Shown here: positions 1-64,000 of the stretch, in pieces | Layout of the letters: each line of letters begins with the position of its first letter | Position numbering within the stretch: the first letter of the stretch is position 1 | Assembly: GCF_000725805.1 (NCBI RefSeq) | Contig: NZ_KL647134.1 | Span: 124,001 to 188,000, forward strand | Length of the DNA: 64,000 bases | Origin: Streptomyces xanthophaeus | Lineage (GTDB): Bacteria; Actinomycetota; Actinomycetes; Streptomycetales; Streptomycetaceae | Reading direction: 5' to 3' | Notes under the pieces: model-generated | Told to the model about the DNA's origin: nothing | The model's database searches: none | Seen by the model: only the letters and a program-made list of their open reading frames with translations | Made by a program: the position numbers and the translations under genes

Positions 1-765
1 GGGTCGGTCGCCGTGGAGGCCCTGCCCAAGGATCCGGTCACCACCAAGCTGACGCCCAACAGCGGCAAGGCCGGCACCAAGGTCACCGTCACGGGCGCCA
101 ACTTCCCGGCCGGGGCGGTCACCTGCTCCGCCCTGCTGGCCGGCGTGCCGACCGGCGACACCGCAGACGGCACGGCCACCGCGGCGGGCGCGGCCACCTG
201 TGAGGTCACGGTCACGAAGAAGGCCGACCAGATCAGGATCGACGGTTCGATCACGCCCTACAAGGACTTCGTGTTCCTGGAGGACCAGCCGGGCGTGAAG
301 AACCCGGTGGACGTCGAGGTGCTGCCCGGTCCGCTGGGCATCGGCCCGCAGAGCGGCAACCCGGCCGTCAGCTTCGGCAAGGTGACCATCAACGGCAAGC
401 CCCAGTCGGTCGTCGGCCAGTTCACCGCGATGTCCGTCCAGGACTTCCGCGGCGGCACGCTCGGCTGGGACGTCACGGCCACCCGTACGCCGTTCCTGAA
501 CGAGACGACCGGTCACTCGATGACCAAGGCGCAGCTCGGCATCCAGCCGTCCTGCACGGTGACCAACCCGGACAGCCCGAGCACCTGCACCGCCGGTGCG
601 CCGGGGGCCATCTCGGCGGACCCGATGCAGATCGCCTCCCAGGCCGCGGGCGGGGAGGAGCTGACCGGTGGTGAGTTCGCCGTCGGCGGCGCCGGGATGA
701 TCCAGCTCCCGCCGTTCATGTTCGCCGACACCTACCAGTCGGTGGTCACCTTCTCCATCGCCTGA
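1..765 (+). CDS. Secreted WxL-like beta-sandwich protein, C-terminal part (5' end outside window)
   Basis: The frame is open from the first base, so the start lies upstream; about 254 residues are visible. The first ~80 residues read like an Ig/IPT-type beta domain (LTPNSGKAGTKVTVTGANF). The C-terminal ~150 residues resemble a WxL-type surface domain: Gly/Thr/Val-rich strands, a DFRGGTLGWDV segment and a VVTFSIA ending. Cysteines are few and no membrane anchor follows. WxL proteins bind the cell wall non-covalently and are usually encoded beside a DUF916 partner, which is the next gene, 86 bases downstream. A wall-associated extracellular role is inferred; the ligand is unknown. No signal peptide can be checked because the N-terminus is missing. 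Confidence 0.6.
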   Translation, partial: GSVAVEALPKDPVTTKLTPNSGKAGTKVTVTGANFPAGAVTCSALLAGVPTGDTADGTATAAGAATCEVTVTKKADQIRIDGSITPYKDFVFLEDQPGVKNPVDVEVLPGPLGIGPQSGNPAVSFGKVTINGKPQSVVGQFTAMSVQDFRGGTLGWDVTATRTPFLNETTGHSMTKAQLGIQPSCTVTNPDSPSTCTAGAPGAISADPMQIASQAAGGEELTGGEFAVGGAGMIQLPPFMFADTYQSVVTFSIA

Positions 766-851
766 CCCGTACGGCTCCGCTTCCCCAGGGTGGCGCGGCG
801 CTCCAGCGCCGCGCCACCTTTCCCCTGTCGGCCCCGACTGGAGACCCGCCC

Positions 852-1928
852 ATGCGTACCCGCACCCGCACCCGCACCCGATCCCGGTCCCGCGCTGCCC
901 GTACCGTGCTCCACGGGCTGCTCCTCGGCCTGTTCGGCCTCCTCGGCCCGTGGGGTCTGCTGACGGGCGCAGGGCCCGCGGCGGCCGCGGACAACGGCAC
1001 CTGGGGGGTCTTCCCGACGCCCGCGGCCGGTGCGGCGATGACCGACCGCGCGTACTTCTTCCACCAGGGCTCGGCCGGCACCACGGTCAGCGACAGCGTG
1101 ACGCTGCTGAACTCCTCCGACCAGGAGCTGACCTTCCAGGTCTTCGCCACGGACGCCGTGAACACCCGGTCGGGCGGCGCCTTCGCGCTCCTGCCGGTGG
1201 AGACGGCGCCCAAGGACGTCGGCACCTGGATATCGCTGCCGCCGGAGGCGGCGGGCACCGTGACCGTGCCCGCGAAGGGCCGCAAGGACATCCCGTTCAC
1301 CGTGAAGGTCCCGGCGGACGCGACCCCCGGCGACCACGTGGGCGGGATCGTGGCCCTGGGCACGGCCGTGGAGGGCGTGCAGAAGGAGGGCAAGGTCCAG
1401 GTCGGGGTGAAGCGTTCGGTGGGGGCCCGGCTGTACTTCCGGGTGCCGGGACCGCTGACCCCGGGGCTGAGCGTGGAGGACGTACGGGTCAGCCGGTCGG
1501 CGCCGCTGCTGCCCTGGGTCCGCGAGGCCCGGGCCACCGTGTCGTACGCCCTGGTGAACCGGGGCAACGTGGTCGTCGAACCCGAGCTGACGGTCTCCGC
1601 CGAGGGGCTGTTCGGGCGGCGGGTCCTGGACCGGCCGGCCCGTGAACTGAAGCTGGTGCTGCTGCCGGGCCAGCGCGTGGAGCTGACCGAACCGTGGCCG
1701 GACGCGCCCCAGCTGGACTGGGTCACCGTACGGATCACCGCGGGCGCGAGCGCCCACCCCGACCTGGTGTCGAGCTCCGAGGCGGATTTCGTCGCCGTGC
1801 CCTGGCCCGCCGCGGGAGCCGTCCTGGTACTGGCGGGCGCAGCCCTCGCCTGGCGGACCCTGCGCCGCCGACGCCGCCGCACGCCCCCCGTCCAGCACCC
1901 CGAACCGGACCTGGCGTCCACCCGCTGA
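852..1928 (+). CDS. DUF916 family (WxL-interacting) membrane-anchored extracellular protein
   Basis: This protein has 358 residues. It starts with an arginine-rich n-region (RT repeats) and a hydrophobic signal segment to about residue 46, followed by NGTWGVFPTP, typical of the DUF916/WxL-interacting N-terminal domain. Two immunoglobulin-like halves follow, with conserved PGDHVGGIV around residues 155-163. Near residues 317-333 there is one transmembrane helix, then a cluster of arginines, giving a type I topology with a short cytoplasmic tail. A GGAG ribosome site precedes the ATG. In Firmicutes such proteins help display WxL proteins on peptidoglycan, and the upstream gene is WxL-like, so the two probably work together at the cell surface. 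Family assignment is by motif only; function in actinomycetes is not established. Confidence 0.75.
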   Translation: MRTRTRTRTRSRSRAARTVLHGLLLGLFGLLGPWGLLTGAGPAAAADNGTWGVFPTPAAGAAMTDRAYFFHQGSAGTTVSDSVTLLNSSDQELTFQVFATDAVNTRSGGAFALLPVETAPKDVGTWISLPPEAAGTVTVPAKGRKDIPFTVKVPADATPGDHVGGIVALGTAVEGVQKEGKVQVGVKRSVGARLYFRVPGPLTPGLSVEDVRVSRSAPLLPWVREARATVSYALVNRGNVVVEPELTVSAEGLFGRRVLDRPARELKLVLLPGQRVELTEPWPDAPQLDWVTVRITAGASAHPDLVSSSEADFVAVPWPAAGAVLVLAGAALAWRTLRRRRRRTPPVQHPEPDLASTR

Positions 1929-1937
1929 CCACAGCAG

Positions 1938-1971
1938 GAACCCCCGGCCGGTGAGGGTTGGCCGGGGGTTC
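1938..1971. terminator. Hairpin terminator between convergent DUF916 gene and mmsA
   Basis: A 12-bp stem (GAACCCCCGGCC against its complement) closes a 10-base loop 9 bases after the DUF916 stop. The neighbouring mmsA converges on it, so it may serve both strands. There is no long U-tract, as is common in Streptomyces. Confidence 0.6.
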
Positions 1972-2029
1972 TGCGGTACGGGTGGCGGTGCCGTGGGCGG
2001 CGGTGCCGTGGTGGCGGGCGCCGGGTGGG

Positions 2030-3529
2030 TCAGTGGTTGCGGGGGAAGCCCAGGTCCACGCCCGCCGGGGCGTCCGAGGGGTCCGGCCAGCGGGTCGTGA
2101 CGACCTTGCCGCGGGTGTAGAAGTGGATGCCGTCGTTGCCGTAGATGTGGTGGTCGCCGAAGAGCGAGTCCTTCCAGCCACCGAAGGAGTGGTAGCCCAC
2201 CGGCACCGGGATCGGCACGTTGACGCCGACCATGCCCGCCTCGATCTCCAGCTGGAAGCGGCGCGCGGCGCCCCCGTCGCGGGTGAAGATCGCGGTGCCG
2301 TTGCCGAACGGCGAGGCATTGATGAGGGCCACGCCCTCCTCGTAGGTCTCGGCGCGCAGCACGCACAGCACCGGGCCGAAGATCTCGTCGCGGTAGGCGT
2401 CGGAGTCGGTCTTGACGTCGTCGAGCAGGGACAGGCCGATCCAGTGGCCGTTCTCGTTGCCCTCGACCGTGTAGCCGGTGCCGTCGAGGACGACGTCCGC
2501 GCCCTGGGCGGCGGCGCCCTTGACGTAGGAGGCGACCTTGTCGCGGTGGGCGGCCGTGATCAGCGGGCCCATCTCGGAGGTCGGGTCGTTGCCGGGGCCG
2601 ATCTTGATCTTCTCGGCGCGCTCACGGATCTTCTCGACGAGGGCGTCGCCGATCGAGCCGACGGCCACGACCGCGGAGATCGCCATGCAGCGCTCGCCGG
2701 CCGAGCCGTACGCGGCGGAGACGGCCGCGTCGGCGGCCGCGTCCAGGTCTGCGTCCGGGAGCACCAGCATGTGGTTCTTGGCGCCGCCCAGGGCCTGGAC
2801 GCGCTTGCCGTTGGCGGAGGCCGTGGTGTGGATGTGCCGGGCGATCGGGGTGGAGCCGACGAAGGAGACGGCCGCGATGCCGGGGTGCGCGAGCAGCGCG
2901 TCCACCGCCACCTTGTCGCCGTGGACCACGTTCAGGACGCCCGCCGGCAGACCGGCCTCGGTCATCAGCTCGGCCAGCTTGTTGGACGCCGAGGGGTCCT
3001 TCTCGCTCGGCTTGAGGATGAAGGTGTTTCCGCAGGCCACGGCCAGCGGGAACATCCACATCGGGACCATCGCCGGGAAGTTGAAGGGCGTGATGCCCGC
3101 GACGACGCCCAGCGGCTGGCGGATGGAGGAGACGTCGACGCGGTTGGAGACCGAGGTCGACAGCTCGCCCTTGAGCTGCGTGGTGATCCCGCAGGCCAGC
3201 TCGACGATCTCCAGGCCGCGCGCGACCTCGCCCAGCGCGTCCGAGTGGACCTTGCCGTGCTCGGCGGTGATCAGCTCGGCGATGGCGTCGCGGTTGGCGT
3301 CCAGCAGGGCGCGGTAGGCGAACAGCACCTTGGTGCGGGCGGCCAGCGAGGACTTGCCCCAGGTCTGGAAGGCCTCCTGGGCGATCCGTACGGCCGCGTC
3401 GACCTCCTCGGCGGAGGCCAGGGCGACCTGCGTGGTGACCTCGCCGGTGGCCGGGTCGGTGACCGGGCCGTAGTTGCCCGACGCGCCCTCGACGGTCTTG
3501 CCACCGATCCAGTGGTTGACGGTCTTCAT
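2030..3529 (-). CDS. mmsA: Methylmalonate-semialdehyde / malonate-semialdehyde dehydrogenase (CoA-acylating)
   Basis: This 499-residue protein has the usual family length. It is an aldehyde dehydrogenase with the MMSDH signature: PFNFP at 148-152, LKPSE around 172, SFVGST at 222-227, LGGAKNH at 248-254 and catalytic Cys281 in GERCM. LGGAKN stands where hydrolytic ALDHs carry their general-base Glu, which fits the CoA-dependent reaction (semialdehyde + CoA + NAD to acyl-CoA + CO2). The chosen ATG has an AAGGAG site 6 bases upstream; longer in-frame starts lack one. It is the last gene of iolC-iolB-iolD-mmsA, 10 bases after iolD, and so probably does the final IolA step of inositol breakdown. 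It could also serve valine catabolism. Confidence 0.93.
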   Translation of the reverse strand: MKTVNHWIGGKTVEGASGNYGPVTDPATGEVTTQVALASAEEVDAAVRIAQEAFQTWGKSSLAARTKVLFAYRALLDANRDAIAELITAEHGKVHSDALGEVARGLEIVELACGITTQLKGELSTSVSNRVDVSSIRQPLGVVAGITPFNFPAMVPMWMFPLAVACGNTFILKPSEKDPSASNKLAELMTEAGLPAGVLNVVHGDKVAVDALLAHPGIAAVSFVGSTPIARHIHTTASANGKRVQALGGAKNHMLVLPDADLDAAADAAVSAAYGSAGERCMAISAVVAVGSIGDALVEKIRERAEKIKIGPGNDPTSEMGPLITAAHRDKVASYVKGAAAQGADVVLDGTGYTVEGNENGHWIGLSLLDDVKTDSDAYRDEIFGPVLCVLRAETYEEGVALINASPFGNGTAIFTRDGGAARRFQLEIEAGMVGVNVPIPVPVGYHSFGGWKDSLFGDHHIYGNDGIHFYTRGKVVTTRWPDPSDAPAGVDLGFPRNH

Positions 3530-3539
3530 GCTTGCTCCT

Positions 3540-5414
3540 TCACAGATGGCGACGTCGCTGCGCGGCTTGCCGGTCGTACTCTTCGCGGGCCGCCGCCGCG
3601 GACTTTCGCGTCGCGGTCTCGGCCACAGGAACATCCCACCACGCCTGTGCCGGAGGCGGGCCCGACACAGTGTCGGGTGTTCGGGTCTGGACGTAGACAC
3701 ATGTGGGACGGTCTGCCGCACGGGCCTGCGCCAGGGCTTTCCGCAGGTCACCGACGGTACGGGCGCGGATGACGGCCATCCCCAGGGAGGCCGCGTTCGC
3801 CGCGAGGTCCACCGGAAGGGGGTCCCCGGTGTACGAGCCGTCCGCCGCCCGGAAGCGGTACGCCGTGCCGAAGCCCTCGCCGCCCACGGCCTGCGACAGC
3901 CCGCCGATGGAGGCGTAGCCGTGGTTGTCGAGGACGACCAGCCGCAGCGGGACGCCCTCCTGGACGGCCGTGACGATCTCGGTCGGGTTCATCAGGTACG
4001 TGCCGTCGCCGACCAGGGCCCACACCGGGCGGCCGGGGGCGGCCAGCGCCACGCCGATCGCCGCCGGGATCTCGTAGCCCATGCAGGAGTAGCCGTACTC
4101 CAGGTGGTACTGGTCCGCCGAGCGGGCCCGCCACAGCTTGTGCAGGTCGCCGGGGAGCGAGCCGGCCGCGTTGACCAGGATGTCGCTGCCGTCGACCAGC
4201 CGGTCGAGGAGCCCGAGGACCTGGGCCTGGGTGGGCGGGGCGTCCTCGTCGGCGGCGGGTACGGCGTAGGCCGCCTCGACGCGGGCCTCCCAGTCCGCCT
4301 TCCGCTCCCCGTACGCCGCCTCGTACGCGGGGCCCACCCGGTGGCCGGCGAGCGCCTCCCGGAGCGCGTCGAGGCCCTCGCGGGCATCGGCGACCAGCGG
4401 GCCGGCGGCGAGTTTGTGGGCGTCGTACGGGTCCAGGTTGAGGCCGATGAAGCGGACGGCCGGATTCTGGAACAGGGTCGCGGAGGCCGTGGTGAAGTCG
4501 GTCAGCCGTGTCCCGGCGGCGATGACGAGATCGGCCTCCCTGGCCAGGGCGTCGGCGGTGGCCGTCCCCGTGTGCCCGATCCCGCCGACCTCCGCGGGGT
4601 GGTCGTGGGGCAGCGCGCCCTTGCCCGCCTGGGTCGTGGCCACCGGGATCCCGGTGGCCGCGGCGAAGGCGGCCAGCGCCTCCTGGGCCCCGCTGTGCCG
4701 GATCCCGCCGCCCGCGACGAGCAGGGGGCGCGCAGATCCCCGTACGGCCTCGGCGGCGGCCGTGAGCTCGCTGCGGTCGGGGCGGGGCCTGCGCACGCCC
4801 CACACCCGCTCGGCGAAGAACTCCTCGGGCCAGTCGTAGGCCTCCGCCTGCACGTCCTGCGGCAGCGCCAGGGTGACGGCCCCGGTCTGGACGGGGTCGG
4901 TGAGCACCCGCATCGCCTGGAGCGCGGCGGGGACCAGGGCCTCGGGGCGGGTGATCCGGTCGAACCACCGGGAGACGGGCCGCAGGGTGTCGTTGACGGA
5001 GAGGTCCCCCGCGTACGGGACCTCCAGCTGCTGGAGCACCGGATCGGCGGGCCGGGTCGCGAAGGCGTCCCCGGGCAGCAGCAGCACCGGGATCCGGTTG
5101 ACCGTGGCGAGGGCCGCCCCGGTGACGAGGTTGGTGGCGCCGGGCCCGATGGAGGTGGTCACGGCGTGCGCGGAGAGCCGCCCGCACTGGCGGGCGTAGC
5201 CGACGGCGGCGTGCACCATGGCCTGCTCGTTGCGCCCCTGGAGGAAGGGCATGGTCCCGGGGCCGGACTCCAGCAGGGCCTGCCCGATCCCGGCGACGTT
5301 CCCGTGCCCGAAGATGCCCCAGGTGGCGGCGATCAGGCGTTGGCGCCTGCCGTCGCGTTCGGTGTACTGGCTGCCCAGGAAGCGGACGAGCGCCTGGGCG
5401 ACGGTGAGCCTCAT
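3540..5414 (-). CDS. iolD: 3D-(3,5/4)-trihydroxycyclohexane-1,2-dione hydrolase (ring-opening, TPP enzyme)
   Basis: This 624-residue TPP-dependent enzyme has the three-domain acetolactate-synthase fold. The N-terminal Pyr domain has FLQGRNEQAMVHAAVGYAR, a central domain carries VAGGGIRHSGAQ, and the C-terminal PP domain shows GDGTYLMNP followed by LVVLDNHGYASIG. IolD hydrolyses the diketo ring to 5-deoxy-glucuronate. The ATG overlaps the iolB stop by four bases (ATGA), so the pair is translationally coupled. Length and the E-rich C-terminal tail match IolD rather than acetolactate synthase, and iolB and iolC immediately upstream settle the assignment. Confidence 0.93.
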   Translation of the reverse strand: MRLTVAQALVRFLGSQYTERDGRRQRLIAATWGIFGHGNVAGIGQALLESGPGTMPFLQGRNEQAMVHAAVGYARQCGRLSAHAVTTSIGPGATNLVTGAALATVNRIPVLLLPGDAFATRPADPVLQQLEVPYAGDLSVNDTLRPVSRWFDRITRPEALVPAALQAMRVLTDPVQTGAVTLALPQDVQAEAYDWPEEFFAERVWGVRRPRPDRSELTAAAEAVRGSARPLLVAGGGIRHSGAQEALAAFAAATGIPVATTQAGKGALPHDHPAEVGGIGHTGTATADALAREADLVIAAGTRLTDFTTASATLFQNPAVRFIGLNLDPYDAHKLAAGPLVADAREGLDALREALAGHRVGPAYEAAYGERKADWEARVEAAYAVPAADEDAPPTQAQVLGLLDRLVDGSDILVNAAGSLPGDLHKLWRARSADQYHLEYGYSCMGYEIPAAIGVALAAPGRPVWALVGDGTYLMNPTEIVTAVQEGVPLRLVVLDNHGYASIGGLSQAVGGEGFGTAYRFRAADGSYTGDPLPVDLAANAASLGMAVIRARTVGDLRKALAQARAADRPTCVYVQTRTPDTVSGPPPAQAWWDVPVAETATRKSAAAAREEYDRQAAQRRRHL

Positions 5415-6256
5415 CGGTCCTCCGCGCGGTAGAAGGGCAGCCGGGGGTCCACGGCCTGGCCGGCCCAGGTGTCGCGGATCCAGCCGTGGTCGGGGTGGTC
5501 GCGGATCAGCCACGCGCGGGTGCGGTCCGGTCCGGCCATGACGTTCAGGTAGTACATGGCGTGCCCGGGGGCGGCGATGGACGGACCGTGCCAGCCGTCG
5601 GGGATGAGCACGGCGTCGCCGGTGCGCACCTCGGCGAGCAGGTCGGTCTTCCCGGCGGGCGAGGGGCTGACGCGCTGGTAGCCGACGCCGGGGGTGGCGC
5701 CGTGCGGGGCGATCTCGAAGAAGTAGATCTCCTCCAGGCGGGATTCCTCACCCTCGTGGTGCTCGTCGTGCTTGTGGGGCGGGTAGGAGGACCAGTTGCC
5801 GCCGGGAGTGAGGACCTCGACGGCGATGAGCCGGTCGCAGGCGAAGGCGTCGGCGGCGGCGAAGTTGTTGACCTGGCGGGAGCACTGGCCGGCGCCCCGC
5901 AGTTCCACGGGGACGTCCGCGGCCGGGCCGTAGCGCGGCGGGAGCCTCTCCTCGCAGCGCGCACCGGCGAGCGCGAACCGCCCCCCGGCGGCCGAGCGGA
6001 CCTCGGCGCGGGCGTCGCGCGGCAGGTAGGCGAAGTCGCTCACGGCGTCGAAGACGCCGCTGCGCCCGTGCAGCGGGAACACCTGTGGCGCCGCCTCGGG
6101 TCCGGGCAGGTCCCGGCAGTCGACCTCGCACGCACCCGACAGCGGGAGCACGATCCATTCGCACTCCCCCGTCCCGAAGCCGTACGCCTCCCCCGGGCCG
6201 AGGTCCAGCACCCGCAGCCTCGTCCACTCGGTCCCCCACTCAGACTGCACCGGCAC
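5411..6256 (-). CDS. iolB: 5-deoxy-glucuronate isomerase
   Basis: This 281-residue bicupin isomerises 5-deoxy-glucuronate to 2-deoxy-5-keto-gluconate. The second cupin carries the metal ligands His161 and His163 (PPHKHDEHHEGE), Glu175 in RLEEIYFFE and His223 in PDGWHGP. Two GTG codons (ending at 6256 and 6250) are possible starts. The first overlaps the end of iolC by 17 bases and gives MPVQSEWG. The 3' end overlaps the start of iolD by four bases. The N-terminus is slightly shorter than in many IolB proteins but both cupin halves are complete. Confidence 0.93.
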   Translation of the reverse strand: MPVQSEWGTEWTRLRVLDLGPGEAYGFGTGECEWIVLPLSGACEVDCRDLPGPEAAPQVFPLHGRSGVFDAVSDFAYLPRDARAEVRSAAGGRFALAGARCEERLPPRYGPAADVPVELRGAGQCSRQVNNFAAADAFACDRLIAVEVLTPGGNWSSYPPHKHDEHHEGEESRLEEIYFFEIAPHGATPGVGYQRVSPSPAGKTDLLAEVRTGDAVLIPDGWHGPSIAAPGHAMYYLNVMAGPDRTRAWLIRDHPDHGWIRDTWAGQAVDPRLPFYRAEDR

Positions 6257-7199
6257 GGCCGAGCACCTCCTCCACCTCGTCGGGGAACGGCATGGCGGTC
6301 GAGCACGCCAGCCGCGAAGCCACGATCGCCCCGGCCGCGTTCGCGTACCGGACCGTCTTCGTCAGGTCCCATCCGGCGAGCAGCCCGTGGCACAGGGCGC
6401 CGCCGAACGCGTCGCCCGCGCCCAGCCCGTTGACCACCTCGACCGGTACGGGCGGCACCTCGGCGCAGGTTCCGTCGCGGTGGACGGCCAGCACTCCGGC
6501 CGGGCCCCGCTTGACCACGGCCAGTTCCACCCCGGCGGCGAGCAGGGCCCGGGCCGCCGCGCGGGGTTCCGTCTCCCCGGTGGCGATCGCGCACTCCTCG
6601 GCGTTGCCGACGGCCACCGTCGCGTGGGTCAGGGCCTCGGCGTACGCGGGGCCGGGGTCATCGCGCCACAGCGTCGGCCGCCAGTCCAGGTCGAAGACCG
6701 TGGTCCCGGGTCCGGTACGGGCCTCCAGGGCGGCCAGGGTGGCGGAGCGGCTCGGTTCCTCGCTGAGGCCCGTACCCGTCATCCAGAACACGCGGGCCCG
6801 CCCGACCGCCTCCAGGTCCAGTTCCTCCGGGCGGATCTCCAGGTCGGGGGCCTTGGGCGCGCGGTAGAAGTACAGCGGGAAGTCGTCGGGCGGGAACATC
6901 TCGCAGAAGGTGAGCGGTGTGTGCAGGCCCGGGACCTCGCGCACCCACCGGTCGTCCACCCCGAATCCGCCGAGCTCCGCGCGCAGGTAGGCCCCGAAGG
7001 GGTCCGCGCCGGTCCGCGTGATCATCGCCACCCGGCGCCCCAGCCGGGCGGCCGCGACGGCCACGTTGGCGGGGGACCCGCCGAGGAACCTGCCGAACGA
7101 ATCCACCTCGGCCAGTGGCACCCCGGTCCGCAGCGGGTAGAGATCCACCCCGATCCGTCCCATCGTGATCAGGTCGAACGCGAACGGAACACCGGTCAC
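6240..7199 (-). CDS. iolC: 5-dehydro-2-deoxygluconokinase (PfkB family)
   Basis: This 319-residue ribokinase-fold protein has the N-terminal substrate motif GGSPANVA at 40-47 and the C-terminal PfkB signature NGLGAGDAF with catalytic Asp263. IolC phosphorylates 2-deoxy-5-keto-gluconate. It is the first gene of the minus-strand iol operon. The GTG start lies next to the 73-base gap shared with the plus-strand iolE-like gene. I see no separate IolJ aldolase domain or gene in the window, so that step must be encoded elsewhere. Confidence 0.92.
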   Translation of the reverse strand: MTGVPFAFDLITMGRIGVDLYPLRTGVPLAEVDSFGRFLGGSPANVAVAAARLGRRVAMITRTGADPFGAYLRAELGGFGVDDRWVREVPGLHTPLTFCEMFPPDDFPLYFYRAPKAPDLEIRPEELDLEAVGRARVFWMTGTGLSEEPSRSATLAALEARTGPGTTVFDLDWRPTLWRDDPGPAYAEALTHATVAVGNAEECAIATGETEPRAAARALLAAGVELAVVKRGPAGVLAVHRDGTCAEVPPVPVEVVNGLGAGDAFGGALCHGLLAGWDLTKTVRYANAAGAIVASRLACSTAMPFPDEVEEVLGRAGAV

Positions 7200-7272
7200 G
7201 ACCAGTCCTGCCTTCCGTCATCCATCTCGTCGTCTCCCCGTCCTTCGAGCTTCGCACCCTAAGGTGGCCGCC
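7200..7272. promoter_or_regulatory. Divergent promoter region of the two iol transcription units
   Basis: This 73-base gap separates iolC (minus) from the iolE-like gene (plus), and both leftward and rightward promoters must sit here or inside the flanking starts. A short dyad CACC-CTAA-GGTG at 7255-7266 is the only symmetric element I see. It is too short to assign to a regulator. Confidence 0.4.
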
Positions 7273-8184
7273 ATGACGTCCTCCCCCGCCGCGTTGACCC
7301 GTATCCGCATCGGTTCGGCCCCGGACTCCTGGGGTGTCTGGTTCCCCGACGATCCCCGGCAGACGCCCTGGGAACGGTTCCTCGACGAGGTCGCCGACGC
7401 GGGGTACCGGTGGATCGAGCTCGGCCCCTACGGCTACCTGCCCACCGATCCCGTACGGCTCGGCGAGGAGACCGTCCGGCGGGGCCTGCGCGTCAGTGCG
7501 GGCACCGTCTTCACCGGACTCCATCACGGGCCCGCGGTCTGGGAGGACACCTGGGCCCACGTGTCGCGGATCGCGGAGCTGACCCGGGCCATGGGTGCGG
7601 AACACCTCGTCGTCATCCCCTCGTTCTGGCGGGACGACAAGACGGGGGAGGTCCGGGAGGACCGCACCCTCACGGCCGGACAGTGGCGCGAACTGACCAC
7701 CCAGACCGAGCGGCTGGGGCGGGAGGTGCAGGACCGGTACGGGCTGCGGATCGTCGTCCATCCGCATGCGGACACCCACATCGACACCCCGGAGAATGTG
7801 GCCCGCTTCCTGGACGCCACCGATCCGGCCCTCGTCTCGCTCTGCCTGGACACCGGGCACTACGCGTACTGCGGCGGGGACAGCGTCAAGGCCATCGAGA
7901 CCTTCGCCGAGCGGATCGGCTACCTCCACCTCAAGCAGGTGGACCCGCGGATCCTGGCCGAAGTCCAGGCGCAGGAGCTGCCGTTCGGCCCCGCCGTGGG
8001 GCGGGGGGTGATGTGCGAACCGCCGTCGGGGGTGCCCGCGCTGGAGCCCGTACTGGCGGCGGCGCAGCGGCTCGGGACGGACCTGTTCGCCATCGTGGAG
8101 CAGGACATGTACCCGTGCCCGCCGGAGCAGCCGCTGCCGATCGCCCGCCGCACCCGTGCCTACCTGCGCTCCTGTGGCGCCTGA
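7273..8184 (+). CDS. Sugar phosphate isomerase/epimerase-type TIM barrel, probable inosose dehydratase
   Basis: This 303-residue protein is a xylose-isomerase-like (AP endonuclease 2) TIM barrel. It opens with [11 protein letters not shown] and has metal-ligand motifs typical of the fold: [46 protein letters not shown] and a late EQD. Its place directly before iolG and opposite iolCBD makes 2-keto-myo-inositol dehydratase (IolE role) the best reading. An IolI/IolH-like isomerase is the main alternative, so no symbol is given. The ATG at 7273 is preceded by AAGGTGG, and iolG follows 13 bases later. Confidence 0.75.
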
Positions 8185-8197
8185 AGGAGGAATCCGT

Positions 8198-9211
8198 ATG
8201 ACCAGCACGCTCGGTATCGCCGTCGTCGGCACCGGGAGGATGGGCGCCGACCACGTCCGGCGGATCGGCCGGACGGTGGGCGGGGCCCGGGTGGTGGCCG
8301 TGGCCGACCCGGACGGGGACCGGGTCAAGGCGGTCGCGGACGCCCTGGACGGGGCGAGCGCGCACACCGACCCGGCGGCGGCGATAGCCGCACCCGGGGT
8401 CCAGGCCGTGCTGATCGCCTCCCCCGGGCCGGCCCACGAGGAGGCCATCGCGCACGCCCTGGCACGGCAGTTGCCGGTGCTCTGCGAGAAGCCGCTGACC
8501 CCGGACCCGGAGGGTGCGCTGCGCGTGATGGAGGCGGAGCGGCGGCTGGGGAAGCGCCTGGTGCAGGTGGGGTTCATGCGGCGGTTCGATGCCGAGTACG
8601 TGCGGCTCAAGGAACTGCTGGACGCGGGCGGCATCGGGCGGCCCCTCTTCCTGCACTGCCGCCACCGCAACGCCTCCTCGCCGTCCTTCTTCACGAGCGA
8701 CATGCTGATCACCGATTCCGTGGTGCACGAGGTGGACGCGGCCCGCTGGCTGCTGGGGCAGGAGGTCACGGCCGTGTCGGTGCTCTCGCCGCGACCTACC
8801 TCGGCAGCTCCGGAGGGGCTGCGCGATCCCCGCCTGGTGCTGCTGGAGACCTCCGGCGGAGCCGTGGTCGACGTGGAGATCTTCGTCAACTGCGGCTTCG
8901 GCTACCAGGTCCGGTGCGAGGCGGTCGGCGAGTCCGGCAGCGCACAGATCGGCGACGGGCACGCGATGGTCGTGCAGTCGGGAGGCCGGTGGGGCGGGGA
9001 GATCGACCAGGACTTCACGGTGCGCTTCGCCGATGCCTACGACCGCCAGCTGCGGAGCTGGGTCGCCGGGGCCGCGCGGGGCAGGGTGGCGGGGCCGGAC
9101 GCCTGGGACGGTTACGCGGCGGCGGCCGTCTCGGAGGCGGGCCTGACGGCGGCGCGCAGCGGCGTACGGACCGTGGTGGAGATGGCGGAGCGGCCGGCCC
9201 TGTACCGCTGA
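8198..9211 (+). CDS. iolG: Gfo/Idh/MocA oxidoreductase, probable myo-inositol 2-dehydrogenase
   Basis: This 337-residue protein has the Rossmann motif VVGTGRMG at 9-16, the EKP signature at 97-99 (CEKPL) and the D-x3-H active-site motif in [15 protein letters not shown]. IolG oxidises myo-inositol to 2-keto-myo-inositol with NAD. A perfect AAGGAGG site lies 8 bases before the ATG. It is cotranscribed with the TIM-barrel gene upstream and ends in a terminator at 9307. The family is broad, so scyllo-inositol dehydrogenase cannot be ruled out. Confidence 0.85.
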
Positions 9212-9306
9212 GCCCGGCCTGCGGCTGCCCCTGCCTGCGGCTTCCCTGCCTGCCGCGGCCCCTGCGGGCCTCTCCGGCTGCCTCCCGTGGCACATCGGCA
9301 GCCGGG

Positions 9307-9336
9307 GACCCCTGTGGCACTTCCGTCACAGGGGTC
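9307..9336 (+). terminator. Terminator after iolG, within the 9212-9519 gap
   Basis: A perfect 10-bp stem (GACCCCTGTG / CACAGGGGTC) with a 10-base loop is followed by TCCTTTGTG. The rest of the 308-base gap is C-rich degenerate sequence (repeats of CCTGC) and, from about 9400, the presumed promoter of the HTH gene. I see no other gene in it. Confidence 0.65.
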
Positions 9337-9519
9337 TCCTTTGTGTCACGCATATCCGCATTACGCGGGTTTTCCGTCACAGGCGGTCGACAGCCCCTCC
9401 CCTGCTCTCACCCCGCGTCGTTCCTTGGGCACAACCCGAGTGATCGTCACTGTCCACGCGCCGGCTCCCCCGACGGCCTCCCGGCCGGCCCCGCGGCGTG
9501 GACAAGGAGGTGTCGTGGC

Positions 9520-9720
9520 ATGAGCGACCGACAGCTGTGGTCCTACAAGGAGATCGCTGCCCACATCCGCGTCCAGCCGGACACCGTGCGCTCCTATCGC
9601 AAGCACGGTCTCCTCCCCCCTCCCGACCACGTGGAGGGCGGCAAGCCCTACTGGTACGCCGACACCGTCCGCGCGTGGGTGGCCCGCAGGCCCGGCAACC
9701 GGGGCCGCCGCGAGGACTGA
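9520..9720 (+). CDS. Small helix-turn-helix DNA-binding protein (66 aa)
   Basis: The 66-residue protein is almost entirely one DNA-binding domain: YKEIAAHIRVQPDTVRSYRKHG is a helix-turn-helix, followed by a wing-like stretch with KPYWYADTVRAWVARRPG and a basic tail. It resembles the MerR/AlpA/BldC-like winged-helix group but has no effector domain. The ATG has an ideal AAGGAGG site 8 bases upstream, which supports it being real despite its size. Its target is unknown. It could bind the adjacent iol region or act elsewhere; excisionase-like activity is possible, but there is no phage or integrase context. Confidence 0.75.
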   Translation: MSDRQLWSYKEIAAHIRVQPDTVRSYRKHGLLPPPDHVEGGKPYWYADTVRAWVARRPGNRGRRED

Positions 9721-9742
9721 GGGCTGAGGGCCGACGGCGGCA

Positions 9743-10975
9743 TCACCAGGACTCGTCGGCGCCGATACCGCTCCCGGCCCGGGCCCCGGCCGTTCCCCCG
9801 GCCTTCCCCCGGGCCCGCAGCCGGAGCCCGAGCAGCGGGAACAGCAGCACGGACAGCATCCCGGCGCCCACCAGCGCCGCCGCCTCCCCCGGCTCGACCT
9901 TCCCGTCCTGCACGCCCATGGTGGTGATCGCCACCACCAGCGGCAGGGCCGTGGAGCCGAACAGCACCAGCGCCGACCGGTCCCGCTTCCCCAGGTCGCG
10001 CGGGGCCAGCAGCAGGATCGGCAGGCCCCGCACCACCAGGAAGAGCGCCAGGAAGAGGGGCAGCAGCAGGAGCGCCGACCCGCCCGCGAGCAGGGCGTCC
10101 AGGTCGAACTCGATCCCGGTGACCACGTAGAACAGCGGCACCAGGAAGCCGAAGCCCATGGCCTCGACCTTCGACAGCACGAGCTCGCTGCTCTCTGGCG
10201 CGGCCCCCTGGAGCACCAGCCGGGTGAGCAGCCCGGCCGCGAAGGCGCCGAGCAGGATGTCGAGCCCGAGCACCTGGGACAGCGCCAGCATCCCCACGAG
10301 CACGAGCATCACCAGCCGCACCGCGAACTGGCCGCTGGTGTGCAGCGTCCGGGCGATCACCTCGCGGAACCAGGGCGGCTTGGGCCGCAGGGCCCAGAGG
10401 ACGGCCAGGACCGTCAGCGCCGCGAAGGCCGCCAGCAGGGCCGTGGAACGGGCCGGGGCGCGCCCGCTCAGCAGCAGTGCCATGGCGATGATCGGCCCGA
10501 ACTCGCCGACCGACCCCATGGCCATCATCACCGAGCCGAACCGGGTCCTGAGGTCCCCGGCCTCCCGGAGCACCGGCAGGATCGCGCCGAGCGCGGTGCT
10601 GGTGAGTGCGGTGCCGATGTAGACGCCCCGGTCGTATCCGCCCCCGAGCAGGATCCCGGTGCCGAGGCCGAGCGCGAGGGCGATCACCCAGGCCCACAGG
10701 GACCGCTTGAGGGTGTCCCCCTTGACCCGGTCGAACTCGATCTCGTAACCGGCCAGGAAGATCAGCATCGCGAGGCCCAGCTGGCTCAGTACGTCGACGA
10801 CCTCCCCGCTGACGGCCCATCCGAGCACGTCGGGGCCGAGGACGATGCCCAGCAGGATCTCGAAGATCACCAGGGGTACGGCCAGCCACCGCGCGACCGC
10901 GTGGGCGAGCAGGGGCGCGAGGACGGCGGCGGCCATGATCAGGACAAGGGTTCCCGAGTGATCCATATCCGTCAT
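9743..10975 (-). CDS. Cation:proton antiporter, CPA2/Kef-type membrane protein
   Basis: This 410-residue protein is highly hydrophobic with roughly 12 predicted membrane helices and the Na+/H+ exchanger fold. Landmarks are LLGIVLGPDVLGW in helix 2, LIFLAGYEIEFDRVK, GSVGEFGPIIAMALLLSG in the core, and FLVPLFYVVTGIEFD. There is no C-terminal TrkA-N/RCK domain, so gating by NAD or glutathione as in Kef is not expected. It diverges from copZ across a gap that contains the copper dyad, but a functional link to copper is not implied. The transported cation cannot be read from sequence. Confidence 0.85.
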   Translation of the reverse strand: MTDMDHSGTLVLIMAAAVLAPLLAHAVARWLAVPLVIFEILLGIVLGPDVLGWAVSGEVVDVLSQLGLAMLIFLAGYEIEFDRVKGDTLKRSLWAWVIALALGLGTGILLGGGYDRGVYIGTALTSTALGAILPVLREAGDLRTRFGSVMMAMGSVGEFGPIIAMALLLSGRAPARSTALLAAFAALTVLAVLWALRPKPPWFREVIARTLHTSGQFAVRLVMLVLVGMLALSQVLGLDILLGAFAAGLLTRLVLQGAAPESSELVLSKVEAMGFGFLVPLFYVVTGIEFDLDALLAGGSALLLLPLFLALFLVVRGLPILLLAPRDLGKRDRSALVLFGSTALPLVVAITTMGVQDGKVEPGEAAALVGAGMLSVLLFPLLGLRLRARGKAGGTAGARAGSGIGADESW

Positions 10976-11034
10976 TTACGTACGGCCCGCACCGATCGGC
11001 CATTCCGCAACCGCGGGGCGGGATACTCGCTTCC

Positions 11035-11051
11035 ATACCCCCTAGGGGTAT
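11035..11051. promoter_or_regulatory. CsoR-like copper operator upstream of copZ-copA
   Basis: ATACCCC-CTA-GGGGTAT is a perfect 7-3-7 dyad, 81 bases before copZ. It matches the TACCC...GGGTA form of operators bound by CsoR copper repressors in actinobacteria. TATAGTC overlapping its right end could be a -10 box. No csoR gene is in the window. Confidence 0.75.
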
Positions 11052-11131
11052 AGTCTCTGAGTGTCGGGAGGACGGTGGAGACATCCGCCGCCCCTCCGGT
11101 GACCGGACCCGCCCCTGAAGAGGAGAACGAG

Positions 11132-11365
11132 ATGAGCGCCGAGACGGACACCCAGACCACCACCGTCTACCGGGTGACCGGCATGACCTGCGGGCACTGC
11201 GAGGGCGCGGTGACCAGCGAGCTCTCCGCCCTGCCGGGCGTCACCTCGGTCAAGGCCGTCGCCGCGACCGGCGAGGTCACCGTGGTCTCCGCCGCCGAGC
11301 TCACCGACGAGGACGTCCGCGCCGCCGTGGACGAGGCCGGGTACGAGTTCGCCGGCCGGGCCTGA
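11132..11365 (+). CDS. copZ: CopZ-like copper chaperone (HMA domain)
   Basis: This 77-residue protein is a single heavy-metal-associated domain with the Cu(I)-binding motif GMTCGHC near residues 17-23 and the beta-alpha-beta-beta-alpha-beta pattern ending DEAGYEF. CopZ delivers Cu(I) to CopA, which is encoded 125 bases downstream. The ATG after AGAGGAGAA is preferred to a GTG 57 bases upstream, which would add a Pro/Glu-rich leader. Expression is expected to be copper-induced through the CsoR-like dyad. Confidence 0.9.
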
Positions 11366-11408
11366 GCACCTCCTCCTTCGGAAGCCCCGCAGCACGCAGC
11401 ACGCAGCA

Positions 11409-11422
11409 GTACCCCGCGGTAC
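11409..11422. promoter_or_regulatory. Weak second copper-type dyad before copA
   Basis: GTACC-CCGC-GGTAC is a 5-4-5 dyad 69 bases before copA. It shares the TACC/GGTA half-sites of the upstream CsoR-like operator. It is shorter and could be chance in GC-rich DNA. Confidence 0.3.
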
Positions 11423-11490
11423 CCCGCCGGGCCGTACCGGCCAGCTCATACTGGTTCCGTACGGCCCGGCCATCCCCCTGGAGCCGGAAC

Positions 11491-13755
11491 ATGACCAGCA
11501 CAGTGCACGACGGACCCATAACAGCGGTCGAGCTCTCGATCGGCGGAATGACCTGCGCCTCCTGCGCGGCCCGCATCGAGAAGAAGCTCAACCGGATGGA
11601 CGGCGTCGAGGCCACGGTGAACTACGCCACCGAGAAGGCCCGCGTCTCCTACAGCGGGGACGTCCAGGTCGCCGACCTGATCGCGACCGTCGTCAGGACC
11701 GGCTACACCGCCGAGGAGCCCCCGCCGCCGCAGCCCGAAGCGGAATCGGAAGCGGAACCGGCCGACGGGGCCGCGGCCGTACGTGACCCCGAGCTCGCCG
11801 CGCTGCGCCAGCGGCTGCTGGTCTCCGTCACCCTCGCCCTGCCCGTCGTCCTGCTCGCGATGGTCCCGGCCCTGCAGTTCGACAACTGGCAGTGGCTCTC
11901 CCTGACCCTGGCCGCACCGGTCGTGGTCTGGGGCGCCCTGCCCTTCCACCGGGCCGCCTGGACCAACGCCCGGCACGGCGCCGCCACCATGGACACCCTG
12001 GTCTCGGTCGGCACCCTGGCCGCCTTCGCCTGGTCCCTGTGGGCCCTGTTCTTCGGCCACGCCGGCATGCCGGGCATGCGGCACGGCTTCGACCTGACGA
12101 TCTCCCGTACGGACGGCTCCTCGGCCATCTACCTGGAGGTCGCGGCCGGCGTCGTCAGCTTCATCCTGCTCGGCCGCTATCTGGAGGCCCGCTCCAAGCG
12201 GAAGGCGGGCGCGGCCCTCAAGGCGCTGATGGAACTAGGCGCCAAGGACGTGGCCGTCCTGCGCGGGGGCCAGGAGGTACGCATCCCGGTGAGCGCCCTC
12301 GGCGTCGGCGACCGCTTCGTCGTACGCCCCGGGGAGAAGATCGCCACCGACGGCACGGTCACCGAGGGCAGCTCCGCCGTGGATGCCGCCATGCTGACCG
12401 GCGAATCGGTCCCGGTCGAGGTCACCGTGGGCGACGCGGTCACCGGCGCCACCGTCAACACCTCCGGCCGCCTGGTCGTCGAGGCCACCCGCGTCGGCGC
12501 GGACACCCAGCTCGCCCGGATGGCGCGGCTCGTCGAGGACGCCCAGAACGGCAAGGCCGAGGTGCAGCGGCTCGCCGACCGGATCTCGGGGATCTTCGTA
12601 CCCGTCGTCCTGCTGCTCGCGCTGGGCACCTGGGTCACCTGGCTGCTGATCACCGACGATCCCACCGCCGCCTTCAGCGCGGCCGTGGCCGTCCTGATCA
12701 TCGCCTGCCCCTGCGCCCTGGGCCTGGCCACCCCGACCGCGCTGATGGTCGGCACCGGACGGGGCGCACAGCTCGGGATCCTGATCAAGGGCCCCGAGGT
12801 GCTGGAGTCCACCCGCCGCGTGGACACGGTCGTCCTGGACAAGACCGGCACCGTCACCACCGGACGGATGACCCTGACCGCGGTGCATCCCGCCGCGGAC
12901 GTGGACGGTGACGAACTGCTGCGGCTGGCCGGGGCCCTGGAGCACGCCTCCGAGCACCCCATCGCCCGGGCCGTCGCCACCGGGGCGGCCGCGCGGGCCG
13001 GCGTGCTGCCGGTACCCGAGAACTTCGAGAACCTCGCGGGGCTCGGCGTGCAGGGCGTGGTCGAGGGCCACGCCGTCCTGGTGGGCCGCGAACGCCTGCT
13101 GGCCGACTGGTCGATCGAGCTGCCCGCCGCACTCGCCGAGGCCAAGGCCGCCGCCGAGGCCGAAGGCGCCACCGCCGTCCTGGTGGCCTGGGACGGAGCG
13201 GCGCGCGGCGTCCTGACGGTGGCCGACGCGGTGAAGGAGACCAGCGCCGAGGCGGTCACCCGGCTGCGGGCGCTCGGCCTCACCCCGGTCCTGCTGACCG
13301 GCGACAACAAGGCGGTGGCCGAGACGGTGGCCCGCGCGGTGGGCATCGACGAGGTGATCGCCGAGGTGCTGCCCCAGGACAAGGCGGACGTCGTACGCGG
13401 GCTCCAGGCGCAGGGCCGTACGGTCGCCATGGTCGGGGACGGGGTCAACGACGCGGCCGCGCTGGCCCAGGCCGACCTCGGCCTGGCCATGGGCACGGGC
13501 ACCGACGCCGCCATCGAGGCGGGCGACCTGACGCTCGTACGGGGCGACCTGCTGGTGGCGGCGGACGCGATCCGGCTGTCCCGCCGGACCCTGGCCGTCA
13601 TCAAGGGCAACCTGTTCTGGGCCTTCAGCTACAACGTGGCGGCGCTGCCGCTGGCCGCCGCCGGGCTGCTCAACCCCATGATCGCGGGGGCCGCGATGGC
13701 GTTCTCCTCCGTTTTCGTGGTGACGAACAGCCTCCGGCTGCGATCCTTCCGCTAG
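11491..13755 (+). CDS. copA: Copper-translocating P1B-type ATPase
   Basis: This 754-residue Cu(I)-exporting ATPase has one N-terminal HMA domain with Cys22 and Cys25 (GMTCASC) and a P1B transmembrane core with the metal-binding CPC motif at residues 406-408. The phosphorylation motif DKTGT starts at Asp450, SEHP carries His489, and GDGVNDA lies at 649-655. The Ala/Pro/Glu stretch at ~75-92 is the linker between the HMA domain and the membrane region. All catalytic motifs are intact. It is in line with copZ and shares its copper control. The C-terminal NSLRLRSF is typical of CopA. Confidence 0.95.
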
Positions 13756-13844
13756 TGGTCACCCTCCCCGGTCCCCACACATTTCCTTCACGGGAGACGC
13801 AGATCACAGTGATCGCAACGTAACCATCCGGGGTCGGCACGGGT

Positions 13845-14083
13845 CTAATGGGGCGGTGCCAGGAATGTCTTGGGGGACGTTCCACGGATGTCTTGGGGGA
13901 CGTCCGCGGCACCAGCCGGCCGGGACGCGTGCCCGCGGGAAGCTTTGAGCGGCCCTCCCGACCCGATACGGGTCCCGGCAGACACCGACGCCCCGGTCCG
14001 GGTCCCGTGGGGGGAATCCGTTCCGGGGAAAGGAAAGCGCCCCGACCGTCGACCCGTGGGGGGATCGGCGGCGGGGCGCTTTT
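13845..14083 (+). ncRNA. Candidate structured non-coding RNA with twin hairpins (fills the 13756-14131 gap)
   Basis: The 376-base gap between convergent copA and citA is not simple spacer. GATCACaGTGATC is a perfect dyad at 13802-13814 and TCTAAT at 13844-13849 could be a -10 box. Two adjacent hairpins lie at 13862-13883 and 13885-13906. Each has an 8-bp stem and the same TTGGGG loop; between copies two base pairs change in a compensatory way (G-C to C-G, A-T to G-C). CCCGTGGGGGGA occurs twice further on (14004, 14053). A transcript would end at the strong terminator at 14034-14082. A short open frame from 13888 (MSWGTSAAPAG) exists but runs through the terminator, so I favour RNA or a regulatory element. 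Confidence 0.3.
14034..14082 (-). terminator. Bidirectional terminator downstream of citrate synthase
   Basis: An 11-bp perfect stem (AAAGCGCCCCG / CGGGGCGCTTT) flanks a 27-base loop, with runs of A and T at the ends. It lies 50 bases after the citrate synthase stop on the minus strand and would also stop plus-strand transcripts from the preceding gap. Confidence 0.75.
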
Positions 14084-14131
14084 CGTTCGCCTCGCGTGCG
14101 GCCCAAGGGCCGCGGTGGAGCAGACCTCGGG

Positions 14132-15421
14132 TCAGCGGGCCTCGACCGGGACGAAGTCGCGCAGGACCTCGCCGGTGTAGATCTGGCGCGGGCGGCCGAT
14201 GCGGGAACCCGGCTCCTTGATCATCTCGTGCCACTGGGCGATCCAGCCGGGAAGGCGGCCGATCGCGAAGAGCACGGTGAACATCTCGGTCGGGAAGCCC
14301 ATGGCCCGGTAGATCAGGCCGGTGTAGAAGTCCACGTTCGGGTAGAGGTTGCGCTCGACGAAGTACTCGTCGGCCAGCGCGTGCTCTTCCAGCTTGAGCG
14401 CGATGTCCAGCAGCTCGTCGCTCTTGCCGAGCGCCGAGAGGACGTCGTGCGCCGCCGCCTTGATGATCTTCGCCCGGGGGTCGAAGCTCTTGTAGACGCG
14501 GTGCCCGAAGCCCATCAGGCGGACGCCGTCTTCCTTGTTCTTCACCTTGCGGATGAAGGCGTCGACGTCGCCGCCGTCGTTCTTGATGCCTTCCAGCATC
14601 TCGAGGACGGACTGGTTGGCGCCACCGTGCAGCGGGCCCCACAGGGCCGAGATGCCGGCGGAGATCGAGGCGAACATGTTCGCCTGCGAGGAGCCGACCA
14701 GACGCACGGTGGAGGTGGAGCAGTTCTGCTCGTGGTCCGCGTGCAGGATGAGCAGCTTGTCGAGCGCCGAGACCACGACCGGGTCCAGGTCGTACTCCTG
14801 GGCCGGCACGGAGAAGGTCATGCGCAGGAAGTTCTCGACGTAGCCGAGGTCGTTGCGCGGGTAGACCACCGGGTGGCCGACCGACTTCTTGTACGCGTAG
14901 GCCGCGATGGTCGGGAGCTTGGCGAGCAGCCGGATCGTCGAGAGGTGGCGCTGCTTCTCGTCGAAGGGGTTGTGGCTGTCCTGGTAGAACGTCGACAGCG
15001 CGCTGACCACGGAGGACAGCATCGCCATCGGGTGCGCGTCACGCGGGAAGCCGTCGTAGAAGCGCTTCACGTCCTCGTGCAGCAGCGTGTGCTGGGTGAT
15101 CTCGTTGCGGAACGACGCGAGCTGGTCGACGGTCGGCAGCTCCCCGTTGATCAGCAGGTAGGCGACCTCGATGAAGGTCGAGCGCTCGGCCAGCTGCTCG
15201 ATCGGGTAACCGCGGTAGCGCAGGATGCCCTGCTCACCGTCGAGGTAGGTAATCGCGGACTTGTACGCCGCGGTGTTGCCGTAGCCGCTGTCCAGAGTGA
15301 CGAGCCCGGTCTGGGCCCTCAGCTTCGAGATGTCGAAGCCCTGGTCGCCGACGGTGCTCTCGACCACCGGGTAGGTGTATTCACCGTCCGCGTACCGGAG
15401 TACTACAGAGTTGTCGCTCAC
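14132..15421 (-). CDS. citA: Citrate synthase (TCA cycle)
   Basis: This 429-residue protein is the hexameric-type citrate synthase of streptomycetes. It condenses oxaloacetate with acetyl-CoA. Catalytic motifs are present: WGPLHGGANQ, GFGHRVYKSFDPRAK and the late DFYTGLIYRAMGFP. A cluster of conserved residues (SVVSALSTFYQDS) precedes them. The GTG start (SDNSVVLRYADGEYTYPV) matches the N-terminus I recall for S. coelicolor CitA and has a GAGGGA site upstream; longer in-frame extensions are untypical. It is a single-gene unit with its own terminator, and paired AGTGC dyads upstream may control it. Confidence 0.95.
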   Translation of the reverse strand: MSDNSVVLRYADGEYTYPVVESTVGDQGFDISKLRAQTGLVTLDSGYGNTAAYKSAITYLDGEQGILRYRGYPIEQLAERSTFIEVAYLLINGELPTVDQLASFRNEITQHTLLHEDVKRFYDGFPRDAHPMAMLSSVVSALSTFYQDSHNPFDEKQRHLSTIRLLAKLPTIAAYAYKKSVGHPVVYPRNDLGYVENFLRMTFSVPAQEYDLDPVVVSALDKLLILHADHEQNCSTSTVRLVGSSQANMFASISAGISALWGPLHGGANQSVLEMLEGIKNDGGDVDAFIRKVKNKEDGVRLMGFGHRVYKSFDPRAKIIKAAAHDVLSALGKSDELLDIALKLEEHALADEYFVERNLYPNVDFYTGLIYRAMGFPTEMFTVLFAIGRLPGWIAQWHEMIKEPGSRIGRPRQIYTGEVLRDFVPVEAR

Positions 15422-15496
15422 GTCATCCCTCACCGACGTAGTGCCTCTTCTTCGAGGTGCCCTGACTGCCTCTACCTTCCCCCATTTGGCGCAGGA

Positions 15497-15544
15497 GAGT
15501 GCACTCGGGGTCGGCCTTTGGTGCTTTTGACGGCACTGAGTGCC
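15497..15544. promoter_or_regulatory. Paired AGTGC/GCACT dyads upstream of citrate synthase
   Basis: GAGTGCACTC (15497-15506) and GGCACT-G-AGTGCC (15532-15544) are perfect dyads built from the same half-site, 26 centre-to-edge bases apart, between 76 and 123 bases upstream of the citA start. A dimeric regulator of citA is a plausible reader, but I cannot name it. Confidence 0.35.
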
Positions 15545-15603
15545 GCCAAGCTGCTCATCCTGCCCCCTCCGCACCGGTGGTGGAACCCCAAATGATCGAT
15601 CAT

Positions 15604-17850
15604 CTAGGTGATGTTTCCCACCGGTATGCGGCCGGACAGCCTGGGTGCCACCGCCGTGTACCTCCTGCCTGCGGAAACCGTACGCACCGCCTGGCCGAGG
15701 GCTTTGCGGGACCCGACGAGGACGACCAGTTTCTTCGCCCTGGTCACTGCCGTGTAGAGCAGGTTGCGCTGGAGCATCATCCAAGCCCCCGTGGTGACCG
15801 GGATCACGACGGCCGGATATTCACTCCCCTGGGAACGGTGGATGGTGACGGCGTAGGCGTGGGCGAGTTCGTCGAGCTCCGCGAACTCGTAGGGGATCTC
15901 CTCGTCCTCCTCCGTCCGTACCGTCAGGCGCTGTTCGTCGGGGTCGAGCGCGGTCACCACGCCGACCGTGCCGTTGAACACGCCGTTGGCGCCCTTCTCG
16001 TAGTTGTTCCGGATCTGGGTCACCTTGTCGCCGACGCGGAAGACCCGCCCGCCGAACCGCTTCTCGGGCAGGTCCGGCCGGGCCGGGGTCATCGCCTGCT
16101 GGAGCAGGCCGTTGAGGTTCCCGGCGCCCGCCGGGCCGCGGTGCATGGGCGCGAGCACCTGGACGTCCCGGCGCGGGTCCAGCCCGAACCTGGCCGGGAT
16201 CCGGCGGGCGGCGACGTCGACGGTGAGGCGGCCGGCCTCCTCGGTGTCCTCCTCGGCGAAGAGGAAGAAGTCCGGCAGGCCCTCGGTGACCGGCGGCAGT
16301 CCGGTGTTGATCCGGTGGGCGTTGGTGACCACGCCCGACTGCTGGGCCTGCCGGAAGATCCGGGTCAGCCGGACGGCGGGCACCGGCCCGCCCTCGGCGA
16401 GCAGGTCCCGCAGCACCTCCCCGGCGCCTACGGACGGCAACTGGTCCACGTCCCCGACCAGCAGCAGGTGCGCGCCCGGCGCCACGGCCTTGACCAGCTT
16501 GTTGGCCAGCAGCAGGTCCAGCATCGAGGCCTCGTCCACGACGACGAGGTCCGCGTCCAGCGGCCGGTCCCGGTCGTACGCCGCGTCCCCGCCTGGCTTG
16601 AGCTCCAGCAGCCGGTGCACCGTGGAGGCCTCGGCGCCGGTCAGCTCGGAGAGCCGCTTCGCCGCCCGCCCGGTGGGCGCGGCGAGCACGACCTTGGCCT
16701 TCTTGGCCCGGGCGAGCTCCACGATCGAGCGGACGGTGAAGGACTTGCCGCAGCCCGGCCCGCCGGTCAGGACGGCGACCCGGCGGGTCAGCGCGAGGCG
16801 GACCGCGTCCCGCTGCTCGGGGGCGAGTTCGGCACCGGTCCGGCCCGCGAGCCAGCCCAGCGCCTTCTCCCAGTCCACGTCCTGGAAGGCGGGCATCCGG
16901 TCGTTCTCTGCGTTCAGGAGCCTGCGCACCTGCCCCACCAGCGACAGTTCGGCCCGGTGGAAGGGCACCAGGTAGACGGCGGTCAGCGGGTCGGGGCCGC
17001 CCTGGGGGTCGGGCACCTGCTCCCGGACGACCCCCTCCGGGTCGGCGGCGAGCTCGGCCAGGCAGTCGATCACCAGGCCGGTGTCCACCTGGAGCAGCTT
17101 GACCCCGTCCGCGATCAGCCGGTCCTCGGGCAGGAAGCAGTGCCCCTGGTCGGTGGACTGGGACAGGGCGTACTGGAGCCCGGCCTTCACGCGCTCGGGG
17201 CTGTCGTGCGGGATCCCGACGGCCTGGGCGATCCGGTCGGCGGTGAGGAAGCCGATGCCCCAGACGTCGGCGGCGAGCCGGTAGGGCTGGTTCTTCACCA
17301 CCGAGATGGACGCATCGGCGTACTTCTTGTAGATGCGGACGGCGATGGAGGTGGAGACGCCGACGCCCTGGAGGAAGACCATGACCTCCTTGATGGCCTT
17401 CTGCTCCTCCCAGGCGGCCCCGATCAGCTTCGTCCGCTTGGGGCCCAGCCCGGGTACCTCGATCAGCCGCTTCGGCTCCTCCTCGATCACGTCGAGGGTG
17501 TCGGTGCCGAAGTGCTCCACGATCCGGTCGGCGATCTTCGGGCCGATGCCCTTGATCAGGCCGGAGCCGAGGTAGCGCCGGATGCCCTGGATCGTGGCGG
17601 GGAGCACAGTGCGGTAGTTCTCCACCGTGAACTGCTTGCCGTACTGCGGGTGGGAGCCCCAGCGGCCCTCCATGCGCAGCGATTCGCCGGGCTGCGCGCC
17701 GAGCAGGGCGCCGACGACGGTGAGGAGGTCGCCGCTGCCGCGGCCGGTGTCGACCCGCGCGACCGTGTAGCCGCTCTCCTCGTTGGCGTAGGTGATGCGT
17801 TCGAGCACCCCCTCCACCACGGCCAGTTGCACCGCCCCGTGGGTTGTCAT
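15604..17850 (-). CDS. recD2: RecD2-type SF1B 5'-3' DNA helicase
   Basis: This 748-residue protein is a RecD-like helicase with the long N-terminal extension of RecD2. It has an OB-like start, helix-hairpin-helix segments (IKGIGPKIADRIVEHFG at ~99-115, EVPGLGPKRTKLI at ~131-143), Walker A GGPGCGKS at 363-370, the DEAS box at 439-442, GDVDQLPSVG and a C-terminal TIHRSQGSEYP motif. RecD2 is found in bacteria without RecBC and acts in repair and recombination. It starts next to a 285-base divergent gap and is single-gene. The C-terminal SH3-like insert (VGDKVTQIRNNYEKG) is intact. Confidence 0.92.
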   Translation of the reverse strand: MTTHGAVQLAVVEGVLERITYANEESGYTVARVDTGRGSGDLLTVVGALLGAQPGESLRMEGRWGSHPQYGKQFTVENYRTVLPATIQGIRRYLGSGLIKGIGPKIADRIVEHFGTDTLDVIEEEPKRLIEVPGLGPKRTKLIGAAWEEQKAIKEVMVFLQGVGVSTSIAVRIYKKYADASISVVKNQPYRLAADVWGIGFLTADRIAQAVGIPHDSPERVKAGLQYALSQSTDQGHCFLPEDRLIADGVKLLQVDTGLVIDCLAELAADPEGVVREQVPDPQGGPDPLTAVYLVPFHRAELSLVGQVRRLLNAENDRMPAFQDVDWEKALGWLAGRTGAELAPEQRDAVRLALTRRVAVLTGGPGCGKSFTVRSIVELARAKKAKVVLAAPTGRAAKRLSELTGAEASTVHRLLELKPGGDAAYDRDRPLDADLVVVDEASMLDLLLANKLVKAVAPGAHLLLVGDVDQLPSVGAGEVLRDLLAEGGPVPAVRLTRIFRQAQQSGVVTNAHRINTGLPPVTEGLPDFFLFAEEDTEEAGRLTVDVAARRIPARFGLDPRRDVQVLAPMHRGPAGAGNLNGLLQQAMTPARPDLPEKRFGGRVFRVGDKVTQIRNNYEKGANGVFNGTVGVVTALDPDEQRLTVRTEEDEEIPYEFAELDELAHAYAVTIHRSQGSEYPAVVIPVTTGAWMMLQRNLLYTAVTRAKKLVVLVGSRKALGQAVRTVSAGRRYTAVAPRLSGRIPVGNIT

Positions 17851-17925
17851 GGCACGAAGCTACCCCGGGGCGCCGACAGCGCGGCGGGCCTGTGGACGGA
17901 AGGAGCGAAGGGCAGAGCGACCAAA

Positions 17926-17953
17926 GGGGGTCCGGCCTCGCGGCCGGACCCCC
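17926..17953. terminator. Perfect hairpin in the recD2 / DUF937 divergent gap
   Basis: GGGGGTCCGGCC and its exact complement close a TCGC tetraloop, 76 bases upstream of recD2. It has terminator geometry but lies between two divergent starts, so it may shield one promoter from the other or act in a leader. There is no U-tract. Confidence 0.4.
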
Positions 17954-18135
17954 TCACGGTTACCCCTCCCGTGCCGGACTTCCCGATCCCCCCAGATCCC
18001 CTCCCGGAAGTCCCGACGCAACATACGACCCGCGGTACCCCTGGAGGGTTGCACTCCGATCTACAGATTTACTTTTCCGTTACCAAACGCCTACCCAAGG
18101 TGCCGGTGAATCGACACAGAAGTAGCGTTTCGGGC

Positions 18136-18696
18136 ATGAGCGAATCTTCATTCCAGGACGACGTACTGGGCGAGCTCGGCGACGAGAAGCTGACCGAGAT
18201 CGCCGGACTGCTCGGCACGGACACGGACGGCGCCCGCACCGCCGTCACGGAGACCGTCGGCGCCATGACCGGCGACCTCCAGCAGAAGGCCGACGCCGAC
18301 GACGAGGACGGGGTCGAGGTCCGCCAGGCCCTCGCGGAGGTCACCGAGCCCCCGCTGCAGGGCGTGGCCACGCTGGGCGGCGTCGGCGGGATGCTCAGCG
18401 GCGGGATGATGGCCGGGGTCCTCGCCAAGGTCGCCAAGCCGGTGGCCAACGCCGTCTCGAAGAAGACCGGCATCCCCGCCCCGACCATCAGCCGGGTCAT
18501 CGAGATGCTGATCCCGGTGCTGCTCGCGGTCCTCGCCAAGCGCGCGGCCTCGGGCAAGGGCGCGGGCCCCACGGCCGCCGGAGCATCCTCACCGGGCACA
18601 CCCGCCCCGGGCGGCGCACCCGCCCCGGGAGCGGCCCCGGCGGGCGGCGGGCTGGGCGATCTGCTCGGCCAGATCCTGGGCGGCGGCAAGAAGTAG
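18136..18696 (+). CDS. DUF937 domain protein
   Basis: This 186-residue protein has the DUF937 pattern: an N-terminal helical region (LGELGDEKLTEIAGLLGTDTDGARTAV), a Gly/Met-rich hydrophobic segment (GGVGGMLSGGMMAGVLAKV) and a helix ending LIPVLLAVLAKRA. The tail is a low-complexity Gly/Ala/Pro linker with repeated GAxPG, then LGDLLGQILGGGKK. There is no signal peptide. The biochemical role of the family is unknown; weak relation to RNA polymerase-associated or membrane-surface proteins has not been shown. It probably shares a transcript with the acetyltransferase 18 bases downstream. Confidence 0.8.
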   Translation: MSESSFQDDVLGELGDEKLTEIAGLLGTDTDGARTAVTETVGAMTGDLQQKADADDEDGVEVRQALAEVTEPPLQGVATLGGVGGMLSGGMMAGVLAKVAKPVANAVSKKTGIPAPTISRVIEMLIPVLLAVLAKRAASGKGAGPTAAGASSPGTPAPGGAPAPGAAPAGGGLGDLLGQILGGGKK

Positions 18697-18714
18697 CGCC
18701 TATCCTCGGGCGCC

Positions 18715-19236
18715 ATGGACACGCCCGAGGCAGCATCGGTGCGGCTGCGCGATCCCGAGCCCGGCGACCTGGGCTGGATCGTGCAGCGGCACGGCGCGCT
18801 CTACGCCGCCGAGTACGGCTGGAACGCCGAGTTCGAGGGCCTGGTGGCCCGGGTCGTCGCGGATTTCGCCGAGGACCACGACCCGTATCTGGAGCGGGTC
18901 TGGATCGCCGAACGCGGCGGCCGGCCCGTCGGGTCGGTGATGTGCGTGCGCGAGGACGGCGCCCCGGGCACCGCCCGGCTGCGGCTGCTCCTGGTCGACC
19001 CGCAGAACCGCGGCCACGGCATCGGCGGCCGCCTTGTCACCGCGGTCGTCGCCTTCGCCCGCTCGGTGGGCTACCGCGAGCTGGTCCTGTGGACCCACGA
19101 CGTCCTGCACGAAGCCCGCTCCCTGTACCTGCGCGCGGGCTTCACCCTGGTCGCCGAACGCCCCGCCCGCTCGTACGGGGTCGCCCTCACCGGGCAGGAC
19201 TGGCGGCTGCCGCTCCAGCAGGACTCCCCGCGCTGA
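18715..19236 (+). CDS. GNAT family N-acetyltransferase
   Basis: This 173-residue protein has one GNAT fold. Motif A is LRLLLVDPQNRGHGIGGRLV with the acetyl-CoA-binding Q-x-x-G-x-G/A pattern at roughly residues 84-103, and motif B is EARSLYLRAGFTLV. The N-terminus (LGWIVQRHGALYAAEYGW) resembles the MarR-GNAT group, in which this domain follows a MarR module, but no HTH is present here. The substrate is unknown. Its last 50 bases overlap the 3' end of the convergent EamA gene. Confidence 0.85.
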   Translation: MDTPEAASVRLRDPEPGDLGWIVQRHGALYAAEYGWNAEFEGLVARVVADFAEDHDPYLERVWIAERGGRPVGSVMCVREDGAPGTARLRLLLVDPQNRGHGIGGRLVTAVVAFARSVGYRELVLWTHDVLHEARSLYLRAGFTLVAERPARSYGVALTGQDWRLPLQQDSPR

Positions 19237-20122
19237 CGCCCGGACCGACCCCCGTACGGTTCGGAGCGCGCCCGGGGGCCAGCGAGGTGAGGGCCACCCC
19301 GCCGACCAGGAGCAGCGCCGCCAGCCAGCGCGTGCCCGAGACCTGTTCCCCCAGCACCAGGGCCGCCGAGGACATCCCGAACACCGGGACCAGCAGGGAG
19401 AACGGGGCCACCGCGGAGGCCGGGTAGCGGCGCAGCAGGTACCCCCAGGCGCCGAAGCCGAACACGGTGGACACCCAGGCCACGTACCCGATCACGGCGA
19501 GCCCGGACCAGTCCAGGGCGCGCAGCGCGGCCAGGTCCCGCTCGGGCCCCTCCAGCAGCAGCGACAGCGCGAGCAGCGGCAGCACCGGGACGGTGCACAC
19601 CCACACCATGAAGTTCAGCGCGTCGGGCGGGGAGGCCTTGCGGGTCAGGACGTTGGAGACGCCCCAGCAGGCGGCGGCCGCGACGACGAGCGCGAAGCCG
19701 AGCACCGGGCCGGAGGTGCCCCCGTCCACCGCGGCCACGGCGATCCCGGCGAGCGCGACGGCCATGCCGAGCACCCTGATCCGGCCGGGCCGTTCGCGCA
19801 GGAGCACGGCGGCGAGGACGGCGGTGAAGACGGCCTGGACCTGGAGCACCAGGGAGGACAGTCCGGCGGGCATCCCGGCGTCCATGCCCGTGAACAGCAG
19901 CCCGAACTTGGCGATGCCGAGGACCGCCCCGACGCCCAGGACCCACTTCCAGGCGACCTTGGGGCGTCCGACGAGGAAGACCGCGGGCAGGGCCGCGACG
20001 AGGAAGCGCAGGGCGGAGAGCAACAGCGGCGGGAAGTGGTCGAGTCCGATCTCGATGACGACGAAGTTGAACCCCCAGACGGCGGCGACGAGCACGGCGA
20101 GTGCGGTGTGTACGGGACGCAT
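19187..20122 (-). CDS. EamA/DMT-family metabolite exporter
   Basis: This 311-residue protein has two EamA repeats and about ten membrane helices. The repeats begin LAVLVAAVWGFNFVVIEIGL and LGFALVVAAAACWGVSNVL. Members such as YdeD/RhaT/RarD export amino acids, nucleotides or other small metabolites, and the AVWGFNFVV start is typical of the cysteine/O-acetylserine-exporter-like subgroup. The ATG at 20122 is chosen because longer versions add a polar, non-conserved leader. It diverges from a LysR gene across 100 bases, so that regulator probably controls it. Confidence 0.85.
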   Translation of the reverse strand: MRPVHTALAVLVAAVWGFNFVVIEIGLDHFPPLLLSALRFLVAALPAVFLVGRPKVAWKWVLGVGAVLGIAKFGLLFTGMDAGMPAGLSSLVLQVQAVFTAVLAAVLLRERPGRIRVLGMAVALAGIAVAAVDGGTSGPVLGFALVVAAAACWGVSNVLTRKASPPDALNFMVWVCTVPVLPLLALSLLLEGPERDLAALRALDWSGLAVIGYVAWVSTVFGFGAWGYLLRRYPASAVAPFSLLVPVFGMSSAALVLGEQVSGTRWLAALLLVGGVALTSLAPGRAPNRTGVGPGVSAGSPAGAAAASPAR

Positions 20123-20222
20123 GGTCCGAGCATCGACGCCCGGACCGTGTAGCACCAGCGCTGATCTCTTCCGCGATGGATGAAGCATTGCTTACGCATC
20201 TCCCCGGTGCCACGATGGAGCC

Positions 20223-21152
20223 GTGCTCGATCTCTCCCGGCTGCGCGCCCTGCACGCCGTCTCCGTCCACGGTTCGGTCGCGGGCGCGGCGGCCGCCCTC
20301 GGCTACACCCCCTCCGCGGTCTCGCAGCAGATCGCCAAACTGGAGCGGGAGACCCGGACCACGCTGCTGGAGCGGCGCGGGCGCGGGGTCGCGCTGACCG
20401 AGGAGGCCCGGCACCTGGCCGACACGGCCCAGCAGCTGCTGGCCATCGTCGAGCGCGCCGAGACCACCCTGGAGGAGCGCCGCGGGCAGCCGAGCGGGCT
20501 GCTGACGGTGGCGGCCTTCGCCTCGGCGGCGCGCGGACTGCTGCCGGGGGTGCTGGCCGACCTGGCCCGCCGTCATCCGGCGCTGGACGTCCGCCTCACG
20601 GAGGTGGACCCCCACCTGTCCGTGGACCTGGTGGCCCGCGGCGTCACCGATCTGGCGGTGGCCCACGACTGGGACATCGCGCCGCTGCCGTCGCCCGAGG
20701 GCATCGAGCAGGCGGTGATCGGGGACGACCCCTGCGACCTGGTGGTCCCGGCCGGGCACCCCTTCACCACCCGGCGGGCCGTCCGCCGCACCGACCTCGG
20801 CGGCGAGCGCTGGGTGTGCCAGCCGCCCGGCCGGGTCTGCCACGACTGGCTGGTGCGGACCCTGCGCACGGCCGGGTCCGAACCCGACATCGTGCACGTG
20901 GCCGAGGAGAACCACACCATCGTCGCCCTGGTCGCGGCCGGGCTCGGGGTGGCGGTCGTCCCCCGGCTGGGCACGGGTGTGCTGCCGCCCGGGGCGGTGG
21001 CCGTCCCGCTGGAACCGGGCCCCGTCCGGCGGCTGTACGCCCTGTGGCGCACCGGCGCGGCCCGCCGTCCCGCGATCACCGAGGCCGTGCGGGTCCTCCA
21101 GGAGCACTGGGCCGCGCAGGGGGCGCGGTCCCAGGCCGAAGAGACGGCCTAG
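20223..21152 (+). CDS. LysR-family transcriptional regulator
   Basis: This 309-residue protein has an N-terminal winged helix (LRALHAVSVHGSVAGAAAALGYTPSAVSQQIAKLE) and a two-lobed periplasmic-binding-like effector domain. Divergence from the EamA exporter with a 100-base gap is the classical LysR arrangement, so it likely activates the exporter and represses itself. GTG start. The gap holds GATGGATGAAGCATTGC with loosely symmetric T/A spacing that could be a T-N11-A site, but I could not define a clear operator. The inducer is unknown. Confidence 0.9.
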   Translation: MLDLSRLRALHAVSVHGSVAGAAAALGYTPSAVSQQIAKLERETRTTLLERRGRGVALTEEARHLADTAQQLLAIVERAETTLEERRGQPSGLLTVAAFASAARGLLPGVLADLARRHPALDVRLTEVDPHLSVDLVARGVTDLAVAHDWDIAPLPSPEGIEQAVIGDDPCDLVVPAGHPFTTRRAVRRTDLGGERWVCQPPGRVCHDWLVRTLRTAGSEPDIVHVAEENHTIVALVAAGLGVAVVPRLGTGVLPPGAVAVPLEPGPVRRLYALWRTGAARRPAITEAVRVLQEHWAAQGARSQAEETA

Positions 21153-21227
21153 CCGGGGACCCCTTCCGGGGGACCTCCCGAGTGTCCGTGACGCCCCGGG
21201 GCCCGGCCCGGCAGTAGGGTCCGGCGC

Positions 21228-23060
21228 GTGCCGTACGAAGCCTCCCGCCGGACCCTGTTCGCCGTGGCCGCCGTGGCCGCCGTCACGGCCGCCGGGGCCG
21301 CCTCCGCCGCCGTGGGGGCCCGCCCCGCCCCCGACGACCCGCGCAACCCCGCACGGGAGCCCGCCGGGCCACCCGGCCGGCGGCCCGACCGGGCCCGGCT
21401 GCGCCGCCTGGTGGAGGGGATGAGCCTGGCCGAGAAGGTCGGCCAGCTGTTCGTCTCCCGGGCCTACGGCCATTCGGCCACCGATCCCGACCCGGCGGAC
21501 GCCGAGAAGAACCTGGCGGCGTTCGGGGTCCGCACCGGCGCCGAGCTGGTCTCCCGCTACCACCTCGGCGGGATCATCTACTTCGCCTGGGCCCACAACA
21601 CCCGTGACCCGCACCAGATCGCCGCGCTCTCGGCCGGGCTCCAGCGGGCCGCCCTGGCCGCCGGTCCGCGCGTACCGCTGCTGCTCTCCACCGACCAGGA
21701 GCACGGCGCCGTCGCCCGCATCGGCAAGCCCGCCACCCTCTTCCCGGGAGCGATGGCGCTGGGCGCGCTGCACGCCGCGACCGGTTCCGCCGCCGAGGCC
21801 CGCCGGGCCGCCCGCATCGCGGGGACGGAGCTGGCCGCGATGGGCATCCGGCAGGACTACGCGCCGGTCGCCGACGTCAATGTCAATCCGGCCAATCCGG
21901 TCATCGGCGTACGGTCCTTCGGCTCCGACCCGCAGGCGGTGGCCGCCCTGGTCGCCGCCCAGGTCCGCGGCTACCAGGGCGCCGGGGTGGCCGCGACCGC
22001 CAAGCACTTCCCCGGCCACGGGGACACCGAGACCGACAGCCACGTCGGCCTGCCGGTGATGCGGCACAGCCGCGCGCTCTGGGAGGAGCTGGACGAGCCG
22101 CCCTTCCGCGCCGCGGTGGACGCGGGCGTGGACGCCGTCATGACGGCGCACATCGTCTTCCCCGCGCTGGACCCCTCGGGCGATCCGGCGACGCTCTCCC
22201 GGCCGATCGTCACCGGCATCCTGCGCGAACGCCTGGGCTTCCGCGGGGTGGTGGTCACCGACGCCCTCGACATGGCCGGGGTCCGCCAGAAGTACGGGAA
22301 CGACCGGGTGCCCGTCCTGGCCCTGAAGGCGGGCTGCGACCAGCTGCTGAACCCGCCGGACCTCGGACTCGCGTACCGCAGCGTGCTGGCCGCCGTGGAG
22401 TCGGGCGAGCTGACCGAGGAGCGCATCGCGGAGTCGGTGCTGCGGATCCTGGAACTGAAGGCCCGCCGGGGCCTGTTCGACGCGCCCGAGCCCACCGCGC
22501 AGGGGGTGGACGCGCAGGTCGGCATCCCCGAGCACCTGGCCGCGGCTGACGAGATCGCCGCCGGGACGACCACCCTGCTGGCCAATGCGGCCGGGACGCT
22601 CCCGCTGGACGCGGCGACGGGCCCGAGGGTGCTGGTGACCGGGACCGACCCGGTCTCCCCCAGCGCCACGACCGGACCCCCCACGGCCGTACTGGCCCGG
22701 GAACTGACCGCCCTGGGCTGCCGGGCCACGGCTGCGGCGCCGGCCGGTGCGGTGGCCGCGGCGCCCGGTCACGCGGCGGTGGTGGTGTGCACGTACAACG
22801 TGGCCGAAGGGGAGGATCCCCAGCGCACGCTGGTCACGGAGCTGCTGGCCACCGGGGTGCCGGTGGTCGTGCTCGCGGTCCGCAACCCGTACGACCCCGC
22901 CCGGCTGCCGCGGTGCGCGGCGGAGCTGGCGACGTACGCGTGGACGGACGTGGAGATGCGGGCGGCGGCCCGGGTGCTGACCGGGGCCGAGCGGCCCGCC
23001 GGCCGCCTCCCGGTCCCGGTGCCGGGCCGCTACCCGCTGGGCCACGGACTGACGTACTAG
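21228..23060 (+). CDS. Exported glycoside hydrolase family 3 protein, probable beta-N-acetylglucosaminidase
   Basis: This 610-residue protein has a hydrophobic N-terminal segment (FAVAAVAAVTAAGAASAAVGA), a full GH3 TIM barrel and a C-terminal alpha/beta domain. The catalytic loop KHFPGHGDTETD at 259-270 carries the NagZ-type His/Asp pair and the nucleophile is Asp345 in VVTDALDMAG. This pattern marks N-acetylglucosaminidases rather than beta-glucosidases. It likely trims chitin or peptidoglycan fragments outside the membrane. The signal has arginines (SRRT) that may form a twin-arginine site. A GH20 enzyme near 51 kb may act on similar substrates. Confidence 0.85.
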   Translation: MPYEASRRTLFAVAAVAAVTAAGAASAAVGARPAPDDPRNPAREPAGPPGRRPDRARLRRLVEGMSLAEKVGQLFVSRAYGHSATDPDPADAEKNLAAFGVRTGAELVSRYHLGGIIYFAWAHNTRDPHQIAALSAGLQRAALAAGPRVPLLLSTDQEHGAVARIGKPATLFPGAMALGALHAATGSAAEARRAARIAGTELAAMGIRQDYAPVADVNVNPANPVIGVRSFGSDPQAVAALVAAQVRGYQGAGVAATAKHFPGHGDTETDSHVGLPVMRHSRALWEELDEPPFRAAVDAGVDAVMTAHIVFPALDPSGDPATLSRPIVTGILRERLGFRGVVVTDALDMAGVRQKYGNDRVPVLALKAGCDQLLNPPDLGLAYRSVLAAVESGELTEERIAESVLRILELKARRGLFDAPEPTAQGVDAQVGIPEHLAAADEIAAGTTTLLANAAGTLPLDAATGPRVLVTGTDPVSPSATTGPPTAVLARELTALGCRATAAAPAGAVAAAPGHAAVVVCTYNVAEGEDPQRTLVTELLATGVPVVVLAVRNPYDPARLPRCAAELATYAWTDVEMRAAARVLTGAERPAGRLPVPVPGRYPLGHGLTY

Positions 23061-23095
23061 TCCTCCTGTACGCCGGTCCGTGGCCCGGTGGAGCG

Positions 23096-24529
23096 TTACG
23101 GCCGCAGCTGCGGCTCGCGCTCCAGGTCGCGCTGGTCGAGCTGGGCGTCGGGCGCCGCCAGCGGCGCCGCCTTCCCCGTGTCGGCGAGCGCGGCGGCCGG
23201 GGCGACCCCGGCCCACTGCAGGATCTTCGCGGTGGCCAGCGCCTTCTCGCCGTCGAGCAGCTTGGCGACGTTGGCACCGTGGTTGGCGCCCGGCGCGGTC
23301 ATCACGTAGCTGTCGCGCACCCCGTAGCCGAGGTGGAACGGCTCGGCGCCCCACGGGTCGTTCTGCCCGTACACGAACAGCATCTGGTTCGCGTTGTTGC
23401 GCACCCAGGTGTCGATGTCCTTCATGGCTCCCGGCTGGAAGGTCATGGGGATGTCGCGGGGCACGAAGTTGCGCGGCGGCTGGTAGCCGTAGCGGCTCAG
23501 GCCCTTGAGGTGGGGCTGCTTGATGTCCGGGGAGCCGAGCTGGGTGCCCGCCTGGTAGTAGTACGGGGTGTACGTCTCCAGGCCCTGGTCGGCGTAGGCG
23601 GAGAAGCCGGAGATCGCGTCGATCGTGTCCCAGATCTCCTGGTCGGTCGCGGTGGCGGCGGCCGGGATGGAGGCGCAGTCGGCGAGCAGGCTGTACTGCC
23701 AGAAGGCCCACACGTAGTCGAGCACGACGGCCTCGAAGGCCTTGTCGAGGTTGCCGACGGTGGTGAAGGTCCAGCCGTTCTCGGCGGCGGCGACGGCGTA
23801 CTTGGCCTCCAGCGGCTCGCGGCGCACGAGCGCCTCGCGCTGCACCGCGTTCAGCCGGTCGCGGCACTCCTTGGTGCCGACCTTGCTGAAGAACCGGTCG
23901 TAGGCCGAGTCCTCGTTGTTGACGACGTCGTTGGGCGCGACGTACGCGACGACGCCGTCCATGTCGCGCGGGTAGAAGCGCTCGTAGTACGTCGCCGTCA
24001 TGCCGCCCTTGCTGCCGCCCGTGGCCAGCCAGTTCTTGGTGTAGAGCTTCTTGAGGGCGGTGAAGAGGCGGTGCTGGTCACTGGCGGCCTGCCAGATGTC
24101 CAGGTTGGCCCAGTTGGCCGGGTCGGGCCGGGAGGGCGTGAAGAATCGATACTCCAGGGACACCTGGTTGCCGTCGACGATCGTCGTCGGCTCACTGCGG
24201 CGCGGACTGGTGTTGACGTTGTAGCCGGAGGTGAAGAACACCGTCGGCCGCGAGACGTCCTTGTGCAGAAGGGTCAGGCGCTGCTTGAAGGTGCCCTTCC
24301 ACGGCTGCCGGTGGTCGACCGGCTGCTCGTAGTTCAGTACGAAGAAGCGGTAACCGGGGTACGGCTTCTCCTCGATCAGGCTCATCCCGGGAATGCCGAG
24401 GATCTGGTCCTTGATGTCCGTCGCGGCTGCCGGCCCTGCGGCGGTGGCCGCCTGTGCCGTGGAGCCGGCCGCACCCATGGTGCCGATCAGCACCACGAGC
24501 GACAGCAGCCATCCGAGCGTCTTGCGCAT
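23096..24529 (-). CDS. Secreted S37-family tripeptidyl aminopeptidase
   Basis: This 477-residue protein has a clear signal peptide cut after TAQA near residue 28. The mature part is an alpha/beta-hydrolase of the PS-10/S37 family found in streptomycetes. The nucleophile elbow is GGSKGG, followed by a late Asp in FVYGQNDPWGAEPF and the His in APGANHGANV. Such enzymes release tri- or tetrapeptides from the N-termini of extracellular peptides during mycelial protein turnover. It is monocistronic, with an 84-base upstream region. The tail is Ala-rich and polar and may be processed. Confidence 0.88.
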   Translation of the reverse strand: MRKTLGWLLSLVVLIGTMGAAGSTAQAATAAGPAAATDIKDQILGIPGMSLIEEKPYPGYRFFVLNYEQPVDHRQPWKGTFKQRLTLLHKDVSRPTVFFTSGYNVNTSPRRSEPTTIVDGNQVSLEYRFFTPSRPDPANWANLDIWQAASDQHRLFTALKKLYTKNWLATGGSKGGMTATYYERFYPRDMDGVVAYVAPNDVVNNEDSAYDRFFSKVGTKECRDRLNAVQREALVRREPLEAKYAVAAAENGWTFTTVGNLDKAFEAVVLDYVWAFWQYSLLADCASIPAAATATDQEIWDTIDAISGFSAYADQGLETYTPYYYQAGTQLGSPDIKQPHLKGLSRYGYQPPRNFVPRDIPMTFQPGAMKDIDTWVRNNANQMLFVYGQNDPWGAEPFHLGYGVRDSYVMTAPGANHGANVAKLLDGEKALATAKILQWAGVAPAAALADTGKAAPLAAPDAQLDQRDLEREPQLRP

Positions 24530-24613
24530 TCACCCTCCCCTTGCGTTCACTTCGGTCGCGGTGAACCTAGCCGGGGCAACGCATCGCTGAACAGACCTAG
24601 TTGGGTCTCTCCG

Positions 24614-25015
24614 TCAGCACAGGATCCAGCCGGAATCGGCGGATCCGCCGCCCGCATCCCCCTTTACATACACACAGCGGCTGATCGCACCGACGACGAC
24701 AGGCCCGGCATAACGGGTGAAACGCCCGGCGTCGCGGACGGGGACCCCGCCGCGCGGCTGAATGCTCACCGTCATCCGCCGCCGCTCCCCGGGCCGCCGC
24801 GCCACGGTCACCGCGCAGACCTGGGTGCGGCTCTTGTACACGCGCACCTCGCCGGCGGCGGCCGGCAGGGTCTTGACCAGCCGGCCCGCACAGCCCCCGG
24901 TGGCGGCCTGCGCGGCCGGGACCGCGAACAGCCCGCCGACGCCGAGCCACAGCGCCGCCCCGAACACCCCCAGCGCCGCGACCCTCCGGCCGCGCCCTGC
25001 CCGCCGCTGCACCAC
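24614..25015 (-). CDS. Small secreted protein of unknown function
   Basis: This 133-residue protein has an RR-containing n-region and a signal segment (VAALGVFGAALWLGVGGLFAVPAAQA). The mature part of about 94 residues is basic, with cysteines in GGCAGR, QVCAVT, SRCVYV and the terminal WILC, giving two possible disulfides. I do not recognise the family. Size, disulfides and secretion would fit a protease-inhibitor or wall-associated role, but nothing proves it. GTG start; an inverted repeat lies just upstream. Confidence 0.7.
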   Translation of the reverse strand: MVQRRAGRGRRVAALGVFGAALWLGVGGLFAVPAAQAATGGCAGRLVKTLPAAAGEVRVYKSRTQVCAVTVARRPGERRRMTVSIQPRGGVPVRDAGRFTRYAGPVVVGAISRCVYVKGDAGGGSADSGWILC

Positions 25016-25029
25016 ACTGCCCCCGATCG

Positions 25030-25062
25030 GTCGTACGTACCACGTGCGTACGCACGTACGAC
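25030..25062. promoter_or_regulatory. Inverted repeat upstream of the small secreted protein gene
   Basis: GTCGTACGT and its exact complement ACGTACGAC enclose 15 bases that themselves include CACGTG and GCGTACGC. The array of overlapping TACG dyads ends 15 bases before the GTG start of the minus-strand gene, where an operator or leader hairpin would act. Confidence 0.45.
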
Positions 25063-25230
25063 GCCCGTACCCTCCCGAAGGTTGCGGCCGGGAGCGGGCC
25101 CGCGGTCCACCCCTCCCCCTTAAGGGTGCTTCCGCAACTTCCCAGCAGCAGAAAGGGAGTTCACGCTCCGCCAGGACATTACGCTAGGTGACCGGACCTC
25201 TGCGCACCGTAGCCATGGAAGGCATGCCAC

Positions 25231-25785
25231 ATGACGAACGACCTCCTCGACCGCAAGCTGGAGCGCTCCTTCAACCGCCTCGACGCCGACGGGAGCGGCG
25301 AGATCGACGCCACCGACATCATCGCGCTCGGGTCCCGGCTGCTGACGGCCCTGGGCGAACCCGATGACTCGCCCCGCGCGGAAGCCGTGATGAGCGGGAT
25401 CGCGGACTTCTGGCAGGACCTGTTCACCGAGATCGACGCCGACCGCGACGGCAAGGTCACGCCCGCGGAGTACAAGCACGGCATGACGCGGCTGTACGCG
25501 CAGGGCGGGCCGGCCTACGACCGCTCGTACCGGCCGATGATGAAGGCTCTCCTGACGATCGTCGACACCGACGGCGACGGACTCATCAGCCCCGACGAGT
25601 TCCACCGGGCCCAGGAGGTCTTCGGCACGGCGCTGGACCACGCCGAGGCCGAGACGCTGTTCCGGCGGATCGACGCGAACGGGGACGGCCGGCTGACCGT
25701 GGACGAACTCCTCGACGCCGTGCGCGACTACTACACCGGCACCGACGAGGACGCCCCGGGCAACCTGCTCTTCGGCGAGGTCTGA
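25231..25785 (+). CDS. Four-EF-hand calcium-binding protein (calerythrin-like)
   Basis: The 184-residue protein has four canonical 12-residue EF-hand loops: 18-29 (DADGSGEIDATD), 69-80 (DADRDGKVTPAE), 112-123 (DTDGDGLISPDE) and 148-159 (DANGDGRLTVDE). All have Asp/Asn at loop positions 1, 3 and 5, Gly at 6 and Asp/Glu at 12, so all four could bind calcium. There is no signal peptide, so it is cytoplasmic. The spacing resembles the sarcoplasmic calcium-binding/calerythrin group known in actinomycetes, which may act as Ca2+ buffers or sensors. No obvious partner is adjacent. Confidence 0.9.
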   Translation: MTNDLLDRKLERSFNRLDADGSGEIDATDIIALGSRLLTALGEPDDSPRAEAVMSGIADFWQDLFTEIDADRDGKVTPAEYKHGMTRLYAQGGPAYDRSYRPMMKALLTIVDTDGDGLISPDEFHRAQEVFGTALDHAEAETLFRRIDANGDGRLTVDELLDAVRDYYTGTDEDAPGNLLFGEV

Positions 25786-25815
25786 GCCCGGGGCGGCGGC
25801 CGCGGCCTTCCCCCG

Positions 25816-28800
25816 TCAGGCGGCGGCGCGCTCGTCCTCACCGGCGAAGGTCCGCCACAGCTCGGCGTAGCGCCCGCCGCGGGCCAGGAGTTCGGCGTGC
25901 GTGCCGTCCTCCATGACGCGGCCCCGGTCCATGACCACGACCCGGTCGGCGCGGGCCGCGGTGGTCAGCCGGTGGGCGACCACCAGGGTGGTCCGCTTGC
26001 CCGCGAGCCGGTCGGTGGCCTGGTTGACCTGGGCCTCGGTGGCCAGGTCGAGGGCGGCGGTGGCCTCGTCGAGGAGCAGCACGTCGGGGTCGACGAGTTC
26101 GGCGCGGGCCAGCGCGATCAGCTGGCGCTGACCTGCGGAGAGGTTGCGGCCGCGTTCGGCCACGGCGTGCAGGTAGCCGCCGTCGAGCGTGGCGATCATG
26201 TCGTGGGCGCCGACCGCCCGGGCGGCGGCCTCCACTTCGGCGTCGCTCGCCGCGGGCCGCCCGTAGGCGATGGCGTCGCGCACGGTCCCGGGGAAGAGAT
26301 AGGGCTCCTGGGGGACCACACCGAGGCGGTGGCGGTACTCCGTCAGGTCGAGGTCCCGCAGATCGGCTCCGTCGGCGGTGATCCGGCCGGAGGTCGGGTC
26401 GTAGAACCGGGCCACCATCTTGACCAGCGTGGACTTCCCGGCTCCGGTCTCGCCGACGAAGGCGACGGTCTGCCCGGCCGGTATCCGCAGGCTGATGCCC
26501 GCGAGCGCCTCGCCCTTCGCGCCCCGCTCCTCGGCGGTGCCGTACCGGAAGCGGACGTCCTCGAAGGCGATCTCGCCGCGCAGCTGCGCCACGGGGCGGG
26601 GATCGGCGGGCCGCGGGGTGGTGGTGGGCTCGCGCAGCAGCCCCTGGATCCGGCCGAGGGAGACGGTGGCCTGCTGGTAGCCGTCGAAGACCTGCGAGAG
26701 CTGCTGCACGGGGGCGAAGAACAGGTCGATGTAGAGCAGGTAGGCGACCAGCGCACCCGTGGTGAGGGTGCCGGCCTCCACCCGGCCCGCGCCCGCGATC
26801 AGCACGGCGGCCGCGGCCCCCGAGGCGAGCAGCTGGACGAAGGGGAAGTAGACCGATATCAGCCACTGGCCGCGGACCCGTGCCTGGCGGTAGGAGTCGC
26901 TGCGCTCGGCGAAGCGGACGGCGCCCGAGCGCTCACGGCGGAAGGCCTGGACGATGCGGAGCCCGGCGACGGACTCCTGGAGGTCGGCGTTGACGAGGCT
27001 GACGCGGTCGCGGGCGAGCTCGTACGCGACGACCGACTTGCGGCGGAACACGATCGTGCCGAGCACCAGCACCGGGAGGGTGGCGAAGACGATCAGCGCG
27101 AGCTCGACGTCGAGGACGAGCAGCGCGGCCAGGATGCCGAAGAAGGTGAAGACGGAGACGACGGCGGTGACGAGCCCGGTCTGCAGGAAGGTGGACAGGG
27201 CGTCCACGTCGGTGGTCATCCGGGTCATGATCTTGCCGGTCAGCTCGCGCTCGTAGTAGTCGAGTCCGAGCCGCTGGAGCTGGGCGAATATCTTGACGCG
27301 CAGCGCGTACAGCACGCGCTCGCCGGTGCGTCCCGTCATCCGGGTCTCGGCGAACTGCGCGGCCCACTGCGCGACGACGACGGCGAGGGCGAGGCCCGCC
27401 GCCACCCAGACGGCGCCGAGGGCGGCCTGCTCGACGCCCTGGTCGATGCCGTGCCGGATCAGAATGGGCAGCAGCAGCCCGGCGCCCGCGTCGGCGGCGA
27501 CCAGACCGAGGCTGATGGCCAGCGGCGCCCAGAAGCCCTGGAGCAGCCGGCGCAGGCCGTAGCTCTCCTCGGCGGCCTCGGCGCGGGTCTCGTCCACGCC
27601 GGGGGTGTCGTCGGCGGGCGGCAGCGCGGCCAGCTGTGCGAGGAGTTCGGGGGTGGCGGGCATCCCGGCGACGGCTCCGGCCATGGAGTGCCCGGCTCCC
27701 GGCGCACCGCTCGCGGCGGCGGGTGCGGGTGCGGCCCGGCGGGCCGCCTTCAGCTCCTCCCGCTTCTCCGCCAGTTCCTCCTGCTCCTCCGCCAGCTCCT
27801 CCTGCTCCTCCTGGCGCCGCCACAGTTCGGGGGTGATCCCGCCCGCGACCCGGCGCTTGGAGTTGACCGGCTCGGAGTCGATCTCGGCCTCGACCTCGAT
27901 GTCCTGCTCGATGTCCCGGCCCAGGTCCCGCTCCAGCTCCCGCTCGAACTCCCCCATCGCGAGCGCGTCGGGGGTCCGCGGCGAACCCGCGCCGAGCGCG
28001 TCGGGGTCGGTGAGCAGGCGGCGGTAGAGGGCGGAGCGGCGCTCCAGCTCCTCGTGCGTGCCGACGTCGGCGAGCCGCCCGTGCTCCAGTACGGCGATCC
28101 GGTCGGCCAGGGCGAGCGTGGAGCGGCGGTGGGCGATGAGCAGCGTGGTGCGCCCGGCCATGACGGCGCGCAGCGCCTCGTGGATCTCGTGCTCGACGCG
28201 GGCGTCGACGGCGGAGGTGGCGTCGTCGAGGAGCAGCAGCCGCGGGTCGGTGAGGAGGGCGCGGGCGAGCGCGATGCGCTGGCGCTGGCCGCCGGAGAGG
28301 GTCAGTCCCTGTTCGCCGACCGTGGTGTCGTACCCGGCGGGCAGGTCCAGGATGAAGCCCTCCGCCTGGGCGGCGCGGGCGGCGGCCTCGATCTGCTCGT
28401 CGGTCGCCTCGGGGTGCCCGTAGGCGAGGTTGGCGCGGATGGTGTCGGAGAAGAGGAAGGAGTCCTCCGGGACCAGTCCGATGGCGGCGCGCAGCGAGTC
28501 GTAGGTGAGCTCGCGGACGTCGTGCCCGCCGATGCGGACGGCTCCGCGGTCGGCGTCGTAGAAGCGCGGCAGGAGCAGCGAGAGGGTGGACTTGCCGCTG
28601 CCGGAGGCGCCCACGACGGCGACGGTCTCGCCCGCGGCGACGGACAGCGAGAACCCGTCGAGCACCGGCCGCCCGGGGTCGTAGCCGAAGCCGACCCCGT
28701 CGAACTCGACGGTGGCGGGCGCGTCGGCGGGCAGGGTGTGCGTGCCCTCCTGGATGACGGGTTCGGTGTCGATGAGCTCGACGACCCGCTCGACGCCCGC

Positions 28801-29736
28801 GCGGGCCTGCTGCGCGACGGTGAGGACCATGGCGAGCATGCGCACGGGTCCGACGAGCTGCGCGAGGTAGGTGGAGAAGGCGACGAAGGTGCCGAGGGTG
28901 ATCTGGCCCCGGGTCGCCATCCAGCCGCCGAGGGCCAGCATGGCGACCTGCCCGAGGGCGGGTACGGCCTGGAGTGCGGGGGTGTAGCGGGAGTTGAGCC
29001 GGATGGACCGCATCCGCCCGGCGAACAGGCGGCGTCCGGCGGCGCGCAGCTTGCCGGTCTCCTGCTCCTCCTGCCCGAAGCCCTTGACGACGCGGACGCC
29101 GGTCACGGCGCCGTCGACGACGGACGCGACGGCGGCGGCCTGGCTCTGGGCGTACCAGGTGGCGGGGAAGAGCTTCTTGCGGCTGCGCTTGGCGATGAAC
29201 CAGAGGGCGGGTGCCATGAGCAGGGCGACGAGGGTCAGCAGCGGCGACAGCCACAGCATGATGCCCAGGGATATGCCGAAGAGCAGGAAGTTGCCGATGG
29301 TCATCGGCAGCATGAAGAGCAGGCCCTGGATCAGCTGGAGGTCGCTGGTCGCGCGTCCGACGACCTGCCCGGTGGACAGCTCGTCCTGGCGCCGCCCGTC
29401 GAGCCGGGCGATGGTGTCGTACATGTCGGAGCGCAGGTCGTGCTGCACGTCGAGGGCGAGGCGGCCGCCGTAGTACCGGCGGATGTAGGTGAGCACGTAG
29501 ACGAGGAGGGCCGCGGCTATGAGCATCCCGGCCCACGGGCCCATGGGCTTGCTCTGGTCGCCGATGACGTCGTCGATGATGACCTTGGTGACCAGCGGCA
29601 CCAGCGCCATGACGGCCATGCCGGCCAGCGAGGAGCCCAGTGCCAGCAGCACGTTGGCCTTGTACCGCCAGGTGTAGGCCGCGAGCCTGCGGCCCCAGCC
29701 CTGTTTCGCCCCGGTCGCCGTCTTCGCCGCCGCCAC
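25816..29736 (-). CDS. Fused tandem ABC exporter (two TMD-NBD halves in one chain)
   Basis: This 1306-residue protein is two complete MsbA/LmrA-like half-transporters joined end to end. Half 1 has six membrane helices, Walker A GASGSGKS and signature LSGGQRQR; half 2 has six helices, GETGAGKS and LSAGQRQL, then DEATAALD. The linker (about residues 600-720) is unusual: an acidic stretch rich in Glu/Asp/Arg, then a predicted coiled coil of QEELAEE-type repeats, then Ala/Pro-rich sequence. The substrate is unknown; lipid or drug export is typical. The GTG at 29736 has GGGGAGG 6 bases upstream and is preferred to a TTG 42 bases earlier. Confidence 0.88.
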   Translation of the reverse strand: MAAAKTATGAKQGWGRRLAAYTWRYKANVLLALGSSLAGMAVMALVPLVTKVIIDDVIGDQSKPMGPWAGMLIAAALLVYVLTYIRRYYGGRLALDVQHDLRSDMYDTIARLDGRRQDELSTGQVVGRATSDLQLIQGLLFMLPMTIGNFLLFGISLGIMLWLSPLLTLVALLMAPALWFIAKRSRKKLFPATWYAQSQAAAVASVVDGAVTGVRVVKGFGQEEQETGKLRAAGRRLFAGRMRSIRLNSRYTPALQAVPALGQVAMLALGGWMATRGQITLGTFVAFSTYLAQLVGPVRMLAMVLTVAQQARAGVERVVELIDTEPVIQEGTHTLPADAPATVEFDGVGFGYDPGRPVLDGFSLSVAAGETVAVVGASGSGKSTLSLLLPRFYDADRGAVRIGGHDVRELTYDSLRAAIGLVPEDSFLFSDTIRANLAYGHPEATDEQIEAAARAAQAEGFILDLPAGYDTTVGEQGLTLSGGQRQRIALARALLTDPRLLLLDDATSAVDARVEHEIHEALRAVMAGRTTLLIAHRRSTLALADRIAVLEHGRLADVGTHEELERRSALYRRLLTDPDALGAGSPRTPDALAMGEFERELERDLGRDIEQDIEVEAEIDSEPVNSKRRVAGGITPELWRRQEEQEELAEEQEELAEKREELKAARRAAPAPAAASGAPGAGHSMAGAVAGMPATPELLAQLAALPPADDTPGVDETRAEAAEESYGLRRLLQGFWAPLAISLGLVAADAGAGLLLPILIRHGIDQGVEQAALGAVWVAAGLALAVVVAQWAAQFAETRMTGRTGERVLYALRVKIFAQLQRLGLDYYERELTGKIMTRMTTDVDALSTFLQTGLVTAVVSVFTFFGILAALLVLDVELALIVFATLPVLVLGTIVFRRKSVVAYELARDRVSLVNADLQESVAGLRIVQAFRRERSGAVRFAERSDSYRQARVRGQWLISVYFPFVQLLASGAAAAVLIAGAGRVEAGTLTTGALVAYLLYIDLFFAPVQQLSQVFDGYQQATVSLGRIQGLLREPTTTPRPADPRPVAQLRGEIAFEDVRFRYGTAEERGAKGEALAGISLRIPAGQTVAFVGETGAGKSTLVKMVARFYDPTSGRITADGADLRDLDLTEYRHRLGVVPQEPYLFPGTVRDAIAYGRPAASDAEVEAAARAVGAHDMIATLDGGYLHAVAERGRNLSAGQRQLIALARAELVDPDVLLLDEATAALDLATEAQVNQATDRLAGKRTTLVVAHRLTTAARADRVVVMDRGRVMEDGTHAELLARGGRYAELWRTFAGEDERAAA

Positions 29737-29907
29737 GTGGTGCCTCCCCGTTCGTCCTGGTCCTGCCGCCTCCCCCAACGCGCCGGCCGGCGGATTTCAT
29801 CCCGCCGCAACAATCGAACGGGTTTACGCGACGGTCGGCGACCGGAGGCGGCGGGCATTCACCCGGACGGGCGTTTGGAATCACGGGCTCCCGGGGACCG
29901 CGACGGC

Positions 29908-30162
29908 ATGCCGAGACCCCGTACGCCCCAGCAACAGCGCGCACTGCGCCGCAGGCGCCGGCGCGAGCGCATCCGCGCGAAGCGGCCGGTGCCCCCGCAC
30001 TACCCGGCGGGCCTGCTCGTGGCGGCGCTGGTCCTGATGCCCCCGTGGGGCATCCCGGCGGTCCTGGAGTGCGACTGGCCCAAGGCCCGCAGGCGCTGGG
30101 CGGCGGGCCTGTCGGTGGCGTGGTTCCTGCACGTCTGCGTGACGGTGGAACTCGCCACCTGA
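29908..30162 (+). CDS. Small basic membrane protein, hypothetical (84 aa)
   Basis: The 84-residue frame has an arginine cluster (ALRRRRRRERIRAKR) then two short hydrophobic stretches (GLLVAALVLMPPWGIPAVL and AGLSVAWFLHVCV). It could be a two-helix membrane protein with a cytoplasmic basic head. I know no family. Codon bias fits a real gene, but the ribosome site is weak, and it lies in a gap between a minus-strand start and a minus-strand stop, so it could be a chance frame. Confidence 0.5.
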   Translation: MPRPRTPQQQRALRRRRRRERIRAKRPVPPHYPAGLLVAALVLMPPWGIPAVLECDWPKARRRWAAGLSVAWFLHVCVTVELAT

Positions 30163-30220
30163 GCCCTCCTCGCCCGCCGGGGGGCCGGGACGCATGGCGG
30201 AGCCGGCCGGGGTCGCGGGG

Positions 30221-31903
30221 TCAGAGGTGGGTCGGGGCGAACATCTTGAGGGTGGCCGGGAGGACGAGGACCGAGGGGCCCGGGGTGGCGAAGGCCTTCT
30301 TGAGGTCCGCGGCCAGGGCCTGCGGGGTGGTCGTGGCCGCCGGTACGCCGAAGGAGCCCGCCAGGGCCACGAAGTCGGGGCCGGTGAGTTCGGTGCCCGT
30401 GGCCCGGCCGAAGGAGTCCCGCATGTACTCGCGCAGGATGCCGTAGCCGCCGTCGTCCACGATCAGCCAGGTGACGTCCAGGTCGTGCTGGCGGGCCGTG
30501 GCCAGCTCGGCGACCGAGTACATCGCACCGCCGTCGCCGGAGACGGCCAGGACCGGGGTGCCGGGCTCGGCCAGGCAGGCGCCGAGGGCTCCGGGGAGGG
30601 CGTAGCCGAGGCCGCCCGCGCCCTGGGCCGAGTGCATGGTGTTGGGGTGCTTCGCGTCGAAGGCGGACCAGGCCCAGTAGGACAGGATCGTCATGTCCCA
30701 GAAGGACGGGGAGCGGGCGGGCAGGGCCGTACGGATCGAGGTCAGGAGCTGCTGCTCCAGGCCCAGGTCCTGGCCCGACAACCGGTCCGCGATGTCGGAG
30801 AGGACCATCTTCACGCGGTCGGGGGCGTACGGGTCCTCGCGCACGGGGACCGTCTCCAGCAGGGCCTGGAGCGCCAGGCGGGCGTCCGCGTGGATGCCCA
30901 GGCCCGGGTGGTTGGACTCCAGCTTGCCGAGGTCGGCCTCGATCTGCACGACCCGGCCGGTGGGGAAGAACGTGTGGTAGTTCGAGGACAGCTCCCCCAG
31001 GCCCGAGCCGACGACCAGCAGGACGTCCGCGTCCTCCAGGAAGTCGGTCATGTGGCGGTCCTCCAGCCAGGACTGGAGGGACAGCGGGTGGTTCCACGGG
31101 AACGCGCCCTTGCCGCCGAAGGTGGTGACCACGGGCGCGTTCAGCCGCTCGGCGAGCTGCTTGAGCTTGCCCGCCGCGTCGGCGCGGACGACCCCGCCGC
31201 CCGCGACGATCACCGGGCGCGCGGCCTCGGACAGCCAGTGCGCGGCCACCGCCGTCAGCTCCGGGCGCGGGGCCAGTTCGTGCGGGGTCGCATCCATGCC
31301 GGTGACCTGCGGGATCAGGGTCTCGGCGCGCAGCACGTCCTCGGGGATCTCCACCCAGACGGGGCCGTGCGGGGCGGTGAGCGCCGACTCCCAGGCCTCG
31401 GCGACCACCGAGGGGATCTGGGAGGGGGTGCGGGCCACGTGGACCGACTTGACCACGTCCCGGAAGGAGGCGGACTGGTCACGCAGCTCGTGCAGATGGC
31501 CCCGCCGGCCGCCGCCCAGGCCCGCGACCGGTACCTGGGAGGCGATCGCGAGCACCGGGGCGGACGCGGCCGCCGCCTCGGCCAGGGCCGGCAGGGCCAT
31601 CAGGGCGCCGGGCCCGGTCGACAGCAGCAGGGGCACGGCCTCGCCGGTGATGCGGCCGTACGCGTCGGCGGCGAAGGCGGCGTTGTTCTCCGTGCGCAGG
31701 CCGATCAGCCGCAGGTCGGAGCGGCCGACCGCGTCGAACAGGCCGAGGGCGTGCTGGCCGGGCAGCCCGAAGACGGTGGTCGCGCCGAGCGAGCGCAGCG
31801 TCTCCACGACCAGGTCCCCGCCCGTGCGGCCCGGCGGCGGCGCCAGGGCGGCCGCCGTCTGGGCCTCGGTGGGACGGAGTACCAGGTCGTGGTCGTGCGT
31901 CAC
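30221..31903 (-). CDS. TPP-dependent decarboxylase, acetolactate-synthase-like (possible 2-ketoarginine decarboxylase)
   Basis: This 560-residue protein has the Pyr-central-PP domain order of TPP enzymes. RTENNAAFAADAYGR carries the activating Glu, GGGVVRADAAGKL marks the central domain, and GDGGAMYSVAELATA begins the TPP-binding motif. It is not a catabolic AHAS with a regulatory partner, since no small subunit is adjacent. It starts 5 bases after the agmatinase-family gene, so the two are coupled. In pseudomonads, AruI, a TPP enzyme of about this length, decarboxylates 2-ketoarginine, and a ureohydrolase later cleaves 4-guanidinobutyrate. That pairing suggests the same here. The substrate is inferred, not shown. 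Confidence 0.7.
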   Translation of the reverse strand: MTHDHDLVLRPTEAQTAAALAPPPGRTGGDLVVETLRSLGATTVFGLPGQHALGLFDAVGRSDLRLIGLRTENNAAFAADAYGRITGEAVPLLLSTGPGALMALPALAEAAAASAPVLAIASQVPVAGLGGGRRGHLHELRDQSASFRDVVKSVHVARTPSQIPSVVAEAWESALTAPHGPVWVEIPEDVLRAETLIPQVTGMDATPHELAPRPELTAVAAHWLSEAARPVIVAGGGVVRADAAGKLKQLAERLNAPVVTTFGGKGAFPWNHPLSLQSWLEDRHMTDFLEDADVLLVVGSGLGELSSNYHTFFPTGRVVQIEADLGKLESNHPGLGIHADARLALQALLETVPVREDPYAPDRVKMVLSDIADRLSGQDLGLEQQLLTSIRTALPARSPSFWDMTILSYWAWSAFDAKHPNTMHSAQGAGGLGYALPGALGACLAEPGTPVLAVSGDGGAMYSVAELATARQHDLDVTWLIVDDGGYGILREYMRDSFGRATGTELTGPDFVALAGSFGVPAATTTPQALAADLKKAFATPGPSVLVLPATLKMFAPTHL

Positions 31904-31908
31904 GGTGC

Positions 31909-32877
31909 TTAGTTGCCCTTCGCCTTCGCCGCCGCGATCTGACGGCTCATGATCGTGGTGAGCTCGTACGCGGTGTGCGAGGCCGCGACCGAGGTGATCT
32001 CGGCGTGATCGTACGCCGGGGCGACCTCGACCACGTCCGCGGAAACCAGGTTGCAGGAGGACAGGCCGCGGATGATCTCCAGCAGCTCGCGGGAGGTCAT
32101 GCCGCCCGCCTCGGGGGTGCCGGTGCCGGGCGCGTGCGCCGGGTCCAGCACGTCGATGTCGATGGAGATGTAGAGCGGACGGTCGCCGATGCGCTGGCGC
32201 AGCTGGTCCGCGACCTCGTCGGCGCCGCGGCGGTAGACGTCGGCGGAGGTGACGATGCCGAAGCCCATCTTGGCGTCGTCGTCCAGGTCCTGCTTGCCGT
32301 AGAGCGGGCCGCGGGTACCGACGTGGGAGAGCGCCTCGGTGTCGAGGATGCCCTCCTCGACGGCCCGGCGGAACGGGGTGCCGTGGGTGTACTCGGCGCC
32401 GAAGTAGGTGTCCCAGGTGTCGAGGTGCGCGTCGAAGTGCAGCAGGGCGACCGGGCCGTGCTTCTTGGCGACGGAGCGCAGCAGCGGCAGGGCGATGGTG
32501 TGGTCGCCGCCGAGGGTCATCAGGCGGGAGCCGTTGCCGATGAGCTCGTCGGCGGCGGCCTCGACCGTCTCGACGGCCTCGTTGATGTTGAAGGGGTTGC
32601 AGGCGATGTCACCGGCGTCCGCGACCTGGGCGAGGGCGAAGGGGGAGGCGTCCTGCGCCGGGTTGTACGGGCGCAGCAGGCGGGAGGCCTCGCGGATGGC
32701 GTTGCCGCCGAAGCGGGCGCCGGGGCGGTAGGAGACGCCGGAGTCGAAGGGCACGCCGACGACGGCGACGTCGGCGGAGCCGACCTCGTCGAGGCGCGGC
32801 AGCCGGGCGAAGGTCGCGGGGCCCGCGTAGCGCGGGATGCGGGAGGAGTCGACGGGGCCGCGCGGCTGCGTGCTCAT
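31909..32877 (-). CDS. speB: Agmatinase-family ureohydrolase (agmatinase or guanidinobutyrase)
   Basis: This 322-residue protein has the full dinuclear Mn signature: [25 protein letters not shown] (DAHxD) and [19 protein letters not shown]. These residues bind two Mn ions and a guanidino group. The ATG at 32877 has AGAAGGG 8 bases upstream. By overall motif set it would be called agmatinase. Linkage to a TPP decarboxylase makes guanidinobutyrase or a related omega-guanidino acid hydrolase a serious alternative. It diverges from pucR by 116 bases, and PucR-type regulators often control nitrogen-rich substrate use. Confidence 0.85.
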
Positions 32878-32982
32878 GGGGGGTGCCCTTCTGGAGGTCC
32901 TACAAGTGCGGTCCTTCGAGCGTAAGGCGGTGCCCAACGGGCGCGAAGTGTACGTTTCATCCATAGACCACCCGCGACCTGG

Positions 32983-32995
32983 ATGGAGTATCCAT
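32983..32995. promoter_or_regulatory. Dyad overlapping the pucR start
   Basis: ATGGA-GTA-TCCAT is a perfect 5-3-5 dyad ending on the pucR ATG. Related half-sites (ATCCAT) occur about 20 bases upstream. Autoregulation by PucR is plausible, but the element is short. Confidence 0.35.
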
Positions 32996-34826
32996 GGAGG
33001 CGCCGCCCACCCCGCCGGTTGCGCTCGGTGCGCTGCTGCGCGACCGCGAGCTGGGGCTGGCGCACCGCGCGGGGCCCGCCGAGACCGAGGTGCACGGGGT
33101 GCACGCCTCCGAGATGGCGGACCCGTCCCCGTACCTGCTCGGCGGGGAGCTGCTGCTGACGGCGGGGGCGGCGCTCACCGACGCGCAGGCCTACGTGGCA
33201 CGGCTCGCCGAGGCCGGGGTCGCAGCCCTGGGCTTCGGCGTGGCTCCCGTGCACGAGGTGGTGCCGCCGGGGCTCGCCGAGGCCTGCGACCGGTACGGGC
33301 TGCCGCTGCTGGAGGTCCCGCCGGGCACCCCCTTCACGGCGGTGGCCCGCGCGGTGTGGCGGCTGATGGCGGAGGCCCGTACCCGCGAGCTGCGCCGGGT
33401 CACCGAGGCCCAGCAGTCCCTCGCGGCGGCGGCCGCCCGCCCGGACCCGGTCCCGGCGGTCCTGTCCCGCCTCGCGGCAACCCTGGGCGGCTGGGCAGCC
33501 CTGCTCCCGACGACACCGGCACCGGCGCCTGCGGCGCCAGGGCTCGTGACTCCGGGGTCCGCGGCTCCTGGGACCTCGCCCCCGGGGCCCGCCGCCCCGG
33601 TAGCCGCGCACACACCTGCCGCGTCAGGGCGCCCGCAGCCGCCCGGGAACCCGGCCCCGGCCGACGCAGCTCCTGCCGACGCGGCTCAGGGGCCTGCGGC
33701 ACCGGGGTCCGCGCACCCGCTCGGCGTCCCGGGCACGGCAGCACCGGCGCCAGCCGCGGCTCCGCGGGGCGTGGGTCCTGGATCCGCTGATCTGGGATCC
33801 GCACGGCTCCCTCGCGCCACAGGCACGGCGTCCTTGGCTCCGGCGGGCCAGGGTCCGGCGAGTGCGGCCCTTGGACCCGCGGCGCGGGGATCCGCGCAGC
33901 CGTCTGGTGCCGCGGGCACGGCTCCGGCCGGGGCTGCTCCCCCGGACCTGGCCGGGCGGGTGCAGGCGTCCGCCGGGGCCCCGCCCGGGGCGGAGGCCTT
34001 CGCTGCGGTCGCGGCGCTGGCGCGGCGGGTGGCTCCCGGGGCCGCGGCGACCGCCACCGACACCCTGGGCGGCGCTCAGCTGGCCGCCTACGCGGTCGGC
34101 GGGGGCCACGCCCTGGCCCTCGTCACCCCGTCCCGCGCCCCCGGCGACCACACCGTGGCCTCGGTCGCTGCCGTGCTGCTGACCCTGCTGACCGCGCACC
34201 GCCCGGCCGGGGCGGAGGCTGCCGCGCTGACCCGGCTGCTCCTCGACGCGGACCCGTCCGCGGCCCTGCCCGCCGGGCCCTGGCACGTCGTGCTGGCCCA
34301 CGGCCCGGGCGATCCGCAGGCCCTGGCTGCGGCGCTGGGCACCGTACTGCTGGACCCGCGCGGGGAGCGCGTGCGCCTGCTCACCGACCGGGAGCCCGCC
34401 CCGCAGCCGGGCTGGCGCCTCGGGGTGAGCGCCCCGGCCGGCCCCGGGGAACTGCCTGCCGCAGCGGCCCAGGCCCGACGGGCCCTGCGCCGGGCGGAGG
34501 CGGCCCGGACCCCACTGGTCCGGCACACCGACGGCGGCCTCGGCAGCCTGCTGGACCCGGCGGAGGCCCGGGCGCACGCCGAGGCCCTGCTGGCCCCGCT
34601 GGGGCCGGTGCTGCGGGAGACGCTGCGCGCCTGGCTGGCGCACCACGGCAGCTGGGACCGCACCGCGGCCGCGCTCGCCGTCCACCGCAACACGGTCCGC
34701 CAGCGCATCGCCCGCGCCGCGACGCTCCTCGGCACCGACCTCGACGACCCCGACACCCGGATGGAGCTGTGGTTCGCCCTGCGCTGGGAAGCCCCGGCCG
34801 ACCCCCCGCCGGTACCCGGCACCTGA
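32994..34826 (+). CDS. PucR-family transcriptional regulator with Ala/Pro/Gly-rich insertion
   Basis: This 610-residue regulator has an N-terminal PucR ligand domain (residues ~8-125, [18 protein letters not shown]), a GGDEF-like middle part and a C-terminal Fis-type helix-turn-helix ([20 protein letters not shown] near 560-580). Residues ~172-333 form an unusual insertion of about 160 residues made of PGxAAPG-like repeats with almost no charge, far longer than the short linker of most relatives. It diverges from speB and is the likely regulator of speB and the TPP enzyme. Its last codons are the seed of a tandem repeat array downstream. Confidence 0.85.
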
Positions 34827-35290
34827 GGGGCCTCGCCGCGCATCGGTGTGACAGGCGCCGCCACGCATCGACGGCTCCACGGCCCGCCGCGGGAAGCCTC
34901 CGCCGGCCCTGCCACCGAGCCCCCGCCCGGCCCGGGCACCTGACAGGCATCGCCGCGCACGGATGGCGTCACATCCCTGCCCCGACAAGCCCCGGCCGGG
35001 CCAGCCTGCCGCCGAGCCCCCGCCAGGGCCTGGCACCTGACGGGCCTCGCCGCACCCGGTCCACTCCCCAGCCCTGCGCCGGGAGGGCCCGGCCGGGCCT
35101 GCCACCGAGCCCCCGCCGGAACCGGGCGTCTGACAGGCGCCGCATCCCTGCCGCGGCACGCCCCGGCCGGGCCTGCCGCCGGGCCCCCGCCAGGACCCGG
35201 CGCCTGACAGGCCTCGCCGCACCCCGACCGCTCCACGGCCCTGCCCCGACAAGACCCCGCCCGGACCCGCCGCCTGACCCGCGGCGTCGT
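34790..35290 (+). repeat. Decayed tandem array derived from the pucR 3' end
   Basis: This region covers the 34827-35317 gap. The last coding segment of pucR (CCCCCGCCGGTACCCGGCACC then TGA, here split) recurs downstream in degenerate form. Related ...GCACCTGA/GCGTCTGA/GCGCCTGA ends lie at about 34824, 34941, 35038, 35131, 35215 and 35275, giving spacings of 117, 97, 93, 84 and 60. Each is followed by GGCCTCGCCGCAC-like sequence, and preceding parts share GCCCCGGCCGGGCCTGCC and CGAGCCCCCGCC. No frame continues through the array. It looks like repeated duplication of a gene tail that has since drifted. Confidence 0.7.
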
Positions 35291-35317
35291 GCGTCGGCGG
35301 ACCCCGCGAGCCCTAGC

Positions 35318-36388
35318 ATGTCCGGCATGTTCGGCATGCCGGTCAATCCGGTCGTGGCCCTGGACCGTGCTCTCGGCGGGCGCCTCCCCCAGGCCGCCCG
35401 GCTGTTCGTGTGCGCGGCCCTCCCCTGGTTCGTGTGCCTGTGGATCGGCACGAGCACGGCCCCGGTGCCCGCCGCCCTGCCCGCCGTCCTGATCCTGCGC
35501 GGGGACCTGTTCTCGGCTCCCCGGCTGGCCCTGGAGCGGCTCGTCGGCGTGGTCGCGGGCGTGGGGCTGAGCGTTGTCGTCCTGCACTGGCTGCCGGTGG
35601 GCTCCCTGTCGTTCCTGGTGCTCCTGGTGGGCGGCTGCGCCGGGATGTACCTGCTGCGCCACGACGGCTCCCCCAACCAGCAGGTGCTGGTCACCGCCCT
35701 GGTGATCTACGCGACGCCGGTCCCCGGCTACCCGCTGGCCCGGCTGTGGGAGAGCGCGGTCGGCATCGCCGTCGTGGCGCTCCTCGCCCCGTTGCTGTGG
35801 CCCCCGGACCTGTACCGCGAGGCCGCCGCCGGCCTGGAGGCGTACCGCACCGGACTCGGCGCCCGCCTCGGGCGGATCGCCGCTCTGGCGGCCGCCGGGC
35901 GTCCCACGGGCCCGGCCGTCCCCGCACCCGCGGAGGCCTTCGCGCTCTGGCACCGCCCGTACGAGCTGTCCGCCGCACTGGAGCACAGGTCGGCGCGGCT
36001 GCTCCTGCTGCCGCCCCGGCGGGTCCGCCCGGGGGCCTCGGACGCCCTGCGGCCCCGTCTGCGCCTGGCCGCGCGGACGGCTCCGGCCCTGTACTTCCTC
36101 ACGCGCGAGCTGGAGGTCCGGTCCGCCGACGGGGCGGCCGGGGCCGACGCGGCCGACGGGGCAGCGGTGCGCGCCATGGCCCCGCTCGTCTCGGCGACCG
36201 CCTCGGCCCTGGACCCGGCCCTGCGCGGCGAGGACGGCGCGCACTGCACCGGCCTGCTGCGCCGGGCCCGGGAGCTCGAAGCCGAGCACCGGGCGGCGTA
36301 TCCCGGCCGCCGGGACGCCGCGCTGCGGGCCGGGATCCACCTCACGCACGAGGCGCTGGCCGAGTACCTCGGTCCGTCCGCGGGCTGA
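35318..36388 (+). CDS. FUSC/aromatic-acid-exporter-like integral membrane protein
   Basis: The 356-residue protein has 5 or 6 membrane helices in its first ~165 residues (LFVCAALPWFVCLWIG, RLVGVVAGVGLSVVVLHW, FLVLLVGGCAGMYLL, ALVIYATP, AVGIAVVALLAPLLW) followed by a cytoplasmic helical domain of ~190 residues. This layout resembles one half of FUSC/YccS or aromatic acid exporters. Three in-frame ATGs occur close together at 35318, 35327 and 35336; the first is used here. The substrate is unknown. It follows the repeat array and is followed by 138 bases before cydA. Confidence 0.65.
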   Translation: MSGMFGMPVNPVVALDRALGGRLPQAARLFVCAALPWFVCLWIGTSTAPVPAALPAVLILRGDLFSAPRLALERLVGVVAGVGLSVVVLHWLPVGSLSFLVLLVGGCAGMYLLRHDGSPNQQVLVTALVIYATPVPGYPLARLWESAVGIAVVALLAPLLWPPDLYREAAAGLEAYRTGLGARLGRIAALAAAGRPTGPAVPAPAEAFALWHRPYELSAALEHRSARLLLLPPRRVRPGASDALRPRLRLAARTAPALYFLTRELEVRSADGAAGADAADGAAVRAMAPLVSATASALDPALRGEDGAHCTGLLRRARELEAEHRAAYPGRRDAALRAGIHLTHEALAEYLGPSAG

Positions 36389-36526
36389 ACAGGACCGGAC
36401 CCGTGCGCCGTCCGGCGTACATCGTGAGCCGTCGGACCGCCGCTGCCGGGCCGCGTGCCCGCCCCGGGCAAGAGTGTCCCCTGCCGACCGGTGCCGACCG
36501 GGTACGCGGAACGAAGGAGGATCCGG

Positions 36527-38035
36527 ATGGAGCTGGCGGTGGCCTTCGACACGATGGCCCGGTGGCAGTTCGGCATGACGACCGTCTACCACTTCCTGTT
36601 CGTCCCGCTCACGATCTCCCTCGCCACCCTGGTCGCCCTCGTGCAGACGGCCTGGGTGCGCACGGGGAAGGGGAAGTACCTCGCGGCCACCAAGTTCTGG
36701 GGGCGGCTGCTCCTGATCAACATGGCGGTGGGTGTCGTCACCGGCATCGTGCTGGAGTTCCAGTTCGGGATGAACTGGTCGGCCTATTCACGCTTCGTCG
36801 GGGACATCTTCGGGGCGCCGCTGGCCTTCGAGGCGCTGATCGCCTTCTTCGTCGAGTCCACCTTCGTCGGCCTGTGGGTGTTCGGATGGGACCGGCTGCC
36901 GAAGCGCATCCACCTCGCCTGCATCTGGATCGTCGCGGTCGCCTCCATGCTGTCCGCCTACTTCATCCTGGCGGCCAATTCCTGGATGCAGCACCCCGTC
37001 GGCTACCGGATCAACGAGGAGCGCGGCCGCGCCGAGCTCACCGACTTCTGGCTCGTGCTCACCCAGAACACGACGCTGGTCGTCGTCTACCACACCCTCT
37101 CGGCCGCCTTCCTGGTCGGCGGGGCCTTCATGGCCGGCATCGCAGCCCTGCACCTGCGGCGCGGCCGGCACGTGCCGGTGATGCGGGCCTCCCTGCGGCT
37201 GGGGCTGGTGACGCTGACGCTCGCCGGGGTGCTGGTGGCCTTCAGCGGGGACACCCTCGGCAAGGTCATGGTCCAGCAGCAGCCGATGAAGATGGCCGCC
37301 GCCGAGGCGCTGTGGGACGGCCAGACGTCCGCCCCGTTCTCGGTGTTCGCCGTCGGTGACGTCTCCAAGGGGCACAACAGCGTGGAGTGGTCGGTCCCCG
37401 GCCTGCTCTCGTTCCTCGCAGTGGGGAACTTCACCGGGTACGTGGCGGGCATCAACGACACCCAGGCGGTCGAGGAGGCACAGCACGGACCGGGCGACTA
37501 CCGGCCCGACATCCCGGTCGCGTTCTGGGGCTTCCGCTTCATGATGGGCTTCGGCATGGCCTCGCTGGCCATCGGCGCCCTGGGGCTCTGGCTGACCCGC
37601 CGGAAGGTCCTGCTCGCCCCGGGCCTGCGGACCGGGGAGGACGAGGTGCCGCACCTGGCCCTGACCCGCCGCCGGACCCTGGGGTCCCTGCTGACCACCT
37701 GGTACTGGCGCGCGGCCGTGTGGACGCTGGCCTTCCCCCTGATCGCCTGTTCCTGGGGCTGGATTTTCACCGAGATGGGCCGCCAGCCCTGGGTGGTCTA
37801 CGGCGTCCTGCGCACCGCCGACGCGGTCTCCCCGACGGTCTCCCGCGGCGAGGTCGTCGCCTCGATCACCGCATTCGGCCTGCTGTACGCGCTGCTCGCC
37901 GTGGTCGAGGTCCGCCTCATGGCCAAGTACGTCATGGCGGGGCCGCCCGAGCTCACCGCGGCCGACCTCGCCCCGCCCCGCCGGATCGGCGGCGACGAAG
38001 GGGACCCCGACCGGCCGATGGCGTTCTCGTACTGA
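36527..38035 (+). CDS. cydA: Cytochrome bd-type ubiquinol oxidase subunit I, without adjacent cydB
   Basis: This 502-residue protein is full-length CydA with about nine membrane helices. It has the heme b595 His in VYHFLFVPL, the conserved acidic residues in LEFQFGMNW and FEALIAFFVEST, the heme b558 His in VVYHTLSAAF and the GRQPW motif. The short Q-loop region follows GDTLGKVM. These point to an active heme subunit. The downstream gene is an acyl-CoA dehydrogenase on the same strand, so there is no cydB, cydC or cydD here. An AAGGAGG site 6 bases before the ATG is ideal. In typical loci cydB follows directly. Confidence 0.9.
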   Translation: MELAVAFDTMARWQFGMTTVYHFLFVPLTISLATLVALVQTAWVRTGKGKYLAATKFWGRLLLINMAVGVVTGIVLEFQFGMNWSAYSRFVGDIFGAPLAFEALIAFFVESTFVGLWVFGWDRLPKRIHLACIWIVAVASMLSAYFILAANSWMQHPVGYRINEERGRAELTDFWLVLTQNTTLVVVYHTLSAAFLVGGAFMAGIAALHLRRGRHVPVMRASLRLGLVTLTLAGVLVAFSGDTLGKVMVQQQPMKMAAAEALWDGQTSAPFSVFAVGDVSKGHNSVEWSVPGLLSFLAVGNFTGYVAGINDTQAVEEAQHGPGDYRPDIPVAFWGFRFMMGFGMASLAIGALGLWLTRRKVLLAPGLRTGEDEVPHLALTRRRTLGSLLTTWYWRAAVWTLAFPLIACSWGWIFTEMGRQPWVVYGVLRTADAVSPTVSRGEVVASITAFGLLYALLAVVEVRLMAKYVMAGPPELTAADLAPPRRIGGDEGDPDRPMAFSY

Positions 38036-38144
38036 GTCAGGTCCGTCACCCTCTCTGGACAGGGAGGACAACCCGCCGGTAACTTAATCTGAGCAAGCGC
38101 TTAGGCAGAGGCGGCGGACCGCCGCGCACCGAAGGGAGCCGGCC

Positions 38145-39302
38145 GTGCGCCGTACCGTTTTCAACGAGGACCACGAGGCGTTCCGCGAGACCATCCGCGC
38201 CTTCATCGAGGCCGAGGTCGTCCCCGTCTACGACGAGTGGTTCCAGGCCGGCCAGGCGCCCCGCGACTTCTACTACAAGCTCGGCGAGCTGGGCGTCTTC
38301 GGCATCAACGTGCCCGAGGAGTTCGGCGGCGCGGGCCTGGACACGCACAAGTTCGAAGCCGTGCTCTACGAGGAGACCTCGCGCGCGGGCGTGAACTTCG
38401 GCGGCTCCGGCGTGCACGTGCTGCTCGCCCTCCCCTACATCAAGATGCTCGCCAACGACGAGCAGAAGAAGCGTTACCTCGAGAAGTTCGTCACCGGCGA
38501 GGAGATGTGGGCGCTCGCCATGACCGAGCCGGGCACCGGCTCCGACGTCGCGGGCATGAAGACCACCGCCAAGCTCTCCGAGGACGGCACCCACTACGTC
38601 CTCAACGGCGCCAAGACCTTCATCACGGGCGGCGTGCACGCCGACCGCGTCATCGTCTGCGCCCGCACCTCCGCCCCGCGCGAGGACGACCGCCGCTTCG
38701 GCATCTCCCTGTTCGCCGTGGACACCAAGTCCGCCGGCTACTCCATCGGCCGCAAGCTGGACAAGCTCGGCCTGCGCACCTCCGACACCGCCGAGCTGGC
38801 GTTCGTCGACGTGCAGGTGCCGGTCGAGGACCTGCTCGGCGAGGAGAACAAGGGCTTCTACTACCTCGGCGCCAACCTGCCGTCCGAGCGCTGGGGCATC
38901 GCCTTCGGTGCGTACGCGCAGGCCAAGGCCGCCGTCCGGTTCGCCCAGCAGTACGTGACGGAGCGCACCGTCTTCGGCAAGCCGGTCGCGCACTTCCAGA
39001 ACACCAAGTTCGAACTGGCCTCCTGCCAGGCCGAGGTGGACGCCGCCGAGGCGGTCGCCGACCGCGCCCTGGAGGCCCTGGACGCCGGTGAGCTGACCGC
39101 CGCCGAGGCCGCCTCGGCGAAGCTGTTCTGCACCGAGGTCGCGCACCGCGTCATCGACAAGTGCCTCCAGCTGCACGGCGGTTACGGCTACATGAACGAG
39201 TACCCGATCGCCCGTCTGTACGCCGACAACCGCGTGAACCGCATCTACGGCGGCACCAGCGAGGTCATGAAGTCCATCATCGCCAAGTCGATGGGCCTGT
39301 AA
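38145..39302 (+). CDS. Acyl-CoA dehydrogenase
   Basis: This 385-residue FAD enzyme has the acyl-CoA dehydrogenase signature: EPGTGSDVAGMKTTA, LRTSDTAELAFVDVQVP, and LQLHGGYGYMNEYPIARLYAD near the C-terminus. It resembles, from memory, the second dehydrogenase (AcdH2-like) near this locus in S. coelicolor. The substrate chain is unknown; short branched chains are likely given the neighbours. GTG start with GAAGGGAG before it. The upstream gap holds AAGCGCTT (38095-38102), a possible operator core. It precedes a thioesterase by 36 bases, suggesting a shared unit. Confidence 0.88.
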   Translation: MRRTVFNEDHEAFRETIRAFIEAEVVPVYDEWFQAGQAPRDFYYKLGELGVFGINVPEEFGGAGLDTHKFEAVLYEETSRAGVNFGGSGVHVLLALPYIKMLANDEQKKRYLEKFVTGEEMWALAMTEPGTGSDVAGMKTTAKLSEDGTHYVLNGAKTFITGGVHADRVIVCARTSAPREDDRRFGISLFAVDTKSAGYSIGRKLDKLGLRTSDTAELAFVDVQVPVEDLLGEENKGFYYLGANLPSERWGIAFGAYAQAKAAVRFAQQYVTERTVFGKPVAHFQNTKFELASCQAEVDAAEAVADRALEALDAGELTAAEAASAKLFCTEVAHRVIDKCLQLHGGYGYMNEYPIARLYADNRVNRIYGGTSEVMKSIIAKSMGL

Positions 39303-39338
39303 GGGACCGACAGGTCCCGCCGGACCTACCCTTCCCCC

Positions 39339-40217
39339 ATGAACGAGGAACTGACGGCGCTCCTCGATCTGCTCGACCTCGAGCAGATCGAGGAGAACAT
39401 CTTCCGCGGTACCAGCCGTCCGTCGCTGGTACCGCGGGTCTTCGGCGGTCAGGTCGCGGCCCAGGCACTGGTCGCGGCCGGCCGGACCGTGCCCGCGGAC
39501 CGCACCGCGCACTCGCTGCACTCGTACTTCCTGCGCGCCGGCGACCCGGGCGCGCCCATCGTCTACTCCGTGGACCGGATCCGCGACGGGCGCTCCTTCA
39601 CCACGCGCCGGGTCGTCGCCGTCCAGCACGGCCAGCCGATCTTCCACCTCTCGGCGTCCTTCCAGACGTACGAGGAGGGGCTCGACCACCAGGCCGTCAT
39701 GCCCGAGGCCCCCGACCCGGAGACCCTGCCCACCGCGGCCGAGTCCCTGCCCGCGTACCGGGAGACCTTCCGGGACCCGGGCACCGTGGAGCGGCTGATC
39801 GACGCCCGCGGCGCCGTGGACCTGCGGTACGCCACCACCCCGCCCTGGGGCAGCGTCGGCACGCCCGTGGAACCGCGCTCGCAGGTGTGGTTCCGGACGG
39901 CCGGGAAGCTGGAGAGCGACGACGCCCTGCTGCACACCTGCCTGGCCACCTACGTCTCCGACATGACCCTCCTCGACTCGGTGCTGCTCGCGCACGGCCG
40001 GGGCGGCTGGGCCGTCGGCGACGTGGTCGGCGCCTCGCTCGACCACGCCATGTGGTTCCACCGGCCGTTCCGCGCGGACGAATGGCTGCTGTACGACCAG
40101 GAGTCGCCCTCGTCGGCGGCGGGCCGGGGCCTGGGCCAGGCCCGTATCTGGACGCAGGACGGCCGGCTGGCCGTGACCGTCATCCAGGAGGGTGTCGTAC
40201 GCGTCCCCCGCGGCTGA
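39339..40217 (+). CDS. tesB: Acyl-CoA thioesterase II
   Basis: This 292-residue protein is a double hot-dog TesB. The first half has FRGTSRPSLVPRVFGGQVAAQAL and FLRAGDPGAPIVYSVDRIRDGRSF; the second half has ATYVSDMTLLDSVLL and LDHAMWFHRPFRADEWLLYDQ, with Asp/Thr/Gln positions typical of the active site. TesB cleaves acyl-CoA to free acid and CoA. It may adjust the CoA pool beside the acyl-CoA dehydrogenase 36 bases upstream. Confidence 0.9.
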   Translation: MNEELTALLDLLDLEQIEENIFRGTSRPSLVPRVFGGQVAAQALVAAGRTVPADRTAHSLHSYFLRAGDPGAPIVYSVDRIRDGRSFTTRRVVAVQHGQPIFHLSASFQTYEEGLDHQAVMPEAPDPETLPTAAESLPAYRETFRDPGTVERLIDARGAVDLRYATTPPWGSVGTPVEPRSQVWFRTAGKLESDDALLHTCLATYVSDMTLLDSVLLAHGRGGWAVGDVVGASLDHAMWFHRPFRADEWLLYDQESPSSAAGRGLGQARIWTQDGRLAVTVIQEGVVRVPRG

Positions 40218-40230
40218 CCGGGGCCGCCGG

Positions 40231-41091
40231 TCAGTCCCACCAGAACGCCCAGTGCGCGGCGTCGACGAGGGCCTCGTCCGCGTAGGCGCGCAGGCTGCCC
40301 GATCCCTGCCAGACGTTGTCCGGGCAGAAGGCGAAGTGCTCCGCGGCGACGGGCAGGGCTCCGGCCGTGGTCCGTGGCGGGGCGGCCACCGACACGTGCA
40401 GCTCGTCGAAGCCGAGGGCGACGACGCGGGCGCCGAACCGCTCCTCCCAGGAGCGCAGGACGGCGCTGACGAGGGCCACGTCGTTCTCGTGGTTCAGCGG
40501 CCCGCACCAGCCCATCGCCGTGAGGACGTCGGCGCCCCGGCCCGCGGGGACCAGCGCGAGGCGGGGGCTCCCCAGCACGCCCGTCAGGATCAGTTCGTCC
40601 GCCAGCCGCGCGGCCTCGCCCTCCGGGTCCTGCGCCTCCTGCGGGTCCTGCCCCGGGGTCCCGGCCGCCGCCAGTCCCGGCCAGTCGCGGCCGAAGGGGG
40701 CGATGAGCTCCTCCCCCTCCTCGCCCTCCTCGGCGTCGGGGACCACGGCCTGCCAGAACTCCCGCAGCACCGGCTCGACGTGGTGGTCGTCGGGGTCGGA
40801 CATCCGCTCCGGGGTCAGCTCCCCCTCCCACCAGCCCTCCACGCCGCTGCGGTCCTGGAGCAGCACCGCCTGCAGGCCCGCGGCGGCCAGCGCCGGGAGC
40901 TCGCGGTGCGCGGCGAGCACGCCCGGGCCCACGGGCTCGTCGGATATCCACAGCAACGGCGCGCGCCGCCCCCGCCCCCGGCCCGGCGCGGGCACCAGGG
41001 CTCCGGGCGGCAGTTCCAGCCCCAGGGAGCGCCCCCGGGGATCGTCGGCCAGTACGGACAGCGGGTGGTGCGGCTTCGGCTCGGTCGGCAT
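40231..41091 (-). CDS. DUF4253 domain protein
   Basis: This 286-residue protein resembles the DUF4253 group: an N-terminal alpha/beta region (LLWISDEPVGPGVLAAHRELPALAAAG), an acidic linker (EEGEEGEEL), and a C-terminal half with PLNHENDVALVSAVLRSWEERFGARVV, FDELHVSVAAPP and FCPDNVWQG. It has no signal or membrane segment. The function is unknown; members are often near toxin-immunity or metal genes, but not here. It is convergent with tesB, with 13 bases between. Confidence 0.75.
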   Translation of the reverse strand: MPTEPKPHHPLSVLADDPRGRSLGLELPPGALVPAPGRGRGRRAPLLWISDEPVGPGVLAAHRELPALAAAGLQAVLLQDRSGVEGWWEGELTPERMSDPDDHHVEPVLREFWQAVVPDAEEGEEGEELIAPFGRDWPGLAAAGTPGQDPQEAQDPEGEAARLADELILTGVLGSPRLALVPAGRGADVLTAMGWCGPLNHENDVALVSAVLRSWEERFGARVVALGFDELHVSVAAPPRTTAGALPVAAEHFAFCPDNVWQGSGSLRAYADEALVDAAHWAFWWD

Positions 41092-41161
41092 GGATCGACC
41101 GTAACCGCCGCCACTGACAGGCCCGTTGACCAGGCCGTTCACCAGGCCTCCGACCGGCCCG

Positions 41162-41971
41162 TCAGGTGAGCAGGCCGGCCGTGGAGAGCAGGTAGGCCAC
41201 CATCGGGTCGTAGTGGCGCGGGTCGCGGACGTGGTCGTCCAGGGGCACCGCCACCTGGAGGGTGCCCTCGGCCTCGCCGACGAAGAGCGCCGGGTCGTTG
41301 CAGTCCGCGTAGCCCACCGCGTCCAGGCCCCGCTGGGCCGCGCGGCCGGCCCAGCCGTGGTCGGCGACGACCAGGTCGGGCTGGGGGCGGCCCGCCGCGG
41401 CGAGCCCGTCCAGGATCGCGTTCATGGGTTCCGGCGAATGGGTGTGCCACAGCGTCGCGCCCCGCTCCAGCACGGCGACGTCCGCGAACTGCCAGACCGA
41501 GCCCTCGTCGGCGGTCAGCCCGGCCGGGATGACGACGATCTCGCAGCCCGCTGCGCGCAGGGCGTCGGCGGTGGCCCGGTGGACGTCCAGCAGGCCGCCC
41601 GGGTGCCCGGTGGCCAGGAGCACGCTCTGCCGGTCCAGCGCGGCCTTGTGCAGGCGCGCCGCGAGGCGGTCCAGGCCCGAGACGGTCAGCTCGGGGTCGA
41701 TGGTGTCCTGGCCGAAGCGGTGCGCCGGGTCGTCCACGACCCCGCAGCGCTCCGCCATCACCGCGAGGACGTCCTGCTCGTCGCTCCAGCGGTCGCCCAG
41801 TTCCAGGCCGAGCCAGTAGTGCCGGTCGCCGTTGGCGAGCTTGCGGTAGTGGGAGAGGTTGTTCTCGCGCGGGGTGGCGACCTGCCCCGCGATCCGCGTG
41901 CGGACCAGGTGGTCGATGAGTTCGGCGCGGCTGGGTACGGGCGTCTCTATCGGCTTCGGCATGGGGGCCAT
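41162..41971 (-). CDS. Phosphatase-like protein, conserved in actinomycetes
   Basis: The 269-residue protein is usually labelled a phosphatase in Streptomyces, although classical HAD or PAP motifs are not obvious. Conserved stretches are PRENNLSHYRKLANGDRHYWLG, VLLATGHPGGLLDVHRATA, HTHSPEPMNAILDGL and VVADHGWAGRAAQRG. Several His/Asp residues could bind metal. ATGs at 41971 and 41962 are both possible starts. It is 56 bases downstream of the TetR gene and may be on its transcript. No role can be asserted. Confidence 0.6.
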   Translation of the reverse strand: MAPMPKPIETPVPSRAELIDHLVRTRIAGQVATPRENNLSHYRKLANGDRHYWLGLELGDRWSDEQDVLAVMAERCGVVDDPAHRFGQDTIDPELTVSGLDRLAARLHKAALDRQSVLLATGHPGGLLDVHRATADALRAAGCEIVVIPAGLTADEGSVWQFADVAVLERGATLWHTHSPEPMNAILDGLAAAGRPQPDLVVADHGWAGRAAQRGLDAVGYADCNDPALFVGEAEGTLQVAVPLDDHVRDPRHYDPMVAYLLSTAGLLT

Positions 41972-42027
41972 TGTGCCGCCGCCCCGCCGGAGCCGCCTCG
42001 TCCGTCCCGCCCAGCGGACGCGCCGCC

Positions 42028-42606
42028 TCACCCCGTCAGCGCCCCGAACGCCCCGTTCGCGAGCCGCCGCAGCAGGGACTCCGTGGCCTCCCGCCCCAGG
42101 GCCGCCAGGTGGGGGGTGGAGTTCAGCAGGCCGAAGACGGCGTGCACGGACACCCGTACCTCCGCCTCGCCCGTCCCGGGGTGCAGCTGGCGCACGACGT
42201 CCACCCACAGTTCCACGTACTGCCGCTGCAGCTGCCGGACCAGCTTGCGGTCGGCCTCGCGCAGCCGGTCGAGCTCGCGGTCGTGCACGGTGATCAGCGC
42301 CCGGTCGTCCAGGGCGAAGTCGATGTGCCCGTCGATGAGGGAGGCCAGGACCCGCGCCGGGTCGCCGGAGGCCTGCGCCACCCGGAGCCGGCCGCCGGTC
42401 AGCAGCCGCTCGCTGATGCCGACCAGCAGCTCGGCGAGCATGGCGTCCTTGCCCGCGAAATGGCGGTACAGGCCGGGGCCGCTGATGCCCACGGCGGCCC
42501 CTATCTCGTCGACGCCGACACCGTGGAACCCACGCGCGGCGAAGAGACGAGCGGCCTCACTGAGGATCTGCTCGCGACGGGTGGGGGCGGCCGCTCTGGT
42601 GCTCAT
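42028..42606 (-). CDS. TetR-family repressor, AccR-like
   Basis: This 192-residue protein has an N-terminal TetR HTH (REQILSEAARLFAARGFHGVGVDEIGAAVGISGPGLYRHF) and a helical ligand domain. It diverges from the carboxylase operon across 112 bases holding two GTTAA-N6-TTAAC-type sites. This is the 16-base operator reported for AccR, a repressor of short-chain acyl-CoA metabolism in S. avermitilis. It therefore probably represses both itself and the leucine-degradation operon and responds to acyl-CoA esters. Assignment to AccR rests on the site and position. Confidence 0.85.
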   Translation of the reverse strand: MSTRAAAPTRREQILSEAARLFAARGFHGVGVDEIGAAVGISGPGLYRHFAGKDAMLAELLVGISERLLTGGRLRVAQASGDPARVLASLIDGHIDFALDDRALITVHDRELDRLREADRKLVRQLQRQYVELWVDVVRQLHPGTGEAEVRVSVHAVFGLLNSTPHLAALGREATESLLRRLANGAFGALTG

Positions 42607-42629
42607 GGGAAACCATTCTAGACAGGGCC

Positions 42630-42645
42630 GTTAGCGGTCGTTAAC
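42630..42645. promoter_or_regulatory. AccR-type operator 1 (proximal to the tetR gene)
   Basis: GTTAG-CGGTCG-TTAAC fits GTTAA-N6-TTAAC with one mismatch. It lies 24 bases upstream of the TetR start, a position that would block its promoter. Confidence 0.7.
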
Positions 42646-42660
42646 CTAGGTCCCACACAC

Positions 42661-42676
42661 GTTAACGACCATTAAC
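42661..42676. promoter_or_regulatory. AccR-type operator 2 (proximal to the carboxylase operon)
   Basis: GTTAA-CGACCA-TTAAC is an exact match to the 16-base AccR motif. It is a near inverted copy of operator 1 (14 of 16 positions), 31 bases away centre to centre, and 43 bases before the carboxylase start. Confidence 0.75.
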
Positions 42677-42718
42677 AGCGTGCACCGAGCAGGTGGAACG
42701 AGCAAGGGAGCTCGACCG

Positions 42719-44335
42719 ATGCAGCAGGCACCAGTGCTGACGAGCGCCGCGGACCCGGCGTCCGAGGCCTGGCGGACCAATGAGGCCGCCCACCGCGAGC
42801 TGAGCGAGGGCCTGCGCGCCCGGCTCGACGCGGCCCGGCTCGGCGGCGGCGAGAAGGCCCGGGCCCGCCACACCGCCCGCGGCAAGCTCCTCCCGCGCGA
42901 GCGCGTGGACACCCTCCTGGACCCCGGATCGCCCTTCCTGGAGCTGGCCCCGCTGGCCGCCGAGGGCATGTACGGGGGCGCCGCGCCCGCGGCCGGGGTC
43001 ATCGCGGGCATCGGCCGGGTCAGCGGCCGCGAGTGCGTGATCGTGGCGAACGACGCCACCGTCAAGGGCGGCACGTACTACCCGATGACCGTCAAGAAGC
43101 ACCTGCGCGCCCAGGAAGTGGCCCTGGAGAATCGTCTCCCCTGCCTCTACCTGGTCGACTCGGGCGGCGCCTTCCTGCCCATGCAGGACGAGGTCTTCCC
43201 GGACCGCGAGCACTTCGGCCGGATCTTCTACAACCAGGCGCGCATGTCGGGCGCCGGCATCCCGCAGATCGCCGCCGTCCTCGGCTCCTGCACCGCGGGC
43301 GGCGCGTACGTCCCCGCCATGAGCGACGAGGCCGTCATCGTCCGCAACCAGGGCACGATCTTCCTCGGCGGCCCGCCGCTGGTGAAGGCGGCGACCGGCG
43401 AGGTGGTCACGGCGGAGGAGCTCGGCGGCGGCGAGGTCCACTCCCGGGTCTCCGGCGTGACCGACCACCTCGCGGAGGACGACGCGCACGCGCTGCGGAT
43501 CGTCCGCAACATCGTGGCGACCCTGCCCGAGCGCGGGGCGCTGCCCTGGTCGGTGGAGGCCCCCGAGGAGCCCAAGGTGGACCCCGAGGGCCTGTACGGC
43601 GCGGTCCCCGTCGACTCCCGCACCCCCTACGACGCCCGCGAGATCATCGCGCGGGTCGTGGACGGCTCCCGCTTCCAGGAGTTCAAGGCGGAGTTCGGGC
43701 AGACGCTGGTCACCGGCTTCGCCCGGATCCACGGACACCCGGTCGGCATCATCGCCAACAACGGCATCCTGTTCGCCGAATCCGCCCAGAAGGGCGCCCA
43801 CTTCATCGAGCTGTGCGACCAGCGCGGCATCCCGCTGCTCTTCCTCCAGAACATCTCGGGCTTCATGGTCGGCCGGGACTACGAGGCGGGCGGCATCGCC
43901 AAGCACGGCGCCAAGATGGTGACGGCCGTGGCCTGCGCCCGGGTGCCGAAGCTGACGGTGGTGGTCGGCGGCTCGTACGGCGCGGGCAACTACTCGATGT
44001 GCGGGCGGGCGTACTCGCCGCGGTTCCTGTGGATGTGGCCCAACGCGAAGATCTCCGTCATGGGCGGGGAGCAGGCCGCCTCGGTGCTCGCCACGGTCAA
44101 GCGCGACCAGATCGAGGGCGCGGGCCAGGAGTGGCCGGCCGAGGACGAGGAGGCCTTCAAGGCCCCGGTCCGGGCGCAGTACGAGGAACAGGGCAACGCC
44201 TACTACGCCACCGCGCGGCTGTGGGACGACGGGGTCATCGACCCGATGGAGACCCGGCAGGTGCTGGGACTGGCCCTGACCGCGTGCGCGAACGCCCCGC
44301 TGGGCGACTCGGGCTTCGGCATCTTCCGTATGTGA
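42719..44335 (+). CDS. accD1: Acyl-CoA carboxylase beta subunit, probable 3-methylcrotonyl-CoA carboxylase
   Basis: This 538-residue carboxyltransferase has both ClpP-fold halves: [24 protein letters not shown] and [17 protein letters not shown] in the first, and [24 protein letters not shown] with [15 protein letters not shown] in the second. These match methylcrotonyl-CoA carboxylase beta subunits more than propionyl-CoA types. It transfers CO2 from biotin to 3-methylcrotonyl-CoA in leucine breakdown. Its ATG has AAGGGAG 6 bases upstream. The alpha subunit follows after 23 bases. The in vivo substrate range may include acetyl- or propionyl-CoA. Confidence 0.9.
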
Positions 44336-44358
44336 CGTGTGACGTGAGGACCTCACTG

Positions 44359-46401
44359 ATGTTCAGCACTGTTCTGGTCGCGAACCGGGGCGAGATCGCG
44401 GTCCGGGTCATCCGCACCCTGCGACAGCTCGGCGTCCGCTCCGTGGCCGTCTTCAGCGACGCCGACGCGGACGCACGCCACGTGCGGGAGGCCGACACGG
44501 CCGTCCGGATCGGCCCGGCCGCGGCCGCCGAGAGCTACCTGTCGGTGGAGCGGCTCCTGGACGCCGCCCGGCGCACGGGCGCCGAGGCGGTCCACCCCGG
44601 GTACGGCTTCCTCGCCGAGAACGCGGCCTTCGCCCAGGCCTGCGCCGACGCCGGACTGGCCTTCATCGGGCCGCCCGCCTCCGCCATCTCCCTGATGGGC
44701 GACAAGATCCGGGCCAAGGAGACGGTGAAGGCGGCCGGGGTCCCGGTCGTCCCGGGCTCCTCCGGCAGCGGCCTCTCTGACGCCGAACTGGCCTCCGCCG
44801 CCGCGGAGATCGGCATGCCGGTGCTGCTCAAGCCCTCGGCGGGCGGCGGCGGAAAGGGCATGCGGCTGGTGCGCGACGCCGCCCTGCTGGGCGAGGAGAT
44901 CGCGGCGGCCCGCCGCGAGGCGCGCTCCTCCTTCGGCGACGACACGCTCCTCGTGGAGCGGTGGGTCGACCGGCCCCGGCACATCGAGATCCAGGTCCTC
45001 GCCGACGCCCACGGCAACGTGGTCCACCTGGGCGAACGCGAGTGCTCGCTCCAGCGCCGCCACCAGAAGGTGATCGAGGAGGCCCCCTCGGTCCTCCTCG
45101 ACGAGAAGACCCGCGCCGCAATGGGCGAGGCGGCCGTCGAGGCGGCCCGCTCCTGCGGGTACGTCGGAGCGGGCACGGTGGAGTTCATCGTCCCCGGCGA
45201 GGACCCCTCCTCCTACTACTTCATGGAGATGAACACCCGCCTCCAGGTCGAGCACCCGGTGACCGAACTGATCACCGGCCTGGACCTGGTGGAGCAGCAG
45301 CTGCTGGTGGCGGCGGGCGCCCCGCTCGGCTTCACGCAGGCCGAGGTCCGCCTGACCGGCCACGCCATCGAGGCCCGGGTCTGCGCGGAGGACCCGGCCC
45401 GCGGGTTCCTGCCGTCCGGCGGTACGGTCCTGGCGCTGTCGGAGCCCTCGGGCGGTGCGGTGCGCACCGACTCCGGCCTGACGGCCGGGGTGCCGGTGGG
45501 CTCGACGTACGACCCGATGCTGTCCAAGGTCATCGCGTACGGCCCGGACCGGGCGGCGGCCCTGCGGGTGCTGCGCGGCGCCCTGGCCGACACGGTGATC
45601 CTGGGCGTCCAGACGAACGCCGGCTTCCTGCGCAGGCTGCTGGCCCACCCCGACGTGGTCTCGGGCGACCTGGACACCGGCCTGGTCGAGCGGGACCTGG
45701 GCACGCTCCTCCCGGAGGGCGTGCCGGACGAGGTGTATGCGGCCGCGGCCCTGCTGGCGCGGCCCGAGGCACCGGCGGACGCGAACCGGTGGGCCGATCC
45801 CTTCGACGCCCCGAGCGGCTGGCGCCTGGGCGGCACCCCCGCCTGGACGGTCCACCACTTCCGCCTCCCCGGCCAGGACCCGGTGGAAGTCCGTACCCGT
45901 CCGGCCGGCTCCGCCACCGAGCTCACCGTGTCCGCCGCGGCGGAGCCGCAGGCCCGGGATGCGGAGCAGGCCGCGGGCGCACCGGCGCGGGCCCGGACCG
46001 TGACCCGCACCGCCGACCGGGTGACGGTGGAACTCGACGGCGTGACCCACGCGTTCAGCCACGCGGCCTCCCCTGAGGGGATCTGGCTCGGCCGCGACGG
46101 GGACTCCTGGCACGTCCAGCACCACGACCCGGTCACCGCGTCCCTCAGCGGCAGCGGCCGCGGCGGGGCGGACACCCTCGCCGCCCCGATGCCCGGCACG
46201 GTCACCGTCGTGAAGGTCGCCGTCGGCGAGAAGGTCACCGCCGGCCAGAGCCTGCTCGTCGTCGAGGCCATGAAGATGGAGCACGTCATCTCCGCCCCGC
46301 ACTCCGGCACGGTCACCGAGCTCGACGTGACCCCCGGCAGCACCGTCGCCATGGACCAGGTGCTGGCCGTCGTCACCCCGGACGAGGAGGAGGACGCGTG
46401 A
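44359..46401 (+). CDS. accA1: Biotin-dependent acyl-CoA carboxylase alpha subunit (biotin carboxylase + BCCP)
   Basis: This 680-residue protein starts [20 protein letters not shown]. The ATP-grasp part has [15 protein letters not shown], and [14 protein letters not shown] carries the catalytic Glu/Arg. A variable BT-like linker follows, rich in Ala/Glu, then the C-terminal biotinyl domain with the biotin-accepting Lys639 in EAMKMEHVI. It charges biotin with bicarbonate for the beta subunit encoded just before. The stop overlaps the HMG-CoA lyase GTG by 4 bases. Confidence 0.93.
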
Positions 46402-47330
46402 ACGCGCTGCCCATGACCGTGCCCGCCCCGGGCCTGCCGCCCCGGGTCCGCATCCACGAGGTCGGGGCCCGCGACGGGCTGCAGAACGAGAAGACGGCCG
46501 TCCCCACGGAGGTGAAGGCGGAGTTCGTCCACCGCCTCGCCGCCGCCGGGCTGACCACCATCGAGGCGACCAGCTTCGTCCACCCCAAGTGGGTGCCCCA
46601 GCTCGCGGACGCGGAGCAGCTCTTCCCGCTGCTCGCCGACGTGGAGGCGGCGCTGCCGGTCCTCGTCCCCAACGAGCGCGGGCTCGACCGGGCGCTGGCG
46701 CTGGGGGCGACCCGGATCGCCGTCTTCGGCTCGGCGACCGAGACCTTCGCCTCCCGCAACCTCAACCGGACCGTCGCCGAGTCCCTGGCCATGTTCGAGC
46801 CCGTCGTGGCCCGGGCCAAGCAGGCCGGGGCGCACGTGCGCGGCTACCTCTCGATGTGCTTCGGCGACCCCTGGGAAGGGCCGGTCCCGGTCGACGGGGT
46901 GGTCGGCGTCGCGAAGGCCCTGCTGGACCTCGGCTGTGACGAGCTGAGCCTCGGCGACACCATCGGCGTCGCCACCCCGGGCCACGTCCAGGCCCTGCTG
47001 TCCGCGCTGAACGGGGCGGGCGTGGCCACCGACCTGATCGGCGTGCACTTCCACGACACCTACGGCCAGGCCCTGTCCAACACCCTCGCCGCGCTCCAGC
47101 ACGGCGTGACCACGGTCGACGCCTCCGCCGGGGGCCTCGGCGGATGCCCGTACGCCAAGAGCGCCACCGGGAACCTCGCCACCGAGGACCTGGTGTGGAT
47201 GCTCGACGGCCTCGGCATCGAGACCGGCGTCGACCTGGCCGCCCTCACCGCCACGAGCGTATGGATGGCCGAACAGCTGGGCCGCCCCAGCCCCTCCCGT
47301 ACCGTCCGCGCCCTCTCCCACAAGGAGTAA
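46398..47330 (+). CDS. hmgL: Hydroxymethylglutaryl-CoA lyase
   Basis: This 310-residue TIM-barrel enzyme has the family start [12 protein letters not shown], a metal-binding HFHDTYGQ and the flexible catalytic loop [15 protein letters not shown] with the active-site Cys. It cleaves HMG-CoA to acetoacetate and acetyl-CoA, the last step of leucine degradation. The GTG start overlaps the alpha-subunit stop (GTGA), so translation is coupled. Confidence 0.93.
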
Positions 47331-47337
47331 GAGACCC

Positions 47338-48498
47338 ATGTCCCTCGACCACCGGCTCACCCCCGAGCACGAGGAACTCCGCCGTACCGTCGAGGCGTTC
47401 GCGCACGACGTGATCGCGCCGAAGATCGGCGACCTGTACGAGCGTCACGAGTTCCCGTACGAGATCGTCGCCGAGATGGGCCGCATGGGCCTGTTCGGCC
47501 TGCCCTTCCCCGAGGAGTACGGCGGCATGGGCGGCGACTACCTCGCCCTCGGCATCGCCCTGGAGGAGCTGGCCCGCGTCGACTCCTCGGTCGCCATCAC
47601 CCTGGAGGCCGGGGTCTCCCTCGGCGCCATGCCGATCTACCTCTTCGGCTCCGAGGAGCAGAAGCGGCAGTGGCTGCCCAAGATGTGTTCCGGTGAGGTC
47701 CTGGGCGCCTTCGGCCTGACCGAGCCGGGCGCCGGCTCGGACGCGGGCGGCACCCGCACCACGGCCGTCCGCGAGGGCGACGAGTGGGTGATCAACGGTT
47801 CGAAGTGCTTCATCACCAACTCGGGCACGGACATCACGGGCCTGGTCACCGTCACCGCCGTGACCGGCCGCAAGGCCGACGGCCGCCCGGAGATCTCCTC
47901 GATCATCGTCCCGTCCGGCACCCCGGGCTTCACGGTGGCCGCGCCCTACTCCAAGGTCGGCTGGAACGCCTCGGACACCCGCGAGCTGTCCTTCGACGGG
48001 GTGCGGGTCCCGCTGGCCAACCTGGTCGGCGCGGAGGGCCGCGGGTACGCGCAGTTCCTGCGCATCCTGGACGAGGGCCGGATCGCGATCTCCGCTCTGG
48101 CCACCGGTCTGGCGCAGGGCTGCGTGGACGAGTCGGTGAAGTACGCCAGGGAGCGGCACGCCTTCGGCAAGGCGATCGGCGACAACCAGGCCATCCAGTT
48201 CAAGCTGGCGGACATGGAGATGCGCGCCCACATGGCCCGTATCGGCTGGCGTGACGCGGCCTCGCGGCTGGTGGCCGGCGAGCCCTTCAAGAAGGAGGCG
48301 GCGATCGCCAAGCTGTACTCCTCCACCGTGGCCGTGGACAACGCCCGTGAGGCCACGCAGATCCACGGCGGCTACGGCTTCATGAACGAGTACCCGGTCG
48401 CCCGCATGTGGCGGGACTCCAAGATCCTGGAGATCGGCGAGGGGACGAGCGAGGTCCAGCGCATGCTGATCGCCCGCGAGCTGGGCTTCACCGCCTAG
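47338..48498 (+). CDS. acdH: Acyl-CoA dehydrogenase, probable isovaleryl-CoA dehydrogenase
   Basis: This 386-residue FAD enzyme has GAFGLTEPGAGSDAGGTRTTA, FITNSGTD, NASDTRELSFDGVRVP and the C-terminal QIHGGYGFMNEYPVARMWRD. As the last gene of the methylcrotonyl-CoA operon it most likely oxidises isovaleryl-CoA to 3-methylcrotonyl-CoA, completing the leucine branch. AcdH of streptomycetes can also use isobutyryl-CoA and 2-methylbutyryl-CoA. Its AAGGAG site overlaps the lyase stop region, so it is part of the operon. Regulation is by the upstream AccR-type sites. Confidence 0.92.
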   Translation: MSLDHRLTPEHEELRRTVEAFAHDVIAPKIGDLYERHEFPYEIVAEMGRMGLFGLPFPEEYGGMGGDYLALGIALEELARVDSSVAITLEAGVSLGAMPIYLFGSEEQKRQWLPKMCSGEVLGAFGLTEPGAGSDAGGTRTTAVREGDEWVINGSKCFITNSGTDITGLVTVTAVTGRKADGRPEISSIIVPSGTPGFTVAAPYSKVGWNASDTRELSFDGVRVPLANLVGAEGRGYAQFLRILDEGRIAISALATGLAQGCVDESVKYARERHAFGKAIGDNQAIQFKLADMEMRAHMARIGWRDAASRLVAGEPFKKEAAIAKLYSSTVAVDNAREATQIHGGYGFMNEYPVARMWRDSKILEIGEGTSEVQRMLIARELGFTA

Positions 48499-48571
48499 CC
48501 GCCGGCGGCGGCGGCCGCGGCCGCGGATCGTCCGGAGGGGGTCCTGGGACAGGGCCCCCTTTCTCGTTCCC

Positions 48572-48594
48572 AGGAAGGTTAGGCTAACCTTCCT
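48572..48594. promoter_or_regulatory. Iron box (DmdR1/IdeR operator) upstream of desE
   Basis: AGGAAGGTTAG-G-CTAACCTTCCT, read as two arms around a single G, is a perfect 11-1-11 dyad containing TTAGGCTAACC. It matches the iron-box consensus of DtxR-type repressors. It ends 47 bases before the desE ATG, so desE and desF should be repressed by iron. Confidence 0.92.
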
Positions 48595-48641
48595 GCCAAA
48601 TGGCTCCCCGGCCGCCGGAACGTACGAATACGGACACCCTC

Positions 48642-49682
48642 ATGCGCAAGTCCCGCACCTCCCCCCTCTCCCGTCGCGGTCTCATAGCGGCCGGCGGCGC
48701 CCTCGGCCTCGTCGCCGCGCTCAGCGCCTGTGGCACGACCCAGGCGAAGGGGGAAGGCGGCAAGGACACCGGCGCGGCCGCGTCGGAGGGCTGGTCCTTC
48801 AAGGACGACCTCGGCACGGACATCAACCTCAAGGCCAAGCCGAAGAACGTCGTCGCCTACACCGGCACGGCCGCCGCGCTCCACGACTACGGGGTCCAGG
48901 TCAAGGGCGTGTTCGGCCCCACCAAGACCGCCGACGGCAAGCCCGACCCGAACGCCGGCTCGATGGACATCTCCAAGGTCGAGATCCTGGGCAACGTCTA
49001 CGACGAGTTCAACGTCGAGAAGTACGCCGCCCTCCAGCCCGACCTGCTGGTCACCAACACCTGGGACGGAAGCCTCTGGTACGTCCCGACCGCCTCCAAG
49101 GACAAGATCGCGAAGCTGGCCCCGGCCGCCGCGATCGGCGTGGGCAAGGGCGTCTCCCTCGACCGGGCCCTGGAGCGCACGGCCGACCTCGCCAAGGCCC
49201 TGGGCGCCGACCTGAACACCCAGAAGACGGCCGACGCCAAGGCCCGCTTCGAGACCGGCGCCGCCAAGGTCCGCGAGGCCACCAAGGCCAACCCGGGCAT
49301 CAAGGTGCTCGTCGGCTCCGGCTCCGACGCCCTCTTCTACGTGTCCACCCCGAAGACCTCGGCCGACCTCAAGTACTTCGAGACCCTGGGCGTCGAGTTC
49401 GTCACCCCCGAGGACGGCGCGCTGGACGCGGGCGGCTTCTACGAGAGCCTCAGCTGGGAGAACGCGGGCAAGTACCCGGCCGACCTGGTCCTGCTCGACA
49501 ACCGCACCGGCACCCTCCAGCAGGAGGAGCTGAAGGCCAGGCCCACCTGGACCGAGCTCCCCGCGGTCAAGGCCGGCCAGGTCGCCCCGCGCGTGACCGA
49601 GCCGATCTACTCGTACGACAAGTGCGCCCAGATCCTCGAAGACCTCGCGAAGGCAATCCAGAACGCCAAGAAGGTCAGCTGA
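48642..49682 (+). CDS. desE: Siderophore-binding lipoprotein, DesE-like (ferrioxamine uptake)
   Basis: This 346-residue protein has a twin-arginine/lipoprotein signal: RR at 11-12 and lipobox LSAC with Cys30. The mature part is a class III periplasmic-binding fold with NVVAYTGTAAALHDYGV, YDEFNVEKYAALQPDLLVTNTW and GVEFVTPEDGALDAGGFYESLSWE. It should bind hydroxamate siderophores, chiefly ferrioxamines, at the outer face of the membrane. The start at 48642 is preferred to an in-frame ATG at 48600, which lies next to the iron box and adds a polar leader. The partner permease and ATPase are not in this window. Confidence 0.9.
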   Translation: MRKSRTSPLSRRGLIAAGGALGLVAALSACGTTQAKGEGGKDTGAAASEGWSFKDDLGTDINLKAKPKNVVAYTGTAAALHDYGVQVKGVFGPTKTADGKPDPNAGSMDISKVEILGNVYDEFNVEKYAALQPDLLVTNTWDGSLWYVPTASKDKIAKLAPAAAIGVGKGVSLDRALERTADLAKALGADLNTQKTADAKARFETGAAKVREATKANPGIKVLVGSGSDALFYVSTPKTSADLKYFETLGVEFVTPEDGALDAGGFYESLSWENAGKYPADLVLLDNRTGTLQQEELKARPTWTELPAVKAGQVAPRVTEPIYSYDKCAQILEDLAKAIQNAKKVS

Positions 49683-49752
49683 CCCCCGCCGCCCCACCGC
49701 ACCGGACCGCACCGCACCGGACCGACCGGCCTTCCCAGGGGGGACCCACCGC

Positions 49753-50697
49753 ATGACGGCAACAGCATCCGGATCCGCAGCCGCAGCCGCAGCCGCGTCC
49801 GACGTCCCGGCCGAGCAGCACTTCCGCTTCTTCGCCCTCGACGTGCTCCGCACCCGCCGCCTCGGGCGCTCGTTCCTGCGGGTCACCTTCGGCGGGGAGT
49901 CGCTCGCGGACTTCCGCTCGGGCGGCTTCGACCAGAGCCTCTCGCTCTTCCTGCCGCCCCCGCACCGGGAGCACACCGTGCTCCCCTCCACCGACGCGGA
50001 CACCTGGTTCGCGGCCTGGCGCGCGATGCCCGACGAGGAGCGTCCGGCGATGCGCTCCTACACCGTGCGCGAGCAGCGCCGGACACCCGAAGGGGTGGAC
50101 GAGGTCGACGTGGACTTCGTCCTGCACGGTGACCACGGCCCCGCCTCCCACTGGGCCGGGCGGGCGGTCACCGGCCGCCGGATCATGGCGATCGGACCGG
50201 CCGTCGCGCAGAACAGGTCCGTGCGCTTCCAGCCCCCGGCCGACTGCACCGAGGTCTGGATGTACGCGGACGAGACCGCGCTGCCCGCCGCCGCGGCGAT
50301 CCTCGAACGGCTCGGCGCCGGGGTCCGGGTCCGGGCCTGGTTCGAGGTGCCGCACGCGGACGACCGGCTCGCACCGGCCGCCCCCGCGGACACCGTCCTC
50401 ACCTGGATCGTGCGCGAGGGCACGGGCCCCGACCGGACCGGGCGGGTCCTGGACGCGCTGCGCGCCGCGGAGCCCGGTGACGCCGCCGGGCCCGCCCGCG
50501 GAGCCCCGTACGTCTGGCTCGCGGGCGAGGCCGGCACCGTCCGGGCCGTACGCCGCCACCTGGTGCAGGAACGCGGCGTCGACCGCAGGGCCGTGCGCTT
50601 CACCGGCTACTGGCGGCTCGGCTCCAGCGAGGAGCAGCTCCTCGCCGAGGCCTACGCGGGCCGGGCCCCCGGCGAGGAGCCGGACTCCGCCCTGTGA
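49753..50697 (+). CDS. desF: Siderophore-interacting flavoprotein (ferric reductase-type), DesF-like
   Basis: This 314-residue protein has the SIP FAD-binding barrel: MRSYTVREQRRTPE, VDVDFVLHGDHGPASHWAGRA and GRRIMAIGPA. A C-terminal NAD(P)H-binding SIP domain follows, with VWLAGEAGTVRAVRRHLVQERGVDRRAVRFTGYWRLG. Such proteins reduce Fe(III)-siderophore to release iron in the cytoplasm. It starts 70 bases after desE, with tandem GCACCGGACC-type repeats between them, and shares its iron control. The N-terminus is Ala/Ser-rich. Normally desABCD follow; here a GH20 gene begins 7 bases after the stop. Confidence 0.9.
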   Translation: MTATASGSAAAAAAASDVPAEQHFRFFALDVLRTRRLGRSFLRVTFGGESLADFRSGGFDQSLSLFLPPPHREHTVLPSTDADTWFAAWRAMPDEERPAMRSYTVREQRRTPEGVDEVDVDFVLHGDHGPASHWAGRAVTGRRIMAIGPAVAQNRSVRFQPPADCTEVWMYADETALPAAAAILERLGAGVRVRAWFEVPHADDRLAPAAPADTVLTWIVREGTGPDRTGRVLDALRAAEPGDAAGPARGAPYVWLAGEAGTVRAVRRHLVQERGVDRRAVRFTGYWRLGSSEEQLLAEAYAGRAPGEEPDSAL

Positions 50698-50704
50698 AGG
50701 GACG

Positions 50705-52315
50705 CTAGGACCACGGCACGTCCGGGGCCCGGTAGTAGCTGACGTCCTGGGCGTCCAGGCGCGGGCCCTGGGCCGCGAGCCGTTCGCGGTAGGAGGCCCA
50801 GTCCCGCGGGCCGTGGCTCCAGCCCAGTTCGGCCAGGCTCAGGACCCTCGGGAAGGCCATCAGCTCCAGGTCCCCGCGGGTCGCGACGGTCTCCGTCCAC
50901 AGCGGCGCCTCGACGCCCAGGACCGCGGACTCGGGAACTCCGGCCAGATAGGAGCCCGGGTCCCAGGAGTAGGACCGCTCCACGGGGACGTAACCGGCCC
51001 AGGCCAGGCCCGGCTTGGTCTGCGCGTCGTACTTCATGTCCAGGTAGAGCCGGTCCGCGGGCGACAGGATCACCGGATGGCCGGCCTTCGCCGCCGCCGC
51101 GACGGCCGCCTTCTCCGCCGCCGGGGTCTTGTCGTGGCCCCAGTACTGGAGCACCGCGTCCTCGGCCGGGCGGGCCGCGGCCAGCTGGTGCCAGGCCATC
51201 ACCTTCTTGCCGTGGCGCCCCACCACCGCCTGCGCCCGGTCCATGAAGGCCGCGTAGTCCGCCGCCGGGGTCGAGTGGGCCTCGTCGCCGCCGATGTGGA
51301 GGTAGCGGCCCGGCGTGAGCTCCGCGAGTTCACCGAGCACCTCGTCGATGAACTCGTACGTCCGCTCCTTGCCGACGCACAGCGAGCTGAAGCCCACCTT
51401 GGTCCCGGTGTACCGCTCGGGGGCCTTCCCGTCGCAGTTCAGCTCGGCGTAGGAGGCGAGTGCGGCGTTCACGTGGCCCGGCATGTCGATCTCGGGGACC
51501 ACGTCCACGTACCGCTGGCCCGCGTACGCGACCAGCTCGCGGTAGTCGGCCTTGCTCCAGTACCCGCCGGGGCCGCCGCCGACCTCGCTGCCGCCGCCGT
51601 GCTCCGCCAGCCGCGGCCAGGAGTCGACCGCCAGGCGCCAGCCCTGGTCGTCCGTCAGGTGCACGTGCAGGGTGTTGACCTTGTACTGGGCCAGCTGGTC
51701 GATGTACCTCTTCACCTGCTCGACCGTGAAGAAGTGCCGTGCGACGTCGATCATCGCGCCCCGGTACGCGAACCGCGGCCGGTCGGTGACCGTGCCGCCG
51801 GGGACCGTCCCGGGCCCCGCCACCGGCACCAGCTGGCGCAGGGTCTGCCCCGCGCGGAAGAGCCCCGCCGGGGTGCGCGCGGTGAGGGTGACCCCGCCCG
51901 GGCGGGACTCCAGCCGGTACCCCTCGTCCCCCACCCCCTCGGCGTCCTCGTCCAGCCGGAGCCGGATGCCGTCCCCCTCGGCCCCGTCGACCACCGGCAG
52001 CGGCAGCCCGCTCGGGCCGCGCAGCTGCTCGGCGAGGAGCTCGCCGACCTGGCGGACCTCCTCCCCCGACCCGTGGCCCGTACGGATGACCGTGCCGGCG
52101 CCGAAGGCGTACCCGGGGCCCTGCGCCTGCGCGGACAGGGGCGCGGGCAGGAGCCGTTCGTAGGGGGCGAGGACGGCTGCGGGCCGCCGGTCGCCGGGTC
52201 TGGCGTCGTCTCCGTGGGCGGCGGTGCAGGCGGTGGCCAGCAGCGGGGCCACGCCGAGGAGGAGGGGGCCGAGGGGCCCGAGGAGGGTGCCGAGCGTGCG
52301 TCGCAGGACTCTCAT
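50705..52315 (-). CDS. Exported GH20 beta-N-acetylhexosaminidase
   Basis: This 536-residue protein has a signal peptide ending LLATAC (Cys30), possibly a lipoprotein site, though position -3 is Ala. The GH20b domain leads into the TIM barrel, with the catalytic Asp-Glu pair in HIGGDEAH and NTLHVHLTDDQGWRL and DMPGHVNAAL around it. It removes terminal GlcNAc/GalNAc from chitin oligomers or glycans outside the cell. In S. coelicolor the neighbour of the des cluster is also a hexosaminidase. It shares a 52-base divergent promoter with the DUF4429 gene, which holds a DasR-like inverted repeat. Confidence 0.92.
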   Translation of the reverse strand: MRVLRRTLGTLLGPLGPLLLGVAPLLATACTAAHGDDARPGDRRPAAVLAPYERLLPAPLSAQAQGPGYAFGAGTVIRTGHGSGEEVRQVGELLAEQLRGPSGLPLPVVDGAEGDGIRLRLDEDAEGVGDEGYRLESRPGGVTLTARTPAGLFRAGQTLRQLVPVAGPGTVPGGTVTDRPRFAYRGAMIDVARHFFTVEQVKRYIDQLAQYKVNTLHVHLTDDQGWRLAVDSWPRLAEHGGGSEVGGGPGGYWSKADYRELVAYAGQRYVDVVPEIDMPGHVNAALASYAELNCDGKAPERYTGTKVGFSSLCVGKERTYEFIDEVLGELAELTPGRYLHIGGDEAHSTPAADYAAFMDRAQAVVGRHGKKVMAWHQLAAARPAEDAVLQYWGHDKTPAAEKAAVAAAAKAGHPVILSPADRLYLDMKYDAQTKPGLAWAGYVPVERSYSWDPGSYLAGVPESAVLGVEAPLWTETVATRGDLELMAFPRVLSLAELGWSHGPRDWASYRERLAAQGPRLDAQDVSYYRAPDVPWS

Positions 52316-52316
52316 G

Positions 52317-52341
52317 GCCCCAGGTATAGGCCACCTGGGGC
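52317..52341. promoter_or_regulatory. DasR-like (dre) inverted repeat upstream of hexosaminidase
   Basis: GCCCCAGGT and ACCTGGGGC enclose ATAGGCC, a perfect 9-7-9 dyad starting 2 bases before the GH20 gene. Its core AGGTATAGGCCA matches TGGTCTAGACCA, the DasR element core, at 9 of 12 positions. DasR controls chitin and GlcNAc genes in streptomycetes. Confidence 0.55.
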
Positions 52342-52367
52342 GTTCAGGCCGGTGCGAGAATCGTCGG

Positions 52368-53279
52368 ATGGCGGAAATCATCCAGAAGGACGGCACGTGG
52401 ACCTTCGACGGGGACACGGTGCGCATCGTGCCGGGCCGCGACAAGGGGGTGGGCCTGCTGCGCCAGACCCTCGGTGAAGTGGCGGTCCCGCTGCGCGCGG
52501 TGGCGGGCATCAGCTACGAACCGGGCCGCAAGTCGGGCCGGTTGCGGCTGCGGCTGCGCGACGGCGCCGACCCGCTGCTCCAGGTGACGGGCGGGCGGCT
52601 GGCGGAGGCCTCCGACCCGTACCGGCTCAGCGTGGAGAGCGACCGCAGCGGGGTGGCCGAGTACTTCGTGGACGAGGTGCGCAACGCGCTGCTGCTGGAG
52701 CAGGTGGAGAGCGGGCCGACGGTCGCCTACCTGCTGCCCGGCCCCCCGGTGCCGGTCACGGTGAGCGCGGGCGACGGGACGGTCGCCTTCGACGGGGACC
52801 GGGTGGTGCTGGAGTGGAACTGGAAGACGGAGGACGCCAAGAGCTCCGGCGGAGCGCGCTCGTTCCGGGCCGCGGACGTGAAGGCGGTGGAGTGGACCCC
52901 GGCGGTGGGACTGGAGAACGGCTGGCTCCGCTTCACCCTGGCCGGCGCCACGGCCTCGGCGCCCGCACCCAAGTACGACCCCCACGCGGTGGAGCTGTTC
53001 GGCTTCAAGAAGGACCCGCTGATGGCCTTGGTCGCGGCGGCGGTGGCGGTACGGCTGCCCCACCCGGCGGCGGCAGCGGCCGAGGAGGCCCCCGCGGCCC
53101 TCGCCGCGGCGGGCGGCTCCCTGGGGCTGCCGGGCGGGGCGTCGGGGGCCGCGGAGGAGCCCGTCGACCACGACGCCCTGCTGCGGCGGCTGCGCGAGCT
53201 CGGCGAACTGCACCAGTCGGGCATCCTCACGGCCGATGAGTTCACGGCGGCCAAGCAGGCCGTTTTGCGGCGTTTCTGA
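52368..53279 (+). CDS. DUF4429 protein with C-terminal SHOCT helix
   Basis: The 303-residue protein holds two DUF4429 beta-rich domains, each a PH-like repeat: residues ~1-115 (WTFDGDTVRIVPGRDKG) and ~125-235 (VAFDGDRVVLEWNWK). An Ala/Gly linker leads to a C-terminal SHOCT motif (HDALLRRLRELGELHQSGILTADEFTAAKQAVL). SHOCT helices often mediate oligomerisation or membrane contact. The role is unknown. It is read divergently from the GH20 gene. A GATC-rich hairpin and a DasR-type site follow its stop. Confidence 0.85.
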   Translation: MAEIIQKDGTWTFDGDTVRIVPGRDKGVGLLRQTLGEVAVPLRAVAGISYEPGRKSGRLRLRLRDGADPLLQVTGGRLAEASDPYRLSVESDRSGVAEYFVDEVRNALLLEQVESGPTVAYLLPGPPVPVTVSAGDGTVAFDGDRVVLEWNWKTEDAKSSGGARSFRAADVKAVEWTPAVGLENGWLRFTLAGATASAPAPKYDPHAVELFGFKKDPLMALVAAAVAVRLPHPAAAAAEEAPAALAAAGGSLGLPGGASGAAEEPVDHDALLRRLRELGELHQSGILTADEFTAAKQAVLRRF

Positions 53280-53297
53280 CCGGATCCACGCATTCCG

Positions 53298-53311
53298 CTG
53301 GTCCAGACCAG
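53298..53311. promoter_or_regulatory. DasR-responsive element (dre) between DUF4429 and the glmS unit
   Basis: CTGGTCCAGACCAG is a perfect 14-base dyad and differs from the TGGTCTAGACCA core by one base. It lies 45 bases before the small gene that precedes glmS. Amino-sugar control of glmS by DasR would be logical. Confidence 0.65.
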
Positions 53312-53314
53312 GGA

Positions 53315-53340
53315 GATCCTGCCCGGAATCGGGCAGGATC
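53315..53340 (+). terminator. Strong hairpin between the dre site and the next gene
   Basis: GATCCTGCCCG and its complement form a perfect 11-bp stem with a GAAT loop, followed by TTTG. It lies 36 bases after the DUF4429 stop and 15 before the next ATG. It may be that gene's terminator, or an attenuator for the next unit if transcription starts at the dre site. Confidence 0.6.
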
Positions 53341-53355
53341 TTTGCATTCACCGGT

Positions 53356-53652
53356 ATGAGCCGCCAGTATCGACGGGTGCTCGATCGCCGCCCGTCGCAT
53401 GACGACCTCGTCGACCACCTGGTGCGCAGCACCGCGCTGCAGCGCGGTGAAGCCGCCCGGGTGGTGCTCGACGTGCTGGCGTACTTCGACGAGACGACCG
53501 AGGAGTTCGTCCGCCGCCGCCACCGTGAACTGCAGTCGGGCGGGGCGGTCAACGCGGACATCTTCGAGCGGATCGCGGCCGAGCTGCCGCACCGCGCCGT
53601 GGCGCCTCCGGAGCTCTCGCTCCGGCAGCTGCGCCGCATCGTCTACGGCTGA
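53356..53652 (+). CDS. Conserved hypothetical protein (98 aa) upstream of glmS
   Basis: This 98-residue protein is helical and charged: DDLVDHLVRSTALQRGEAARVVLDVLAYFDETTEEFVRRRHRELQ, then NADIFERIAAELPHRA and LSLRQLRRIVYG. There is no signal or membrane helix. I recognise it as a frequent neighbour of glmS in streptomycetes but not as a named family. Conservation of the place suggests a linked function. The ATG at 53356 is chosen because longer frames cross the hairpin. Confidence 0.7.
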   Translation: MSRQYRRVLDRRPSHDDLVDHLVRSTALQRGEAARVVLDVLAYFDETTEEFVRRRHRELQSGGAVNADIFERIAAELPHRAVAPPELSLRQLRRIVYG

Positions 53653-53717
53653 GCAGGTGGCCGCCGGGGCGGCCGCGTGCGGGTACACCAACCGGACTTC
53701 AGGAGGGGCAGAACCGT

Positions 53718-55535
53718 ATGTGTGGAATTGTCGGTTACATCGGCAAGCGTGACGTGGCACCGCTGCTGCTGGAAGGCCTGCAGCGCCTCGAATACCGCGG
53801 GTACGACTCCGCGGGCATCGTGGTCAACAGCCCGAAGGCCACCACCCTGAAGGTCGTCAAGGCCAAGGGCCGGGTCCGCGAGCTGGAGAGCCGCGTCCCC
53901 AAGCGCTTCGCCGGCACCACCGGCATCGCCCACACCCGCTGGGCCACGCACGGCGCGCCCAGCGACCTCAACTCGCACCCGCACCTCGACCCCGAGGGCA
54001 AGGTCGCCGTCGTCCACAACGGCATCGTCGACAACGCCTCCGAGCTGCGCGCCAAGCTGGAGGCCGAGGGCGTCGTCTTCGTCTCGGAGACCGACACCGA
54101 GGTGATCGTCCACCTGATCGCCCGCTCCGCCGCCGACTCCCTGGAGGAGAAGGTCCGCGAGGCCGTCAAGGCGATCGAGGGCACCTACGGCATCGCCGTC
54201 ATGCACGCCGACTTCGCCGACCGCATCGTCGTCGCCCGCAACGGCTCCCCCGTCATCCTCGGCATCGGCGAGAAGGAGATGCTCGTCGCCTCCGACGTCG
54301 CCGCGCTGATCGCCCACACCCGCCAGGTCGTCACCCTCAACGACGGCGAGATGGCCACCCTGAAGGCCGACGACTTCCGCACCTACACCACCAGCGGCAC
54401 GTCGACCACCGCCACCCCAGAGACCGTGGAGTGGGAGGCCGCCTCCTACGACATGGGCGGCCACGACACGTACATGCACAAGGAGATCTCCGAGCAGCCC
54501 GACGCGGTCGACCGCGTGCTGCGCGGCCGGATCGACGACCGCTTCAACACCGTGCACCTGGGCGGCCTGAACCTGGACCCGCGCGAGGCGCGCGGCATCC
54601 GCCGGGTCAAGATCCTGGGCTGCGGCACCTCCTACCACGCGGGCCTCATCGGCGCGGGCCTGATCGAGAGCCTGGCCCGCATCCCCGCGGACGCCGAGCC
54701 GGCCTCCGAGTTCCGCTACCGCAACCCGGTCGTGGACCCCGACACCCTGTACATCGCGGTCTCCCAGTCGGGTGAGACCTACGACGTGCTCGCGGCCGTG
54801 CAGGAGCTCAAGCGCAAGGGCGCCCGCGTCCTCGGCGTGGTCAACGTGGTGGGCTCCGCCATCGCCCGCGAGGCCGACGGCGGCGTGTACGTCCACGCGG
54901 GCCCCGAGGTCTGCGTCGTCTCCACCAAGTGCTTCACCAACACCGTGGTGGCCTTCGCGCTGCTCGCCGTGCACCTGGGCCGGATCCGGGACCTGTCGGT
55001 CACCGACGGCAAGCGGATCATCGAGGGCCTGCGCAAGCTGCCCGCGCAGATCCAGGAGATCCTCGAGGGCGAAGAGGACATCAAGAAGCTGGCGGCCGAG
55101 TACGCCGAGGCAAAGTCGATGATGTTCATCGGGCGGGTGCGCGGTTACCCGGTGGCCCTGGAGGCCTCCCTCAAGCTCAAGGAGATCTCCTACATCCACG
55201 CGGAGGCCTACCCGGCCTCCGAGCTCAAGCACGGTCCGCTCGCGCTCATCGAGCCGTCGCTGCCGACCGTCGCGATCGTGCCGGACGACTCCCTGCTGGA
55301 GAAGAACCGCGCGGCGCTGGAGGAGATCAAGGCCCGCAGCGGCCGGATCCTCGCGGTCGCCCACCGGGCGCAGGAGAAGGCGGACCACACCATCCTCGTG
55401 CCCAAGAACGAGGACGAGCTGGACCCGATCCTGATGGGCATCCCGCTCCAGCTGCTGGCCTACCACACCGCCCTGGCCCTGGGCCGGGACATCGACAAGC
55501 CGCGCAACCTGGCCAAGTCCGTCACCGTCGAGTAG
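53718..55535 (+). CDS. glmS: Glutamine--fructose-6-phosphate aminotransferase (isomerising)
   Basis: This 605-residue protein starts MCGIVGYIGKRDVAPLLLEGL; Cys2 becomes the N-terminal nucleophile after Met removal. The glutaminase domain has HTRWATHGAPSDLNSHPH and HNGIVDNASELR. Two SIS sugar-isomerase domains follow, with ILGCGTSYHAG, AVSQSGETYDVLAAVQ, and the C-terminal DKPRNLAKSVTVE. It makes glucosamine-6-phosphate for peptidoglycan. An AGGAGG site lies 12 bases upstream. There is no glmS ribozyme-like region, as expected outside Firmicutes. Confidence 0.97.
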   Translation: MCGIVGYIGKRDVAPLLLEGLQRLEYRGYDSAGIVVNSPKATTLKVVKAKGRVRELESRVPKRFAGTTGIAHTRWATHGAPSDLNSHPHLDPEGKVAVVHNGIVDNASELRAKLEAEGVVFVSETDTEVIVHLIARSAADSLEEKVREAVKAIEGTYGIAVMHADFADRIVVARNGSPVILGIGEKEMLVASDVAALIAHTRQVVTLNDGEMATLKADDFRTYTTSGTSTTATPETVEWEAASYDMGGHDTYMHKEISEQPDAVDRVLRGRIDDRFNTVHLGGLNLDPREARGIRRVKILGCGTSYHAGLIGAGLIESLARIPADAEPASEFRYRNPVVDPDTLYIAVSQSGETYDVLAAVQELKRKGARVLGVVNVVGSAIAREADGGVYVHAGPEVCVVSTKCFTNTVVAFALLAVHLGRIRDLSVTDGKRIIEGLRKLPAQIQEILEGEEDIKKLAAEYAEAKSMMFIGRVRGYPVALEASLKLKEISYIHAEAYPASELKHGPLALIEPSLPTVAIVPDDSLLEKNRAALEEIKARSGRILAVAHRAQEKADHTILVPKNEDELDPILMGIPLQLLAYHTALALGRDIDKPRNLAKSVTVE

Positions 55536-55555
55536 ACGGCGGGCGCACGCACGGC

Positions 55556-55590
55556 AGGACGGCCCCCCGGGATCCCCGGGGGGCCGTCCT
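55556..55590. terminator. Bidirectional terminator after glmS
   Basis: AGGACGGCCCCCCGGG pairs exactly with its complement around ATC, a 16-bp stem 21 bases after the glmS stop. The next gene converges on it. Confidence 0.8.
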
Positions 55591-55634
55591 CGCTTCCGCT
55601 ACCGCTTCCGGCTCCGCTGCCGGCCGTGCCCCGC

Positions 55635-56204
55635 TCAGCCCGCGGCGACCGCCCCGCGGCGCGAGGTCCGGCCCAGCGTCGTCGGCCAGTGCGCCAGCGC
55701 CGCGGTCGCCCCGTACCAGGCCAGCAGCCCGGAGACGGCGGCCACCCAGCCGGCCACCTTGCCCAGCGAGCTGCTGTCGGCGAAGGCGCCTATCGCCAGG
55801 AGCACCAGGGAGAGGGTGAACAGTCCGTACACGCCCTGTCCGAACAGTCCGCCCGTCGCACCCAGCGTGAGGGTGATCCCGAGGAGGGCGAACAGGACGA
55901 GGAACGTTCCGGCCGCGTCTGCCGAAACCTTTCCGTCGGCTCCTGCGGCCCAGGTGAACCAGAAGGCACCGAGACCCGCGAACGCCGTGCCGTTGAAGCC
56001 GTTGCCGCCGCGGAATTCGAGGACTCCGAGGACGAACAGGGCGAGACCGCCGACGTAGGTCGCGAGCGACACGGAGTCGGCCGCGCTCACACCGTCGATG
56101 ATCCCGGTGTGGCCGATACCGAACGCGAGAAGGGTGAGACCCAGGGCGATGTGCCCGAGGGTCGAAGTCGAGGCCGTGCTTCCCGCAGAGACACCATTGT
56201 CCAC
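55635..56204 (-). CDS. GPR1/FUN34/YaaH-like (SatP) acetate transporter-type membrane protein
   Basis: This 189-residue protein has six membrane helices with small-residue pores: LGHIALGLTLLAFGIGHTG, LATYVGGLALFVLGVLEF, TAFAGLGAFWFTWAAG, FLVLFALLGITLTLGA, GLFTLSLVLLAIGAF and AGWVAAVSGLLAWYGATAAL. The length and order match SatP, though the N-terminal NPAPLGL-type signature is diverged to STLGHIALG. It may move acetate or ammonium. A GAAGGGAG site precedes the GTG start, which is clear. Confidence 0.75.
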   Translation of the reverse strand: MDNGVSAGSTASTSTLGHIALGLTLLAFGIGHTGIIDGVSAADSVSLATYVGGLALFVLGVLEFRGGNGFNGTAFAGLGAFWFTWAAGADGKVSADAAGTFLVLFALLGITLTLGATGGLFGQGVYGLFTLSLVLLAIGAFADSSSLGKVAGWVAAVSGLLAWYGATAALAHWPTTLGRTSRRGAVAAG

Positions 56205-56302
56205 GGCGGGCTCCCTTCGATCTGCAGTTGTTTGCTGCGTCCCAGCAGCATTTATCTACCCTTTACACGGGTGCACAACCGCACAACCGGCTTCACAGAC
56301 GG

Positions 56303-56836
56303 TCACGGAATGACAACAACGGGTCGCTGTGCCCGCTTGGCCAGCCGGCCCGCCACCGAGCCGAAGATCCGGCCGACGAGTCCGTGCGTCGAACCGACCA
56401 CGATGGCGTCGGCCGAGTACTCGCGGCCGACCTCCTCCAGCTCATGGCAGATGTCACCGCCGCGTTCGACCAGGATCCACGGCACTTCCGACAGGTAGTC
56501 GGCGCAGGCCAGCTCCAGCCCCAGAACCTCGGTGCGATGGTCCGGCACGTCCACGAAGACGGGCGGCTCACAGCCGGCCCACACCGTGGTGGGCAGCCGG
56601 TTGGCCACATGGACGATGATCAGACCGGATCCGGAGCGGCGGGCCATCCCGATGGCGTACGCGAGCGCGCGTTCGCTGGAGGTGGATCCGTCGAATCCCA
56701 CAACGACTCCGTGCCGGAAGGCCGGATCGCAGGGAAGGCGTGTCTGTTCCACCGCGCGCAGATCGGCGGCCGACGCGGGGTCGGCGAGGCGTTTGCGCTT
56801 GCGGTCCGCGGGTTCGGAGGATTCGTGACCGGCCAT
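56303..56836 (-). CDS. Universal stress protein (UspA family)
   Basis: The 177-residue protein has one UspA domain: VVVGFDGSTSSERALAYAIGMA at the start and the ATP-type motif GSTHGLVGRIFGSVAGRLAKRAQRPVVVIP at the end (G-x2-G-x9-G-S). Residues 1-35 are a charged, Lys/Arg/Ala-rich leader. ATP binding is likely. The ATG has only a weak GAGA site, so the start is less sure. Two perfect dyads lie 77 to 115 bases upstream. Confidence 0.85.
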   Translation of the reverse strand: MAGHESSEPADRKRKRLADPASAADLRAVEQTRLPCDPAFRHGVVVGFDGSTSSERALAYAIGMARRSGSGLIIVHVANRLPTTVWAGCEPPVFVDVPDHRTEVLGLELACADYLSEVPWILVERGGDICHELEEVGREYSADAIVVGSTHGLVGRIFGSVAGRLAKRAQRPVVVIP

Positions 56837-56912
56837 GGGTGTCTCGGCGAAGAGGTCCTTGGAGGAAGCAACAGGGGCGAAATCGGCGACGCTGGGTAAC
56901 GGAGCTCTGTCC

Positions 56913-56951
56913 GGGAAGCATCTTCCCAAGCCCGTACCCACCAGGGTACGG
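56913..56951. promoter_or_regulatory. Two perfect dyads upstream of the universal stress gene (in the 56837-57158 gap)
   Basis: GGGAAG-CAT-CTTCCC (56913-56927) and CCGTACCC-ACCA-GGGTACGG (56932-56951) sit side by side in the 322-base gap between the divergent universal stress and adpA-side genes. Both arms are exact. They could be operators or a stem-loop pair. The rest of the gap shows no gene. Confidence 0.4.
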
Positions 56952-57158
56952 CGACACTCCCGTCCTGCACAGGGCATGCCGCCCTTGGAGAGCGTCCCAG
57001 GGAGCATGCCGGAGGGAGCGCGCCTTGGCAATGGCCGCTGGCCCCTACAGCCAGTGACGAACGGGCACCGTGCCACCCTTGCGCGCAGTGACCGAGCCCC
57101 GCCGCGGGACGTTGGACAGGCGTCCGACCGTCCAGGAAGAGCCCGCAGGGAGCACGCC

Positions 57159-57593
57159 GTGCCCGGCCATCCGGTACACCCCGTCCAGCCCGCCCAGCCG
57201 ACTCGAGGCCTCCGGTCCACCCGGTCCGCACAACCGGCCCCTCAATTCCCGCCGCCTCCGCTTCACCCGTCCGTGCACCCCGCCAGACGCCCTCAGGACG
57301 ACCCGGCGGGTGACGTGGTGCGCTGGGCCGCCTTCAGCTGCCTGCTCGTCCCGGTGGTCCTCGTGGTCTACGGGACCTCCTACGGCGGGGCGGCGGTCGC
57401 CACCCTCGGCCTGTGCGCCGTCACGGCCGCCTGCCGGGTACTGCTGCGCCACTCGGAGAAGGCGGAACGGGCCGCGGTCGCGGTCCTCGCACAGGAGCCG
57501 CTCCCCTCCGGTCCGCGCGGCCGGCACTCGCGCGGCGGGGCCGCTGCGCACCACGGCTGCCGGGCCGCCGACCGCACATCCCCTCAAGACTGA
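57159..57593 (+). CDS. Conserved hypothetical membrane protein upstream of adpA
   Basis: This 144-residue protein has a Pro/Arg-rich N-terminal part (about 45 residues), then DDPAGDVVRWAAFSCLLVPVVLVVYG and GGAAVATLGLCAVTAACRVLLR, two membrane helices. A basic, His/Arg/Gly-rich tail follows (GPRGRHSRGGAAAHHG). From memory, similar small proteins precede adpA in other streptomycetes. GTG 57159 with CAGGGAG 8 bases upstream is the best start; the frame stays open well upstream without one. Confidence 0.6.
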   Translation: MPGHPVHPVQPAQPTRGLRSTRSAQPAPQFPPPPLHPSVHPARRPQDDPAGDVVRWAAFSCLLVPVVLVVYGTSYGGAAVATLGLCAVTAACRVLLRHSEKAERAAVAVLAQEPLPSGPRGRHSRGGAAAHHGCRAADRTSPQD

Positions 57594-57969
57594 CTGGTTC
57601 GCACACCCACACCCGCTAGTTTTCAGCCAACTTCCCGGCAAGGTGCCCCCCTTGCCGGAATGTCCCCCCAACCCCCCTACCACCAGCGACGACACGGCTC
57701 GGGGGGCGCCGGGACCCTATGGGTACTGGCCATGGCCGGGCAGCGCGCTTCCCACCCAGGTAGCGGAGTGGAACGCTTCCTGATCGAATGCTTTTCGCCA
57801 AGTTGCCAAGTCGACATAGCGCTGCGTGCTGAACTTGTCACGCCGACACCACGGGACGCAGTAGATTCGATCATGTATTTACAGCGGGGGATCCACGTGC
57901 AAGGCCGAGGGGAAACGTGCAGGTGCGACCAGACCAAGGAGTCGCGACACCCAAGGGGGGCTTAGCGCC
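57594..57969 (+). promoter_or_regulatory. adpA upstream region (376 bases)
   Basis: This gap starts with a terminator hairpin (57635-57658) for the previous gene. From 57780 the base composition drops in GC (TTGCCAAGTTGCC-like reverse TGGC motifs, CTTGTCACGCC and TAGATT near 57862), typical of the adpA promoter. I could not find a perfect autoregulator-receptor palindrome. AAGGGG near 57950 could be the ribosome site. Confidence 0.5.
57635..57658 (+). terminator. Terminator after the adpA-upstream gene
   Basis: CCGGCAAGG pairs with CCTTGCCGG around a 6-base loop, 41 bases after the stop; outer bases extend the stem by an unpaired C. There is no U-tract. Confidence 0.55.
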
Positions 57970-59142
57970 ATGAGCCAGGATTCCACCGCCGTCGTCGCGG
58001 ACGCCGGCCGGAAGCTCGCGGGGCGTCGCCGCAGGGAGATCGTCGCGGTGCTGCTCTTCAGCGGCGGACCGATCTTCGAGAGCTCCATTCCACTCTCCGT
58101 GTTCGGCATTGACCGGCAGGACGCGGGAGTTCCACGCTATCGACTGCTCGTGTGCGCCGGTGAGGACGGTCCGCTCAGGACCACCGGCGGGCTCGAACTG
58201 ACTGCGCCGTACGGGTTGGAGGCGATCGCCCGGGCAGGCACGGTCGTCGTTCCCGCATGGCGTTCCATCACTTCACCGCCGCCGCCCGAGGCGCTCGACG
58301 CACTGCGTCTGGCGCACGAGGAGGGGGCCCGGATCGTCGGACTGTGCACGGGAGCCTTCGTGCTCGCCGCCGCCGGTCTGCTGGACGGCCGGCCCGCGAC
58401 GACGCACTGGATGTACGCGCCGACGCTGGCCAAGAGGTACCCGTCCGTCCATGTCGATCCGCGCGAACTGTTCGTCGACGACGGCGACGTGCTCACCTCC
58501 GCGGGCACGGCGGCCGGAATCGACCTGTGCCTGCACATCGTGCGCACGGACCACGGCAGCGAGGCGGCCGGGGCCCTGGCCCGCAGGCTCGTCGTCCCGC
58601 CGCGCCGGACGGGCGGCCAGGAGCGCTACCTCGACCGGTCGCTGCCGGAGGAGATCGGCGCCGACCCGCTGGCCGAGGTCGTCGCCTGGGCGCTGGAACA
58701 CCTCCACGAGCAGTTCGACGTGGAGACCCTCGCCGCCCGCGCCTACATGAGCAGGCGCACCTTCGACCGGCGGTTCCGCTCGCTCACCGGCAGCGCCCCG
58801 CTCCAGTGGCTGATCACCCAGCGGGTGCTCCAGGCACAGCGGCTGCTGGAGACCTCCGACTACTCGGTGGACGAGGTCGCCGGGCGCTGCGGGTTCCGCT
58901 CGCCCGTCGCCCTGCGCGGGCACTTCCGGCGGCAGCTGGGTTCCTCCCCGGCCGCGTACCGCTCCGCCTACCGGGCACGGCGGCCGCAGGCCGACGTGGC
59001 GCAGGTCTCCCAGCTCTCGGAGAGCCCCGTTCCGCACCAGCGCACTCCGCAGCCCCAGCGGGCGGCGGCGGCCCTGGCCGCGGCCGGGCCGACGGTGACG
59101 GAGCTGTACTCCCCGGGCCGGGTCCTGCGCGAGCACGCGTAG
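57970..59142 (+). CDS. adpA: AdpA, AraC/XylS-family developmental master regulator, lacking a TTA codon
   Basis: This 390-residue protein has an N-terminal DJ-1/PfpI-like dimerisation domain (~25-195, with FSGGPIFESSIPLSVFG and GLCTGAFVLAAAGLLDG) and a C-terminal AraC HTH (~228-335, FDVETLAARAYMSRRTFDRRF and SVDEVAGRCGFRSPVALRGHF). AdpA binds TGGCSNGWWY sites and drives aerial growth and secondary metabolism. Its usual TTA codon, which makes it dependent on the bldA tRNA, is absent: I read every codon and all leucines are CTC/CTG, with one TTG at residue 83. Orn lies next, as in other streptomycetes. The tail is Ala/Pro/Gln-rich. Confidence 0.95.
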   Translation: MSQDSTAVVADAGRKLAGRRRREIVAVLLFSGGPIFESSIPLSVFGIDRQDAGVPRYRLLVCAGEDGPLRTTGGLELTAPYGLEAIARAGTVVVPAWRSITSPPPPEALDALRLAHEEGARIVGLCTGAFVLAAAGLLDGRPATTHWMYAPTLAKRYPSVHVDPRELFVDDGDVLTSAGTAAGIDLCLHIVRTDHGSEAAGALARRLVVPPRRTGGQERYLDRSLPEEIGADPLAEVVAWALEHLHEQFDVETLAARAYMSRRTFDRRFRSLTGSAPLQWLITQRVLQAQRLLETSDYSVDEVAGRCGFRSPVALRGHFRRQLGSSPAAYRSAYRARRPQADVAQVSQLSESPVPHQRTPQPQRAAAALAAAGPTVTELYSPGRVLREHA

Positions 59143-59172
59143 CGTCCGTCCCGTCCCGGACACCGCACGACA

Positions 59173-59208
59173 CGGGTCCCCCCTCGGCCACCGCCGAGGG
59201 GGGACCCG
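59173..59208 (+). terminator. Terminator between adpA and orn
   Basis: CGGGTCCCCCCTCGGC and its complement close CACC, a perfect 16-bp stem 30 bases after the adpA stop. It isolates adpA from orn. Confidence 0.8.
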
Positions 59209-59304
59209 CGCGTACGTCCCGTCCCGCCGGCCCGTGCGCCGCAGTCCGGTACCGGACCCCGCGGGCACGGCCGGATGCCGCGGGGAGCGCATAAGGTGGG
59301 GCGC

Positions 59305-59907
59305 ATGAACGATCGCATGGTGTGGATCGACTGCGAGATGACCGGGCTCTCGTTGACGGACGACGCACTTATCGAGGTGGCCGCACTGGTCACCGACTCG
59401 GAGCTCAACGTGCTCGGCGAAGGCGTGGACATCGTGATCCGCCCGCCGGACGCCGCCCTGGAGACCATGCCCGACGTGGTGCGCGAGATGCACACCGCTT
59501 CCGGACTGCTCGACGAGCTGGCCGGCGGGACCACCCTCGCGGACGCCGAGGCGCAGGTCCTGGCGTACGTACGGGAACACGTCAAGGAGCCCCGCAAGGC
59601 CCCGCTCTGCGGGAACTCGGTCGGCACCGACCGCGGGTTCCTGCTGCGCGACATGGCCGCGTTGGAGGGCTACCTGCACTACCGGATCGTGGACGTGTCC
59701 TCGGTCAAGGAGCTGGCGCGCCGCTGGTACCCGCGGGCGTACTTCAACAGCCCGCCGAAGAACGGCAACCACCGGGCGCTCGCGGACATCAAGGAGTCCA
59801 TCGCCGAGCTGCGCTACTACCGGGAAGCGGTCTTCGTTCCGCAGCCCGGTCCCGACTCGGACACCGCCCGGACCATCGCCGCCAAGCACGTCGTGCCGGG
59901 CGAGTAG
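59305..59907 (+). CDS. orn: Oligoribonuclease
   Basis: This 200-residue DEDDh exonuclease starts [12 protein letters not shown] with Asp9 and Glu11, then [12 protein letters not shown], and ends the active site with [13 protein letters not shown] (His and Asp). It degrades 2- to 5-nt RNA and pGpG, so it can affect cyclic-di-GMP turnover and development. It is slightly longer than E. coli Orn owing to a C-terminal tail. Start ATG at 59305; a longer in-frame start adds a non-conserved leader. Its place downstream of adpA is conserved. Confidence 0.96.
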
Positions 59908-60012
59908 GACCGGTCGCCGCCCCTCCGGAGAGGGGCGCGGGGAACGGGGGCGCGAGCACCCTCCCGGACCCTGTACCCTTTTCTTCGGCCGGTCGGTTTT
60001 CCGACCGGACAT

Positions 60013-60086
60013 GGTGGGTGTAGCTCAGCTGGTAGAGCACCTGGTTGTGGTCCAGGTGGCCGCGGGTTCAAGTCCCGTCACTCACC
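60013..60086 (+). tRNA. tRNA-His (anticodon GTG)
   Basis: A full cloverleaf can be drawn: acceptor GTGGGTG (60014-60020) with CACTCAC, D arm GCTC...GAGC, anticodon stem CCTGG/CCAGG around GTG at 60047-60049, T arm with TTCAAGT. G at 60013 pairs with C60086 as the extra G-1 typical of tRNA-His. A terminator follows 5 bases later. Confidence 0.97.
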
Positions 60087-60091
60087 CTGAA

Positions 60092-60129
60092 AGAGGGCCC
60101 CGGTCCGCGGAAGCGGACCGGGGCCCTCT
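60092..60129. terminator. Terminator between tRNA-His and cebR
   Basis: AGAGGGCCCCGGTCCGC and its complement form a perfect 17-bp stem with a GGAA loop. It can end both the tRNA and the convergent cebR transcript. Confidence 0.85.
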
Positions 60130-60167
60130 GCGTTTCGCTCCAGGGGCGGCCCTGTCCGCCCTGCCCC

Positions 60168-61211
60168 TCAGGACGACTCCCGGACCACCAGCTCGGTCGG
60201 CAGCACGACGGCGTTCCAGCCCGGCTTCCCCGGGGCTCCGCGGTGCTCCGCGATGTGCTCCAGGAGCACCCGCGCCATGGTCCGGCCCATCTCCTCGATC
60301 GGCTGCCGGACGCTGGTCAGCGGCGGGTCCATGTGCCGGGCCACCACCGAGTCGTCGAAGCCGATGAGGGCCACGTCCTGCGGGATGCGCCGGCCGGCCG
60401 CGCGCAGCTCCCGGCGGGCGCCCGCGGCCATCACGTCGGAGGCGGCGAAGACCGCGTCCAGCGCGGGGCGGCGCGCCAGCAGTTCGCGCATGGCGCGGCG
60501 GCCGCCGTCCTCGGTGAAGTCGCCGACCGCGACCAGCTCCTCGTCGACGGGGTGTCCGGCGGCGGCGAGGGCCTGCCGGTAGCCGTCGAGGCGGCACTGG
60601 GCCCCGTACACGTCCAGCGGGCCGGTGATCGTGGCGATGGCTCGGCGGCCCCGGCCCAGCAGGTGGCGCACGGCCTCGGCCGCGCCCGCCAGGTTGTCGG
60701 AGTCCACGTACGGCAGCGGTTCGGCGGCCGAGCGGCGGCCGCTGATCACGGCCGGGATGCCCAGTTCGGCCAGCAGCTCGGGCAGCGGGTCCCCGGCGTG
60801 GACGGACACCAGCAGGACCCCGTCGACGCGGTGCCCGGACAGGTACTGGGCCAGGCGGCGGCGCTCACGGTCGTTGCCCGCGAGGGTGAGGACGAGCTGC
60901 ACGTCGGTCTCGGCGAGCGTGGCGCCGACCCCGCGGACCACGTCGGAGAAGTACGGCTCGGCGAAGAAGCGGGCCTCGGGCTCGGGGATCACGAGCGCGA
61001 TGGCGTCGGTGCGGTTGGCCGCGAGGGCGCGGGCCGCGCGGTTGGGTACGTACCCCAGCTCGGCGACGGCGGCCTCGACCGCGGCCTTGGTGTGCTCGCT
61101 GACCTTGGAGGAGCCGTTGATCACCCGGGAGACCGTGCCGCGCCCCACTCCGGCGCGCGCCGCCACCTCCTCCAGGGTCGGCCGTCCCCCACTGCGCCCG
61201 TGCCCGTTCAT
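60168..61211 (-). CDS. cebR: CebR-like LacI-family repressor of cellobiose uptake
   Basis: This 347-residue LacI repressor has an N-terminal HTH (LEEVAARAGVGRGTVSRVINGSSKVSEHTK) and a PBP-type sugar domain. Its divergent promoter holds the perfect CebR box TGGGAGCGCTCCCA, and the next genes are a cebEFG-type transporter. CebR releases DNA when cellobiose or cellotriose binds. Place and operator support the name; sugar specificity is inferred. In Streptomyces the CebR regulon also covers secreted cellulases. Confidence 0.88.
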   Translation of the reverse strand: MNGHGRSGGRPTLEEVAARAGVGRGTVSRVINGSSKVSEHTKAAVEAAVAELGYVPNRAARALAANRTDAIALVIPEPEARFFAEPYFSDVVRGVGATLAETDVQLVLTLAGNDRERRRLAQYLSGHRVDGVLLVSVHAGDPLPELLAELGIPAVISGRRSAAEPLPYVDSDNLAGAAEAVRHLLGRGRRAIATITGPLDVYGAQCRLDGYRQALAAAGHPVDEELVAVGDFTEDGGRRAMRELLARRPALDAVFAASDVMAAGARRELRAAGRRIPQDVALIGFDDSVVARHMDPPLTSVRQPIEEMGRTMARVLLEHIAEHRGAPGKPGWNAVVLPTELVVRESS

Positions 61212-61249
61212 GGCTTCCTCCCGGTTGTGAATCTACCCCTTGACGCGCG

Positions 61250-61263
61250 TGGGAGCGCTCCCA
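61250..61263. promoter_or_regulatory. CebR operator in the cebR/cebE divergent promoter
   Basis: TGGGAGCGCTCCCA is a perfect 14-base palindrome, identical to the CebR box. It begins 4 bases after a TTGACG -35-like hexamer (61240-61245), so bound repressor would cover the spacer of the cebE promoter. Confidence 0.92.
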
Positions 61264-61313
61264 CAGTGTGTCTCAGAACACCGGCACGTTCTCGTCCTTC
61301 AGGGAGGATGCAC

Positions 61314-62645
61314 ATGCGAGCCCCATCACGCGCCCGAAGAAGCCTCGTCACGGCAGGCACCGCGGTGGCCACGGCAGCCCTGCTGCTCGCCGGCTGCGCA
61401 CAGGACCCGGACGAGCAGCCCGCGCCGGGCGGCTCGTCCGCCGACGGCAAGGCCAGGACGACGATCACCGTCGGAGTGTTCGGGGCCTTCGGCCTCCAGG
61501 AGGCCGGCCTCTACGACGAGTACATGGCGCAGAATCCCGGAATCCGCATCGAGCAGACCTCCATCGAGCGGAACGAGAACTACTACCCGCAGCTCCTCAC
61601 CCACCTCGGCACGGGCAGCGGGCTCGCCGACATCCAGGCCGTCGAGGTCAACAACATCGCCGAGATCACCGCCACCCAGGCCGACAAGCTGGTCGACCTC
61701 GGCAAGGCGCCGGGCGTGGACAAGGCCGCCTACCTGCCCTGGAAGTGGGCGCAGGGCACGGCCAAGGGCGGGGCCACGGTGGGCCTGGGTACCGACATCG
61801 GCCCGCAGGGCATCTGCTACCGCAAGGACCTGTTCGAGGCGGCCGGTCTGCCCACCGACCGGGCAGCGGTCGGTGCGCTGTGGGCGGGCGACTGGAACAA
61901 GTACCTGGAGGCGGGCAAGGCGTACAAGGCGAAGGCCGGTGACGGCAAGGCCTTCGTGGACTCCGCGTCGGGCGTGATGGCGGCCGTGACCGGGAGCAGC
62001 GCCCAGCGGTACTACGACGACCAGGGCAAGGTCGTCTACAAGACCAACCCGGCGGTGCGCGGCGCCTTCGACCTCGCGGCCTCCTTCGCCACCGAGGGAC
62101 TGAGCGCCAAGCTCCAGCAGTTCACCCCCTCCTGGGACCAGGGCTTCTCGAACGGCGCCTTCGCGACGGTCTCCTGCCCGGCCTGGATGCTCGGCTACAT
62201 CCAGGACAAGGCGGGTCCGGCGGGCAAGGACAAGTGGGACGTGGCCCAGGCGCCGAAGCCGAGCAACTGGGGCGGCTCCTTCCTGGTGGTGCCGAAGGCG
62301 GGCAAGCACACCGAGGAGGCCGCCAAGCTGGCGGCCTGGCTGACGGCTCCGGCGCAGCAGGCGAAGCTGTTCGAGAAGCGGGGCAGCTTCCCGAGCGCGA
62401 GCGCCGCGTACGCACTGCCGTCGGTGTCGGGCGCGCAGCACGCCTACTTCGGTGGCGCCCCGATCGGGGCGATCTTCGCGAAGGCCGCCGAGAGCGTGCC
62501 GGTGACGGTGCTCGGGCCGAAGGACCTGGTGATCGCGCAGAACCTTGCGGACATCGGGATGCTCCAGGTCGACCAGAAGGGCCGCTCGCCGCAGGAGGGC
62601 TGGGAAGCCGCGGTGAAGGCGATCGACAACGCCCTGGACCAGTGA
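61314..62645 (+). CDS. cebE: Cellobiose/cellotriose-binding lipoprotein of an ABC importer
   Basis: This 443-residue lipoprotein has a signal ending LAGC (Cys28). The mature part is a family 1 solute-binding fold: TVGVFGAFGLQEAGLYDEYM, GLADIQAVEVNNIAEI, LGTDIGPQGICYRKDLFEAAGLP, and GKHTEEAAKLAAWLTAPAQQ. It binds cello-oligosaccharides outside the membrane. ATG codons occur at 61308 and 61314; AGGGAGG directly abuts the first, so 61314, with 6-base spacing, is used. It is the first gene of cebEFG and is repressed by CebR. Confidence 0.9.
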   Translation: MRAPSRARRSLVTAGTAVATAALLLAGCAQDPDEQPAPGGSSADGKARTTITVGVFGAFGLQEAGLYDEYMAQNPGIRIEQTSIERNENYYPQLLTHLGTGSGLADIQAVEVNNIAEITATQADKLVDLGKAPGVDKAAYLPWKWAQGTAKGGATVGLGTDIGPQGICYRKDLFEAAGLPTDRAAVGALWAGDWNKYLEAGKAYKAKAGDGKAFVDSASGVMAAVTGSSAQRYYDDQGKVVYKTNPAVRGAFDLAASFATEGLSAKLQQFTPSWDQGFSNGAFATVSCPAWMLGYIQDKAGPAGKDKWDVAQAPKPSNWGGSFLVVPKAGKHTEEAAKLAAWLTAPAQQAKLFEKRGSFPSASAAYALPSVSGAQHAYFGGAPIGAIFAKAAESVPVTVLGPKDLVIAQNLADIGMLQVDQKGRSPQEGWEAAVKAIDNALDQ

Positions 62646-62652
62646 GGCTCCG

Positions 62653-63666
62653 GTGACGGACGAGACGGTTGTCCTCTCCCCTTCCCCTTCCCGCCCTGCG
62701 CGGAAGGGGAAGGGGGACGGCGAGGGCGAGGGGGCGCGGGGCGCGGGAACCGGCCGGGGCCAGGCGTGGCGCTCGCGCCGCTACCGGTGGGACCTGCGCT
62801 GGAGCCCGTACGCCTTCGTGGCGCCCTTCTTCCTCTTCTTCGCCGCCTTCGGGCTGTTCCCCCTGCTGTACACGGGCTGGGCGGCGCTGCACCAGGTGGA
62901 ACTGACCGATCCGGACAGCATGACCTGGGTGGGGCTGAAGAACTTCACCCGGCTGTGGGACGACGAGTTCTTCTGGAACGCCCTGCGCAACACCGTCACC
63001 ATCGGCCTGCTGTCCACGGTCCCGCAGCTGGCCATCGCCCTGGGCCTGGCCCACCTGCTGAACTACCGGCTGCGCGGCTCGGCCTTCTTCCGGGTCGCGG
63101 TGCTCACCCCGTACGCGACCTCGGTGGCGGCCGCCACCCTCGTCTTCGTGCTGCTCTTCGGCCGGGACTACGGGATGGTCAACTGGGCCCTGTCGGCGGT
63201 CGGTCTGGAGGCGGTGGACTGGCAGAACGGCACCTTCGCCTCCCAGCTGGCGGTCTCCACCATCGTGATCTGGCGGTGGACCGGCTACAACGCACTGATC
63301 TACCTGGCGGCCATGCAGGCCGTCCCCGGGGAGCTGTACGAGTCGGCCGCACTGGACGGGGCCTCGCGCTGGCAGCAGTTCCTCCACGTGACGGTGCCCT
63401 CGCTACGGCCGACGATCTTCTTCACCTGTGTGGTGTCGACGATCGGGGCGACGCAGCTGTTCGGCGAGCCGCTGCTCTTCAACGGCGGCGCGGGCGCCAC
63501 CGGCGGCTCGGACCACCAGTTCCAGACGCTGGGGCTGTACCTGTACGAGCAGGGCTGGGTGAACCTGCACCTGGGGCGGGCCTCGGCCATCGCCTGGGCG
63601 ATGTTCCTGATCCTGCTGCTCATCGCGGGCGCGGCACGGCTGCTGCGCGGACGGGAGGCTTCCTGA
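62653..63666 (+). CDS. cebF: Cellobiose ABC importer permease
   Basis: This 337-residue MalF-like permease has a long basic and Gly-rich cytoplasmic N-tail, then six membrane helices from about residue 55. The EAA loop is YESAALDGASRWQQFLHVTVPSLRP, which contacts the ATPase. The ATPase is probably MsiK, encoded elsewhere as usual for sugar importers in streptomycetes. GTG start 7 bases after cebE. Its stop overlaps the cebG ATG. Confidence 0.9.
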   Translation: MTDETVVLSPSPSRPARKGKGDGEGEGARGAGTGRGQAWRSRRYRWDLRWSPYAFVAPFFLFFAAFGLFPLLYTGWAALHQVELTDPDSMTWVGLKNFTRLWDDEFFWNALRNTVTIGLLSTVPQLAIALGLAHLLNYRLRGSAFFRVAVLTPYATSVAAATLVFVLLFGRDYGMVNWALSAVGLEAVDWQNGTFASQLAVSTIVIWRWTGYNALIYLAAMQAVPGELYESAALDGASRWQQFLHVTVPSLRPTIFFTCVVSTIGATQLFGEPLLFNGGAGATGGSDHQFQTLGLYLYEQGWVNLHLGRASAIAWAMFLILLLIAGAARLLRGREAS

Positions 63667-64000
63667 TGGGATCGCTGCGCGCGGGCAGGTTCACCTACGT
63701 GGTGCTCGCGCTGTTCACCGCCGGCTCGCTCTTCCCGCTGGTGTGGACGGCGATCGCGGCCTCCCGCAGCAACACGCGGCTGGCGCAGACCCCTCCGCCG
63801 TTCTGGTTCGGCGGGAACCTGAGCCGCAACCTCCAGGTCGCGTGGACCGACGCCAACATGGGCGCGGCGCTGCTGAACACGGTGATCGTGGCGAGCACGG
63901 TCGCCGCGGGCACGGTGCTGTTCTCCACCCTGGCCGGTTTCGCCTTCGCCAAGCTGCGCTTCCGCGGCCGGCGGCTGCTGATGTCGCTGGTGGTCGCCAC
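63666..64000 (+). CDS. cebG: Cellobiose ABC importer second permease, N-terminal part (runs off window)
   Basis: An ATG shares bases with the cebF TGA (TGATG). The 111 visible residues (MGSLRAGRFTYVVLALFTAG...) show helix 1, a periplasmic stretch with NLSRNLQVAWTDANMG, and helix 2, NTVIVASTVAAGTVLFSTLAGFAFAKL, typical of MalG-type permeases. The frame is open to the end. A beta-glucosidase (bglC) would be expected next. Confidence 0.88.
   Translation, partial: MGSLRAGRFTYVVLALFTAGSLFPLVWTAIAASRSNTRLAQTPPPFWFGGNLSRNLQVAWTDANMGAALLNTVIVASTVAAGTVLFSTLAGFAFAKLRFRGRRLLMSLVVA

Follow-up and report, generated by a model that had tools for sequence, protein, structure and literature searches.

Desferrioxamine is frequently regarded as a near-universal siderophore of Streptomyces. 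The des locus of S. coelicolor is ordered desE-desF-desABCD, and the window (the whole 64,000-nucleotide stretch of S. xanthophaeus DNA analyzed here) resembles that locus in the order of desE and desF, the flanking genes, the iron box and the DesE sequence, but differs from it in lacking desABCD along with the unlinked desJGH genes. Receptor-bearing non-producers, known as cheaters or xenosiderophore users, are described in reports on Vibrionaceae (PMC5812596) and Pseudomonas (PMC5583256). As in those accounts, the receptor is kept here and biosynthesis is absent; unlike them, the window receptor is a predicted Gram-positive lipoprotein lying in situ beside the deletion, an unlinked accessory locus was lost as well, and the state is read from gene content. 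Within Streptomyces, a study of ferrioxamine piracy reports that growth of strain A was stimulated by a neighbor's ferrioxamine (PMC13061897), although that strain, unlike ours, still carries and transcribes desABCD. Growth of S. tanashiensis was likewise stimulated by ferrioxamine of S. griseus (Yamanaka 2005, as cited in PMC9113425). A survey of Streptomyces and other Gram-positive bacteria, in its accessible text, places the desferrioxamine cluster in 987 of 5,940 genomes and desE in 771 of those 987 (PMC13293324); that text gives no count of desE genomes without the cluster, and its Venn diagram (Fig. 4c) may hold one. Loss of synthesis with retention of the receptor is a known kind of evolution; we found no published report of genus-wide parallel loss of desABCD with desE kept in Streptomyces.

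The des locus of the window and its genome

The desE gene occupies its canonical site between an acyl-CoA dehydrogenase (ACAD) gene and a GH20 gene, with an iron box in front (Table 1). The iron-box core yielded no match at ≤2 mismatches in 100 shuffles, and the window copy is a putative DmdR1 target (PMC12161575). Residues 48-359 of the predicted DesE align with the solved S. coelicolor protein (2x4l/6enk; E 3e-104), and an in-frame ATG at 48642, which agrees better with the starts of relatives than does 48600, is likely the true start. The position of desF behind desE is that of DesF in relatives; a search of plasmids with DesF returned distant relatives only. NCBIfam left desE, desF and the GH20 gene unnamed, and the first ∼60 codons of the GH20 open reading frame may lie outside the real gene. 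The ACAD gene is 93-98% identical across the loci of the clade.

Table 1. Features of the des locus, numbered from the first nucleotide of the window
Feature	Position	Strand	Basis or remark
ACAD, left flank marker	47338..48498	+	PF00441, PF02770, PF02771
Iron box (DmdR1-type palindrome core AGGTTAGGCTAACCT)	48576..48590	+	Exact match, upstream of desE
desE, predicted ferrioxamine-binding lipoprotein	48600..49682	+	PF01497 and DesE 2x4l/6enk match
desF, SIP-family flavin-dependent ferric-siderophore reductase	49753..50697	+	PF08021 and PF04954 (FAD-binding and SIP domains); TGA ends at 50697
Deletion junction, 7 bp	50698..50704		AGGGACG between desF stop and GH20 gene end
GH20 beta-N-acetylhexosaminidase, right flank marker	50705..52510	-	PF00728 and PF02838; convergent with desF

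In relatives the junction site is filled by ∼5 kb holding desA-desB-desC-desD (5392 bp in locus L024 and 7108 bp in L044). A sequence-only reading had described an iron box, DesE-like and DesF-like genes and seven bases to the GH20 stop, and both the intact elements and the AGGGACG gap were confirmed. Replacement siderophore genes at the locus are ruled out, as 7 bp are all that remains.

That reading had left two options, relocation of the biosynthesis genes or an end to ferrioxamine production. Searches of the strain's own 8.62-Mb assembly covered DesA, DesB and DesD, and no true copy of any of them was found. The best DesD relative was 35% identical, versus 89-100% in two desD+ genomes of the clade (G007 and G008), and the best DesA and DesB relatives were each 40% identical, versus 90-100% and 94-100%, respectively, in desD+ genomes of the clade. 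Since these 35-40% relatives are all that was found and are also present in desD+ genomes, a move of the biosynthesis genes elsewhere is rejected on the DesA, DesB and DesD searches, and the second option is supported: desABCD is deleted, and desA, desB and desD are absent from the rest of the assembly. The genome thus lacks the genes by which a ferrioxamine producer is recognized (desA, desB and desD) and, by the same searches, matches a receptor-keeping non-producer, with the receptor intact and biosynthesis lost.

The unlinked desJGH genes, which serve capped ferrioxamines, are missing as well, no match to desJ, desG or desH being found between gatB and the MMPL gene of this genome. In an 80-genome sample, DesG matches were present in 22 of 30 desD+ genomes, whereas the 50 desD- genomes gave two fragments only (G022 and G093). 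DesG changed in the same direction as desD in 5.6 of 7 independent pairs, with no pair in the opposite direction (median p 0.03). The loss of desJGH had not been foreseen in the sequence-only reading.

Losses among relatives and across the genus

We compared the locus with 34 relatives' loci of the same synteny, 13 of 47 having been excluded for want of the ACAD flank. The desABCD genes stand directly behind desF in 28 of the 34, and in 22 of these 28 the GH20 gene is also visible downstream within the sequence stretch covered. The order desE-desF-desABCD-hexosaminidase, named in the sequence-only reading, is therefore the one that relatives carry; the absence of desABCD from its usual place behind desEF is borne out, and the notion that desEF never stood beside desABCD in this clade is contradicted. 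Because those 28 loci carry desABCD behind desF, the gap in the window is read as a deletion. One excluded locus, from Micromonospora (L051), also has desEF with desABCD.

All six rows nearest to the window on the tree (L039, L031, L044, L050, L027 and L028) retain desABCD, and the junctions of the clade's losses differ in length (7, 178, 28, 48, 18, 313, 64, 1104, 1105 and 5498 bp). Scars remain at two loci: L026 has the desA iron box followed by a desD-type terminator with nothing in between, and L036 has half of the desA iron box plus the terminator. Grouping the ten losses of the window's clade into one clade was rejected (p-AU 2e-51, quick tree). A single old loss common to the clade is ruled out by the tree, this one-clade test and the differing junctions, and the loss in the window is a separate event of its own.

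Across Streptomyces, true DesD was absent from 59 of 295 genomes, a commonness that the sequence-only reading did not anticipate, and on a tree of 94 rows the desD trait switched state no fewer than 14 times. A DesE relative is kept in 47 of the 59 desD-less genomes, at the canonical place in 32 (window included) and elsewhere in 15, and the remaining 12 gave no DesE match. These last two groups were inspected via their ACAD loci (G208 had no ACAD match), and GH20-gene sequence lay near ACAD with desE absent in 6 of the 11 ACAD loci found; since a former des locus at the others is only possible, desE retention is given as plain counts rather than as a rate.

Why the receptor remains

We consider it quite probable that the window strain uses ferrioxamines without making them, uptake being deduced from gene content. 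Its ancestor had the standard ACAD-desE-desF-desABCD-GH20 locus and made ferrioxamines. The lineage then lost desABCD by deletion, and the unlinked desJGH as well, with desE, its iron box and desF left intact. Ferrioxamines of neighboring actinomycetes would be imported via DesE and their iron released by DesF, sparing the cost of synthesis. The kept iron box, an intact desE mostly under purifying selection and the repeated retention of desE suggest this reading; set against it, 27 of the 59 desD-less genomes have no canonical DesE. The tree and the different junctions show that the same outcome evolved repeatedly in Streptomyces, which would make selection for the receptor alone likelier than a chance stage of decay.

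A rather improbable alternative is slow decay, with desE and desF as remnants under relaxed selection since the loss of desABCD and bound to disappear. Such decay would fit the raised dN/dS of both proteins on loss branches: median DesE values were 0.288 for 12 loss pairs versus 0.216 for 15 desD+ pairs (0.605 for the window versus L039, and 0.404 for L039 versus L044), and the loss branch evolved faster in 11 of 17 triples for DesE (three including the window) and 8 of 11 for DesF. It would also fit the fragments of desB, desC and desD in L072, the broken desE frame in L108 and the pattern of desF, which is gone from 19 of the 32 canonical desD-less loci (desE without desF 19 times versus desF without desE three times; p 0.0009 assuming independent rows, which the rows are not) and is present in 56 of 59 desD+ versus 15 of 35 desD- tree rows. 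Retention may therefore be due in part to gradual decay or to altered specificity. Against decay, DesE dN/dS stays below 1 in all but one value, that of L030, which rests on a dS of 0.025; desE in desD-less loci is mostly under purifying selection. Its frame is unbroken in 31 of the 32 canonical desD-less loci, L108 (G181) being the exception, and in 12 of 13 rows of a clade in which all have lost desD (L071-L075, L077, L079-L081, L084-L086 and L108). The iron box (≤2/15 mismatches) precedes desE in all 32 of these loci, as in 38 of 39 desE-bearing desD+ loci from other clades.

The faster evolution of DesE could instead mean that it now serves another siderophore, whether the strain's own, from a different NIS or hydroxamate pathway, or a foreign one that is not a ferrioxamine; this we judge unlikely. 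The genome does hold two further NIS loci, C13 and C8, along with a decarboxylase/N-monooxygenase pair (C1), so that the strain need not rely on foreign siderophores. Yet both the C1 pair and the DesD-like NIS relative are also found in desD+ G007 and G008 and hence did not arise as replacements, no iron box was found at the three loci (forward strand of the stretches covered, for a near-palindromic motif), and the window DesE departs from 60 desD+ DesE proteins at only 1 of their 89 invariant columns. An assembly or binning artefact, with desABCD present but unassembled or collapsed, is extremely improbable. The assembly is a draft of 162 contigs, but the junction is internal to a contig, the window contains no N, listed completeness is 100, desJGH, although unlinked, is missing together with three des genes, and single-contig genomes (e.g., G022 and G075) show the same state. 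Ferrioxamine use without synthesis thus stays our preferred reading for this strain. For the genus, we hold it evenly balanced whether makers became receptor-only users many times by an ordered erosion, in which desABCD and desGH go first and then often desF, with desE held by selection.

Consequences for iron exchange in Streptomyces

Should desferrioxamine have been lost in about 20% of species, many of them keeping the receptor, iron exchange among soil Streptomyces would be asymmetric, and antiSMASH-style counts of producers would underestimate users. The joint loss of desGH lends evolutionary support to the recent claim (PMC12161575) that these genes act in the ferrioxamine pathway. Pairs of sister species with and without desABCD would offer ready tests of when production of a public good is abandoned. 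With DesD absent in about one-fifth of the species sampled, the genus would, if makers have indeed repeatedly become users, provide naturally replicated tests of public-good cheating.

The desE-desF locus and its relatives

The window carries an acyl-CoA dehydrogenase (ACAD) gene, an iron box, desE (ferrioxamine-binding lipoprotein), desF (SIP-family reductase) and a convergent beta-N-acetylhexosaminidase (GH20) gene, in that order. The iron-box core is an exact match, which is not expected by chance, DesE aligns along its length with the solved S. coelicolor protein, and both SIP-family domains were found in DesF. With only 7 bp separating the desF and GH20 stops, the sequence-only reading that desE-desF was kept and the ferrioxamine biosynthesis genes desABCD are absent from their usual place proved real. 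The window falls within contig C3 of a Streptomyces assembly of 8.62 Mb (162 contigs, completeness listed as 100%).

A DesE search of named species genomes yielded 47 loci, of which the 34 with an ACAD flank were counted and the 13 without it left out. As that reading had assumed, desA, desB, desC and desD normally lie directly behind desF (28/34); they are absent there from six loci (L026, L030, L032, L036, L037, L040). All nearest tree neighbours of the window (L039, L031, L044, L050, L027, L028) kept desABCD, and by its loci the clade resembles S. lavendulae, S. katrae and S. goshikiensis. A DesE match accompanied 39 of 40 loci from genomes with true DesD (desD+), a sample from the top-scoring part of the genus list that is biased to high DesD similarity. 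Scars differ among loci lacking desD: L026 retains an intact desA iron box behind desF followed directly by a hairpin, whose loop matches that found behind desD in L024, L044, L039 and L035; L036 has this hairpin too, but just half of the box; the window retains neither. The desF-GH20 gaps are also unequal in length.

Fate of ferrioxamine biosynthesis

The sequence-only reading had proposed either a strain that no longer makes ferrioxamine here or genes that had moved. With DesD of L024 as query, matches of 100%, 89% and 71% were obtained in the desD+ genomes G007, G008 and G009; the best match in the window's genome and in six desABCD-less relatives was 34-36%, not a true DesD, and this weak relative is also present in G007 and G008. 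The best matches to DesB and DesA in the window's genome were 40% each, compared to 94-100% and 90-100%, respectively, in G008 and G007. These values (34-40%) rule out relocation of desA, desB and desD within this genome and leave the first proposal standing. Relocation does occur elsewhere: L047 (S. olivoreticuli) has desE and desF side by side with no adjoining desABCD, and a 71% DesD is distant on the same chromosome.

The unlinked desJGH locus agrees with this loss. Capped ferrioxamines in S. coelicolor are made by desJGH (PMC12161575); that source and the domains (a penicillin-amidase gene adjoining genes for a SIP protein and a PF13523 acyltransferase, near gatB) identify the locus in G007 as desJGH. 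The gatB neighbourhood of the window's genome gave no match to desJ, desG or desH. Among 80 genomes searched, DesG was matched in 22/30 desD+ genomes and in none of 48 of the 50 desD-less genomes, the other two (G022 and G093) having only a fragment amid broken desJGH pieces near gatB (desH is near full length in G093). Among the tree rows scored for both traits (59), DesG was present in 19/24 desD+ versus 0/35 desD-less rows, and in independent pairs DesG and desD went in the same direction in 5.6 of 7 and never in opposite ones (median p 0.03). The link is one-sided because eight desD+ genomes are without DesG, which would be expected of strains making uncapped forms. The window's genome has lost desABCD and desJGH and retained the iron box, desE and desF. 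Two loci (L182 and L183, from G001 and G004) kept desJ, a SIP gene, with desG and desH gone, a second example of an iron-release gene outliving biosynthesis genes.

Two NIS loci (C13 and C8) and a decarboxylase/N-monooxygenase pair (C1), below curated NCBIfam cut-offs, occur in the window's genome, so the strain may make another siderophore. No iron box was seen in the examined stretches of these three loci. The C1 pair and C13 genes resemble a single hydroxamate pathway divided between two loci; the C1 pair has relatives in 9/9 clade genomes searched, both desD+ and desD-less.

Coordinates of features at loci of the window's genome and of desD-less relatives
Locus	Coordinates	Feature
L061 (window's genome, C1)	12906-15697	DABA-decarboxylase-like and N-monooxygenase-like gene pair
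L012 (window's genome, C13)	2600-6900	Two NIS synthetase genes and acyltransferase-like gene, unlinked to C1 pair
L013 (window's genome, C8)	8707-11960	Divergent pair of IucA/IucC-type synthetase genes, one closest to AcsD among solved structures
L092	9004-10981	Open desA directly followed by desC; desB and desD missing
L088	9041-11081	As L092
L156	8776-10861	As L092
L072 (G242)	8281-9585 (desE orientation)	desB, desC and desD fragments behind intact desE
L064	9151-10191 (desE orientation)	346-aa minus-strand gene between desF and GH20, at former desABCD place
L032	12105-13145	As L064

Frequency and number of losses

In an even draw of 295 Streptomyces genomes, true DesD (E <= 1e-130) was found in 236 and was absent from 59, including the window's. 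A DesE match (E <= 1e-40) was present in 47 of these 59 and missing from 12. Among the 46 desD-less genomes besides the window's whose DesE loci were read, DesE and ACAD share a locus in 31 (32 canonical loci with the window); DesE lies outside the canonical place in 15, the G024 copy being 9 kb from ACAD. desABCD is wholly gone from 27/32 canonical loci, with traces or parts left in five (L072, L076, L088, L091, L092); the operon of L072 is in decay. The desA-desC mini-operon of three desD-less genomes may have arisen more than once, since the DesA rows of L092, L088 and L156 do not form one group.

A quick tree built from the DNA of three flank genes, with 94 rows (59 desD+ and 35 desD-less) and 24/91 inner branches poorly supported, requires at least 14 changes of the desD trait, a count that alone does not separate gain from loss. 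Well-supported contrasts include the window's 12-row group, L026 with L035, L036 with L038, L030 with L029, L069/L070 with L137, L099 with L144, and L092 with L129/L133. Placing the ten losses in the window's clade as a single group was rejected (p-AU 2e-51).

Retention of desE and its meaning

An iron box (<= 2/15 mismatches) precedes desE in 32/32 canonical desD-less loci, and desE outlives desF, with 19 loci having desE without desF versus three with the reverse (rows related). The sequence comparisons indicate that desE is still constrained, slightly less so than before, because DesE dN/dS is below 1 nearly everywhere yet raised (median 0.288 in 12 loss pairs versus 0.216 in 15 desD+ pairs, hand-chosen and with some rows in common), the faster branch is that of the loss lineage in 11/17 triples for DesE and 8/11 for DesF, and departures from 89 invariant DesE columns average 1.26 (loss, n = 34) versus 0.18 (desD+, n = 60), with one in the window. 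The window's DesE gave a dN/dS of 0.60 against L039 and against L044, and these two gave 0.40 against each other. A shift of DesE ligand in the loss lineages is a conceivable alternative. In desD-less L108 (G181), desE is frame-broken. In the window's strain, DesE would bind ferrioxamines secreted by neighbours, a permease would import them, and DesF would reduce their iron.

Non-producers bearing siderophore receptors are described for Vibrionaceae (PMC5812596) and Pseudomonas (PMC5583256), as is ferrioxamine piracy between Streptomyces (PMC13061897); that pirate still has desABCD, unlike the window's genome. The distribution of desE relative to the gene cluster was mapped in a 2026 survey (PMC13293324). 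Searches of the open-access literature revealed no account of Streptomyces having lost desABCD repeatedly while retaining desE. The window is a further real case of the known kind of receptor-bearing non-producer, and the sequence-only reading recognized it correctly; the repeated, two-locus pattern of loss is what makes it stand out.
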